Part shown: positions 1-41,434 of the stretch, in pieces
How the letters are laid out: every line of letters starts with the position of its first letter
Position numbering within the stretch: the stretch's first letter is position 1
NCBI GenBank assembly: GCA_001510335.1
Contig: LFFB01000001.1
Span: forward strand, 1 to 41,434
Direction: 5' to 3'
DNA: 41,434 nt
DNA from: Actinobacteria bacterium casp-actino2
GTDB taxonomy: Bacteria; Actinomycetota; Acidimicrobiia; Acidimicrobiales; Ilumatobacteraceae
Notes under the pieces: model-generated
Database searches by the model: none
What the model was told of the DNA's origin: nothing
The model's input: the letters and a program-made list of their open reading frames with translations, nothing else
Position numbers and translations under genes: made by a program

Positions 1-1
1 C

Positions 2-892
2 GGACCACTTCTTGTTGCTCACTGTCATGCCAACTGGGTGTTATCAGATATCAAACTTGCCGCCGAAGATGCCGACAACGTAAGCAACGACGACATGCCC
101 GTCGTCATCTTGCATCATCTCGGATTACCCGACGAAGTAGTGATGACTGTTCCCTGGAACGAACTCGATCACAGTATTAAAGCTGATCATTTAACGTCGA
201 TCTACATTCCCGAATTACGCGCACCAGTCGGAAAAGATCTCATCGCGTTTCACGAACTTGCCCGAACGCTACGCCGCGAGTGTCCGTGGGACCGTGAGCA
301 GACTCACCAAACGCTGACAACGTATTTGTTGGAAGAGACATATGAAATTGTTGATGCCATCGCCGCACTTGACATTAACGATGCGCAAACCGACGAACAT
401 CTCATCGAAGAACTCGGCGACTTGCTATATCAAATTGAATTTCACGCTGCGATCGCCGAACAAGAAGGTCGCTTCACTATGGGCGATGTCGCACGGGGCA
501 TCCACGAAAAATTGGTGCGCCGTCATCCGCATGTCTTCGCTCCTAACGAAAATTCTGCGGTCGGATCCGACGCCCTCGTGAAGTCATGGGATGACATCAA
601 AAAGGCCGAAAAAGCCGCCAAAGGAATCGTGGCTGGACCATTTGATGGCATCCCTCAAGCGACTGGTTCATTGGCCTACGCCTCGGCAATTTTGAAACGG
701 GCCAATAAGGCCGGCGTGCCGATCGACTTGCCAAGTCCTGGTGCTCAAGAGCTCGGTGACATCGCCGATCTTGGAATGCATTTGCTTGAAGTTGTGGCCG
801 AATGTCGCCGCCGAGGGGTTGATCCCGAGGTCGCCTTACGAAAAGTCAGCAATATTCAGCGACAAAATGCTGAACGACACACTGACGCCTGA
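2..892 (+). CDS. mazG: Tetrapyrrole methylase–MazG fusion, 5'-truncated by window edge
   Basis: The frame is open to the first base of the window, so the GTG at 38 is not the true start; about 296 residues are visible. The first ~70 residues (PLLVAHCHANWVLSDIK..., ending VPWNELD) resemble the C-terminal end of the tetrapyrrole (corrin/porphyrin) methylase domain of YabN-type proteins. After a linker comes a MazG nucleoside triphosphate pyrophosphohydrolase domain with the CPWD segment, an ExxE motif in LLEETYE and an ExxD motif in EELGD, the acidic metal-binding residues that hydrolyse NTPs to NMP and PPi (family knowledge). MazG acts as a house-cleaning enzyme against aberrant nucleotides. 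It lies 34 bp upstream of enolase, an actinobacterial gene order. The fusion is inferred because the N-terminal part of the methylase domain is outside the window. Confidence 0.88.
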   Translation, partial: GPLLVAHCHANWVLSDIKLAAEDADNVSNDDMPVVILHHLGLPDEVVMTVPWNELDHSIKADHLTSIYIPELRAPVGKDLIAFHELARTLRRECPWDREQTHQTLTTYLLEETYEIVDAIAALDINDAQTDEHLIEELGDLLYQIEFHAAIAEQEGRFTMGDVARGIHEKLVRRHPHVFAPNENSAVGSDALVKSWDDIKKAEKAAKGIVAGPFDGIPQATGSLAYASAILKRANKAGVPIDLPSPGAQELGDIADLGMHLLEVVAECRRRGVDPEVALRKVSNIQRQNAERHTDA

Positions 893-914
893 TGAGTTTT
901 GGTGTCGGCTTCAC

Positions 915-2207
<1,293 letters not shown>

Positions 2208-2278
2208 GGCAAATCGGACACAGCGGGTCTGAGCGGGGATGATCCCACTTGGATGCCCAAAACGGGCAGAATGTAGAG

Positions 2279-2887
2279 ATGGCTCGCGGCAACAAGACCT
2301 CTAGCATTCCGCGCTCGCCGAGCCGATTGCGCAAAGCAACGAAAGCCGCCGCCAAAAAGGGCGTTCGCAAGACCGCCAGGTCAAAAATTGCTGCGGTCTC
2401 AGATCTCACCCGCCCGACGCCTCGCTCGGAGCGCATCGTTCCCAAATTTCTGGGTCGAGTGGCGTTACTGCTCGGGTTCTTGGTGGTGGTCTTTTCCTTC
2501 GGCAACTCTTTCTTGGTGCTGCCTTTGACCTCGTGGTTTGGCCAGCGCACCGAAATCGATAGTCGGCAATCGGAGCTCGACACCATCAAAAAGGCCACGG
2601 ACGAACTTCAGACCGAAGTTGACCGACTCAAAACCCCAGAAGGCGTTCAAGATGCCGCCCGCGAAGAACTCGGCTTTGTGGTCGCTGGCGAAGCCCGTCA
2701 GCAAATCGTCGGCGAAGCCACCGCCCCGATCGATCTCCCCACGGGTTGGCCATACGATCTCGTCACCCAAATCATTTCGGTCAAAGTCAACGATGCCGCC
2801 ATGAAGGCCGCAGCCGAGGCAGCCAAGAATGCCCCCGACACAACGGCGGCGCCGATCGTCGCCGAAGTCCCTGTCAGCACCCCATAA
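2279..2887 (+). CDS. FtsB/DivIC-like septum formation initiator protein
   Basis: 202 aa from ATG 2279. A basic cytoplasmic N-terminus (~55 residues rich in Arg, Lys and Ala) is followed by one transmembrane helix at about 61-81 and a charged heptad-like segment at about 88-119 consistent with a coiled coil. Then comes the DivIC/FtsB-type AAREELGFVVAGE motif near 126-138, and a C-terminal Ala/Pro/Thr-rich tail. FtsB/DivIC proteins bridge divisome components at the septum. An in-frame TTG at 2249 would add 10 residues, but ATG 2279 has a -10-like CAGAAT 6 nt upstream. Position directly after eno is the conserved synteny of this family and supports the call. The tail beyond the motif (about 60 residues) is longer than in minimal FtsB. 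Confidence 0.82.
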   Translation: MARGNKTSSIPRSPSRLRKATKAAAKKGVRKTARSKIAAVSDLTRPTPRSERIVPKFLGRVALLLGFLVVVFSFGNSFLVLPLTSWFGQRTEIDSRQSELDTIKKATDELQTEVDRLKTPEGVQDAAREELGFVVAGEARQQIVGEATAPIDLPTGWPYDLVTQIISVKVNDAAMKAAAEAAKNAPDTTAAPIVAEVPVSTP

Positions 2888-2897
2888 ACCCTGGCTC

Positions 2898-2912
2898 GAC
2901 CGTGACACGGTC
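2898..2912. promoter_or_regulatory. Operator-like palindrome upstream of CoxL-type gene
   Basis: A perfect 7-bp inverted repeat with a 1-nt centre (GACCGTG-A-CACGGTC). It ends 13 nt before a TAGGGT -10 candidate at 2926, so it would cover the -35 region of the hydroxylase promoter. Its cognate factor is unknown. Confidence 0.4.
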
Positions 2913-2925
2913 GGCTTGCTCGGAG

Positions 2926-2931
2926 TAGGGT
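2926..2931 (+). promoter_or_regulatory. -10 box candidate for CoxL-type gene
   Basis: TAGGGT matches the TAnnnT pattern seen before many genes in this window. Here it would give a leader of about 40 nt that begins at the stem-loop at 2940 and contains a G-rich ribosome binding site before GTG 2980. Confidence 0.35.
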
Positions 2932-2939
2932 CGCAAGTG

Positions 2940-2956
2940 CTGAGAGAAGTTCTCAG
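2940..2956 (+). promoter_or_regulatory. Leader stem-loop upstream of CoxL-type gene
   Basis: CTGAGA-GAAGT-TCTCAG forms a 6-bp stem with a 5-nt loop, 23 nt before the start codon. It would sit at the very 5' end of the transcript if the TAGGGT box is used. It could be an operator or an mRNA stabilising or regulatory hairpin. Confidence 0.4.
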
Positions 2957-2979
2957 TTGATGTCCACGGGGGTTTAGAC

Positions 2980-5268
2980 GTGACCGGTAGCAGCATTCTT
3001 GGCACACGAGTTCTTCGCAAAGAAGATCCAAAGTTTTTGACAACAGGCGGCAAGTACGTTGACGACTTGTTTGAAGAAGAGCGTCTTGTTGGCGCTGTTC
3101 ATGTCACGTACGCTCGCTCGTCTGCTGCGCATGCTCGCATCCTTTCCATTGACACATCCGAGGCCGAAGCAATGCCTGGTGTTATTGCGGTCTTCACCGC
3201 TGAATCACTCGCACTGCAACCCGTCCCCGCAGCATTCAACCCCATGGTTGCGCGCACACTTCTCGCAAGCGACAAAGTTCGTTACGTCGGCGAGCCCGTG
3301 GTCGCCATCGTCACTGAATCTCGCGAACAAGGCGAAGATGCCGCCGAAGCAATCATCATTGACTATGACTACCTTGAAGCATTCGTTGATGTTGAAGCCG
3401 CGATGATGAGTTCAACACTCATTTACGAATCAGCCGGAAGCAACGTTGTGTTTGACACAACTGTGCTCGGCATTCCCGAAAACACTGGCGACGCCTATTT
3501 TGAAGGATGCGAAGTAGTTGTCAAGGGTCGCTTCATGAACCAGCGCGTTGCACCGTGCCCGCTCGAGGTTCGTGGGGCCGCTGCAGTGTGGGGCAACGAT
3601 GGTCGCCTCACGCAGTGGCTGTCAACTCAGCACGCTCAAGGTGGCGTTGATCCGATTGCGGCAGCAAATGGTGTTGATAAAGAACTCGTGCATATTTTGA
3701 CCCCTGATGTGGGTGGAGGATTTGGCGCCAAGATCGGTGCATATCCCGAAGAATTGTTGCTCGGTGTGATCGCTAAGAAGATTGGACGTGCCGTGAAGTG
3801 GCGCGAAACTCGCACCGAATCAATGATGGCTCTTGGTCATGGTCGTGCCCAGTTGCAGTACGTCACCATCGGTGGAACCAAAGAAGGCAAAGTCACTCAC
3901 TACCAGTTGCACGCCATTCAAGATGCCGGCGGATTCGCCGACATGGGAACCATCTTGGCCCCATTCATGACCCGCCCAATGTCGAGCGGTGTGTACGCCA
4001 TCCCGAACATTGAATGCCGCACCACTTCGGTTGTCACCAACACGACGCCAATCGTTGCGTATCGCGGTGCCGGTCGACCCGAAGCAACTGCTGCTATCGA
4101 GCGTGCAATGGACATGTTCGCACTTGAAATTGGCAAGGATGCTGCTGAAGTTCGTCGCATGAACCTCATTCCTAAGTTCCTTGAGCCGCACACCACTGTC
4201 GTGGGCCAGACCTATGACGTTGGCGACTACGAAACGGCACTTGATAAAGTCCTCGTTGCCGCCGACTACAAGGCTCTTCGTGCCGAACAAGCCAAGCGTC
4301 GTGCCAGCGGAGATGCCAAGCAACTCGGTATCGGCGTGAGCGTGTACGTCGAAATCACCGGTGGTGTTGGCAATGGCGAGTCAGCCAAAGTTGAAGTTCT
4401 TGAAGATGGACGCGCCGTTGTGTACACCGGCACCTCACCTCATGGCCAGGGCCACGACACCGCATGGTCGATGCTCGTGCAAGAGCAGACCGGTATTCCG
4501 ATGGACAAAATTGAATTGGTTTGGGGCGACACCGACCTCGTTCCAATCGGAACCGGAACTATGGGCTCGCGTTCATTGCAGCAAGGTGGAAACGCCGTGT
4601 TCCAAGTCGCGGGAACTCTTGCTGAAAAGGCCAAGTCAGTTGCGGCTCGTTTACTGGAAGTCAGCGAAGCCGATGTTGTTCTCGACAAAGATCGTGGCAC
4701 ATTCCATGTTGTCGGTACTCCTGCAGTCACCAAGACTTGGGCCGATCTCGCAGTTGCCGAAAAGGGCACCGGCGGACTCTTGCACGACGAAGTGATCAAT
4801 GTTTCAGGAGCAACCTTCCCCTTCGGCGCACACATCGCCGTCGTTGAGGTTGACACCGAAACTGGTCGCGTCAAGCACTTGCGACAAGTTGCGTGCGACG
4901 ATGCTGGCAAGGTTCTTAACCCACTGTTGCTTGACGGACAGATTCACGGCGGCATTGCCCAGGGCGTTGCCCAAGCACTGCTTGAAGAAGTTTTGTACGA
5001 CGCCGACGGCAACCCCACCACCTCAAACTTGGCTGACTACGGATTTATCTCGGCTGCCGAATTACCAAGTGTTGAAGTGATTCACATGGAAACCCCAACT
5101 CCGATCAACGCCATTGGCGCAAAGGGAATCGGCGAATCAGGAACTATTGGTTCGACCCCGGCGATTCAGTCGGCTGTCGTTGACGCCGTGTCGCACCTTG
5201 GCGTGAAGCACATTGAAATGCCCTGCACCGCCGAGCGGGTATGGCAAGCAATTCAAGCCGCTCAATAA
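2980..5268 (+). CDS. Form II CoxL-like molybdenum hydroxylase, large (Mo-cofactor) subunit
   Basis: 762 aa, the usual length of xanthine dehydrogenase/CO dehydrogenase large subunits. It should bind the Mo-pterin cytosine dinucleotide cofactor and carry out hydroxylation or oxidation, passing electrons to FAD and 2Fe-2S subunits. The active-site loop reads AYRGAGR (360-366), the form II signature. It lacks the AYxCSFR loop with the Cu-binding cysteine of genuine aerobic CO dehydrogenase, so CO oxidation cannot be assumed. Other cofactor motifs visible are GGGFGAK near 245-251, GQGHD, and the catalytic Glu (E719) in GIGESGTIG. GTG 2980 is chosen because a G-rich ribosome binding site precedes it and SILGTRVLRKEDP is the typical N-terminus. 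The matching small and medium subunits are not adjacent but at 10363-11655. Confidence 0.9.
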   Translation: MTGSSILGTRVLRKEDPKFLTTGGKYVDDLFEEERLVGAVHVTYARSSAAHARILSIDTSEAEAMPGVIAVFTAESLALQPVPAAFNPMVARTLLASDKVRYVGEPVVAIVTESREQGEDAAEAIIIDYDYLEAFVDVEAAMMSSTLIYESAGSNVVFDTTVLGIPENTGDAYFEGCEVVVKGRFMNQRVAPCPLEVRGAAAVWGNDGRLTQWLSTQHAQGGVDPIAAANGVDKELVHILTPDVGGGFGAKIGAYPEELLLGVIAKKIGRAVKWRETRTESMMALGHGRAQLQYVTIGGTKEGKVTHYQLHAIQDAGGFADMGTILAPFMTRPMSSGVYAIPNIECRTTSVVTNTTPIVAYRGAGRPEATAAIERAMDMFALEIGKDAAEVRRMNLIPKFLEPHTTVVGQTYDVGDYETALDKVLVAADYKALRAEQAKRRASGDAKQLGIGVSVYVEITGGVGNGESAKVEVLEDGRAVVYTGTSPHGQGHDTAWSMLVQEQTGIPMDKIELVWGDTDLVPIGTGTMGSRSLQQGGNAVFQVAGTLAEKAKSVAARLLEVSEADVVLDKDRGTFHVVGTPAVTKTWADLAVAEKGTGGLLHDEVINVSGATFPFGAHIAVVEVDTETGRVKHLRQVACDDAGKVLNPLLLDGQIHGGIAQGVAQALLEEVLYDADGNPTTSNLADYGFISAAELPSVEVIHMETPTPINAIGAKGIGESGTIGSTPAIQSAVVDAVSHLGVKHIEMPCTAERVWQAIQAAQ

Positions 5269-5290
5269 ATAACCCACCTTCGGTGAGAGG

Positions 5291-5330
5291 GGTCCCGATA
5301 GTCAGCGTTGACGTTGATGATCGGGCCTTT
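5291..5330 (+). terminator. Possible intrinsic terminator after CoxL-type gene
   Basis: Outer stem CCCGAT (5294-5299) with ATCGGG (5320-5325), flanked by GG/CC, encloses an inner stem GTCA-GCGT-TGAC. The structure ends in TTT. It lies 23 nt after the CoxL-type stop and before the ABC operon. The T-tract is short. Confidence 0.4.
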
Positions 5331-5353
5331 CATATATCGACTCAAAGAACTTG

Positions 5354-5359
5354 TAGAGT
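5354..5359 (+). promoter_or_regulatory. -10 box candidate of ABC exporter operon
   Basis: TAGAGT lies 8 nt before the GTG at 5368, consistent with a leaderless or nearly leaderless message. Confidence 0.35.
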
Positions 5360-5367
5360 GCAACCTT

Positions 5368-6387
5368 GTGACCCAAGCACCCATTATTGCAACTGGACTC
5401 TCGCGCTCGTTCGGAACTGGCGACGACGCCATCAAAGCCGTCGACGGAGTTGACCTCGAGGTTCAACAAGGCGAAATTTTCGGTTTTCTCGGGCCCAACG
5501 GCGCAGGCAAAAGCACCACCGTGCGGATGTTGACAACGCTGCTCAAACCCTCCGCCGGCACTGCATTCGTTGCTGGTTACGACGTTGTCAAAGACGCCGA
5601 CAAAGTACGTCGATCAATCGGAGTCGCCCTTCAGGATGCCGCCATTGACCCACTCATGACTGGTCGTGAACTTCTCACACTGCAAGCCGTGTTGTACGGA
5701 CTCTCAAAAGTCGCTGGCAAAAACCGTGGCGAGGAATTGTTGGAACGAGTTGGTTTGACGGCAGCGGCCGACCGACGAGTTGGAACGTATTCGGGCGGAA
5801 TGCGGCGGCGGCTCGACCTCGCGCTGTCACTCGTTCATGAACCAACTGTGTTGTTTTTAGATGAGCCCACAACTGGTCTTGATCCCATGAGCCGACTCAC
5901 GTTGTGGGAAGAAGTCAAGCGGCTGAATGCTGGCGGAACCACGGTGCTCTTAACCACGCAATATCTTGAAGAGGCTGATCAACTTGCTGACCGCATTGCA
6001 ATCATTGATCACGGACACATCGTGCGCCAAGGAGCACCACGTGCACTCAAGGCATTGGTGGGTTCACCAACATTGAGCATCAGTGTGGCCAGTAGCGAAA
6101 CTGCTGAGGCTCGTTCAATTTTGGCGCGCTTTGGTGATCTGCGCCCGACGTCTGAAGGAACTCTCGGTGTTGGACTTGCTCGTGGAGCCGAAGATGTTGC
6201 GGCCGTCATTCGTGCACTTGATGAAGCTGGTCTCAAAGTTCGCCACCTCGAACTTGATGAGCCAAGTCTTGACGACGTGTTTGCTGAAGCAACGGGTTAT
6301 CGCCTTGAAGGTGCCGATGCCGCCAACAAACCAGCTGAATCCGAGGCCGCTCCCGAGGAGAAGAAGTCGCGTCGAGGACGCAAATGA
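5368..6387 (+). CDS. DrrA-type ABC transporter ATP-binding protein
   Basis: 339 aa nucleotide-binding subunit of an ABC-2 exporter. Visible motifs: Walker A GPNGAGKST (42-50), signature YSGGM (141-145), Walker B VLFLDEP (161-167), and TTQYLEEADQLADR, where Gln replaces the H-loop His as is usual in daunorubicin-resistance (DrrA) family ATPases. The C-terminal third is the small accessory domain of this family and ends in a short basic tail (KKSRRGRK). In-frame TTG codons further upstream would add about 20 atypical residues, so GTG 5368 is preferred. The gene overlaps the next one by 4 nt (ATGA), so all three ABC genes are probably translated together. The substrate is unknown; family members export drugs, glycolipids or polysaccharides. 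Confidence 0.93.
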   Translation: MTQAPIIATGLSRSFGTGDDAIKAVDGVDLEVQQGEIFGFLGPNGAGKSTTVRMLTTLLKPSAGTAFVAGYDVVKDADKVRRSIGVALQDAAIDPLMTGRELLTLQAVLYGLSKVAGKNRGEELLERVGLTAAADRRVGTYSGGMRRRLDLALSLVHEPTVLFLDEPTTGLDPMSRLTLWEEVKRLNAGGTTVLLTTQYLEEADQLADRIAIIDHGHIVRQGAPRALKALVGSPTLSISVASSETAEARSILARFGDLRPTSEGTLGVGLARGAEDVAAVIRALDEAGLKVRHLELDEPSLDDVFAEATGYRLEGADAANKPAESEAAPEEKKSRRGRK

Positions 6388-7214
6388 GTCTCTCGATTGC
6401 TGATCCGAAAATGATGGCGTCATCGAGTTCGACGCGCTCACTTCTGCGCCACACATTTGTTCTGACTCGCCGAAGTGTTATCGGTCGTTTACGACAGCCA
6501 GCGGTGTTGGCCCCAGCGTTTATCTTCCCGTTATTCTTTGCTGCACTCGGATCAGCGAGCTTTAACAAACTCGCGAGCGACCCCTACTTCACCGCGAATA
6601 TTGCGACATCATTTTTGAATTACGCAGTTGCTGGCGCAGTTTTACAAGGAGTTCTCTTCGGATCAACTTCAGCGGCCGGCGACTTGGCTACCGATATTGA
6701 GCAAGGATTCTTTGAACGCCTTCTGGCATCACCTATTAGCCGCACCGCCATCGTCTTGGGACGTCTGGCAGCGAGCATGGTGGTTGCTTGTGTTCAAGTG
6801 GTTATCTTCATGACGATCTTCTTGGTGGCAGGTGCCCGCATTGAAAGTGGACCCATCGGTTTCATTGGCTTGATTGGTGGTGGCGCCCTACTCGCGCTCG
6901 CAATGAGCGCAATGATGGCCGGCCTAGCCATCAAGTCCGGAAGCCCCGAAGTTGTTCAGGGCGCTTTCCCATTGGTCTTCGTTTTGATGTTCTTGTCGTC
7001 GGCCTTCTTCCCCCGCCACTACATGAAGGGCTGGTATCGAACTGTCGCCGACTGGAACCCGTTATCGCACGTCGTTGAAGGAATGCAGGGTTTCATGAAT
7101 CATGAATTGAGCGCGTCTCAATTCGCTAAATCGTGGCTTATTCCCTTTGTCCTTGCAATCATCGGAATCGCCTTTGCGCTTCGTGCACTGAATAATCGAT
7201 TGGCCGCATCATGA
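6384..7214 (+). CDS. ABC-2 type permease (DrrB-like), first
   Basis: 276 aa integral membrane protein with about six hydrophobic segments, spread from residue ~38 to the C-terminus. It contains the ABC-2 family features: the amphipathic region before the second helix (TDIEQGFFERLLASPISR, the coupling segment contacting the ATPase) and the late NPLSHVVEGMQG motif. It starts inside the ATPase stop codon (ATGA) and itself overlaps the next permease by 4 nt. Two different permease genes next to one ATPase suggest a heterodimeric channel. Substrate unknown. Confidence 0.9.
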   Translation: MSLSIADPKMMASSSSTRSLLRHTFVLTRRSVIGRLRQPAVLAPAFIFPLFFAALGSASFNKLASDPYFTANIATSFLNYAVAGAVLQGVLFGSTSAAGDLATDIEQGFFERLLASPISRTAIVLGRLAASMVVACVQVVIFMTIFLVAGARIESGPIGFIGLIGGGALLALAMSAMMAGLAIKSGSPEVVQGAFPLVFVLMFLSSAFFPRHYMKGWYRTVADWNPLSHVVEGMQGFMNHELSASQFAKSWLIPFVLAIIGIAFALRALNNRLAAS

Positions 7215-8023
7215 GCAACACCATTGCCGAACAAACAGTCAACACTCGAACAATTTCCGATGGTGCGCGACCTTTTGAGGTTGTTGCCATTTTGGTCAAG
7301 CGCTCCATGATGCGCGTGCGACGCATGCCCTCGGCATTTATTCCTTCACTCGTGATGCCAGTGTTTCAACTCATCGCCTTTAGTGGTACTTTCGGATTCG
7401 CCGTGACAAGTCTTGGTATCAAGAATGCCCTCGACTGGTACGTGCCTTTAAATGCGATGCAGGGAGCCAGTTTTGGGGCACTCGGTGTGAGCTTTGGACT
7501 CATCAATGACATGCAAACGGGCTTCTTCGACCGCATCCTCATGGCACCAACCCCACGTTGGGTCACCGTGGTTTCATCGCTGGCCGCCGCGGTTGTTCGT
7601 TGTGTTGTTCCTATTACTTTTGTGGTCATTGTCGGATATATCGGTGGCATGAATACTCCCGGTGGCTTCATGGCCATTGTGTGCGTAGCAATCGCTTCAA
7701 TCGCAATTGCTGTAGTGGCGGCGGGTTTCGCGCTCGGTCTCACTTTTCGGATGCGCAATCTTGGGGCAGCAACCCTTACTCAGTTCGCAATTTTCTTCAC
7801 CATCTTTTTGTCAACCTCACAAGTTCCCTTGTCGGCCATGAGTGGATGGCTGCGCGGTGTTGCCCGCATCAATCCGATGACCAACATCTTGCGCTTTGCG
7901 CGCCAAGGTTTCTTGGGTGACGTGACGTGGGAGCAGTCATGGGGCGGCATCATCGCGATGGCTGTCCTGCTGATTCTGACTTTCATCTTCGCTATGACTG
8001 GCATCAAGAAGTTTGATCAATAA
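7211..8023 (+). CDS. ABC-2 type permease (DrrB-like), second
   Basis: 270 aa membrane protein of the same family as the preceding gene: coupling segment MQTGFFDRILMAPTPRW, about six hydrophobic helices, and the INPMTNILRFARQG motif near residue 220-235. It starts at the ATGA overlap at 7211. It is likely the second half of a heteromeric exporter with the 5368-7214 products. It ends 6 bp before the stop of the convergent LarA-like gene, leaving no room for a dedicated terminator between them. Confidence 0.9.
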   Translation: MSNTIAEQTVNTRTISDGARPFEVVAILVKRSMMRVRRMPSAFIPSLVMPVFQLIAFSGTFGFAVTSLGIKNALDWYVPLNAMQGASFGALGVSFGLINDMQTGFFDRILMAPTPRWVTVVSSLAAAVVRCVVPITFVVIVGYIGGMNTPGGFMAIVCVAIASIAIAVVAAGFALGLTFRMRNLGAATLTQFAIFFTIFLSTSQVPLSAMSGWLRGVARINPMTNILRFARQGFLGDVTWEQSWGGIIAMAVLLILTFIFAMTGIKKFDQ

Positions 8024-8029
8024 CTCAAA

Positions 8030-9313
8030 CTATTTGGTAACGATTTGTGCGCCCTCGGGCAAAGTCTTCAACAATTCATCGGAGACCCAGCACGATGTGA
8101 GATGCAAGGTGGATCGAATACGAACGACCCGTTTGGGTTCGTTCACTCCCCGACCACACATAGATAACGCTGCTTTGACACACGCTTCTTCATCGCGTAA
8201 CACCATCGGCATTCGACTGCGTCGCACGCCCGATGGACCAGCCGTAAAACAGTTGAGATATGTCTTTTGCCAATCAATCTGTTCGGCAACACTCACTGGA
8301 ATGAAATCGGCCAGGCCGATTCCGAGAACATTGCCAGCCGAAACTTCAGTGATCCCCAACAAGACGATCGTGCCGACCCGCAATTGATCTGTCTCTGCTA
8401 ACCCGTGAACCCAGAATCGACCAGTGACATTTGGGTCCATCGTGGTTCCAGAAATATCTTTTCCGCCACGTTCAATGATCAATACATCAATATCGTTGAA
8501 AGGCAATAGCGGCACCAGATCACGCGCCATTTCGGTGAGGCGACGTTCTTCATCACCACCTACTTGCGAACTCGTTAATGCACTCACTGAAACAATGTCG
8601 CCAGATGCCGATTCAACTGAAGCCACTCCGCCTAACAACCGGCCAGTTGCCCGCAAGGCATCAATACCTTCAAGTAAACGTTCGCGCATTTCAAGTGGAC
8701 CACATGAATGAATTTGCGCGGCGCCTGGTTGCTTACCAAAGCCAACAACTGCCATTTTTGTGCAACCACTTTCGATCGGCCCTTTGAAACAAGTGTGGGG
8801 CTTAATGCGATTCACCGGCAAAATTCGATCAGCAGCGGCCGCGAAACGATCAAGATAAATCGGCATCCCACTGGACGTGCGCGCGACTTCGACTGTTTCC
8901 ATTGTGGCGCGAATTTCAGCACCAACGGTTTCTGGTGTCATGCCGAGCGAGGCCAGCATTTCAAGTTGCCCGTCGGCGGTGCCGCCACCGTGGCTTCCCA
9001 TCGCTGGCACCACAAACGGCTCGGCTCCAAGTTCGCGTAGTCCTTCAATTGTGCCGCGCAACAAATCAACGCGCTGAGTTAGCCCGCGACTACCACCACC
9101 AACTGCAACACTCATTCCTTTTTCAACATCACCAAAAAGACTTTCAATGACCGCGCGACGCGTCGTCGCAACAACATCGGTGACCAAATCTGGACTGGGT
9201 ATTGCTAAGCGAAGTTCCGTGAGTTCGGGAATATGCAAATCAGCGTGAAAAGGCAGATCGATGCCTGCGCTTAACTGCTCCCAGCCTTTTTTACCAATAC
9301 TGACTTCGCCCAT
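8030..9313 (-). CDS. LarA-like (DUF2088) protein
   Basis: 427 aa. The segment around AVGGGSRGL and the PAMGSHGGGTADGQ motif, followed by LGMTPETVGAEI, are typical of the DUF2088/LarA N-terminal-domain family, whose founding member is the nickel-pincer-cofactor lactate racemase. Further conserved-looking pieces are NRIKPHTCFKGPIESGCTKM and a Gly-rich VVGFGKQPGAAQIH. Family members are mostly uncharacterised isomerases or racemases, so no substrate can be assigned. No larB, larC or larE homologue is in the window. It is divergent from the cobalamin-binding gene at 9348 (34 bp apart) and convergent with the ABC operon. I see neither a clear ribosome binding site nor a TAnnnT box at the expected distance, so the ATG at 9313 is the least certain part. 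Confidence 0.75.
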   Translation of the reverse strand: MGEVSIGKKGWEQLSAGIDLPFHADLHIPELTELRLAIPSPDLVTDVVATTRRAVIESLFGDVEKGMSVAVGGGSRGLTQRVDLLRGTIEGLRELGAEPFVVPAMGSHGGGTADGQLEMLASLGMTPETVGAEIRATMETVEVARTSSGMPIYLDRFAAAADRILPVNRIKPHTCFKGPIESGCTKMAVVGFGKQPGAAQIHSCGPLEMRERLLEGIDALRATGRLLGGVASVESASGDIVSVSALTSSQVGGDEERRLTEMARDLVPLLPFNDIDVLIIERGGKDISGTTMDPNVTGRFWVHGLAETDQLRVGTIVLLGITEVSAGNVLGIGLADFIPVSVAEQIDWQKTYLNCFTAGPSGVRRSRMPMVLRDEEACVKAALSMCGRGVNEPKRVVRIRSTLHLTSCWVSDELLKTLPEGAQIVTK

Positions 9314-9335
9314 GCCTACATCGTGGCAGATCGCC

Positions 9336-9341
9336 TACGCT
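9336..9341 (+). promoter_or_regulatory. -10 box of leaderless cobalamin-binding gene
   Basis: TACGCT is followed by 6 nt and GTG 9348. This spacing decides the start codon over in-frame upstream ATGs that would run into the divergent gene. Confidence 0.5.
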
Positions 9342-9347
9342 TGCGAT

Positions 9348-10256
9348 GTGCGCATCGTCAGCCTGCTCCCGTCCACCACCGAAATCGTTTTTGATCTCGG
9401 ACTCGCAGATCAACTTCTTGGTGTCACCTTTGAATGCAATTTTCCTCCTGAGGCCCGACAGGGTCGCGAAATTGTGGTCGGCGGAATGGACACAAAACAT
9501 CTCACACCACTTGAGATTGATGAACTCGTCCGTGCCCGACTCGCCGCCGGCGATGAGTTGTATTCGCTAGATGACGATGCCTTGGCCCGCTGTAACCCCG
9601 ACCTCATCTTGAGCCAAGACCTATGCCGCGTCTGCGCGGTACCGAGTGGCGAAGTCGACCTTGCAGTGACTCGCCTTAATTGCCAGGCAACGGTTTTACA
9701 GATTGATCCGCACACGCTGATTGAGGTCATCGATTCGGTGCAAACCGTTGCCGACGCCGCCGGCGTCCCCGAGCGTGGCCACATCTTGGTTTCGGCTTTA
9801 CATCAGCGCCTTGCCATTCTTCGCCAACGAACCGACGCCCATCTCACGGGCAAGAACCGACCAACCGTGTTCGTTCTTGAGTGGATTGACCCTCCTTTCA
9901 TCGGCGGTCACTGGGTACCCGATCTCGTCGCAGCCGCGGGCGGGCAACCCATCTTGGCCCGCCCGGGCGAACGCTCGGTACCCTGTACTTGGGAAGCGAT
10001 TTGCGAGGCCGATCCCGACCACATCATCGTCGCGCCATGTGGCTACGGCTTGTCAGGCGCTCGTGAACAGGGGCTCAAGGTTCTTGACGAGATGCCAACT
10101 CGAGCCGCTGTGTGGGCCATCGATGCCGACGCCGTCGTCGTGCGTCCCGGTCCTCGTTTAGTGGACGGGGCCGAAGCAATTGCGGCGGCCCTTTTTGGCC
10201 CCGAAATCGCCGGCCTCCCAGCACTTCCTGCCGAGGTCATCCAGCGTCTACGGTAA
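9348..10256 (+). CDS. BtuF-like cobalamin/metallophore-binding protein without signal peptide
   Basis: 302 aa. The N-terminus [19 protein letters not shown] is the hallmark of the periplasmic-binding-protein-like cobalamin-binding family (BtuF fold). The mid part has [12 protein letters not shown], and the C-terminal lobe has [19 protein letters not shown] and [13 protein letters not shown]. Starting at GTG 9348 there is no signal peptide, as in many soluble 'cobalamin-binding' homologues whose function is unclear; in-frame ATG codons at 9261 and 9312 would not create a signal peptide either. No BtuC or BtuD transporter gene is adjacent, so a direct import role is not supported by context. 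A leaderless TACGCT promoter precedes it. It is followed after about 106 bp by the hydroxylase small subunit. Confidence 0.8.
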
Positions 10257-10278
10257 GAAGGCTCCGATACACGGGGTT

Positions 10279-10340
10279 GCTCCGCAATCGGGCAGAATAG
10301 GACATCTGCTTGTCACGAATGCACTCAGCATTCGCGGAGC
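10279..10340 (+). promoter_or_regulatory. Nested stem-loops in leader of hydroxylase small-subunit gene
   Basis: CGAATGC (10316-10322), loop ACTCA, GCATTCG (10328-10334) is a perfect 7-bp hairpin. An outer pair GCTCCGC (10279-10285) and GCGGAGC (10334-10340) encloses it. The structure ends a few bases before the GAAGGGGG ribosome binding site. It may be an operator, leader RNA structure or terminator for the upstream gene; no poly-T follows. Confidence 0.4.
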
Positions 10341-10362
10341 GGCTTTTGAAGGGGGAATCACT

Positions 10363-10821
10363 GTGCAGATCAAAGTCACTGTGAACGGCAAAAAGTTTAC
10401 TAGCGATGTCGAGCCGCGTACGCTGCTCGTGCATTACGTGCGTGAAGTTCTTAACCTCACTGGCACCAATGTCGGTTGCGACACATCGTCATGTGGCGCT
10501 TGCAGTTTGCATCTTGATGGTGAGGCCGTGAAGAGTTGCACCATACTCGCAGTGCAGGCCGACGGAGCCGAGATCACCACGATCGAAGGCATGGCCGCCG
10601 CTGATGGCACATTGCACCCGATGCAGCAGGCGTTCATGGAGAATCATGGCTTGCAGTGCGGATTCTGCACACCCGGAATGGTGATGGCGGCAACAAGTTT
10701 GCTCAAAGAAATTCCCAACCCCACCGAAGAAGAAGTTCGCATCGGTCTCGAAGGCAACTTGTGTCGTTGTACCGGTTACCACAACATCGTCAAGGCCGTT
10801 TTGGCCGCAGCAGGTAAGTGA
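10363..10821 (+). CDS. Molybdenum hydroxylase small subunit (2Fe-2S, CoxS-like)
   Basis: 152 aa. It carries both iron-sulfur motifs of the family: the plant-ferredoxin-like cluster C39-x4-C44-x2-C47-x11-C59, and the second cluster C99-x2-C102 with C134-R-C136 (CGFCTPG and CRCTGY). It transfers electrons from the Mo site to FAD. GTG 10363 is chosen because GAAGGGGG lies 6-7 nt upstream and [10 protein letters not shown] is the canonical start; the open frame extends further 5' without similarity. It is 9 bp upstream of the FAD subunit gene and very probably assembles with the large subunit at 2980-5268, as no other large subunit is present. Confidence 0.93.
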
Positions 10822-10830
10822 GGAAACGAC

Positions 10831-11655
10831 ATGATCCCCGCAGCATTTGATTACGTTCGCGCCAGTTCAGCCGCTGAAGCTATTTCACTCATTGGTCAGC
10901 ATGGCTCTGATGCCAAGTTCATCGCTGGTGGACACAGTTTGCTCCCCATGATGAAGTTGCGTCTTGCACAGCCCGCAGTTCTTGTCGACATTTCACGCAT
11001 CAGCGATTTGTCGTATATCAAAGATGCCGGTGACCACATTGCTATTGGAGCAATGACCCGTCACATGGACGTTGAGAAGTCGTCAGTGCTTGCTCAGCAT
11101 GCGCCGTTGTTGGCTCATGCCGCAAGCCACGTTGGTGATCCGCAAGTTCGTCACCGCGGCACCATCGGCGGTTCTATCGCTCACGCCGACCCCGCATCAG
11201 ATCTTCCCGCAACGACCTTGGCTCTTGGTGCAACATATGTTGTTCAGGGACCGAGCGGAACCCGCGAAATTGCCGCATCAGACTTCTACAAGAGTTTCCT
11301 TGAGTCCGATCTTGCCGAAGACGAAATGCTGACCGAAATTCGCGTTCCCAAAATGAACGGTGCTGGTTGGAGTTTCCAGAAGTTCAATCGTCGTGCTCAA
11401 GACTGGGCCATCGTCGGTGTTGCTGCATGGCGTGGTGCCAACGGTTCCGGTGTCGGACTTGTCAACATGGGCCAAACCCCCATTTTGGCTTCGAGCGTGA
11501 GTACAGCACTTGCCGGTGGTGCTTCAATTGCTGATGCTGCGGCACTCGCGGTTGACGATGCACAGCCCTCAGCTGACAACAACGCAACCGTCGAATACCG
11601 CACGCACTTAGCCAAGGTTTTGGTGCGTCGCGCTCTCGAACAAGCCAGCGCCTAG
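10831..11655 (+). CDS. Molybdenum hydroxylase medium subunit (FAD, CoxM-like)
   Basis: 274 aa, normal for the family. The two FAD-binding motifs are visible: AGGHSLLPMMKLRL near 32-45 and TIGGSIAHADPASDLP near 111-126. The C-terminal third is the CO dehydrogenase flavoprotein C-terminal domain. It accepts electrons from the 2Fe-2S subunit and passes them to an external acceptor. GAGGAAA 5 nt before ATG 10831 is a strong ribosome binding site; the gene is co-transcribed with the small subunit. A GTCGTC/GACGAC hairpin at 11666-11681 follows the stop and could be a weak terminator. Confidence 0.93.
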   Translation: MIPAAFDYVRASSAAEAISLIGQHGSDAKFIAGGHSLLPMMKLRLAQPAVLVDISRISDLSYIKDAGDHIAIGAMTRHMDVEKSSVLAQHAPLLAHAASHVGDPQVRHRGTIGGSIAHADPASDLPATTLALGATYVVQGPSGTREIAASDFYKSFLESDLAEDEMLTEIRVPKMNGAGWSFQKFNRRAQDWAIVGVAAWRGANGSGVGLVNMGQTPILASSVSTALAGGASIADAAALAVDDAQPSADNNATVEYRTHLAKVLVRRALEQASA

Positions 11656-11700
11656 TTCTTTGCTCGTCGTCGTCGGACGACTTGCAGAGTTCATCAGGCT

Positions 11701-12621
11701 ATGAAAAACGTCTTGACTGCCAAGAATGCACGTTGCTTTCTGCTGGCGCTGTATTGCTGCGCATTCCTGTATTCATTTGCCCAAAATGGTTTACCCGTTG
11801 CCCGAATGGCTGTACTCGGTTGGGTGAGCGCAGCATTTATCATCGGCAATATTGGTAAGCCACAGCGCAAACAATTGCAAATGATAGGCGACCTCACCTT
11901 TTATGCATGCATGTGGTTGTCGTATGACTTCAGTCGCGGCATTGCCGATTCTTTTGGATTTCCAATGCAAGTTGAACTACCACGCAATATCGACAAAATA
12001 CTTTTCTTCGGCAACGATCCCAATATCTGGATACAAGACCGACTGTGGAACAAAAACATTCAGTGGTAAGACGTCTTTGGATCAATTGTTTACTTCACCC
12101 ATTTCTTTGTTCCCGTCGCAACTTCGGTGTATCTCTGGATTCGTTATCGTGAACAATGGATTCGTTACATCCGGCGATTCGCCTCAATTTTGTTTGCCGG
12201 AGTACTGACCTACATCGTGATGCCAACCGTTCCCTCGTGGATGGCCGCCAGCGATAAATACCCGTATCAGATCCTTGAACCACTACAGCGATCAACGGGT
12301 CGCGGCTGGAATTGGCTCGGGCTTGAAACAGTGAACAGTGTCCTGTTGCGAGGACAACAATGGGCCAACCCCACCGCAGCGTTACCTTCGTTGCACGCCG
12401 CATTCGCGCTATTTATTGTGGCCTTCTTTTGGAAGAGGATGCCCAATAAATGGGTGCAGCACTCGTCGTTGCTGTTTCCATTATCGATGGCCTGGTGCTT
12501 CGTGTACTTCGGCGAGCATTACATCACCGACATTTTGGCGGGTTGGGCCTACGTGGGTGCCTCGTTTTGGTTCTGGAATCGCTGGGAAGCCAAACGACAG
12601 ATGGTTGAACCGCTAGCCTGA
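11701..12621 (+). pseudogene. PAP2-family membrane phosphatase interrupted by one in-frame TAA
   Basis: A single reading frame of 307 codons is broken only by TAA at 12067-12069. Without the stop the protein reads continuously with multiple hydrophobic helices. It has a PAP2 catalytic core: PSLHAAF (S230-L231-H232) and FGEHYITDILAG (H273, D277). This is the pattern of the PAP2_3/inositol-phosphoceramide-synthase-like branch. The stop falls in QW-stop-DVFGSIVYFTHF. Related actinobacterial proteins generally have Tyr in a WYDV segment there (recalled, not searched), and TAT or TAC is one substitution from TAA. The 3' part could still be translated from GTG 12127, retaining the catalytic motifs but not the first helices. 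A true nonsense mutation, a sequencing or assembly error, or readthrough are all possible. Confidence 0.75.
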
Positions 12622-12641
12622 CCTTAACAGAGGTGAGAACA

Positions 12642-14075
12642 GTGAGTTCCGAAGGTCACGAAGCAGAGTTTGACTCGCGAAGCCTTGACGCCATCGCTGA
12701 TGCCGACCCGTATCCCTACTGGTACGAAGACGCTGATCAACCGTTATCAAATCCGACATTGGTGCGTACCGAAACCTGCGACTTATGCATTATTGGTGGC
12801 GGGTACACCGGACTGTGGGCCGCAATCATTGCCAAAGAACGTGATCCATCACGCGATGTCGTACTGATTGATGCCCACGAAATTGGTTCGGCGGCCAGCG
12901 GTCGAAACGGTGGCTTCATGGATGCCTCGCTCACCCACGGCATTGCTAATGGACAAGAGCGATTCCCGAAAGAAATCGCCCTACTCGAAGAACTCGGTAT
13001 TGCCAATCTCAATGAAATTGAAGCCGCAATCAAGCGCTACGACATTGACTGCGACTTTGAGCGAAACGGTGTCATTGAAGTTGCTTCAATCAGTCAACCC
13101 ACTAGTTATCTCGATGAGCTTCGGGATGATTACTTGCAACTGAAATCACTCGGACAAAAAGTCACATGGCTTGACCATGAGCAAATGCAAAAGCAGGTCA
13201 ACTCGCCCACCTACTCCGGTGGACTTTGGGTGCACGATCGCGCCGCAATTGTTGACCCAGCACGTTTATGTTGGGGTCTTAAAGCAGCCGCCGAGTATTT
13301 GGGTGTGCGCATTTACGAAGACGCCAAAGCCACATCAATTGAGCGCGATGGCGTTGGCATTCTTGTCACTACCCCCCTTGGTCGAGTGCGGGCCGGAAAA
13401 GTTGCACTAGCAACGAATGCCTTTAAGCCACTGTTGAAGCGTCTCAATAATTACATCGTGCCGGTGTACGACTACTGCATGGTGACTGAACCGCTGACAC
13501 CATCACAATTAGCAAGTATTGGCTGGGATAATCGCCAAGGTCTCTCGGACATTCCTAATCAGTTTCACTACTACCGACTCACTGAAGACAACCGCATTTT
13601 GTGGGGCGGCTACGACGCGATCTATTACTTCGGTGGCAAGATTTCGTCCGAGCTTGAAAGTCGTCCCGAAAGCTGGGCGAGGCTCAGTATGCATTTCTTC
13701 AAAACATTCCCTCAGTTAGAAGATGTGAAGTTTTCGCATATGTGGGGTGGCGCGATTGATACATGTTCGCGCTATTGCGTGTTCTGGGGCCAAGCCATGA
13801 ATGGTCGTGTTGCGTACGCGCTTGGTTACACCGGACTTGGTGTCGCTTCATCACGCTTTGGTGCTGAGGTCATGCTTGATCTCATTGATGGTCGACGATC
13901 TAGGGCAACCGAAACCGATTTTGTGCGCAGCAAGCCCTTGCCGTTTCCGCCAGAACCATTTAAGTTCATGGGAATTCAAGCAACCCGTTGGAGTTTGAAC
14001 CACGAAGACAAAACTGGCAAACGCAATTTGTGGTTACGTTCACTCGATCGTTTAGGTCTGGGCTTTGACAGTTGA
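12642..14075 (+). CDS. FAD-dependent amine/amino-acid oxidase (DAO family)
   Basis: 477 aa. An N-terminal ~45-residue extension (PYPYWYED) precedes a Rossmann FAD motif CIIGGGYTGLWAA at about 49-61. The SGRNGGF motif near 88-94 is typical of the gamma-glutamylputrescine oxidase/D-amino-acid dehydrogenase group. The C-terminal GYTGLGVASSRFGAEVMLDLI is the second FAD-contact region. Likely reaction: oxidative deamination of an amine or secondary amino acid. GTG 12642 has AGAGGTGA about 6 nt upstream; GTG 12633 lies inside that sequence. It is followed by tandem repeats and a convergent thiolase. No polyamine genes are adjacent, so the substrate is open. Confidence 0.85.
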   Translation: MSSEGHEAEFDSRSLDAIADADPYPYWYEDADQPLSNPTLVRTETCDLCIIGGGYTGLWAAIIAKERDPSRDVVLIDAHEIGSAASGRNGGFMDASLTHGIANGQERFPKEIALLEELGIANLNEIEAAIKRYDIDCDFERNGVIEVASISQPTSYLDELRDDYLQLKSLGQKVTWLDHEQMQKQVNSPTYSGGLWVHDRAAIVDPARLCWGLKAAAEYLGVRIYEDAKATSIERDGVGILVTTPLGRVRAGKVALATNAFKPLLKRLNNYIVPVYDYCMVTEPLTPSQLASIGWDNRQGLSDIPNQFHYYRLTEDNRILWGGYDAIYYFGGKISSELESRPESWARLSMHFFKTFPQLEDVKFSHMWGGAIDTCSRYCVFWGQAMNGRVAYALGYTGLGVASSRFGAEVMLDLIDGRRSRATETDFVRSKPLPFPPEPFKFMGIQATRWSLNHEDKTGKRNLWLRSLDRLGLGFDS

Positions 14076-14168
14076 GAACGCAGTGATGAGAGGCGTTCTA
14101 TACCTCTAAGAACGCAGTGATTAGAGGCGTTCTATACCTCTAAGAACGCAGTGATTAGAGGCGTTCTA
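14075..14168. repeat. 34-bp tandem repeat (about 2.7 copies) with hairpins at a convergent junction
   Basis: Copies start at 14076, 14110 and 14144 (last one 25 nt). Each copy carries AGAACGC and GCGTTCT separated by 11 nt (14075/14093, 14109/14127, 14143/14161), a 7-bp stem, and AGAGG/CCTCT pairs that allow an alternative fold. Copy 1 differs from copies 2 and 3 at one base. The array begins at the stop codon of the FAD oxidase and ends covering the thiolase stop codon (14155-14157), so it probably serves as a bidirectional terminator region. Confidence 0.9.
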
Positions 14169-15309
14169 TGATGGTGACGTTGGCTTGTCCGCCACCTTCA
14201 CACATTGTCTGCAGACCGAAACGTCCGCCAGTGCGCTCGAGTTCGTTCAAGAGTGTCGTCATCAAACGAGCACCGGTTGCGCCAAGTGGATGACCAAGAG
14301 CAATTGCGCCACCGTTCACGTTCACTTTGGCGTGGTCGGCATTCAGTTCGCGCATCCATGCCATCACAACTGGTGCAAATGCTTCGTTGATTTCGACCAA
14401 GTCGATGTCGTCAATCGTCATACCTACTTTTTGCAAAGCGCGCTTCGTTGCCGCGATCGGAGCCGACAACATCATGATCGGATCATCAGCCAAAACGCTC
14501 ATGTGATGAATGCGCGCGCGGGGCTTGAGACCGTGGGCTTGTACTGCCTGATCATTAGCGATCAAGATCGCAGCCGAACCATCCGAGATCTGACTTGCAC
14601 ACGCGGCGGTCAATCGTCCACCAGGAGTCAGTGTCTGCAGTGAGCGAATCTTTTCCCAGTTCGGTTCTCGCGGGCCTTCATCATGCTGAACACCGTTGAG
14701 TGGCGAGATCTCGGCTTCGAAACGACCTTCGGCGCGAGCCTTGATGGCACGCACATGTGACTCAACAGCGAAAGCTTCCATTTCGTCGCGTGAAAGGTTC
14801 CACTTTTCAACCATCATTTCGGCACCAACGAATTGGCTGACTTCGCCGTTGCCGTAACGGGTGGTCCAGCCGGGCGAACCGGTGAAAGGATCATCGAATC
14901 CGAGAGCCTGACCAGCGGTCATCGCCGACGAAATCGGAATCATGCTCATGTTCTGTACACCACCAGCGACGACGAGATCCATGGTGCCGCTCATGACGGC
15001 CTGAGCGGCGAAATGAACCGACTGCTGGGCCGAACCACATTGGCGATCGATCGTGACGCCCGGGACATGCTCGGGAAGACCAGCGGTGAGCCAGCAGGTG
15101 CGAGCGATACAGCCAGCCTGCGGTCCGACCGAGTCAACGTTGCCGAAGATGACGTCGTCAACAGCATTGGGGTCAACGCCAGTGCGCTCGATGAGGGATT
15201 TGATGCTGTGGGCGCCGATATCGGCAGGGTGGATCTGCGACAGTCCACCTCCGCGGCGACCAACGGGCGTACGGACAGCGTCAATGATGTAGGCGTTCGG
15301 AGAGCTCAT
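14155..15309 (-). CDS. Thiolase (acetyl-CoA C-acyltransferase)
   Basis: 384 aa, full-length thiolase catalysing thiolytic cleavage of 3-ketoacyl-CoA, or the reverse. The nucleophile C91 is in DRQCGSAQQ; NEAFAP is present; the catalytic H340 is in GGAIALGHPLGATG and C370 in MCEGGGQA. The N-terminus YIIDAVRTPVGRRGGGL is typical of degradative (FadA-like) thiolases. It has its own leaderless promoter (TAGGGT, 6 nt, ATG) although it follows the Ltp gene on the same strand, and a long stem-loop separates them. The stop codon is embedded in the 34-bp tandem repeat. Context (Ltp/DUF35, acyl-CoA dehydrogenases) indicates beta-oxidation of a lipid- or steroid-like substrate. Confidence 0.93.
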   Translation of the reverse strand: MSSPNAYIIDAVRTPVGRRGGGLSQIHPADIGAHSIKSLIERTGVDPNAVDDVIFGNVDSVGPQAGCIARTCWLTAGLPEHVPGVTIDRQCGSAQQSVHFAAQAVMSGTMDLVVAGGVQNMSMIPISSAMTAGQALGFDDPFTGSPGWTTRYGNGEVSQFVGAEMMVEKWNLSRDEMEAFAVESHVRAIKARAEGRFEAEISPLNGVQHDEGPREPNWEKIRSLQTLTPGGRLTAACASQISDGSAAILIANDQAVQAHGLKPRARIHHMSVLADDPIMMLSAPIAATKRALQKVGMTIDDIDLVEINEAFAPVVMAWMRELNADHAKVNVNGGAIALGHPLGATGARLMTTLLNELERTGGRFGLQTMCEGGGQANVTIIERL

Positions 15310-15315
15310 ACCGCC

Positions 15316-15321
15316 ACCCTA
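15316..15321 (-). promoter_or_regulatory. -10 box of leaderless thiolase promoter
   Basis: TAGGGT on the minus strand, then 6 nt, then ATG 15309. Confidence 0.5.
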
Positions 15322-15348
15322 CTTCCCCTCCCCTTTTCGGAACTATCT

Positions 15349-15401
15349 CGCCACTTTGGAAGATGGTTACCGCCTAGCGGCAGGCAAACTCCAAAGTGGC
15401 G
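15349..15401. other. Long perfect stem-loop between two minus-strand genes
   Basis: CGCCACTTTGGA (15349-15360) and TCCAAAGTGGCG (15390-15401) form a perfect 12-bp stem. The 29-nt loop contains an inner CCGC-CTA-GCGG hairpin (15370-15380). Pyrimidine-rich and purine-rich flanks (CCCCTTTTC / GAAAATGGGG) can extend it imperfectly. It lies 13 nt after the Ltp stop and before the thiolase promoter, so it may end the Ltp transcript, although no T-tract follows on the minus strand. Confidence 0.6.
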
Positions 15402-15414
15402 GAAAATGGGGGGG

Positions 15415-16617
15415 TTAGACGCCGACGATGACGGATGAGCCGTGGCCGAAGAGGCCTTGATTGGCGGTAATTCCCAGCTTGGCGTTCTCGATCTGGCGAC
15501 CTTCCGCCTGACCACGCAACTGCCACACCAGCTCGCACACCTGGGCGATCGCTTGGGCCGGAATCGCTTCACCAAAGCACGACAAACCACCACTGGGGTT
15601 CACCGGAATCCGGCCGCCAATTGTGGTTGCGCCCGAACGCAACAGTCCTTCAGCTTCACCAGGAGCACACAACCCCAGGTGCTCATACCAATCAAGCTCA
15701 AGAGCCGTCGACAAGTCGTACACCTCGGCCATCGAAAGATCTTCGGGGCCAACTCCGGCTTCTTCATAAGCATCCCAACAAATGGAATCTTTAAATCCGC
15801 GGGCCGGCGGGGCAACAACAGCCGATGAGTCGGTTGCAAAGTCGGGCATTTCTAGAAGTGTCTGCGGATAGGTCGGCGTACTTGTGCTGACCGCCTTGAT
15901 GCGCGGCACACCTTTCAGTGATCCGAGATGCTTTTCGGCGAATGCTCGACTCGTCACGATCATCGCAGCGGCACCGTCGGATGTCGCGCAAATATCAAGC
16001 AAGCGCAAGGGGTCGCTCACCACCGGGCTATTCAAAACATCTTCAACAGCGTTCTCTTTGCGGAAACGCGCGTATGGATTATTCAGCCCGTGCAAAGAGT
16101 TCTTCACCTTCACCTGCGCAAAGTCTTCCGAAGTCGCACCATAAAGATCCATACGACGGCGAGCGAATAGCGCGAAGTACGCCGGGTTGGTCGCACCTAA
16201 AAGATGGAAACGCAACCAGTCGGGATCATTCTTCCGATCACCGCCACCAACTGGGGCAAAAAATCCCTTCGGCGTCGTATCGGCGCCAATCACCATTGCC
16301 ACATCGCAAAAGCCCGCCAGAATTGAGGCGCGTGCAGTTTGCAAAGACATCGCACCACTCGCACACGCCGCATAGCTTGACGAAACGCGAGCACCGGTCC
16401 AACCCATCTTTTGCGCAAATGTTGCACCTGCAATAAAACCTGGGTAACCGTTACGAATGGTGTCGGCCCCCGCAACGTATTGAACATCTTTCCATTCGAT
16501 GCCCGCATCTTTCAATGCAGCACGAGCAGCAACCATTCCGTATTCGGTGAAGTCACGACCCCACTTGCCCCACGGATGCATACCTACACCCAAAACAACT
16601 AAATCACGATCACTCAT
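15415..16617 (-). CDS. Ltp/SCPx-type thiolase-fold protein, probable acyl-CoA aldolase partner
   Basis: 400 aa from the ATG at 16617, which overlaps the DUF35 stop (ATGA); an upstream open extension is not conserved-looking. The fold is thiolase: the nucleophile-position Cys is present (C85 in AACASG). However, the usual GHPLGATG histidine loop is replaced by FGEAIPAQ (about 348-355), and the C-terminal Cys-x-GGG motif is replaced by NQGLFGHGSS. This argues against ordinary Claisen thiolysis and fits the lipid-transfer-protein thiolases that pair with DUF35 proteins. In mycobacterial steroid degradation some such pairs (Ltp2 with a ChsH2 DUF35 domain) act as retro-aldolases (established). Here that role is inferred from fold and pairing only. 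Confidence 0.85.
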   Translation of the reverse strand: MSDRDLVVLGVGMHPWGKWGRDFTEYGMVAARAALKDAGIEWKDVQYVAGADTIRNGYPGFIAGATFAQKMGWTGARVSSSYAACASGAMSLQTARASILAGFCDVAMVIGADTTPKGFFAPVGGGDRKNDPDWLRFHLLGATNPAYFALFARRRMDLYGATSEDFAQVKVKNSLHGLNNPYARFRKENAVEDVLNSPVVSDPLRLLDICATSDGAAAMIVTSRAFAEKHLGSLKGVPRIKAVSTSTPTYPQTLLEMPDFATDSSAVVAPPARGFKDSICWDAYEEAGVGPEDLSMAEVYDLSTALELDWYEHLGLCAPGEAEGLLRSGATTIGGRIPVNPSGGLSCFGEAIPAQAIAQVCELVWQLRGQAEGRQIENAKLGITANQGLFGHGSSVIVGV

Positions 16618-17087
16618 TTTGCACCTCCAGCAACTTCGTCTTGAACTGCCGGTGCCCACACGTAAACCATGTAGTCAATGCCATCTTCGCGATACAGCAC
16701 ATCGGTTTCAAGTTGCATCCGCATTCCAACTTTCAGATCCTTTGCCAATATTCCTTTCGGCGCTTGACCCAGAACGATGATGCCTTCTTTTTCAAGTTGC
16801 ACCGCCACTAACGCGTATGGCTCAAATGGTTCGGCCGCACGATAAGGCAAAGGCGGAGCATAGCGATTCTCGGCATAACTCCAAACGGTACCGAAACGTG
16901 AAAACGGGGTCGCCGTCAACTCGTCGCTATCGCACAACGGACTCGGGCAGGCACCTTCGCGTGGCGGGAAAACATAGGTCCCACAAGCCGTGCACTGCGA
17001 ACCAATCAGATGCGGATTTTGATCAAGAGTAAACCAGCCTTCAATCGCTGGCACTTGGGATGCGTTACTCGTTGCGGTTTCTGACAC
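16614..17087 (-). CDS. DUF35 OB-fold / zinc-ribbon partner of Ltp thiolase
   Basis: 157 aa. A rubredoxin-like zinc ribbon has cysteines C32 and C35 (QCTACG) and C47 and C52 (ACPSPLC). It is followed by an OB-fold domain (FSRFGTVWSYAENRYAPPLP... ALVAVQLEKEGIIVLG). DUF35 proteins bind acyl-CoA and partner with thiolase-fold enzymes encoded next door. The 4-nt overlap with the Ltp gene indicates translational coupling and probably a complex. The GTG start at 17087 lies inside the TCTGAC-N5-GTCAGA operator, 6 nt after a TAGTCT -10 box, so the mRNA is probably leaderless and repression would act right at the transcription start. Confidence 0.88.
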   Translation of the reverse strand: MSETATSNASQVPAIEGWFTLDQNPHLIGSQCTACGTYVFPPREGACPSPLCDSDELTATPFSRFGTVWSYAENRYAPPLPYRAAEPFEPYALVAVQLEKEGIIVLGQAPKGILAKDLKVGMRMQLETDVLYREDGIDYMVYVWAPAVQDEVAGGAK

Positions 17088-17096
17088 ATCGTCAGA
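17080..17096. promoter_or_regulatory. Operator copy 1, TCTGAC-N5-GTCAGA, at DUF35-Ltp promoter
   Basis: Perfect 6-bp arms with a 5-nt centre (ACATC). It spans the DUF35 start codon, and its right arm overlaps the -10 box. It is identical in both arms to three other copies at catabolic promoters in this window. Confidence 0.8.
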
Positions 17097-17099
17097 CTA
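17094..17099 (-). promoter_or_regulatory. -10 box of leaderless DUF35-Ltp promoter
   Basis: TAGTCT on the minus strand, 6 nt before GTG 17087; partly inside operator copy 1. Confidence 0.5.
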
Positions 17100-17125
17100 A
17101 CCAACAACCGCAGATCATCACCGAT

Positions 17126-19528
17126 TCACCGAACGGTTTGCAAGTCAAGCAGTGGAATGATTCCAGCCTTGACGACAGCGTCAAGGTCACTTTGGAGCAT
17201 GTGCACTCCATCGCCGCGCAACGAGCCCGGTGTCGCTTCTGCGGCCACGACCATGCTCGACCAGTCGACCGAATAAATCTGCGGCCATCGGGTCAGCCAC
17301 GTTTGCATCAGGGCATTCCAAGCCACAACTCGATCCAATTGAGCGAATTGCGCACCACCCAAAGCGCCGCCGTGAATCTCGGGACTATTCAATAGGAGCA
17401 GTTCAATACCTCGTTCATCACACGCGACGACTAATTCTTCCATCGCTACATCGTGCTTCTCTACAAAAAGTGGATCTTTGATCGTGTACCAATTCTCATC
17501 GTCAACATACTTTTGTTCTGCTTGCTCTGGAACCGAATAGACCATCACCACAACTGATGGCGCAAATGATTCAAATGCGTCATCCCACTCTGGGTGCAAA
17601 GTGGGACAATTCGTCATATCAAATTCGGCGCCATCCCACCAGCGAACTCGCGCAGCTTTAACAAGAGGACAATTTCGTCCTCCTGCCCAGAGCACGCTGT
17701 ATCGATCACCAGCAACGTTGTTGATTGCTGCGGAAATTCCGTACGAAGTGGAATCTCCAATCACCATGACTCGATCACGACGATCTTCGCCTTGGAGTTT
17801 GGCATCAACAAAAGCTAATTGCGTGGCCAGTTCCTCCATAGAAGGTTGGTGCAGAGTGATCGCTTGATCCAGTCGTAAATCAGCATCATCTAGTTGGCCG
17901 CTAAACACATCGGTTTCGCCGTAATCAACCACGATGACCGGGATCGTTACAAGTGGTTGCAAAATATCGTCGACGATTTCTGCACTCAACTGAATCTGCA
18001 ATGGCAATCCTGATTCGTTGACATTCCCGAGAGCTATCTGCACATTGCTTTGCAATTCAGCCAGCAATTTTCGTTCGGCTCGACCAACAGAAAGAACCAC
18101 AACATCTGGCTTTGACTGGAAAATGAGCCGTTGCGCAACAGACGAAAACGATTCGCATCCTTCAATCGCTTCTGCGCTTGGCCGAATCGCGCAACCAGGT
18201 TGAATACCACTCACTATGACAATCGGAATCGAATCACTGATTGCGGTTTTTATGTCGGAAACGACAATGGATTCACTGCCAAGAACCAAAATCTTCAATG
18301 GTTCGCGGGTCGGCACTTCTGATGTAATTGAAGTGCTCGGTTGCGTAAATTGCACCAACTCATTTGGCGCATTTACTCCGGCCAAAGCGACTGGGCCACT
18401 GGGCGATACGGCGGCGATCACGATGAACGCCACCACCATTGACCCGATCATTCCAACGCCTGCCCACTTTGGCTTCGGCAATAATTTGCGGAACCGTATG
18501 GGGTTCTCGATCAGCCAGGCTGAAAGGCACGCAAAAGCAAACGTGACACCAATTCGAACCAACGAAAGTGCAAAGCCATCAAATCCCATTCGGTCTTGAT
18601 TAAGAACAACAAAGACCGGCCAATGAAAGAGATACAACGAGTAGGTGATCTTCCCAACTGCGACCATTGGCCGAGACGACATCAACTTTCGGATCGGACC
18701 AGGAACCAAAACCGAAACAATGAGTAGACACGAGATCAATGAAAACGCGCTCAGGCCACCTTGGTACAACCAATTGTCTGAAGTGTGTGCGTGAGTCGCG
18801 ATGTAGACGTAGGCGCCTAATGCAACAATCCCCGTCAATGCAATGATCTTGGCCCATACTCCAGCCAATTGACGACTGACCGGAATTGCCAACGCCAGCA
18901 AAGCACCAATCAATAATTCGGCTGCACGCGTATGCGTTCCGTAGTACGCCAAGTTCCGTGATTGAGTCAACACCATTGCCGCGACACTCGCTGCGGCTAA
19001 TACAACAAGAACTGGGGCGAGCATTTTGCGCCAACGCAGCAGAACGATCATCAGCAGCGGAAAGACGAGATAAAACTGTTCTTCAATGGCTAAAGACCAG
19101 AAGTGCAAAACCGGTGATGGTGCCGACTCAAACAATTGTGCGTACGTTGTGCCAGCAGTAGCGAAACGCCAATTGGCCGAATATCCGAGCGCCGCGAACA
19201 AATCGCCCCGAAGGCGCTCGCCATCCAACAGACCACAGACAGCAACTATTGCGATCGCGATCAAACAAACAATCGACCCTGGGGCAAGTCGACGTAATCG
19301 ACGCGACCAGAACCGCTTGAGGTCAACTTTCCCGGCTCGGGCATGATCGGCCAACATCACCTGGGTAATCAAATAACCCGACAAGGTGAAAAACAGCGAA
19401 ACTCCAAAAGCTCCGCCAGGCACGAATGACCATCCAAGGTGAAACGCCATCACCGTGATGACGGCGAGTGCGCGAAGGCCATCTAGCCCAGCGACATACT
19501 CAATTCCCCCGTGATTGCGATCCCCCAC
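17126..19528 (-). CDS. Acyltransferase-3 / SGNH fusion (OafA-like O-acetyltransferase)
   Basis: 800 aa membrane protein. Residues 1 to ~370 form an acyltransferase-3 domain with about ten hydrophobic helices, the catalytic-type His in MAFHLGW (H30), GVSLFFTLSGYLIT and HFWSLAIEEQFYLVFP. The C-terminal ~240 residues form an SGNH hydrolase-like domain with VMVIGDSTSYG and the Asp-x-x-His pair in GDGVHM (D773, H776). Such proteins O-acetylate extracytoplasmic glycans or cell-wall polymers, moving acyl groups across the membrane. It starts at a GTG 6 nt after a TATCCT -10 box. It separates two operator-controlled catabolic units without being obviously part of them. The glycan target cannot be told. 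Confidence 0.9.
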   Translation of the reverse strand: MGDRNHGGIEYVAGLDGLRALAVITVMAFHLGWSFVPGGAFGVSLFFTLSGYLITQVMLADHARAGKVDLKRFWSRRLRRLAPGSIVCLIAIAIVAVCGLLDGERLRGDLFAALGYSANWRFATAGTTYAQLFESAPSPVLHFWSLAIEEQFYLVFPLLMIVLLRWRKMLAPVLVVLAAASVAAMVLTQSRNLAYYGTHTRAAELLIGALLALAIPVSRQLAGVWAKIIALTGIVALGAYVYIATHAHTSDNWLYQGGLSAFSLISCLLIVSVLVPGPIRKLMSSRPMVAVGKITYSLYLFHWPVFVVLNQDRMGFDGFALSLVRIGVTFAFACLSAWLIENPIRFRKLLPKPKWAGVGMIGSMVVAFIVIAAVSPSGPVALAGVNAPNELVQFTQPSTSITSEVPTREPLKILVLGSESIVVSDIKTAISDSIPIVIVSGIQPGCAIRPSAEAIEGCESFSSVAQRLIFQSKPDVVVLSVGRAERKLLAELQSNVQIALGNVNESGLPLQIQLSAEIVDDILQPLVTIPVIVVDYGETDVFSGQLDDADLRLDQAITLHQPSMEELATQLAFVDAKLQGEDRRDRVMVIGDSTSYGISAAINNVAGDRYSVLWAGGRNCPLVKAARVRWWDGAEFDMTNCPTLHPEWDDAFESFAPSVVVMVYSVPEQAEQKYVDDENWYTIKDPLFVEKHDVAMEELVVACDERGIELLLLNSPEIHGGALGGAQFAQLDRVVAWNALMQTWLTRWPQIYSVDWSSMVVAAEATPGSLRGDGVHMLQSDLDAVVKAGIIPLLDLQTVR

Positions 19529-19534
19529 GGGGTC

Positions 19535-19540
19535 AGGATA
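19535..19540 (-). promoter_or_regulatory. -10 box of leaderless acyltransferase promoter
   Basis: TATCCT on the minus strand, 6 nt before GTG 19528. Confidence 0.5.
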
Positions 19541-19579
19541 GTTGGGCGAATGTTCAGCGAATATGTCTCACCAACGATT

Positions 19580-19596
19580 TCTGACACGGCGTCAGA
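19580..19596. promoter_or_regulatory. Operator copy 2, TCTGAC-N5-GTCAGA, at acyl-CoA dehydrogenase promoter
   Basis: Perfect arms, centre ACGGC. The palindrome centre (19588) is 27 nt upstream of the first base of the TAAGGT -10 candidate, i.e. over the -35 region. The alcohol dehydrogenase promoter has the same 27-nt distance. Confidence 0.8.
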
Positions 19597-19614
19597 TTTT
19601 TGATCGACTGCGAC

Positions 19615-19620
19615 TAAGGT
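19615..19620 (+). promoter_or_regulatory. -10 box candidate of acyl-CoA dehydrogenase operon
   Basis: TAAGGT, 10 nt before ATG 19631; would give a leader of only a few nucleotides. Confidence 0.4.
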
Positions 19621-19630
19621 TCGTCACCGT

Positions 19631-20779
19631 ATGGATCTCAACGAAACCAGTGAAGAGTCCACATTCCGCGCTGAGGCGCGGGCCTGGCTTGAGGCCAACG
19701 TGCCCACTTCTCCACTTCCTAGCTTTGACACCGAAGAAGGCTTCGCCCTCCATCGTGTGTGGGAAAAAAAGTTGTACGAGGGTCGCTGGTCGGCCGTGTC
19801 GTGGCCTGTTGAGTACGGCGGCCGCAACGCCGATTACATCAAGTGGTTGATTTTTGAAGAGGAGTATTACCGAGCGGGTGCGCCCGGTCGAGTGAATCAA
19901 AACGGCATTTTCTTACTCGGCCCCACCATTATGGAAGTCGGCACCGAAGAACAAAAAGCCAAGTTCTTGCCCTCTATGGCCTCATCAGAAATTGTGTGGG
20001 GTCAAGCCTGGAGCGAGCCCAATGCCGGCAGCGACCTGGCGGGTATTCGTAGTAAGGCAACTCGCGATGGTAATGAATGGATTTTAAATGGCCAGAAAAT
20101 TTGGGCGAGCCGTGCCGTATGGGCTGACTGGTGTTTCGGAATCTTCCGCACTGACCCGACTGCCGATCGCCATCGGGGTTTGACCTTTATTCTGTGTCCC
20201 CTTGATCTGCCTGGTATCACTGTTCGACCCATCGCACAACTTGATGGCGATACTGGATTTGCCGAAATCTTTTTTGACGATGTACGCGTTCCGTTAGCGA
20301 ATACTTTGGGCGAAGAAAACAAAGGTTGGGGTGTCGCCATGGCGACTGCTGGCTTTGAACGTGGCGTGAGTTTGCGTAGTCCCGCACGATTCTCTGAGGC
20401 TGTCAACCGCTTAATTCATTTGTGGCGCACTTACGCCGACCCAACAGATACTGCACTTTCAGATGCTGTCACTGATGTCTGGATGCAGGCCGAGGGTTAC
20501 CGATTACACACGTATCAAACCGTGACCGGAATGCTTGAAGGTCGGGCAATTGGGGCCGAGGCAAGCCTCAACAAAATCTTCTGGAGTGAGATGGATGTGC
20601 GCATCCATGAAATCGCGCTGCAGATCCTTGGACCCGAATCCGAACGTATGGAAGGACCCTTTGAACGCTGGGTTGACGGCTTCTTGTTTTCATTGAGTGG
20701 TCCGATCTACGCCGGAACCAACGAAATTCAACGCAACATCATCGCTGACCGCGTGCTGCAATTGCCGAAGGGAATGTGA
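19631..20779 (+). CDS. Acyl-CoA dehydrogenase, probable catalytic subunit of a heteromeric pair
   Basis: 382 aa, complete acyl-CoA dehydrogenase fold. The FAD/substrate segment is QAWSEPNAGSDLAGI; the middle domain has NGQKIWASRAVWADW; the C-terminus reads GPIYAGTNEIQRNIIADRVLQLPKG. The MCAD-type catalytic Glu position (IYEGT) is Ala here. E243 in AGFERGVS is at the alternative position used by isovaleryl-CoA and several steroid FadE dehydrogenases, so it is the likely base (inference). The second dehydrogenase gene follows after 4 bp, as in the alpha2beta2 steroid-side-chain dehydrogenases (FadE28/FadE29 type). An operator palindrome and a short-leader promoter lie just upstream. The chain or ring specificity is unknown. 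Confidence 0.92.
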   Translation: MDLNETSEESTFRAEARAWLEANVPTSPLPSFDTEEGFALHRVWEKKLYEGRWSAVSWPVEYGGRNADYIKWLIFEEEYYRAGAPGRVNQNGIFLLGPTIMEVGTEEQKAKFLPSMASSEIVWGQAWSEPNAGSDLAGIRSKATRDGNEWILNGQKIWASRAVWADWCFGIFRTDPTADRHRGLTFILCPLDLPGITVRPIAQLDGDTGFAEIFFDDVRVPLANTLGEENKGWGVAMATAGFERGVSLRSPARFSEAVNRLIHLWRTYADPTDTALSDAVTDVWMQAEGYRLHTYQTVTGMLEGRAIGAEASLNKIFWSEMDVRIHEIALQILGPESERMEGPFERWVDGFLFSLSGPIYAGTNEIQRNIIADRVLQLPKGM

Positions 20780-20783
20780 CGTC

Positions 20784-21746
20784 ATGAAATTTTCATTTAC
20801 CGATGATCAACGCCTCTTCGCCGAGGGTCTTCGCGATTTATTGTCGAATGAGTGCACTCCCGCTCATGTTCGTGAGGCTTGGGAAAATCACACCGGACAC
20901 ATTCCACAATTGTGGACCCGCCTCTCCGAGATGGGCGTGCTCTCGATGCTCGTTTCCGAATCGGCCGGCGGAATGGGTGGCACGTTGATTGATGCCATTT
21001 TGTTATTCCAAGAATTAGGTCGAGCAGGCGTTCCCGGACCGGTGCTCGAACACATGGCGGTGGCAGCACCTGCACTTGCGAATACTTCGTGGGGGCCCTC
21101 ATTAGTTGACGGTTCGCAGATTGCAACACTTTGGGTTGACAACATTCCATATGTTGCTCACGCCCAAGTTGCCAATCTTGTTTTACGCAACGAAGCAGTC
21201 ATTACTGGCTTTTCGACCAGCGATGCTCATGGCATTGACGGCGGACGTCAACTGTTCACCATTTCTGGCGGAACTGAAACAAGTGCGTCTGCTGAAGTTT
21301 TCGGACTACCCGCATCAGATGTCATGGCACTCGCAAGTGCCGCTTATTTAATCGGTGCATCAGAGCGCATGATCGAAGTCGCTGCCGAATATGCGCGTCA
21401 ACGCGAACAATTCGGCAAGCCCATCGGGTCTTTCCAAGCCGTCAAACACCTCATGTCTGATGCGTTACTCAAAGTTGAATTCGCCAAAGCGCCTACTTAC
21501 CGAGCCGCATGGAGCGCAAGTACTGGTGCTGCGACGGCAGCTCGTGACATCAGCATGGCCAAGGCTCTCGCCAGTGAAGCCGCTTACCGAGCGAGTCGTT
21601 CAACCATGCAGGTGCACGGCGGCATTGGTTACACCTGGGAAGCCGATCTTCAACTGTGGATGAAGAAGTCGTGGGCGCTCATGCGCGCTTACGGCGATGC
21701 AACCTTCCATCGCCGTCGCGTTGGCGCTTCAGTACTCAGCAAATAG
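20784..21746 (+). CDS. Acyl-CoA dehydrogenase, probable partner subunit
   Basis: 320 aa, shorter than the first subunit. It has the N-terminal helical domain (MKFSFTDDQRLFAEGLRDLL), a compact middle domain, and the C-terminal four-helix domain with REQFGKPIGSFQAVKH and MQVHGGIGYTWEADLQLWMKK. The end of the chain has LMRAYGDATFHRRR in place of the IYEGTxEIQR segment, so it lacks the usual base and probably serves as the non-catalytic FAD-binding partner. ATG 20784 lies 4 bp after the stop of the first subunit gene. The frame is open further upstream inside that gene, but MKFSFTDDQ is the canonical start. It converges with the SurE-like gene, 14 bp away. Confidence 0.9.
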   Translation: MKFSFTDDQRLFAEGLRDLLSNECTPAHVREAWENHTGHIPQLWTRLSEMGVLSMLVSESAGGMGGTLIDAILLFQELGRAGVPGPVLEHMAVAAPALANTSWGPSLVDGSQIATLWVDNIPYVAHAQVANLVLRNEAVITGFSTSDAHGIDGGRQLFTISGGTETSASAEVFGLPASDVMALASAAYLIGASERMIEVAAEYARQREQFGKPIGSFQAVKHLMSDALLKVEFAKAPTYRAAWSASTGAATAARDISMAKALASEAAYRASRSTMQVHGGIGYTWEADLQLWMKKSWALMRAYGDATFHRRRVGASVLSK

Positions 21747-21760
21747 TTCGGTCAGTTATC

Positions 21761-22657
21761 TCAGTCTGCGAATGGTCCGCCGGTGATGGGCAGTTTGGTA
21801 ATCGTGACATACCCATTTTGGAAGCCACTCACATCTCCAGTGGGCTCAACTGTTGATGCACAATTGTTGGCGTTGTAATCACGAGTACCCATTGACTCAA
21901 TCGGCACTTCGATTACTCCTCGAATTTTCAGGCCCTCAGCACACGTCGGAGCGTTGATACTGGCGAATTCGGTCACTGGGGTTCCATCAGCACGAGCGAT
22001 CAGTTCATCACGATGTTCCTCAATCCATTTCACGGCTGCATCGGCTGCCGTCGGATAATCCGGAGAATCAGCCAATCCCTGACTCACTGCAATTGATGGA
22101 ATATTCCGCTGGGCTGCAGCGCGCGCCGCCCCAACTGTGCCCGACAACGAGACGATTTCCAGCGAATAGTTCTGTCCATTGTTAATTCCAGAGACCACAA
22201 GATCGGGTACAAAGTCAATACCGCCTTGATCAATGGCCCACACCATGCTGTCGGCAGGGAAACCAGCAACTGCTTTGGCGGCGTAACCGCTCTTGGTTGT
22301 CGCATCGGTAACCGTCAAAGCACCTTCGGTCGTTTTGCTGCCACTACCACTTTGATTTTCAAGCGGCGCAACGACGGTGAGTTCAACATTGTCGAGTTGC
22401 AGCAATGCCTGCACGATCACATCAATACCATCGGCACCAATACCGTCATCATTCGTCACCAAAATTTGCAACGGTTCTGTGACTTCAGTCGTCGTCGGAG
22501 CTTCGGTCACCGGAGCATCAGTCGTCGGAGCGTCAGTAACCGGTACTTCCGTTTCAACAACTGAAGGATCAGAGGCGTTGTTCGAACTATCGCCACTCGA
22601 GCAGGCCACTAAACCTGATAGGGCGACAATGACACCAAGTGCAAAAGATCTACGCAT
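21761..22657 (-). CDS. Secreted SurE-like 5'-nucleotidase lipoprotein
   Basis: 298 aa from ATG 22657. A lipoprotein signal peptide (MRRSFALGVIVALSGLVAC, lipidated Cys19) is followed by a Thr/Val/Ala/Pro/Asp-rich spacer (about 30-60) with TDAPTTDAPVTEAPTTTE repeats. Then comes a SurE domain: ILVTNDDGIGADGIDV with the metal-binding Asp pair, VVAPLENQSGSG, PDLVVSGINNGQN, SLSGTVGAA and IAVSQG. SurE enzymes dephosphorylate nucleotides, usually in the cytoplasm; here the sequence predicts an extracellular membrane-anchored form, perhaps for phosphate or nucleotide scavenging. An open in-frame extension to 22774 is rejected because it would bury the signal peptide. Divergent from the TauE gene, with a palindrome between them. 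Confidence 0.87.
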   Translation of the reverse strand: MRRSFALGVIVALSGLVACSSGDSSNNASDPSVVETEVPVTDAPTTDAPVTEAPTTTEVTEPLQILVTNDDGIGADGIDVIVQALLQLDNVELTVVAPLENQSGSGSKTTEGALTVTDATTKSGYAAKAVAGFPADSMVWAIDQGGIDFVPDLVVSGINNGQNYSLEIVSLSGTVGAARAAAQRNIPSIAVSQGLADSPDYPTAADAAVKWIEEHRDELIARADGTPVTEFASINAPTCAEGLKIRGVIEVPIESMGTRDYNANNCASTVEPTGDVSGFQNGYVTITKLPITGGPFAD

Positions 22658-22712
22658 CAGAATCACAACTTTCTTTTTTGGACAGTCCCCAACTTTATAT
22701 TTCACCAATCGC

Positions 22713-22734
22713 GGCGACGGCATATGCCACCGCC
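22713..22734. promoter_or_regulatory. Palindrome between divergent surE-like and tauE-like genes
   Basis: A perfect 10-bp core GGCATATGCC is flanked by symmetric AC dinucleotides and GGCG/CGCC arms, giving 22 bp. It ends 16 nt before the TAGAAC -10 candidate of the tauE-like gene and could control either or both promoters. Confidence 0.45.
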
Positions 22735-22750
22735 AGTTCACCCCAGCGAC

Positions 22751-22756
22751 TAGAAC
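22751..22756 (+). promoter_or_regulatory. -10 box candidate of leaderless tauE-like gene
   Basis: TAGAAC, 6 nt before GTG 22763; the last base departs from TAnnnT. Confidence 0.35.
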
Positions 22757-22762
22757 TGTTAT

Positions 22763-23554
22763 GTGACAGTTCAAGCGACAGAAACTAGATCGCGACTCGC
22801 CATCGCTCTGGCCGTCGGTCTTGGTGCCGGCTTGCTCTCAGGACTGTTCGGCGTCGGTGGAGGCATTTTGATCGTGCCGGCCTTTGTTTTACTCCTCAAG
22901 TTTGATCAGCGCCTTGCTAACGGAACTTCTCTTGGGGCAGTTTTACCAATCTCTGTCGCAGGCCTCATTACCTACTGGACCCAAGACAACGTCGACTGGT
23001 TCATGGCGTTGTGGCTCGCCATTGGAGCCTTAGCTGGTGCAGTAGTTGGCACCAAGTGGATTCACATTCTTCCCAAAAAAGTTTTGGGCAATCTCTTTGC
23101 AGTCATGCTTCTCATCACCGCCATTCGTTTGTTCATTCCGTTGAACGCAGATGGTCGTGAAGCCTTGACAGTCTTTGCGGCGATTGCCCTTGTCTTTATT
23201 GGTTTCGTCACCGGAACGTTGGCCGGCTTACTTGGTATCGGCGGCGGCGTCGTCATGGTTCCGGCGATGTCTGTTTTCTTTAGCGAACTCAGCGTCGTTG
23301 CCAAGGGCACGTCAGTCGCAGTCATTATTCCAACATCTATGATGGGAACGTGGCGTAATTGGAAGGCCGACAACGTTGACCTGCGTGTCGCAAGCATCGT
23401 CGGTGTCTCTGGAATCATCTCGGCAATTGGCGGAGGAATCATCGCCGATCAGATGTCGCAAGATCTTTCCAATGTTTTGTTTGCTTCACTTGTTTTGATT
23501 GTCGCAATCCGAATGGTTTGGGACCTGCAACGTAATCCCGACAACAATCACTGA
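22763..23554 (+). CDS. TauE/SafE family sulfite/organic-anion exporter
   Basis: 263 aa inner-membrane protein with about eight hydrophobic segments. It shows the family's duplicated glycine-rich motif: LLSGLFGVGGGILIVPAF near residues 20-37 and LAGLLGIGGGVVMVPAM near 155-171. TauE/SafE proteins export sulfite, sulfoacetate or other small anions (family knowledge, mostly unproven individually). The TauD-family gene 4.5 kb away does not by itself link this gene to taurine metabolism. It overlaps the convergent LLM gene by 7 nt at the 3' end. Confidence 0.9.
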   Translation: MTVQATETRSRLAIALAVGLGAGLLSGLFGVGGGILIVPAFVLLLKFDQRLANGTSLGAVLPISVAGLITYWTQDNVDWFMALWLAIGALAGAVVGTKWIHILPKKVLGNLFAVMLLITAIRLFIPLNADGREALTVFAAIALVFIGFVTGTLAGLLGIGGGVVMVPAMSVFFSELSVVAKGTSVAVIIPTSMMGTWRNWKADNVDLRVASIVGVSGIISAIGGGIIADQMSQDLSNVLFASLVLIVAIRMVWDLQRNPDNNH

Positions 23555-24465
23555 CGCGAAGCAACAACCTCAGCAAGTTCTTCTATCATCGCAGGGTCGC
23601 TAGTTGCGGGAACAACAATGAACTCGTCTGCGCCTTCTGCTTCAACTTGATCAAGTAAGTCAACCAGTCGTGATTGCTCGTTGAGCGTCATCGCCTCTGA
23701 TAATGACTTCGCTAAATCAGGTGAAAACACATGCAAGTACGTTGCCGCAAAATCGCGCAAAGTTTCAGCAGCATTCGCGCCAAGTGCAACAAACGACCCC
23801 GTCACTAATCGAGGCTTATCGGTACGACCTGCGTTATTCCAAGCACTTTCTGTCGCCCGAAATAGTCGTCCGGCTTCACGAGAATCACCCAACAACGTAA
23901 AACCGCTAACGCCCACAGCCCACTGAGCCGCACGAGCTAACGACTTCGGACCCATTGCCGACGCCAAGACCGGCGGACCACCTGCCTGCAACGGGGCAGG
24001 CCCCACCTTCTCACCATCAGCAGCGACGCCGCCCGCCCACAGTCGCTTCAGTTCAAAAACTGCCTCATCGAGTCGTTTGTGGCGGCCAGCAAATGGCGAA
24101 CCCAATGCGGCATAGTCCTGTTGACGTCCGCCCACTCCGACCGCCACTTCAACTCGTCCGCCCGACACCACATCCATTGACGCCAGTTCTTTGGCCACGA
24201 GCGCCGGCGCATGCCAGGGCAGCACCGCCACGTTGACCAAAATTCGCACTCGCTCGGTCAGGACCGCGGCCGCTGAACACAGGGTAAAACCGTCCAAATT
24301 GTGAAAAGTGATGCGTTCACCTGCCGAAATACTTGAAAATGGGCCCGAATCCACTTCGCGGCACCATTCCACCAGTCGATTTCGGTCCAGACCGGTCGCC
24401 ATTTGCGGCAACGCCACGCCGACCGTCATTCGGGGCTTTGCTTGAGTCTGCTTAGGGGGAACCAT
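23548..24465 (-). CDS. LLM-class F420/FMN-dependent oxidoreductase (first)
   Basis: 305 aa luciferase-like monooxygenase fold: MTVGVALPQMATGLDRNRLVEWCREV start, ITFHNLDGFTLCSAAAVLTERVRI, the MDVVSGGRVEVAVGVGGRQQDYAALG segment, and GPKSLARAAQWAVGVSGF. Such enzymes use reduced F420 or FMN to oxidise or reduce diverse substrates. Start ATG 24465 is preferred because TACGCT lies exactly 6 nt upstream (leaderless); ATG 24429 is an alternative, and the open frame beyond 24465 runs through the promoter and operator. It is divergent from the operator-controlled amidohydrolase, so it may share that control. Substrate unknown. Confidence 0.85.
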   Translation of the reverse strand: MVPPKQTQAKPRMTVGVALPQMATGLDRNRLVEWCREVDSGPFSSISAGERITFHNLDGFTLCSAAAVLTERVRILVNVAVLPWHAPALVAKELASMDVVSGGRVEVAVGVGGRQQDYAALGSPFAGRHKRLDEAVFELKRLWAGGVAADGEKVGPAPLQAGGPPVLASAMGPKSLARAAQWAVGVSGFTLLGDSREAGRLFRATESAWNNAGRTDKPRLVTGSFVALGANAAETLRDFAATYLHVFSPDLAKSLSEAMTLNEQSRLVDLLDQVEAEGADEFIVVPATSDPAMIEELAEVVASRQ

Positions 24466-24471
24466 GCTCCG

Positions 24472-24477
24472 AGCGTA
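24472..24477 (-). promoter_or_regulatory. -10 box of leaderless LLM promoter
   Basis: TACGCT on the minus strand, 6 nt before ATG 24465. Confidence 0.5.
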
Positions 24478-24514
24478 GGTCGCCTCAGGCCGACAACGCC
24501 CATTGCACGCAGAA

Positions 24515-24531
24515 TCTGACGCGGCGTCAGA
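24515..24531. promoter_or_regulatory. Operator copy 3, TCTGAC-N5-GTCAGA, between LLM and amidohydrolase genes
   Basis: Centre GCGGC. The symmetry here extends to 9-bp arms (24512-24534, outer GAA/TTC), the most perfect of the four copies. Its centre is 18 nt upstream of the amidohydrolase -10 box and 46 nt from that of the divergent LLM gene. Confidence 0.82.
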
Positions 24532-24540
24532 TTCGGGTGC

Positions 24541-24546
24541 TACCCT
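24541..24546 (+). promoter_or_regulatory. -10 box of leaderless amidohydrolase promoter
   Basis: TACCCT, 7 nt before ATG 24554. Confidence 0.5.
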
Positions 24547-24553
24547 CAGACTC

Positions 24554-25762
24554 ATGCGCGAATTGCCAAAAATCATCTCGGTTGACGACCACATCACTGA
24601 ACCAGCGACTGTCTGGTCGGACCGCCTTCCCTCGAAGTACGCCGACGTCGGACCACGAGTCCACCGCCTGCCCGTAAAGCAAATGACGTTCGTCGGTGGA
24701 ACCTTCACCGCCATCCCCGGCGAAAAAGGTGAAGAGGGCCCGTTGGCCGATTGGTGGTTCTACGAAGACCTCCGTCGTCCACTCACTCGACTCGACACCG
24801 CTGTCGGTTTCTCACGTGATGAAGTCATCTTAGCGGGCATCACCTATGACGAAATGCGTCAAGGTAGTTACAAACTCAAAGAACGTCTCGAAGACATGGA
24901 CACTGCAGGCATTGAAGCTTCATTGTGCTTCCCCACCTTCCCGCGATTCTGCGGACAGACTTTCTACGAAGCCAAAGACAAAGAACTCGCCATGTTGTGT
25001 GTACGTGCGTACAACGACTGGATGGTTGAAGAATGGTGTGGCGAATCAGGCGGACGTATGTTGCCGTTGTGCATTATTCCGTTGTGGGACCCAGTAGCTG
25101 CTGCTGCCGAAGTACGTCGCAACGCAGCACGAGGTGTTCACGCAGTGTGCTTCAGCGAAATCCCCACCAACCTCGGATTGCCCAGTATCCATGACAAAGA
25201 TGGATACTGGAAGCCCTTCTTCGCTGCTTGTAACGAAACAGCAACAACAATCAACATGCATATTGGTTCAGGATCAAAGATGCCGAGCACTTCACCTGAT
25301 GCGCCCGCAGCTGTTGGCTCAACACTCACGTTCGCGAACTGCTGCTTCAGCATGGTCGATTGGCTCATGAGTGGTGTCTTCACCGAATTCCCCAATCTCA
25401 AAATTGCGTACAGCGAAGGCCAGATCGGTTGGATTCCGTACATCCTCGAGCGCGCCAACAACGTATGGGAAGAGAATCGTGGTTGGGGCGGCATCGCCGA
25501 CAAAGTTTTGGTTCCACCGAGCCAGTTGTTCAAAGAGCACATCTACGGCTGTTACTTCGATGACCCGCACGGCTTGCGTTCACTCGAAGAAATCGGCGTC
25601 GACAATGTCACCTTTGAATGCGATTACCCGCACTCAGATTCGACGTGGCCACACACTGCCAAGATTGCTGCAGAGCAGACCCGCGAACTCAGCGATGAGG
25701 TCGTGTACAAGTTGATGCGCGGCAACGCCATCAAGATGCTCAGCATTACGCACCTCAAGTAA
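24554..25762 (+). CDS. Amidohydrolase-2 family metal-dependent hydrolase/decarboxylase
   Basis: 402 aa TIM-barrel protein. The N-terminal VDDHITEP carries the Asp-x-His metal site typical of the ACMSD/LigW-like amidohydrolase 2 family; NMHIGSG supplies a mid-chain His, and CDYPHSDSTWPHT the late Asp/His cluster. Members decarboxylate or hydrolyse aromatic and cyclic acids, and many homologues occur in actinobacterial lipid-catabolic regulons. ATG 24554 is chosen over an in-frame TTG at 24503 that would place the operator inside the coding region. It is followed after 2 bp by an acyl-CoA synthetase and is probably co-transcribed with it. The specific reaction is not predictable. Confidence 0.88.
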   Translation: MRELPKIISVDDHITEPATVWSDRLPSKYADVGPRVHRLPVKQMTFVGGTFTAIPGEKGEEGPLADWWFYEDLRRPLTRLDTAVGFSRDEVILAGITYDEMRQGSYKLKERLEDMDTAGIEASLCFPTFPRFCGQTFYEAKDKELAMLCVRAYNDWMVEEWCGESGGRMLPLCIIPLWDPVAAAAEVRRNAARGVHAVCFSEIPTNLGLPSIHDKDGYWKPFFAACNETATTINMHIGSGSKMPSTSPDAPAAVGSTLTFANCCFSMVDWLMSGVFTEFPNLKIAYSEGQIGWIPYILERANNVWEENRGWGGIADKVLVPPSQLFKEHIYGCYFDDPHGLRSLEEIGVDNVTFECDYPHSDSTWPHTAKIAAEQTRELSDEVVYKLMRGNAIKMLSITHLK

Positions 25763-25764
25763 TT

Positions 25765-27321
25765 GTGTTGACCATCCCGCAAGTAGTGCGGGCCACCGCG
25801 AAGTTCGGCGAACGTGAAGCTTTAGTTGACGGCTCACGACGTTGGTCTTTCATTGAAGTCGTCCACGAAATCGAATCGGCAGCACGCGCCTTCATTGCCC
25901 AAGGTCTTGGACATGGTGACCGCGTTGCGATTTGGGCGCCCAACAGTGCCGAATGGATTTTTGCTGCGCTTGGCGCTCAACTGGTCGGTGGAGTTTTAGT
26001 ACCAATTAACACCCGCTTCAAGGGCCACGAGGCGGCGTACGTCATTGAACGAAGTGGCGCCAAGTTTCTATTTTGTTGCAACGATTTTCTCGGCACCAAC
26101 TACGTCAATGAGCTACGTCAGGCAGGCGAAAACACCGAATGCCTTTCGAACATCATCGTGATTTCAGGCAATGCCGCCAACGACGATCAGACTTGGTCGC
26201 AATTCATTACCAGCGGCTCAACGACATCAGACGCATTGGTTAAACAGCGCGAATCACAAGTACTTCCAGAAGATCTCTGCGACATCATTTTCACATCCGG
26301 AACAACCGGAAAACCAAAGGGCGTGATGTCGCGCCACGATCAAACAATTCGCGTCTTTCTTGAATGGTCCAACATTGTTGGCCTGAACGAGACTGACCGC
26401 TACTTAATCGTCAACCCGTTCTTTCACACCTTTGGATACAAGGCCGGTTTCCTCGCATGCCTATTGCGTGGTGCCACAATGGTGCCCGTACCCGTCTTTG
26501 ACGTTCCATCGGTTCTGCAAAAAATCAGCGACGAAAAGATTTCGGCACTTCCAGGTCCACCCACTTTGTATCTCACAATTCTCAATCATCCCGACCGGGC
26601 CAAGTTTGATCTGTCTTCGTTACGTCTCGCTGTCACTGGTGCTGCCGCTGTTCCCGTTGAGATGATCAAACGAATGCGCGATGAATTGAACTTTGAAGTG
26701 ATCTTGACTGCGTACGGCCTCACCGAATCAACGGGCACCGTCACAATGTGTCGCGCCGAAGATGATCCCGTCACAATCTCAACAACCAGTGGTCGCGCAA
26801 TCACCGATGTCGAAGTTCGAGTCGTCGATGAAAACAATCTTGAGGTAGCACATGGACAGTCTGGCGAAATCGTTTGCCGTGGCTACAACGTGATGCCTGG
26901 ATACTTTGCCGATCCAGAGGCCACGGCACAAACAATCGATGCTGATGGGTGGCTACACACTGGCGACATTGGTGTCATGAACGAACATGGATACATCACG
27001 ATCACCGATCGACTCAAAGACATGTTCATCGTCGGAGGCTTTAATGCATACCCGGCAGAAATTGAAAATGAATTCATGAATCATCCAGCAATTGCACAAG
27101 TCGCAATTGTTGGTCGCCCCAACGAACGTATGGGCGAAGTTGGACATGCATTCGTGGTGAAGCGCCATGATCAACGCGTTGACATTGACGAACTGTTGAA
27201 TTGGGCGCGCAATCGAATGGCGAACTACAAGGTTCCGCGATACATCACATTTGTTGATGCACTTCCCACCAACGCCAGCGGCAAAGTTCTCAAATTTGAA
27301 CTGCGAAATTCTGTTAGATAA
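25765..27321 (+). CDS. Acyl-CoA synthetase (AMP-forming, FadD-like), first
   Basis: 518 aa ANL-superfamily ligase that activates a carboxylic acid as acyl-AMP and transfers it to CoA. Motifs: P-loop IIFTSGTTGKPKGVM, AYGLTESTGTVTMC, DGWLHTGDIGVMNEHGYITITDRLKDMFIVGG, and the C-terminal catalytic lysine in NASGKVLK. GTG 25765 begins 2 bp after the amidohydrolase stop, so translation is likely coupled; no separate promoter is seen. Its TAA abuts the TTA complement of the convergent TauD stop with zero spacing. Substrate class is inferred only from the island (fatty, terpenoid or steroid-derived acid). Confidence 0.92.
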   Translation: MLTIPQVVRATAKFGEREALVDGSRRWSFIEVVHEIESAARAFIAQGLGHGDRVAIWAPNSAEWIFAALGAQLVGGVLVPINTRFKGHEAAYVIERSGAKFLFCCNDFLGTNYVNELRQAGENTECLSNIIVISGNAANDDQTWSQFITSGSTTSDALVKQRESQVLPEDLCDIIFTSGTTGKPKGVMSRHDQTIRVFLEWSNIVGLNETDRYLIVNPFFHTFGYKAGFLACLLRGATMVPVPVFDVPSVLQKISDEKISALPGPPTLYLTILNHPDRAKFDLSSLRLAVTGAAAVPVEMIKRMRDELNFEVILTAYGLTESTGTVTMCRAEDDPVTISTTSGRAITDVEVRVVDENNLEVAHGQSGEIVCRGYNVMPGYFADPEATAQTIDADGWLHTGDIGVMNEHGYITITDRLKDMFIVGGFNAYPAEIENEFMNHPAIAQVAIVGRPNERMGEVGHAFVVKRHDQRVDIDELLNWARNRMANYKVPRYITFVDALPTNASGKVLKFELRNSVR

Positions 27322-28143
27322 TTACACGTTGTAGATCGTGGCGCGACGGGCACGACGGCGTTGCCCGTGGTAATCATTTAAGGCGTAATGCATTGTGTAA
27401 CGGTTATCCCACAGTGCGGCATCGCCCGAGGTCCACTTCCACCGAATCTGCAACTCGGGTCGTTCTGCCGTCTGGTTGATGACCTCAAGGAGGTGCATGC
27501 TCTCCATTGGCGTTAATCCGACAATCGAGTTCGTCCAACCGCGATTAACAAACAGAACTTTCTCGCCGGTCACGTGATGTTCCCGCACCATCGGATGCAC
27601 TGCGGTCCCGGTCTTTGGTGGACGGCCATGCATGGCATTGAGTCCGCTGATGAAATCTTGCACCGGAGTGCTCAAAGAATTGAAGGCCTTGATTTGATTC
27701 GACCACATGGTGTCGCCGCCAGAGGTCGCGGCAATCTCCATCACAAACATCGACCCGATTGGCGGATTACCAGTGAAAGTCACGTCGGTGTGCCACACCG
27801 CGGTCTGACGAGGGTCGAGTTTCAGCTCTGTGTCCAACACCAAGATTTCGGGGAATCCCTCATCGCGCAAAGACGGTGCGTTGCGGTAATCGCCACCGGC
27901 TTCGGTGGTCGCCGCAATGTGGTTTCCGAAGAGTCGCGCCAAGCGCATTTGATCGGCGGGGGCCAAATTGGCTCCAGGGAAAAACAGCACTAGGTGTTCG
28001 GCCCAAGCCGCCTTCAGATCGACCGCAATTTCGGCAAGGGCTTCGTCGCTCAACTTGGTGACTTCAAGACCCTCAACGACCGCCCCAAGAGCGCCCGGAA
28101 GTGGTGAAATTGCAATCTTTGAGCCAGAAATCAAATTGGTCAT
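27322..28143 (-). CDS. TauD/TfdA-family Fe(II)/2-oxoglutarate dioxygenase
   Basis: 273 aa. The iron-binding triad is visible: H118-x-D120 in WHTDVTF and distal H252 in TMHYALNDYHG, followed by the Arg-rich stretch (RRRARR) that holds the 2-oxoglutarate-binding Arg. The N-terminus IAISPLPGALGAVVEG is typical. Reaction type: oxygen-dependent hydroxylation, often releasing a leaving group (sulfonate, ether, quaternary amine). ATG 28143 is preferred because TACGGT lies 6 nt upstream; ATG 28173 would add 10 residues and also has an AAAGG upstream, so it stays possible. Divergent from the alcohol dehydrogenase operon across operator copy 4. True substrate unknown; taurine use is not implied. Confidence 0.88.
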   Translation of the reverse strand: MTNLISGSKIAISPLPGALGAVVEGLEVTKLSDEALAEIAVDLKAAWAEHLVLFFPGANLAPADQMRLARLFGNHIAATTEAGGDYRNAPSLRDEGFPEILVLDTELKLDPRQTAVWHTDVTFTGNPPIGSMFVMEIAATSGGDTMWSNQIKAFNSLSTPVQDFISGLNAMHGRPPKTGTAVHPMVREHHVTGEKVLFVNRGWTNSIVGLTPMESMHLLEVINQTAERPELQIRWKWTSGDAALWDNRYTMHYALNDYHGQRRRARRATIYNV

Positions 28144-28149
28144 AGGCGC

Positions 28150-28155
28150 ACCGTA
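28150..28155 (-). promoter_or_regulatory. -10 box candidate of leaderless TauD-family gene
   Basis: TACGGT on the minus strand, 6 nt before ATG 28143. Confidence 0.42.
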
Positions 28156-28184
28156 CAACGGTTCGGGCACCATTGAAAGACCTT

Positions 28185-28201
28185 TCTGACTCGCCGTCAG
28201 A
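28185..28201. promoter_or_regulatory. Operator copy 4, TCTGAC-N5-GTCAGA, between TauD and alcohol dehydrogenase genes
   Basis: Perfect arms, centre TCGCC. Its centre (28193) is 27 nt upstream of the TAGAGT -10 box of the alcohol dehydrogenase operon, the same geometry as copy 2. Confidence 0.82.
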
Positions 28202-28219
28202 TTTTCGAGGCCGCTGCAC

Positions 28220-28225
28220 TAGAGT
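28220..28225 (+). promoter_or_regulatory. -10 box of alcohol dehydrogenase–TetR operon
   Basis: TAGAGT; the transcript would carry a short leader with GAGGGGGAAA as ribosome binding site before ATG 28252. Confidence 0.45.
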
Positions 28226-28251
28226 TCTTTCACTGTTTGAGGGGGAAATCC

Positions 28252-29355
28252 ATGAAGGGCATCGTTTACAACGGGACCACAACCGAACTAGTCGACGGAC
28301 TCACACTTCGCGCTCCTGGCCCACGAGAAGTCGTGGTTCAGGTAGCAGCCGCCGGCCTGTGCCACAGCGACATCTCATATATGAGCGGCATGTACCCCGT
28401 TCCTTCTCCTGGCGTGTGTGGCCACGAGGCTGCCGGAGTCGTTGCCGAAGTTGGCAATGCCGTCACCCATGTTCAACCCGGCGACCACGTCATCATCGCT
28501 ACGCTTGCTGCCTGCGGATTTTGTCAATACTGCATGGACGGTCGACCAACGGCGTGTCGAGCAACTCTTGGTAACTGGAGTCAACCATTCACATTGAATG
28601 GTGATCCCATTTACAACTTCGCTGCCACCAGTGCGTTTGCTGAAAAAACCCTCGTACGTGATGTGCAGTGCGTCAAGATTCCGAAAGATGTTCCGCTCAC
28701 GTCGGCTGCACTTGTTGGTTGCGGTGTCGTCACCGGAATGGGTGCGGTTTTCAATCGTGCCAATGTCAAGCGTGGACAGTCGGCACTTGTGTTTGGTGTT
28801 GGTGGAGTCGGACTCAACGTCATCCAAGCACTCAAGGTACAAGGCGCCACCACCATCATCGCGGTTGACACCGTTCCAGAAAAAGAAGCACTCGCACGTC
28901 AGTTTGGCGCGACCCACTTCTTAGATGGCCGTACCGCCGACGTCATCGCCGAAGTCGGTGCCATCATGCCCTTTAACGAGTCAATGCCCCGCGGACCGTT
29001 CAATGCCGGCGGAGTGAACTGGGCTTTCGATTGTGTCGCTCATCCGGCAGTAACTCGCAATGCTCTTGAATGCCTCGATTGGGAAGGCACCGTTGTCGTC
29101 ATCGGCGTTACTAGTCAGACCGCAGAATTCTCTGGTCTGTACACGCGTCTGACACAAGTTGATCGTGGCATCATCGGCTGTCGTTACGGAACCATTAGTC
29201 CACAACGCGACATTCCGTACATCATCGATCTGTACCGCCGCGGCGAAGTGTTGCTTGACGAACTCGTGAGCGCAACTTTTCCCCTTGCCAATTGGGAAGA
29301 CGCCGTTCATGGGCTCGAGAGCGGCAACGTTGCTCGCGCTGTCATCACTTTCTAG
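28252..29355 (+). CDS. Zinc-dependent alcohol dehydrogenase (MDR family)
   Basis: 367 aa. Catalytic zinc ligands C37 (GLCHSD) and H58-E59 (CGHEA); structural zinc cysteines C88, C91, C94 and C102 (ACGFCQYC...AC). The cofactor site GVGGVGLNVIQ is followed by an acidic residue at the end of the next strand (AVDTV), favouring NAD over NADP. Oxidises an alcohol to an aldehyde or ketone. ATG 28252 follows GAGGGGGAAA at good spacing; the in-frame TTG at 28237 lies within the leader. First gene of a five-gene operon (alcohol dehydrogenase, ligase, SDR, SDR, TetR) controlled by operator copy 4. Confidence 0.93.
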   Translation: MKGIVYNGTTTELVDGLTLRAPGPREVVVQVAAAGLCHSDISYMSGMYPVPSPGVCGHEAAGVVAEVGNAVTHVQPGDHVIIATLAACGFCQYCMDGRPTACRATLGNWSQPFTLNGDPIYNFAATSAFAEKTLVRDVQCVKIPKDVPLTSAALVGCGVVTGMGAVFNRANVKRGQSALVFGVGGVGLNVIQALKVQGATTIIAVDTVPEKEALARQFGATHFLDGRTADVIAEVGAIMPFNESMPRGPFNAGGVNWAFDCVAHPAVTRNALECLDWEGTVVVIGVTSQTAEFSGLYTRLTQVDRGIIGCRYGTISPQRDIPYIIDLYRRGEVLLDELVSATFPLANWEDAVHGLESGNVARAVITF

Positions 29356-29373
29356 AAATCGGAAATCACAACA

Positions 29374-30936
29374 ATGACTTCGCATATTGCCGGCACAATT
29401 GAGACAGAGGGCAAGACTCTCTGGCAACTGATCTCAGAGCGTGCCTTAGTAACACCCGACAAGCGTATGGCACTCGACGAAAGTGGTCGCACGATGACGT
29501 ACGGCGAATACAAGAATTGGTGCGAACGTGTCGCCGCTGGTCTTTCGCAAAAAGGAATCATCGAAAACACCAATGTTTCATGGGTGCTTCCTTCACGTTT
29601 TGAATCGCTCGTTCTTACTGGCGCATTGTCCCGTATGGGCGCCATTCAAAACCCAATCTTGCCGATCTATCGCAATCGTGAAGTTACGTTCATCACGACG
29701 CAGTCAACCTGCAAGGTTTTGATTGTCCCGCACGTCTTCCGTGGCTTTGATTACTTGACGATGGCTCAAGAAGTGGTCGCAACACTTGATCAAGACGTAG
29801 AGATCATCGTGGTTGACCCCGACCTACCCGAGGCTGACCCTGACGCAATTGGTTTACCCACATATCGAGCCGACCTCGATGCAATTCGCTGGCTCTTTTA
29901 TTCGTCAGGAACAACCGCCGATCCCAAAGGCGCCAAACACAGTGACAACAGCATGTCGGCGGCAAATGACGGAATGCAATGGAGCATGGAGGTTGGACCC
30001 AGCGACAAAGCAGCGGTGGTCTTCCCTATCACTCACGTCGGTGGACTGGTGTGGCTCTTCAATGCCATGCAAACTGGCGTTGAATTGTTGATGGTTGAAA
30101 CTTTTGATCCAGCAAACACACCGAAGTGGTTGGGAGAAAATGGCGTAACGTGCGCCGGCGCCGGAACTGTTTTCTGGTTGACCTACCTCAACGCTCAACG
30201 TCAACTACCAGTTGGTGAACGACTACTGCCCAATGTCCGCATCTTTAACGGTGGCGGTGCCCCTAAGCCAAAAACCTTGAACGCAGAAATGATGGAAGCA
30301 TTTGGTGCTCCGCTGATTGGCGGGTGGGGTCTCACTGAAGCACCCATCAACACCATGATTCACGTTGACGATCCTGATGAAAAGAAAGCTCTTACCGATG
30401 GTCGGCCGTGTCCTGGTGTCACCCTGCGCACCGTCATTGATGGTCGCGTTTGTGCTCCAGGCGAAGAAGGCGAACTACGCGTTAAAGGTCGCCAGGTGTG
30501 TCAGGGTTATTTAGATTCATCTCTTGACGCCGATGCATTTGACGAAGATGGCTGGTTCAGGACCGGCGACCTCGGAGTCATTGATGCTAAAGGATTCGTC
30601 TCAATCACTGGTCGCTTAAAAGACATCATCATCCGCAAGGGCGAGAACATTTCAGCCAAAGAAATTGAAGACCTGCTGTTCGCTCATCCGGCAATTGCCG
30701 ATGCTGCAGTAATCGGTTTGCCCGATAAGAACAGCGGCGAACGCGCGTGCGCGGTTGTCGTGTGCAAAGCAGATTCAACAATTTCATTTGACGAGATGGT
30801 GAGTTTTCTCAAGACTCAACAACTTTCGGTACACAAGATTCCTGAACAACTCGAAATTGTTGCCGCACTTCCGCGCAACCCCAGCGGAAAAGTTCTCAAG
30901 AAAGATCTACGAGCTACCTACGGAGGAGCATCATGA
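29374..30936 (+). CDS. Acyl-CoA synthetase (AMP-forming), second
   Basis: 520 aa ANL ligase. Motifs: WLFYSSGTTADPKGAKHSD (P-loop variant with Ala-Asp in place of the usual Gly-Lys), GGWGLTEAPINTM, DEDGWFRTGDLGVIDAKGFVSITGRLKDIIIRKGENIS, and the catalytic Lys in NPSGKVLKKDLR. It resembles the cyclohexanecarboxylate/steroid-acid type of ligase more than classic long-chain FadD (impression, not a search). It starts 18 bp after the alcohol dehydrogenase stop and ends in a 4-nt ATGA overlap with the next SDR. Together with the first ligase it suggests two distinct acids, or an acid and a later intermediate, are activated. Confidence 0.92.
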   Translation: MTSHIAGTIETEGKTLWQLISERALVTPDKRMALDESGRTMTYGEYKNWCERVAAGLSQKGIIENTNVSWVLPSRFESLVLTGALSRMGAIQNPILPIYRNREVTFITTQSTCKVLIVPHVFRGFDYLTMAQEVVATLDQDVEIIVVDPDLPEADPDAIGLPTYRADLDAIRWLFYSSGTTADPKGAKHSDNSMSAANDGMQWSMEVGPSDKAAVVFPITHVGGLVWLFNAMQTGVELLMVETFDPANTPKWLGENGVTCAGAGTVFWLTYLNAQRQLPVGERLLPNVRIFNGGGAPKPKTLNAEMMEAFGAPLIGGWGLTEAPINTMIHVDDPDEKKALTDGRPCPGVTLRTVIDGRVCAPGEEGELRVKGRQVCQGYLDSSLDADAFDEDGWFRTGDLGVIDAKGFVSITGRLKDIIIRKGENISAKEIEDLLFAHPAIADAAVIGLPDKNSGERACAVVVCKADSTISFDEMVSFLKTQQLSVHKIPEQLEIVAALPRNPSGKVLKKDLRATYGGAS

Positions 30937-31769
30937 GTACCGCGAAGAAAGCAACTGCAAAAAAGGCACCGACCAAGAAGGCCGCCCTCAAGCCTGCGCC
31001 GACATATAAGCGCCTAAAGGGTCAGCGTATTTTCATTACTGGTGCAGGATCTGGCATTGGTCGCGCGACTGCTCTTCGTTTCGCAGCCGAAGGTGCCCAA
31101 CTTGCACTGGCCGATCTTCGCGGGGCCAAAGAGACAGCTGCTGAAATCAAGAAGGCCGGCGGCACCGCTACCGCCTACGACCTTGATGTCACCAAGGCAG
31201 TCGATGTTGAGAAGGTTCTCAACAAAGCCGCCAAGGCACTCGGTGGTCTCGACATCGTGTGCAACATTGCTGGCATCGGACACTTCGCAAACAGCCACGA
31301 AGAAACTCCCGAGTGGTTTGATCGCATCGTGTCGGTCAACCTCAATGGCACTTTCTATGTGGCGCGCTACGCGCTTCCCCATCTTCTTGACACATATGCC
31401 AAGACTGGTCACGATGGAGTCATTGTGAACACTGCATCAACCTCAGGCTTGATGGGTGCGCCTTGGAGCGCTGCGTATTGTGCAAGCAAAGGTGGAGTCG
31501 TCAACCTCACTCGTGCGCTTGCCTATGAATACCGCGGCAAAGGCGTACGCGTTAATGCCATTGCACCAGGTGGAACGAATACCAACATCGTTAACTCATT
31601 CATGAGCCTTCCCGCCGATGCCGACTACAAGCTCATGGGAAAGATCATGACTCCTATGGATCAGGCCGAACCCGATGAGATGGCCAATCTCTTTGCATTT
31701 ATCGCATCTAACGAAGGTCGCTACATGACGGGCTCAATTGTCGTCATCGACGGCGGCATTACCTGCTGA
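30933..31769 (+). CDS. Short-chain dehydrogenase with Lys/Ala-rich N-terminal tail
   Basis: 278 aa classical SDR. Cofactor motif GAGSGIG (37-43), NIAG near 111-114, catalytic S169, Y182 and K186 (AYCASK), and NAIAPGGTNTNI. Residues 2-20 are an unusual basic tail with repeated AKKA-type blocks, like the tails of histone-H1-like or HU-type proteins; most SDRs begin directly at the first beta strand. GGAGGAG precedes ATG 30933, which overlaps the ligase stop. Likely oxidises a hydroxyl on the substrate ring or chain, or a 3-hydroxyacyl-CoA. The tail could mediate nucleic-acid or partner binding, or be a disordered appendage (inference). Confidence 0.9.
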   Translation: MSTAKKATAKKAPTKKAALKPAPTYKRLKGQRIFITGAGSGIGRATALRFAAEGAQLALADLRGAKETAAEIKKAGGTATAYDLDVTKAVDVEKVLNKAAKALGGLDIVCNIAGIGHFANSHEETPEWFDRIVSVNLNGTFYVARYALPHLLDTYAKTGHDGVIVNTASTSGLMGAPWSAAYCASKGGVVNLTRALAYEYRGKGVRVNAIAPGGTNTNIVNSFMSLPADADYKLMGKIMTPMDQAEPDEMANLFAFIASNEGRYMTGSIVVIDGGITC

Positions 31770-31781
31770 AAGAAGTACATC

Positions 31782-32684
31782 ATGGGAATCTGCGACGGAC
31801 GGGTCGTCATCATCACTGGAGCTGGACGCGGTCTTGGTCGTGCTCATGCTTTAGCTTTCGCTGCTGAAGGAGCCAAGGTTGTCGTGAACGACGTTGGTGC
31901 TTCGCTCACTGGCGAAGGACACGATCTCACCCCTGCTGCCGAGGTTGTTGCCGAAATCAAAAGTCTCGGCGGCGATGCAATCGTCAATGACGACGATGTG
32001 AGTGATTGGGATGGTGCTGGTCGCATGATCAAGCAAGCCATTGACACATTCGGTCATCTCGACACCTTGGTGTGTAACGCTGGCATTGTGCGCGACCGCA
32101 TGATTGTGAACATGTCAGTCGATGAATGGGACGCCGTGATGAAGGTTCACTTACGCGGCATGTTCTGTCCAGTGCGCCAGGCAGTTGACTATTGGCGAGC
32201 CATGAGCAAGGCCGGCACACCGATTGATGCCCGTGTTGTCACCACATCGTCTGGCGCGGGACTCTTCGGCAGCGTGTCACAAGCCAACTATTCAGCAGCC
32301 AAAGCCGGTATCGCTTCGTTCACCATCGTGGCTGCCGCCGAACTTGATCGTTACGGCGTGAAGATCAACGGCATTGCGCCATCAGCACGTAGCCGAATGA
32401 CTGAAGAAGCGTTTGCTGACATGATGAAGAAGCCCGAGTCTGGCTTCGATGCCATGGACCCTGCCAATGTGAGCCCAGTCGTTGTGTGGCTAGGTTCATC
32501 AGCATGTGAAATCTCAGGACGCATGTTTGAAACAGTCGGCGGCGAACTTTCTGTTGCCGATGGCTGGCAACATGGCGCACCCTTCAATAAGGGTGCGCGT
32601 TACGAACCTGCCGAGATTGGTGCAGTTGTTGCCGACCTCATTCGCGAGGCACCGAAGCCCGCACCCGTGTACGGTGCTAACTGA
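31782..32684 (+). CDS. SDR, MFE-2-like (3R)-hydroxyacyl-CoA dehydrogenase
   Basis: 300 aa. Cofactor motif GAGRGLGRAHALAFA (13-27), NDVG after strand 2, catalytic S157, Y170 and K174 (SQANYSAAKAG), and INGIAPSARSRMTEE. The GRGLGRAHA signature and NDVG are characteristic of the dehydrogenase domain of peroxisomal multifunctional enzyme 2 (17beta-HSD4) and its bacterial stand-alone relatives, which oxidise (3R)-hydroxyacyl-CoA. No hydratase domain is fused, and no enoyl-CoA hydratase is in the window, so hydration must come from elsewhere. It starts 12 bp after the first SDR (AAAGAAG as ribosome binding site). Its TGA shares a base with the TetR ATG. Confidence 0.9.
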   Translation: MGICDGRVVIITGAGRGLGRAHALAFAAEGAKVVVNDVGASLTGEGHDLTPAAEVVAEIKSLGGDAIVNDDDVSDWDGAGRMIKQAIDTFGHLDTLVCNAGIVRDRMIVNMSVDEWDAVMKVHLRGMFCPVRQAVDYWRAMSKAGTPIDARVVTTSSGAGLFGSVSQANYSAAKAGIASFTIVAAAELDRYGVKINGIAPSARSRMTEEAFADMMKKPESGFDAMDPANVSPVVVWLGSSACEISGRMFETVGGELSVADGWQHGAPFNKGARYEPAEIGAVVADLIREAPKPAPVYGAN

Positions 32685-33316
32685 TGAGTGATGATGTATT
32701 TGCCGCCGACGGTCGAGTCATCGGATCTCGTGCTTTAGTAACTCGCCGAAAACTCCTTGATGCAACAGCAAAGTTGCTGGATGAACAAGGAATTCTTGAT
32801 CTGCGCGTTGTCGATATATCGCGCGACATCGGTTCTTCACCGGCAACTTTTTATCAGTACTTCAATGATGTTGATGAGGCCATTCTTGAACTTGCCAAAG
32901 AAGCAACCGACGACGAAAAACCATTAGTTGCATTGCTGCAACCAGGTTGGAATGCACCAGATGGACTTGAGCGGGCTGGTCAATTTGTTGATGCCTACAT
33001 GGCCTTCTGGGACAACCACCATGCAGTGCTTCGTGCCCGCAACTTAAAGGCCGAAGAAGGTAACCGTCACTTCCGAGCCGTACGCACCGAAGCCAACTTG
33101 CTCGTGATGGATGCGCTACAAGCAATGGTCTCAGAAGGAGTCGCTTCCAAGCGGCTTCCCGAATCACTTGACCCGTTCACAACGGCTGCAGCTGTTGTTG
33201 CGATGTGTGAACGATTGTTGGCGTTTCAACCCGAAATGGCCAAGCGCGGTGCCAATCGTGATGCCATTCGCAACACCTTGGCTACTTTGCTGTACGGCGC
33301 GTTAACTGGCCACTAG
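32684..33316 (+). CDS. TetR-family transcriptional regulator
   Basis: 210 aa. The N-terminal DNA-binding domain (about 18-65) has RRKLLDATAKLLDEQGI followed by the helix-turn-helix DISRDIGSSPATFYQYFNDVDEAILEL, the TetR/AcrR signature. The C-terminal helices form the ligand pocket, with no recognisable ligand motif. It is translationally linked to the SDR gene (TGATG) as the last gene of the operon behind operator copy 4, so it would be autoregulated if it binds that site. It is the only DNA-binding regulator in the window and the natural candidate for recognising all four TCTGAC-N5-GTCAGA sites. The ligand is probably a CoA thioester or a pathway intermediate (inference). Confidence 0.92.
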   Translation: MSDDVFAADGRVIGSRALVTRRKLLDATAKLLDEQGILDLRVVDISRDIGSSPATFYQYFNDVDEAILELAKEATDDEKPLVALLQPGWNAPDGLERAGQFVDAYMAFWDNHHAVLRARNLKAEEGNRHFRAVRTEANLLVMDALQAMVSEGVASKRLPESLDPFTTAAAVVAMCERLLAFQPEMAKRGANRDAIRNTLATLLYGALTGH

Positions 33317-33320
33317 TTAC

Positions 33321-33390
33321 GAATCAGAGACCCCGAATCAGAGACCCCGAATCAGAGACCCCGAATCAGAGACCCCGAATCAGAGACTCG
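33321..33390. repeat. 14-bp tandem repeat (five copies) at a convergent junction
   Basis: The unit GAATCAGAGACCCC starts at 33321, 33335, 33349, 33363 and 33377. The first four copies are exact; the fifth diverges in its last three bases. The array lies between the TetR stop and the convergent LLM gene, and the fifth copy contains the LLM stop codon (33380-33382). The copies look like expansion of the 3' end of that gene. Confidence 0.92.
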
Positions 33391-34285
33391 GAATAAGACT
33401 GGCGAGTTCTTTGAATTCGTTCATGGTGACAGCAGCCGGATTGGCCGACAACACCTGAATGCTCACATGGTCGGCGCCAGCATCTAAATGGGCCTTAATG
33501 CGTGCGTGGATATCGTCAAGGGAACCCCAAGCAACAATCGCGTCAACCAATTTGTCTGACGGACCGTTTGCGGTGTTGAGGTCTCCGTCTCCCCAACCCA
33601 AACGACGCAGGTTGTTGGTGTAGTTCGGAAGTCCCATGTATGTCGACATGTGGCCACGTGCAACCGCGCGAGCCTCTTCGGCATTGGTTGAGAAGACGAC
33701 TGCTTGTTCGGGCGCCAGCAATGCATCAGGCCCGAGAGCTGCACGCGCGATTGGCGTGTGTTCCACCGGAACGAAATAAGGATGCGCACCCAAGGTTCGC
33801 TCAGCCGACAACTTCAGCATCTTCGGACCAAGCGCAGCGAGGCAACGAGCGGTCGGTTCAGTTGGACTAGACGCGAAGAACAAACTGCGATCCATCGCAT
33901 CGAGGTACGCGACCATGTTTGAGTACGGCTTTCCATATGGCACTCCATGAAATCCCTCAACGGCTGGCTGATGACTCACGCCGATTCCTAACAAGAAGCG
34001 ATCGGGAAAAGCTTCGGTCAATGTTTTTTGACCAGCCGCCATCGTCATTGCCGAACGAGCATGCAATGAAGCAATGCCTGTTGCCATGATGAGCTTTTCC
34101 GTCGCCGACAACAACAGTCCGCATGACGCGAATGGTTCGCGACCGACGGCTTCTGGAACCCACACCGCACCAAAGCCCAGTTCTTCAATTTGAGCCGCAA
34201 CCTTTTGCGCCTCTTTCATGGGCTGCATATCAAGCTGGAAGGTCCAGATACCTAATTTGCCAAGTGAGTTCTTTGTGAAAGCCAT
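33380..34285 (-). CDS. LLM-class F420-dependent oxidoreductase (second)
   Basis: 301 aa luciferase-like fold: LGKLGIWTFQLDMQPMKEAQKVAAQIEELGFGAVWVPEAVGREPF at the N-terminus, LIMATGIASLHARSAMTMAAGQKTLTEAFPDRFLLGIGVSH in the core, and LDAGADHVSIQVL at the C-terminal strand. This matches the actinobacterial 'probable F420-dependent oxidoreductase' type. ATG 34285 has TAGGGT exactly 6 nt upstream (leaderless). It has no operator palindrome at its promoter, unlike the rest of the island, so it may not belong to the same regulon. Its 3' end is embedded in the 14-bp tandem repeat. Substrate unknown. Confidence 0.88.
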   Translation of the reverse strand: MAFTKNSLGKLGIWTFQLDMQPMKEAQKVAAQIEELGFGAVWVPEAVGREPFASCGLLLSATEKLIMATGIASLHARSAMTMAAGQKTLTEAFPDRFLLGIGVSHQPAVEGFHGVPYGKPYSNMVAYLDAMDRSLFFASSPTEPTARCLAALGPKMLKLSAERTLGAHPYFVPVEHTPIARAALGPDALLAPEQAVVFSTNAEEARAVARGHMSTYMGLPNYTNNLRRLGWGDGDLNTANGPSDKLVDAIVAWGSLDDIHARIKAHLDAGADHVSIQVLSANPAAVTMNEFKELASLIPSL

Positions 34286-34291
34286 AGGCGA

Positions 34292-34297
34292 ACCCTA
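34292..34297 (-). promoter_or_regulatory. -10 box of leaderless second LLM promoter
   Basis: TAGGGT on the minus strand, 6 nt before ATG 34285. Confidence 0.5.
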
Positions 34298-34318
34298 CGT
34301 CGTTGACAGTCTCATCTT

Positions 34319-36361
34319 TCAGTTTGGTGGATATTGAATTGTGTATCCAGGGTTATCAGGGTTGATTCGACCAGAACCCTGAGCGCCGAACAAACGGGTC
34401 GCTGCATCCCACATATCATCGACGAGGTCCCAGCCGGCAGCGTTGGTCTCTTCGTAGTGACCCTCCGGTTCACCCAACTCTCGACCTAACGCTTGTCCGT
34501 AGCGACAAACGGCAGCAACTGCTGCTGCGTCATCTCCGTATGCAGCGAGAGCCGCTGCGTCATCTGTGATCTTTTTGCATGTCAACCCGCCGACCGCATC
34601 AGGGTATTCAATAATGCCGCGCGCATTCAGATCGGCGCAGGTGACGCCAACTGGTAGCGCGATCTCAAGACATTTCAAGCGGTACTCCGCCACAGGAACC
34701 CAGTATCCAAGTGCCTCAGTTCCGAGACCCACCGTAAACAGCACATCACGCTCAACCAATAACGTCAAGTAGCCCGGAAACTCGTAGTCAACCCCTTCTG
34801 CGTGAATACCGGGAGCATCGAGATAATACTTGGCTGTATTCGTATCAAAATCTTCCGGTAAACCGATGACCAATTCCGGTGGTATTTCACCAGGCATAAA
34901 AATGAAGCCGACTGAACCAAGATCCAAGAATGAGATACGTGTCTTTAACACATTCCCCACTCGTATTTCGCTATCAGTTAAAGGTGTCAATACTGGATCA
35001 GTCTCAAGTTCTCGGTTATCGCTCACACAGGTCGCGTCTGTCTTTGGCAGGCCCTCCTCACAAACGAATAACACTGGATCCTGCCATGCCAAGTCACCGT
35101 CGGCGATGAGCAAACGGAAGCCGATGTTGGTCAGATTGGTGTAAAAAGATTCTGTCTTAAAGGCAACCTTGCTGATGGTGATCGCTTCAGCCCGATCAAG
35201 CAAATCAGTCACAGCCTGCGCTAGTTGAGCTCCAATGGCCTCAGTACGCGCCAAATTACGACAACGTAAATCCTCACAGCCCGCTACCGGTTCGGCTCCC
35301 ATCGGTGCATTCCATCCGTCACCAATGGGATGGGCTGTCGTGACATTCCATATGTCAGATCCACCTGGACCCACCTGATTACCAAGCGCCCCATTGAGAT
35401 ACAAAATCTCGCCAAATCCCGCTACTTGTAGTCGTTCACGCAAGACACCTGGGTAATCCGCGGTGAGGTAACGACCCTCGGCCGAACATGAATCGGCATC
35501 CCAACCTTTTTCCAAGCAAATGGCATCAAGATTGGGCACATCAGGTGGGTTCCATCCAAGAGTGACCTCTGGATGAGCGCTCCACTGAACAACTGTGGCA
35601 ATCGCCGACTGGTCAACAGAACTTGTTAAGTTGAGAACATTCAGGCGTGGATCAAACACAACCGGGTCACGACTGTCATTCATGCCAAACCGATGCTCAC
35701 CAGAAATGGCTGTTGCGGTTGCCGGCCGAAGGTCGGCAACCGCCGCAACAACGACCCCAGCGACAACATCAGCCATATGCGAATACCAATCATCGTTAAT
35801 CGAAAACACCGAATCTGGGCCATGATGATTATGAGTGGCGTTAATCAAGATTGGGACCTCCTGCCAATCTTCAGGCAGTAGCTCCCTGGCCCGACGCACA
35901 ATCTCATCACTGTCACCGGAGATAATCAAGTACACATCGACGGCAACCACGATGGCGCGTTCACCATCATTGTCAAGGGCTAACGCCGTTGCTCGAATGT
36001 CGTCGTGTACCCAACTGGCATTATCCGAACCATTGCCCACATCAACTGAACCTTGATCAAATGACTCCACATAAACGCCAATGTCATTAGGGTCAAGAGT
36101 CGCTCCATTCCAACCAGGAGCCTCTGACAAATAATCAGTCGTACCATTTACCGTCGGCAGCACTGAGGCACTCGCGGATCCTGCAAGCAGACTCGAATCC
36201 GAATCCACTTCTGAGTCGGGAGCCACCGTTGAGTCAACCACCGCAGTCGTGGCTGAGGTTTTTTCTGAGCCATCAGAATCACCCGAGCTACACGAAACAC
36301 CAACAATTACGAGAGTTGCCAGTGCCGAAAGTCCAACGACTTTTCTCAACTGCTTCATCAT
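34319..36361 (-). CDS. Neutral-ceramidase-like lipoprotein hydrolase
   Basis: About 680 aa. A signal sequence with a likely lipidated Cys (VGVSCSSGDSDG; Gly at -3 is atypical) and a Ser/Thr/Asp-rich spacer come first. They are followed by a domain resembling the neutral/alkaline non-lysosomal ceramidase N-terminal domain: DDIRATALALDNDGERAIVVAVD, the zinc-binding-type NATHNHHGPD, WSAHPEVTLG and NGALGNQVGP. Ceramidases cleave the amide bond of ceramides at the cell surface. Homologous extracellular hydrolases of unknown substrate also exist, so 'ceramidase' is a family label. ATG 36361 and ATG 36358 are adjacent; GGGGGA lies just upstream, making either usable, and a TTG at 36370 is less likely. 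It shares its strand with nudC but is separated by a 38-bp gap. Confidence 0.78.
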   Translation of the reverse strand: MMKQLRKVVGLSALATLVIVGVSCSSGDSDGSEKTSATTAVVDSTVAPDSEVDSDSSLLAGSASASVLPTVNGTTDYLSEAPGWNGATLDPNDIGVYVESFDQGSVDVGNGSDNASWVHDDIRATALALDNDGERAIVVAVDVYLIISGDSDEIVRRARELLPEDWQEVPILINATHNHHGPDSVFSINDDWYSHMADVVAGVVVAAVADLRPATATAISGEHRFGMNDSRDPVVFDPRLNVLNLTSSVDQSAIATVVQWSAHPEVTLGWNPPDVPNLDAICLEKGWDADSCSAEGRYLTADYPGVLRERLQVAGFGEILYLNGALGNQVGPGGSDIWNVTTAHPIGDGWNAPMGAEPVAGCEDLRCRNLARTEAIGAQLAQAVTDLLDRAEAITISKVAFKTESFYTNLTNIGFRLLIADGDLAWQDPVLFVCEEGLPKTDATCVSDNRELETDPVLTPLTDSEIRVGNVLKTRISFLDLGSVGFIFMPGEIPPELVIGLPEDFDTNTAKYYLDAPGIHAEGVDYEFPGYLTLLVERDVLFTVGLGTEALGYWVPVAEYRLKCLEIALPVGVTCADLNARGIIEYPDAVGGLTCKKITDDAAALAAYGDDAAAVAAVCRYGQALGRELGEPEGHYEETNAAGWDLVDDMWDAATRLFGAQGSGRINPDNPGYTIQYPPN

Positions 36362-36399
36362 GTCCCCCAAACCTGATCACAAGCTAATTGCTCTACACA

Positions 36400-37233
36400 T
36401 TAACCTTCGTTGAGCCAAGCATCAATCAGTTTGCGGGCAATCGAAATTCCAGGAGGAATATTTGGCAGGGCATCTTTGCGATACCAATTCGCGTCCAAAA
36501 TTTCGGTGGGATCACACACGATGTCACCACTCACCCACTCGGCACGAAAGCCCAACATCAAACTGTGCGGGAACGGCCACGGTTGACTACCCATGTACTT
36601 CACGGTCCCAACATTCACGCCAACTTCTTCAAAGACTTCGCGCACAACAGCACCTTCAAGAGTTTCACCTGGCTCAACAAACCCAGCGAGGCAGCTATAC
36701 ATCGGTCCGCGAAATTGCACGCCTTGCGCAAGCAATGCTTCTTGATCGGGTCCAGGTTCACCGCGCGTCACCAATGTGATCATTGCTGGAGCAAGTCGCG
36801 GGAAGTTCACGAGACCACACGCTGGGCAACGCATAGCGCGCTCACCACGGGCTGGCTCGGTGGCTTCACCGCAACGACCACAGAACCGATGCGTGCGAGC
36901 CCACTCAACTAATTGAACGGCTCGACCGGCGACTAGCCAATCTTCTTCGGGAGCACGTCCAAACAAACTAAAGAGATCAAGCGCTCCGCCATCTGACGGG
37001 TCGTTTCCCCGAGGCACATCGACGCCCCAACAAGCATGTCCATCCAGCATTCCTAAGAAATGGGTTGAATAGTCAGTCTCGACGGCCTCATCATGAATCC
37101 AGACCTTTGATTCAACAACGTGAAAATACCGATGTCCAACCAGATCGGGCGCGGGTTTCATTGAGGGCAGAAAGCGCGAAGGGCGCGAAATCGAACCTGG
37201 GCCAAAGGATGCGGGTTGCTGCGAATCGGTCAC
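36400..37233 (-). CDS. nudC: NAD+ diphosphatase (NudC-type Nudix hydrolase)
   Basis: 277 aa. The zinc ribbon has four cysteines (FCGRCG and RCPACG near residues 118-140). It is followed by the Nudix box GFVEPGETLEGAVVREVFEEVGV and the NudC-specific SQPWPFP array. This combination separates NudC from other Nudix enzymes. It hydrolyses NAD(H) to NMN(H) and AMP and can remove NAD caps from RNA (established for the family). The start is GTG 37233, with a -10-like CATGCT 6 nt upstream. It is divergent from the second thiolase with only 29 bp between starts, so the two promoters must overlap. Confidence 0.93.
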   Translation of the reverse strand: MTDSQQPASFGPGSISRPSRFLPSMKPAPDLVGHRYFHVVESKVWIHDEAVETDYSTHFLGMLDGHACWGVDVPRGNDPSDGGALDLFSLFGRAPEEDWLVAGRAVQLVEWARTHRFCGRCGEATEPARGERAMRCPACGLVNFPRLAPAMITLVTRGEPGPDQEALLAQGVQFRGPMYSCLAGFVEPGETLEGAVVREVFEEVGVNVGTVKYMGSQPWPFPHSLMLGFRAEWVSGDIVCDPTEILDANWYRKDALPNIPPGISIARKLIDAWLNEG

Positions 37234-37249
37234 CCCTAGAGCATGACCG

Positions 37250-37255
37250 TAAGAT
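37250..37255 (+). promoter_or_regulatory. -10 box of leaderless second thiolase promoter
   Basis: TAAGAT, 7 nt before ATG 37263. Use of ATG 37254 instead would place the start codon inside the box. Confidence 0.45.
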
Positions 37256-37262
37256 GACCACT

Positions 37263-38495
37263 ATGTCTAACTCCAACACCCCCAACACCGGCCGCACCGT
37301 CGTTATTGTCGACGCCGTCCGCACACCCATTGGCCGCAAGAACGGTGGCTTGTCCACTTTGCACCCCACCGACCTTCTTGGTTTGGTGCAAAAGGCCATC
37401 GTCGAGCGCACCGGCATTGACCCGTCCAAAATTGAGCAGGTCGTTGGTGGAAACGTCAGCCAAGTTGGCGCACAAAGCTTTAACGTCACTCGCACCGCAT
37501 GGTTGTCGGCAGGTCTTCCGCTCACAACTGCGTGCACCACTGTTGATACACAGTGTGGATCAAGTCAGCAAGCAACTGGTCTTGCTGCTTCACTCATTTC
37601 ATCGGGCGTTGTTGATATTGCAGTTGCATGCGGTGTCGAGTCAATGAGTCGCGTCCCGATCGGCAGTAACTCAAACGCATTCACCAAAGATCCCAAGACC
37701 AAGGCTGAAGTTTCACTTGGTAAGGCCGTGAGCAAGAGCTACTTCGAACATTACGAATTCACTTCACAGTTTGAAGGTGCCGAGCGCATTGCAGACTTGT
37801 GGAATATCACCCGTACCGATACCGACAACTTCGGAATGCAGTCGCAACAGCGCGCCGCGCGCGCGTGGGCCGAAGGTCGTTTTGATGGTCAGTTCATCAC
37901 CGTCAATGCACCCGATCTCGATGCCGATGGCAAGCCAACTGGTTCAACTCATGCAGTTGCCCGCGACGAAGGTATGCGCGACACAACGCTCGAATCACTC
38001 GCGTCGCTCAAGCCAGTCGCTCGCGAAAACGGCGTGCACACCGCTGGCAACTCATCACAAATTTCCGATGGTGCCAGCGCCATCTTGATGATGACCGAAG
38101 AAAAAGCCAAAGAGCTTGGTCTCAAGCCGCGTGCGCGCATTGTTGATAGTTGCCTCGTCGGCGTTGACCCAGTACTCATGTTGACTGGCCCCATCGATGC
38201 CACCAAGCGTTTGCTTGAGCGCAACAACCTCACCATCGACCAAATCGATACTTTCGAAATCAACGAAGCATTTGCTTCAGTTGTGTTGGCATGGGCCAAA
38301 GAGGTCGGTGCCGATCTTGAAAAGACCAACCCGAATGGTGGAGCAATTGCTTTAGGCCACCCACTCGGAAGCACCGGCACAATTCTGACCACCAAGGCTC
38401 TCTATGAACTTGAGCGCACTGGTGGTCGTTACGGATTGATCTCCATGTGCTGCGGTGGTGGCCTTGGCACCGGAACGCTGATCGAGCGTCTCTGA
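37263..38495 (+). CDS. Thiolase (acetyl-CoA C-acetyltransferase), second
   Basis: 410 aa, full-length thiolase: VDAVRTPIGRKNGGL, nucleophile C98 in DTQCGSSQQ, NEAFAS, catalytic H366 in GGAIALGHPLGSTG and C396 in MCCGGGLG. It is clearly related to the thiolase at 14155-15309 but not a recent duplicate; lengths and many positions differ. All thiolase catalytic residues are kept, unlike in the Ltp protein. ATG 37263 gives the canonical start after a Ser/Asn/Thr-rich ten-residue lead. The frame is open upstream through nudC on the other strand, but that part is not coding. No operator palindrome is present at its promoter. Confidence 0.93.
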   Translation: MSNSNTPNTGRTVVIVDAVRTPIGRKNGGLSTLHPTDLLGLVQKAIVERTGIDPSKIEQVVGGNVSQVGAQSFNVTRTAWLSAGLPLTTACTTVDTQCGSSQQATGLAASLISSGVVDIAVACGVESMSRVPIGSNSNAFTKDPKTKAEVSLGKAVSKSYFEHYEFTSQFEGAERIADLWNITRTDTDNFGMQSQQRAARAWAEGRFDGQFITVNAPDLDADGKPTGSTHAVARDEGMRDTTLESLASLKPVARENGVHTAGNSSQISDGASAILMMTEEKAKELGLKPRARIVDSCLVGVDPVLMLTGPIDATKRLLERNNLTIDQIDTFEINEAFASVVLAWAKEVGADLEKTNPNGGAIALGHPLGSTGTILTTKALYELERTGGRYGLISMCCGGGLGTGTLIERL

Positions 38496-38550
38496 ACTAA
38501 TCATCCAAATTCATAACCGCTCAAAAGTTTTCTTTTCCCACACTGGGGTT

Positions 38551-39066
38551 ATGAAAATGAAATTCATTAACAGTTCAGGACTCGGCGTAGTCCTGACCTG
38601 TTTGATTTTGAGCAACTGTTCACCAAGTGAATCGCCTCTTCCCGAAGGAGCAAATGGTCGCATCGTGAAAGTCATTGACGGCGACACCATTGATGTCTCC
38701 ATGAATGGTCACACCGAACGCGTGCGACTGATTGGTATTGATACTCCCGAAACAAAGAAGCCCGATTCCCCGCTTGAGTGTTTTGGTCCCGAGGCCACCG
38801 ATCGCATCAAAGAGCTTTTGCCAGTCGGCACCCCTGTATTGGTGCAACGCGATATCGAGGCCCGAGACCCGTATGGGCGACTTTTGGGTTATGTCTATCG
38901 CACCTCCGATCGTCTCTTCGTCAATGAATACCTCATTGTGAATGGTTATGCCCGCCCATTATCAATCGCCCCAAACACTGCGTTTACTGCCCAATTTGCC
39001 GGTCAGAGCCAACTCGCACGATCAACCCGAACCGGACTGTGGGGCGAGTGCCCACCAGAGCCATAA
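38551..39066 (+). CDS. Secreted thermonuclease-like (SNase) lipoprotein
   Basis: 171 aa. An N-terminal hydrophobic signal with a possible lipidation Cys (LILSNCSPSE; Asn before Cys is atypical) is followed by a staphylococcal-nuclease-like OB fold: GRIVKVIDGDTIDV, VRLIGIDTPETK with the catalytic Arg and Glu, and RDPYGRLLGYVY with the second Arg. It hydrolyses DNA or RNA with calcium, outside the cell, perhaps for nutrient acquisition together with the extracellular SurE-like phosphatase (inference). ATG 38551 and ATG 38557 are both possible starts; the first gives a typical MKMK signal n-region. Short gap (22 bp) to the next gene, which has its own promoter. Confidence 0.88.
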   Translation: MKMKFINSSGLGVVLTCLILSNCSPSESPLPEGANGRIVKVIDGDTIDVSMNGHTERVRLIGIDTPETKKPDSPLECFGPEATDRIKELLPVGTPVLVQRDIEARDPYGRLLGYVYRTSDRLFVNEYLIVNGYARPLSIAPNTAFTAQFAGQSQLARSTRTGLWGECPPEP

Positions 39067-39076
39067 CCTTCGCCGA

Positions 39077-39082
39077 TAGCGT
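39077..39082 (+). promoter_or_regulatory. -10 box of leaderless YdjC-family gene
   Basis: TAGCGT, 6 nt before GTG 39089. Confidence 0.5.
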
Positions 39083-39088
39083 GACGGC

Positions 39089-39937
39089 GTGAGCAACAAC
39101 GAGATCAGTCTCGCCGAGCGACTCGGTTACGAAGCCAGCCAAAAGTTGGTCATCGTTTCGTGCGACGACCTTGGTTCATGCCATGCCGCCAATATCGGCG
39201 TGTATGAAGCGATTCGTCATGGCATTGCCTCATGTGCTTCGGTCATGGTTCCTGCACCGTGGGCGCGCCATGCTGCCGAAATGTATGACGGCGAAGACAT
39301 CGGCGTACACATCACTCTCAATGCCGAGCATCCGCTCTATCGCTGGGGTCCTATTACTCATGCACCATCACTTCTGTCTGGCGATGGCGGCTTTCCACGA
39401 AATGTGGATGATCTTTGGGAACATGCTGATCCTGCTGAAGTACTTCGTGAGTGTCGCGCCCAAATTGAACGCGCCACAATCTGGGGCTTTGATGTTTCAC
39501 ATCTCGCACCTCATCTCAGTGTGATCACACTGAGACCCGAATTCTTTGACATCTATCTTGAGTTGGCAGTTGAATTTCAGTTGCCCATTCGTCTTCCTTC
39601 AACGTTGACTGCTGAGCAAGCTGGCTTCCCATTCCGTCGACTTGCGGCCGAGGAAGGAATTGTTTTCCCCGACCACTTCGACCATGACTGGCGCGCCGGA
39701 AGTCGCGAGCGGGTGTACAACGCAATTCGCGGCCTGAAACCGGGCGTGACCGAAATTCACATTCAGCCAAGTATTGACACTGCCGAAGTTCGTGCACTCA
39801 CCGATCATGCCGATGAGTGGATCGATGATCTTGATCTGGCCCTGCACGACACAACAGTCACCGACTTGTTGCAAGAGCAAGATGCCGTCGTGATTGGTTA
39901 TCGCGAACTTCGCGCTGCAATGCGTCGCGCGAACTAG
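39089..39937 (+). CDS. ChbG/YdjC-family carbohydrate deacetylase
   Basis: 282 aa. The metal-binding Asp pair is in VSCDDLGSCHAANIGVYEAI; His residues are in IGVHITLNAEHPLYRW and in SHLAPHLSV. These match the YdjC/ChbG fold, whose characterised members deacetylate chito-oligosaccharides or other N-acetylated sugars. GTG 39089 follows a leaderless TAGCGT box and gives a short ~17-residue lead before the first strand. No chitin or chitobiose genes are nearby, so the sugar substrate is open. It converges with the SCP2-like gene (33 bp apart, no clear terminator hairpin). Confidence 0.87.
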   Translation: MSNNEISLAERLGYEASQKLVIVSCDDLGSCHAANIGVYEAIRHGIASCASVMVPAPWARHAAEMYDGEDIGVHITLNAEHPLYRWGPITHAPSLLSGDGGFPRNVDDLWEHADPAEVLRECRAQIERATIWGFDVSHLAPHLSVITLRPEFFDIYLELAVEFQLPIRLPSTLTAEQAGFPFRRLAAEEGIVFPDHFDHDWRAGSRERVYNAIRGLKPGVTEIHIQPSIDTAEVRALTDHADEWIDDLDLALHDTTVTDLLQEQDAVVIGYRELRAAMRRAN

Positions 39938-39970
39938 ATCTACTGAGCTTTCCTTGTCTCCTTGGCTTTC

Positions 39971-40210
39971 TTAGCCTTCGTTCAACAAGCGAGCGATTGT
40001 TGCGGCGGCTTCACCACTTGACAACGCATCAAAAAGTGGACCAGTCGCACCGGTAATTTTCAGTTTGCTTTTCATAAAGGCGACCGACAAATCCATCGTG
40101 GCATCAGCCTTCATTACTGTCGCCACAGTATCTGCATCATCTGGGCCAGAGACTCGCTCATCACCTTTACCCATGACGAGGCGAAACTGAATTGTGCGTG
40201 CAACACTCAT
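39971..40210 (-). CDS. SCP2-like sterol/lipid carrier domain, small
   Basis: 79 aa. The segment DATMDLSVAFMKSKLKITGATGPLFDAL resembles the C-terminal half of SCP2 domains (bind sterols and acyl-CoA), in which MxGKLKxxGD precedes the last helix. The N-terminal RTIQFRLVMGKGDERVSGPDD supplies one beta hairpin; a full SCP2 domain is usually about 100 residues, so this is a short version. ATG 40210 overlaps the mca stop by 4 nt, so the two are translated as a unit. Possible role: lipid or steroid carrier, or an accessory of Mca; neither is shown by sequence. Confidence 0.65.
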   Translation of the reverse strand: MSVARTIQFRLVMGKGDERVSGPDDADTVATVMKADATMDLSVAFMKSKLKITGATGPLFDALSSGEAAATIARLLNEG

Positions 40211-41199
40211 GCCACTTCTCCGACTTCTGTTTCAACTAATGCAGGGCTTGACAAACGACCAGGAAATGACTGCCCAGGTTCAAGCGCAATCACTTCTTTT
40301 ATTCCGGCAAACAAATCAATTTCAACAACATCAGCATCGGGTGCACCAACTGCTGATTTAGCCAATACCCAGTCTTCGTATGGGTACGCAGCGACCAACT
40401 CATCATCGTCAAGGCCAAACCACCATGGCTCTTTGGGGTCTACTTGCGTTGCGTGCGCGCGCAATGCGCCTGAACGCGCTCGCATGTGTGAGGCCACATC
40501 AATACGAGTCGTGATGCGTTCGTCTTGGCCTGGACGATTTAACCATTTATCGTCGTACGGTGATTTACCGAGTTTCGCCAACATTGCTTCATGAACTGCG
40601 ATCAATCGCGTGCGCGCCCACACCGAGTAATACATCTTGAGGGGCTGCCACGGTTCACCCGCCCACGGATACCACATTGCATCTCCGGCACGTTCAAATG
40701 CCGGAACCGAAATATCGTGAACTTTCAAATGATCGGGGTGCGGATAGCCACGCTGATCATCGCCATAAGTAATGATCACTTGCGGCCGCTCACGCCGAAT
40801 GATTGAAACCAGTCGACCAACCGCTTCATCAAGCGCGGCCTGATGAAAACAATCTGGGTGGGCGTTGGGAGGAGAATCGGCCATTCCCGAATCGCGGTAG
40901 CCCAACATGATGACTTGATCGAACCCAATGACCTTGGCCGACTCGGCTAATTCAACGGGCCGGATTCGAGCCAAATGCTGTTTTTCTTGCTCGGGGGTCA
41001 ACCCGTGAAAGGGACCGCCTTCATCACGGAGGGTCGAATTTTGCAGATCGCCTTCTTCACCGCCGGTGCAGCACACTAGAACGGTCCGAACGCCAAGATC
41101 GTGATATTTGGCCAGAGTCGGAGCACCTTTGGACGCTTCGTCGTCCGGGTGAGCGTGAATTGTGAGCACGCACAATGGACTCTCGGGGGCCGTCAACAT
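40207..41199 (-). CDS. mca: Mycothiol conjugate amidase
   Basis: 330 aa PIG-L/LmbE-fold zinc deacetylase. Zinc-site motif HAHPDDEASKG near residues 15-25 (H17, D20), MLGYRDSGM, DDQRGYPHPDHLKVH with the further zinc His, and the Mca-typical C-terminal segments KEPWWFG and YPYEDWVLAKS. Mca cleaves mycothiol S-conjugates during detoxification in actinobacteria (established). ATG 41199 is preferred to an open extension to 41238 because TAGCCT lies 7 nt upstream and VLTIHAHPDDE then starts near residue 11. Divergent from a small lipoprotein gene. Confidence 0.9.
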   Translation of the reverse strand: MLTAPESPLCVLTIHAHPDDEASKGAPTLAKYHDLGVRTVLVCCTGGEEGDLQNSTLRDEGGPFHGLTPEQEKQHLARIRPVELAESAKVIGFDQVIMLGYRDSGMADSPPNAHPDCFHQAALDEAVGRLVSIIRRERPQVIITYGDDQRGYPHPDHLKVHDISVPAFERAGDAMWYPWAGEPWQPLKMYYSVWARTRLIAVHEAMLAKLGKSPYDDKWLNRPGQDERITTRIDVASHMRARSGALRAHATQVDPKEPWWFGLDDDELVAAYPYEDWVLAKSAVGAPDADVVEIDLFAGIKEVIALEPGQSFPGRLSSPALVETEVGEVA

Positions 41200-41206
41200 C
41201 GTTCTC

Positions 41207-41212
41207 AGGCTA
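41207..41212 (-). promoter_or_regulatory. -10 box of leaderless mca promoter
   Basis: TAGCCT on the minus strand, 7 nt before ATG 41199. Confidence 0.48.
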
Positions 41213-41240
41213 GTTGCACGCCTCGGTCGCTCAGCCACCG

Positions 41241-41246
41241 TAAAGT
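41241..41246 (+). promoter_or_regulatory. -10 box candidate of small lipoprotein gene
   Basis: TAAAGT, 8 nt before ATG 41255. Confidence 0.38.
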
Positions 41247-41254
41247 TGAGAGCA

Positions 41255-41425
41255 ATGACACAGCGCCTGCTTCCCCTCGTCCTGATTCCCGTTTTGTTGA
41301 CGCTTGGTGCTTGCGCCGATGACGGTCGCGATATGAAGATCCCGGCTGGGAATCAGAATGAGTCGATTATGACAACGACGCTGCCGGTCGAAGGCGACGC
41401 CAGCTTCGAAACCCCCGCCCCCTAA
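41255..41425 (+). CDS. Small putative lipoprotein, unknown function
   Basis: 56 aa, complete within the window. Residues 1-19 are a lipoprotein signal peptide (MTQRLLPLVLIPVLLTLGAC, canonical LGAC lipobox), leaving a mature chain of about 37 residues rich in Asp, Glu, Thr and Pro with no recognised domain. The in-frame open region upstream to 41162 is antisense to mca and lacks a signal peptide, so ATG 41255 is chosen. Divergent from mca. It is too short to be an enzyme; it may be a membrane-anchored accessory peptide or the first gene of an operon continuing beyond the window. Confidence 0.65.
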   Translation: MTQRLLPLVLIPVLLTLGACADDGRDMKIPAGNQNESIMTTTLPVEGDASFETPAP

Positions 41426-41434
41426 ACGCCCCCA

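Follow-up and report, generated by a model that had tools for sequence, protein, structure and literature searches.

A palindrome, TCTGAC-N5-GTCAGA, lies at promoters of sterol and steroid catabolic operons in Ilumatobacteraceae and co-occurs with a TetR-family regulator (TetR_N and TetR_C_38 domains) encoded at 32684-33316 on the plus strand of the window, as we call the whole 41,434-nt stretch of DNA analyzed here. With a probability of roughly 0.82, we consider the palindromes to be operators of this TetR, which would repress sterol/steroid catabolism. The initial annotation had proposed an acyl-CoA catabolic regulon with this TetR of the fourth operon as candidate regulator, and the proposal is supported by genome-wide and cross-genome evidence. 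Added to it here are steroids as the substrate class, the A/T flanks and inner R..Y of the site, its exact co-occurrence with the TetR in the family and its spread to other phyla.

A pattern search of the window returned exactly four matches, starting at 17080, 19580, 24515 and 28185. There was no fifth exact copy and the centers read ACATC, ACGGC, GCGGC and TCGCC, all as annotated before. No exact match was obtained in 100 dinucleotide shuffles of the window. Allowing up to two mismatches added only two places in the window (13150 and 36123), which is chance level. The organism's own draft genome (1.57 Mb, 68% complete) contains 14 exact sites versus 0.09 expected from base composition, and the reversed control pattern had no match there. 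Among the perfect 6-N5-6 palindromes at seven loci of this genome, TCTGAC alone occurs more than twice (14 of 65). A chance origin of the palindromes is ruled out by the shuffles, the mismatch scan, the genome count and the control palindromes.

The first site (17080-17096, TCTGACACATCGTCAGA) is located upstream of the DUF35-Ltp operon and serves these minus-strand genes only, the opposite side being the end of a gene. The operon encodes a DUF35 protein (16614-17054, minus strand; zf-ChsH2 and OB_ChsH2_C), an Ltp-type thiolase (15415-16617, minus; PRK06059 over cut-off, longest ORF reaching 16659) and, possibly as last gene, another thiolase (14155-15309, minus; PRK07801 over cut-off). The second site (19580-19596, TCTGACACGGCGTCAGA) separates an acyltransferase of family 3 with an SGNH-like part (17126-19528, minus), whose start adjoins it, from an acyl-CoA dehydrogenase pair on the plus strand. 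The first dehydrogenase is pimC-like (19631-20779) and the second is nearest to IpdE2 (20697-21746, true start probably after 20697), both below cut-off. The third site (24515-24531, TCTGACGCGGCGTCAGA) lies between a luciferase-like monooxygenase (LLM; 23548-24465, minus) and an operon of an Amidohydro_2 protein (24554-25762, plus) and a FadD3-family acyl-CoA ligase (25765-27321, plus; 759 bits, cut-off 657). At the fourth site (28185-28201, TCTGACTCGCCGTCAGA), a TauD-family dioxygenase (27322-28173, minus) diverges from a plus-strand operon of zinc alcohol dehydrogenase (28252-29355), acyl-CoA ligase (29374-30936), short-chain dehydrogenase (30933-31769), a second short-chain dehydrogenase directly 5' of tetR (PRK07791, 31782-32684; 462 bits, cut-off 373) and the TetR itself.

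Conservation at orthologous promoters had been suggested as a check. In two congeners (G069 and G056) three of the window sites are exact and the 19580 site carries one mismatch. The diverged congener G041 keeps three of the four at orthologous promoters, among them an exact copy of the 19580 site, and the 17080 site is unaligned in its stretch. The spacing of 27 nt between palindrome center and -10 box was reproduced for both promoters concerned (19588 to TAAGGT at 19615, 28193 to TAGAGT at 28220). At the 24515 site, a TACCCT box starts 18 nt from the center. These boxes are consensus matches only; in G041, each of the three is conserved along with its site.

Random scatter inside unrelated genes had been named as the observation that would speak against a regulon. 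Instead, 88 of 93 sites from 11 genomes (for G008, with codon-based gene calls using G066 weights) have a called gene start no more than 100 nt downstream, compared with 12.6% of random positions within 150 nt. The 93 sites define a fuller site, W-TCTGAC-R-NNN-Y-GTCAGA-W. The flanking A/T is present in 87 and the inner R..Y in 84 of them, at positions outside the search pattern. None of nine lone sites in genomes without the TetR has both features.

We compared the distribution of sites and TetR across 101 Ilumatobacteraceae genomes. At least three sites are found in exactly the 20 genomes with an orthologue of the window TetR (E at most 8e-50); among the remaining 81, no genome reaches this number. 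Two of the eight other TetRs of the same genome were profiled as potential binders and neither was associated with the motif (p = 0.13 and 0.16). Across the order the relation is less strict: of 67 genomes with the TetR, 17 contain fewer than two sites, and four genomes have at least two sites and no TetR match. An exact site is present at 25 of 80 named TetR loci, and at 43 if one mismatch is allowed; three control palindromes gave no exact match at the same loci and at most 2 of 80 with up to one mismatch. Sites near TetR homologues were also observed in Myxococcota, a Pseudomonadales genome and Streptomyces, and some sites in other phyla lie directly 5' of tetR. In the 250 nt preceding tetR itself, a site with up to one mismatch was found at only 6 of 119 tetR loci. 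The myxococcal locus has the order site-KshA_C-tetR, and DUF35 and Ltp genes adjoin the homologues at Pseudomonadales, Myxococcota and Streptomyces loci. Homologues were matched in 35 plasmid records, and three of these were examined. The Sphingomonas plasmid has a symmetrical two-mismatch site in the divergent region 5' of tetR, no site was found at the Azospirillum locus, and the Streptomyces plasmid has just a distant two-mismatch place.

The target operons identify steroid breakdown as the pathway: sites precede one operon of the echA20-ipdA-ipdB-ipdC type, for steroid rings C/D, another of the CYP125-FadA5-Ltp2 type, for the sterol side chain, and the FadD3-family ligase. Further targets are DUF35-Ltp, acyl-CoA dehydrogenases and uptake genes. 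In the side-chain operon, CYP125 (1.7e-138) and Ltp2 (1.1e-180) were matched and the steroid thiolase of FadA5 type is over cut-off. IpdA resembles 6co6 at 4.7e-98, and an echA20-type gene is site-adjacent in seven of eight genera. IpdA is present in 18 of the 20 genomes with the motif versus 1 of the 81 others, this one (G011) having neither TetR nor site; it was not found in the 68% complete genome of the window. A site with up to one mismatch is present at 15 of the 18 ipdA loci of TetR-carrying genomes, and of the three without a site one is cut short. Ring A/B degradation finds no clear support here because KshA_C, taken as a marker of this part of the pathway, is strong in just one of 12 genomes (G008). 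The myxococcal KshA-like protein had no blastp match at 1e-8 among the called genes of the loci. The LLM, TauD, amidohydrolase and SnoaL targets are without known steroid step.

Membership of the window regulator in the TetR family is evident from TetR_N (26.8 bits, cut-off 24) and TetR_C_38 (69.3 bits). Its predicted structure (pLDDT 93.5) matched TetR structures, the nearest solved fold being EthR 3tp3 (Z 19.4, rmsd 2.5, 187 aligned, 19% identity), and EthR was also the best profile match (8e-10). Scores for the named NCBIfam equivalogs ScbR (32 bits, cut-off 150), FabR (30, 151) and BetI (23, 118) were far below the cut-offs. The EthR operator of Mycobacterium tuberculosis is described as larger and without classical palindrome (PMC4482099), and EthR has other targets.

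The KstR2 regulon of mycobacteria and rhodococci (HIP, rings C/D) is similar in its TetR-type repressor and in its targets and gene order, SDR / echA20-ipdA-ipdB-ipdC and FadD3 (PMC5380842). In contrast, the KstR2 operator consensus as given in PMC3068626, AnCAAGnnCTTGnT, does not fit TCTGAC-N5-GTCAGA, in agreement with the initial annotation. A phmmer search with the window TetR (E up to 1) named no KstR2 chain, and the KstR2 structure 4w97 scored below EthR against the model (Z 14.8, 15% identity). A KstR2-type site at the ipd promoter was discarded, with no CAAGnnCTTG there in 19 ipdA loci. A single copy, attributable to chance, lies elsewhere in one locus (L269). KstR, the TetR-type repressor of side-chain genes in mycobacteria (PMC5380842), acts on side chain and rings A/B, and here too, genes of the CYP125, FadA5 and Ltp2 types lie behind a site, whereas its ring A/B targets were not found. 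The KstR operator has the consensus TnnAACnnGTTnnA; judged by eye against this consensus, the sites here lack AACnnGTT.

PfmR, which we take to be TTHB023, likewise belongs to the TetR family, and its structure 3vpr was among the phmmer hits of the window TetR (1.8e-5). Its targets are fatty-acid genes. The best-bound oligonucleotide of TTHB023 from Thermus thermophilus has the same CTGAC/GTCAG half-sites, but with a spacer of 6 and a constrained CGATCG center (PMC7022988), so that the PfmR operator CTGAC-N6-GTCAG is not matched by the arms here, which are 5 nt apart. Lcin1 of Nocardioides simplex was rejected as identity of the site, its motif TCCCGGT[C/G]ACCGGGA (PMC7593942) being different. 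Judged by titles and abstract openings, no earlier report of TCTGAC-N5-GTCAGA was among the literature matches listed, and PMC5790920 has no mention of Acidimicrob, Ilumatobacter or KstR.

Based on these observations, a TetR dimer most likely sits on W-TCTGAC-R-NNN-Y-GTCAGA-W across the -35/spacer region of sterol- or steroid-catabolic promoters, in many cases with a divergent gene on either side, and would block RNA polymerase there. A CoA thioester from steroid breakdown may dissociate it from the DNA when held in the C-terminal pocket. A single regulator with a single operator would then control side-chain degradation (FadA5-, CYP125- and Ltp2-type enzymes), degradation of rings C/D (FadD3-family ligase, EchA20-, IpdAB- and IpdC-type enzymes), additional enzymes of beta-oxidation, and genes for uptake. 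The data are best explained if this TetR does the work that is split in mycobacteria between KstR and KstR2, via a different operator.

Another DNA-binding protein, inherited with the steroid genes, might own the sites, with the TetR as a passenger of the gene set. IpdA is distributed nearly like the TetR, so that every member of the set would seem associated, and besides this TetR the profiling covered just two regulators of the genome, both of them TetRs. However, we regard this as very improbable: the TetR fits the motif better than IpdA does, as G011 demonstrates, the two other profiled TetRs do not track it, and in other phyla sites again lie near TetR homologues, in some cases immediately 5' of tetR. 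The helix-turn-helix ATFYQYF is, moreover, near-invariant in 40 homologues. It is also unlikely, to a lesser degree, that the TetR binds the sites to activate, or that it represses in response to general fatty acyl-CoA, the steroid genes being only one section of a wider acyl-CoA regulon. Generic beta-oxidation enzymes are numerous among the targets, and the structural neighbors include the acyl-CoA binders FasR, FadR and DesT, yet family-wide the regulon tracks IpdA and includes CYP125-, FadA5- and Ltp2-type genes, and a position over the -35/spacer suits repression.

A third question is whether the regulator has already been characterized as KstR3 of Mycolicibacterium neoaurum, which represses an operon for degradation of the sterol side chain (PMC10398937). 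Compared by description, KstR3 too is a TetR-type regulator, in an operon with aldolase, DUF35-type protein and acyl-CoA dehydrogenase, and the DUF35 and Ltp genes beside the Pseudomonadales, Myxococcota and Streptomyces homologues resemble this company. But KstR3 acts on one operon, and deleting it altered no more than seven genes, which is very little beside the 9-17 sites in the g1 and g22 genomes; orthology is doubtful, though with some chance of being correct. Returning to the TetR as owner of the sites, we tentatively suggest, at a little under even odds, that TetR and operator form an old cross-phylum control module of steroid catabolism: for side chain and rings C/D in Acidimicrobiia, and with DUF35-Ltp and KshA-like genes in Myxococcota, Gammaproteobacteria, Alphaproteobacteria and Streptomyces, KstR and KstR2 acting at the same promoters in mycobacteria.

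The regulation of steroid breakdown has been worked out mainly in mycobacteria and rhodococci. For bile-acid-degrading Proteobacteria, a review describes regulation as still largely unknown and KstR1/KstR2 homologues as absent (PMC8399759). Recognizable by exact match, the site would flag steroid-degrading capacity in draft genomes of uncultured lake and soil bacteria, and would flag new pathway genes such as LLM, TauD, amidohydrolase, SnoaL and uptake genes. The system is also a candidate steroid-CoA biosensor. Finally, the SDR/echA20-ipd promoter is a clear candidate case of a single promoter at which different lineages use unrelated operators.

A pattern search of the window agreed with the initial annotation, recovering four exact copies of TCTGAC-N5-GTCAGA at 17080, 19580, 24515 and 28185 and no fifth. 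The draft genome G000, to which the window belongs (1.57 Mb, 68% complete), contains 14 exact copies where base composition predicts 0.09, and the reversed control pattern had 0 copies in G000. Allowing one mismatch added five further places in this draft, one of which (C51:11863) is in phase with a tandem site pair. On that contig, operators are found at 11821, 11842 and 11863, spaced exactly 21 bp or two helical turns, the third copy carrying one mismatch. Locus L241 likewise has tandem operators exactly 21 bp apart (4652 and 4673), and in both loci the tandem operators separate a lipoprotein gene from an MFS/ABC gene. On contig C23 of G000, a one-mismatch pair (11110 and 11219) is separated by 109 bp, with centres off the consensus.

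Exact sites were read in 11 genomes of eight genera (n = 93). All sites were covered in G000, G008, G021, G025, G026, G038, G066 and G099, and 11/15, 3/13 and 3/12 in the congeners G069, G056 and G041, respectively. A called gene start follows within 100 nt in 88/93 cases and within 60 nt in 82/93; random positions in the same loci lie within 150 nt upstream of a called start in 12.6%. The promoter position proposed for the four window sites thus holds genome-wide and in related genomes. Among the five misses, alignment identified L236:2483 and L237:16848 as counterparts of the window DUF35 promoter and L238:18267 as that of the window dehydrogenase promoter, leaving two misses, L213:4991 and L226:574.

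Bases outside the selection pattern were also informative. In 141 site-gene pairs, which are non-independent owing to divergent genes and congeners, the flanks were A or T in 137 and 139 and the inner bases R and Y in 134 and 135. Counted per site, both flanks were A/T in 87/93 and the inner bases R..Y in 84/93; 0/9 lone sites of TetR-less genomes satisfied both. TANNNT boxes peak 6–10 nt (37 occurrences) and 17–19 nt (15) after the site, two classes about one helical turn apart, and the 27 nt originally measured from palindrome centre to -10 box is the second class. The G041 alignment around 28185 is confined to the segment bounded by the site and the TAGAGT box.

The TetR gene closing the fourth window operon (32684–33316, plus strand) was a candidate regulator, and its distribution supports this. 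Motif and protein were searched in one set of 101 family genomes. An orthologue (E at most 8e-50) occurs in exactly the 20 genomes with at least three sites; the remaining 81 have 0 or 1 site each and a best protein match of 7.9e-10 (Fisher p = 1.5e-21, kinship ignored). TetR and sites are patchy within six genera, always varying together: both are missing in 1/7 genomes of g1 (G022, 97% complete), 6/7 of g13, 4/5 of g19, 5/6 of g20, 3/6 of g25 and 1/2 of g26. As a control, two other TetRs of G000 showed no association with the motif (6/20 versus 13/81 and 16/20 versus 53/81, motif versus other genomes).

In the order-level search, up to 12 candidates were scored per genome. With at least two sites required, 50 genomes had both, 4 the motif only, 17 TetR only and 177 neither. 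The link across the order is strong but looser than in the family, and the more distant homologues (33–41% identity) may use altered sites. In G127, G176 and G211, all of one genus, this search gave a homologue of ~37% identity and zero exact sites; their operator may have changed.

Among named relatives, TetR loci of the best 80 of the matches listed were surveyed, some clipped by contig ends. An exact site was present in 18/39 loci of Actinomycetota MAGs (21 at one mismatch), in 5/16 of Myxococcota, Deltaproteobacteria and other Proteobacteria (L116, L120, L121, L127 and L144; 8 at one mismatch) and in 2/25 Streptomyces-type loci (L154 and L166; 14 at one mismatch). Three control palindromes gave 0 exact matches in these loci and, at one mismatch, 0 or 1 locus per group. 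Myxococcal L121 (6037–7708) has a one-mismatch site, a KshA_C Rieske protein and the tetR homologue in this order, and Pseudomonadales L127 two sites, an amidohydrolase, tetR, DUF35 and Ltp. Within 250 nt upstream of tetR itself, a site with at most one mismatch was found in 6/119 tetR loci, a set that counts some genes twice. On a Sphingomonas plasmid, ACTGAC-N5-GTCAGT lies in the divergent region preceding the TetR homologue; Azospirillum and Streptomyces plasmid homologues had no nearby site. Across 40 TetR homologues, the ATFYQYF residues of the helix-turn-helix hardly vary. Four MAG records labelled Bifidobacterium breve (L088, L090, L112 and L117) carry TetR genes 46–92% identical to that of the window, and their titles look wrong.

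Classification of the genes adjoining sites (n = 117, eight genomes) gave 16 acyl-CoA dehydrogenases, 14 short-chain dehydrogenases (SDR), 13 enoyl-CoA hydratases, 9 Amidohydro_2, 7 LLM, 5 OB_ChsH2_C and 3 TauD proteins, and 4 each of AMP-ligase, aldehyde dehydrogenase, P450 and periplasmic binding protein. No target is shared more widely than an enoyl-CoA hydratase (PRK07938, above cut-off), which adjoins a site in 7/8 genera. Downstream of it follow two CoA-transferase-like subunits, the alpha subunit matching 6co6 at 4.7e-98 versus 2.1e-22 for glutaconate CoA-transferase, and then an FMN reductase-like protein whose best match is FabK, as it is for IpdC. An SDR (PRK07856) is usually near, on the opposite side. 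Going by gene order, PRK07856 and PRK07938 probably stand for Rv3549c and EchA20; the PDB table held no EchA20 match for the hydratase. The operon has the order SDR / echA20-ipdA-ipdB-ipdC, which is that of the KstR2 regulon in an excerpt of PMC5380842. A KstR2 motif of M. smegmatis occupies the interval from MSMEG_6000 to 6001 (excerpt of PMC3068626), the same promoter as the site-bearing one here.

IpdA was found in 19/101 family genomes, namely 18/20 TetR genomes and G011; the TetR genomes in which it was not found are G000 (68% complete) and G092 (87%). Fifteen of the 18 TetR-associated ipdA loci have a site, which is exact in 14 and carries a single mismatch in the other; L255, L268 and L261, a locus cut short, have none. 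G011 has no TetR orthologue and no site in the family search, its ipd locus (L265, on C91) showing zero sites at up to two mismatches, and its ipd operon may be under another regulator. Thus, the motif tracks TetR more closely than it tracks the pathway.

Side-chain genes are also among the targets. In G069 (L240), one site is followed by an acyl-CoA dehydrogenase, an unassigned 344-aa protein, a second acyl-CoA dehydrogenase, an unassigned 140-aa protein, Ltp, P450 and thiolase. The Ltp matches 6ok1, presumably Ltp2, at 1.1e-180, and the thiolase 'steroid 3-ketoacyl-CoA thiolase' above cut-off. In G000, thiolase and P450 (CYP125 at 1.7e-138) end contig C14, and site and dehydrogenase begin C51; judged from G069, these contigs probably adjoin. 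Further targets lie in the window: DUF35-Ltp, a ligase of the FadD3 family and an SDR matching PRK07791 (both above cut-off), and two paired dehydrogenases, the second of which comes closest to IpdE2 with a score below cut-off. KshA_C (rings A/B) was strong only in G008 among 12 genomes.

The TetR structure model (mean pLDDT 93.5) is nearest in fold to EthR (Z 19.4, rmsd 2.5, 187 aligned), and the acyl-CoA binders FasR, DesT and FadR score Z 15–16. As the simplest account of binding, direction and ligand, we infer a repressor that would sit over the -35/spacer and be released from its operator by a steroid-derived CoA ester. KstR2 responds to HIP-CoA (excerpt of PMC5380842). According to an excerpt of PMC10398937, the operon of M. 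neoaurum KstR3 also encodes an aldolase, an acyl-CoA dehydrogenase and a protein of DUF35 type. By this description, KstR3 may be an orthologue of the window TetR, and if it proves to be so, the window regulator would be less new.
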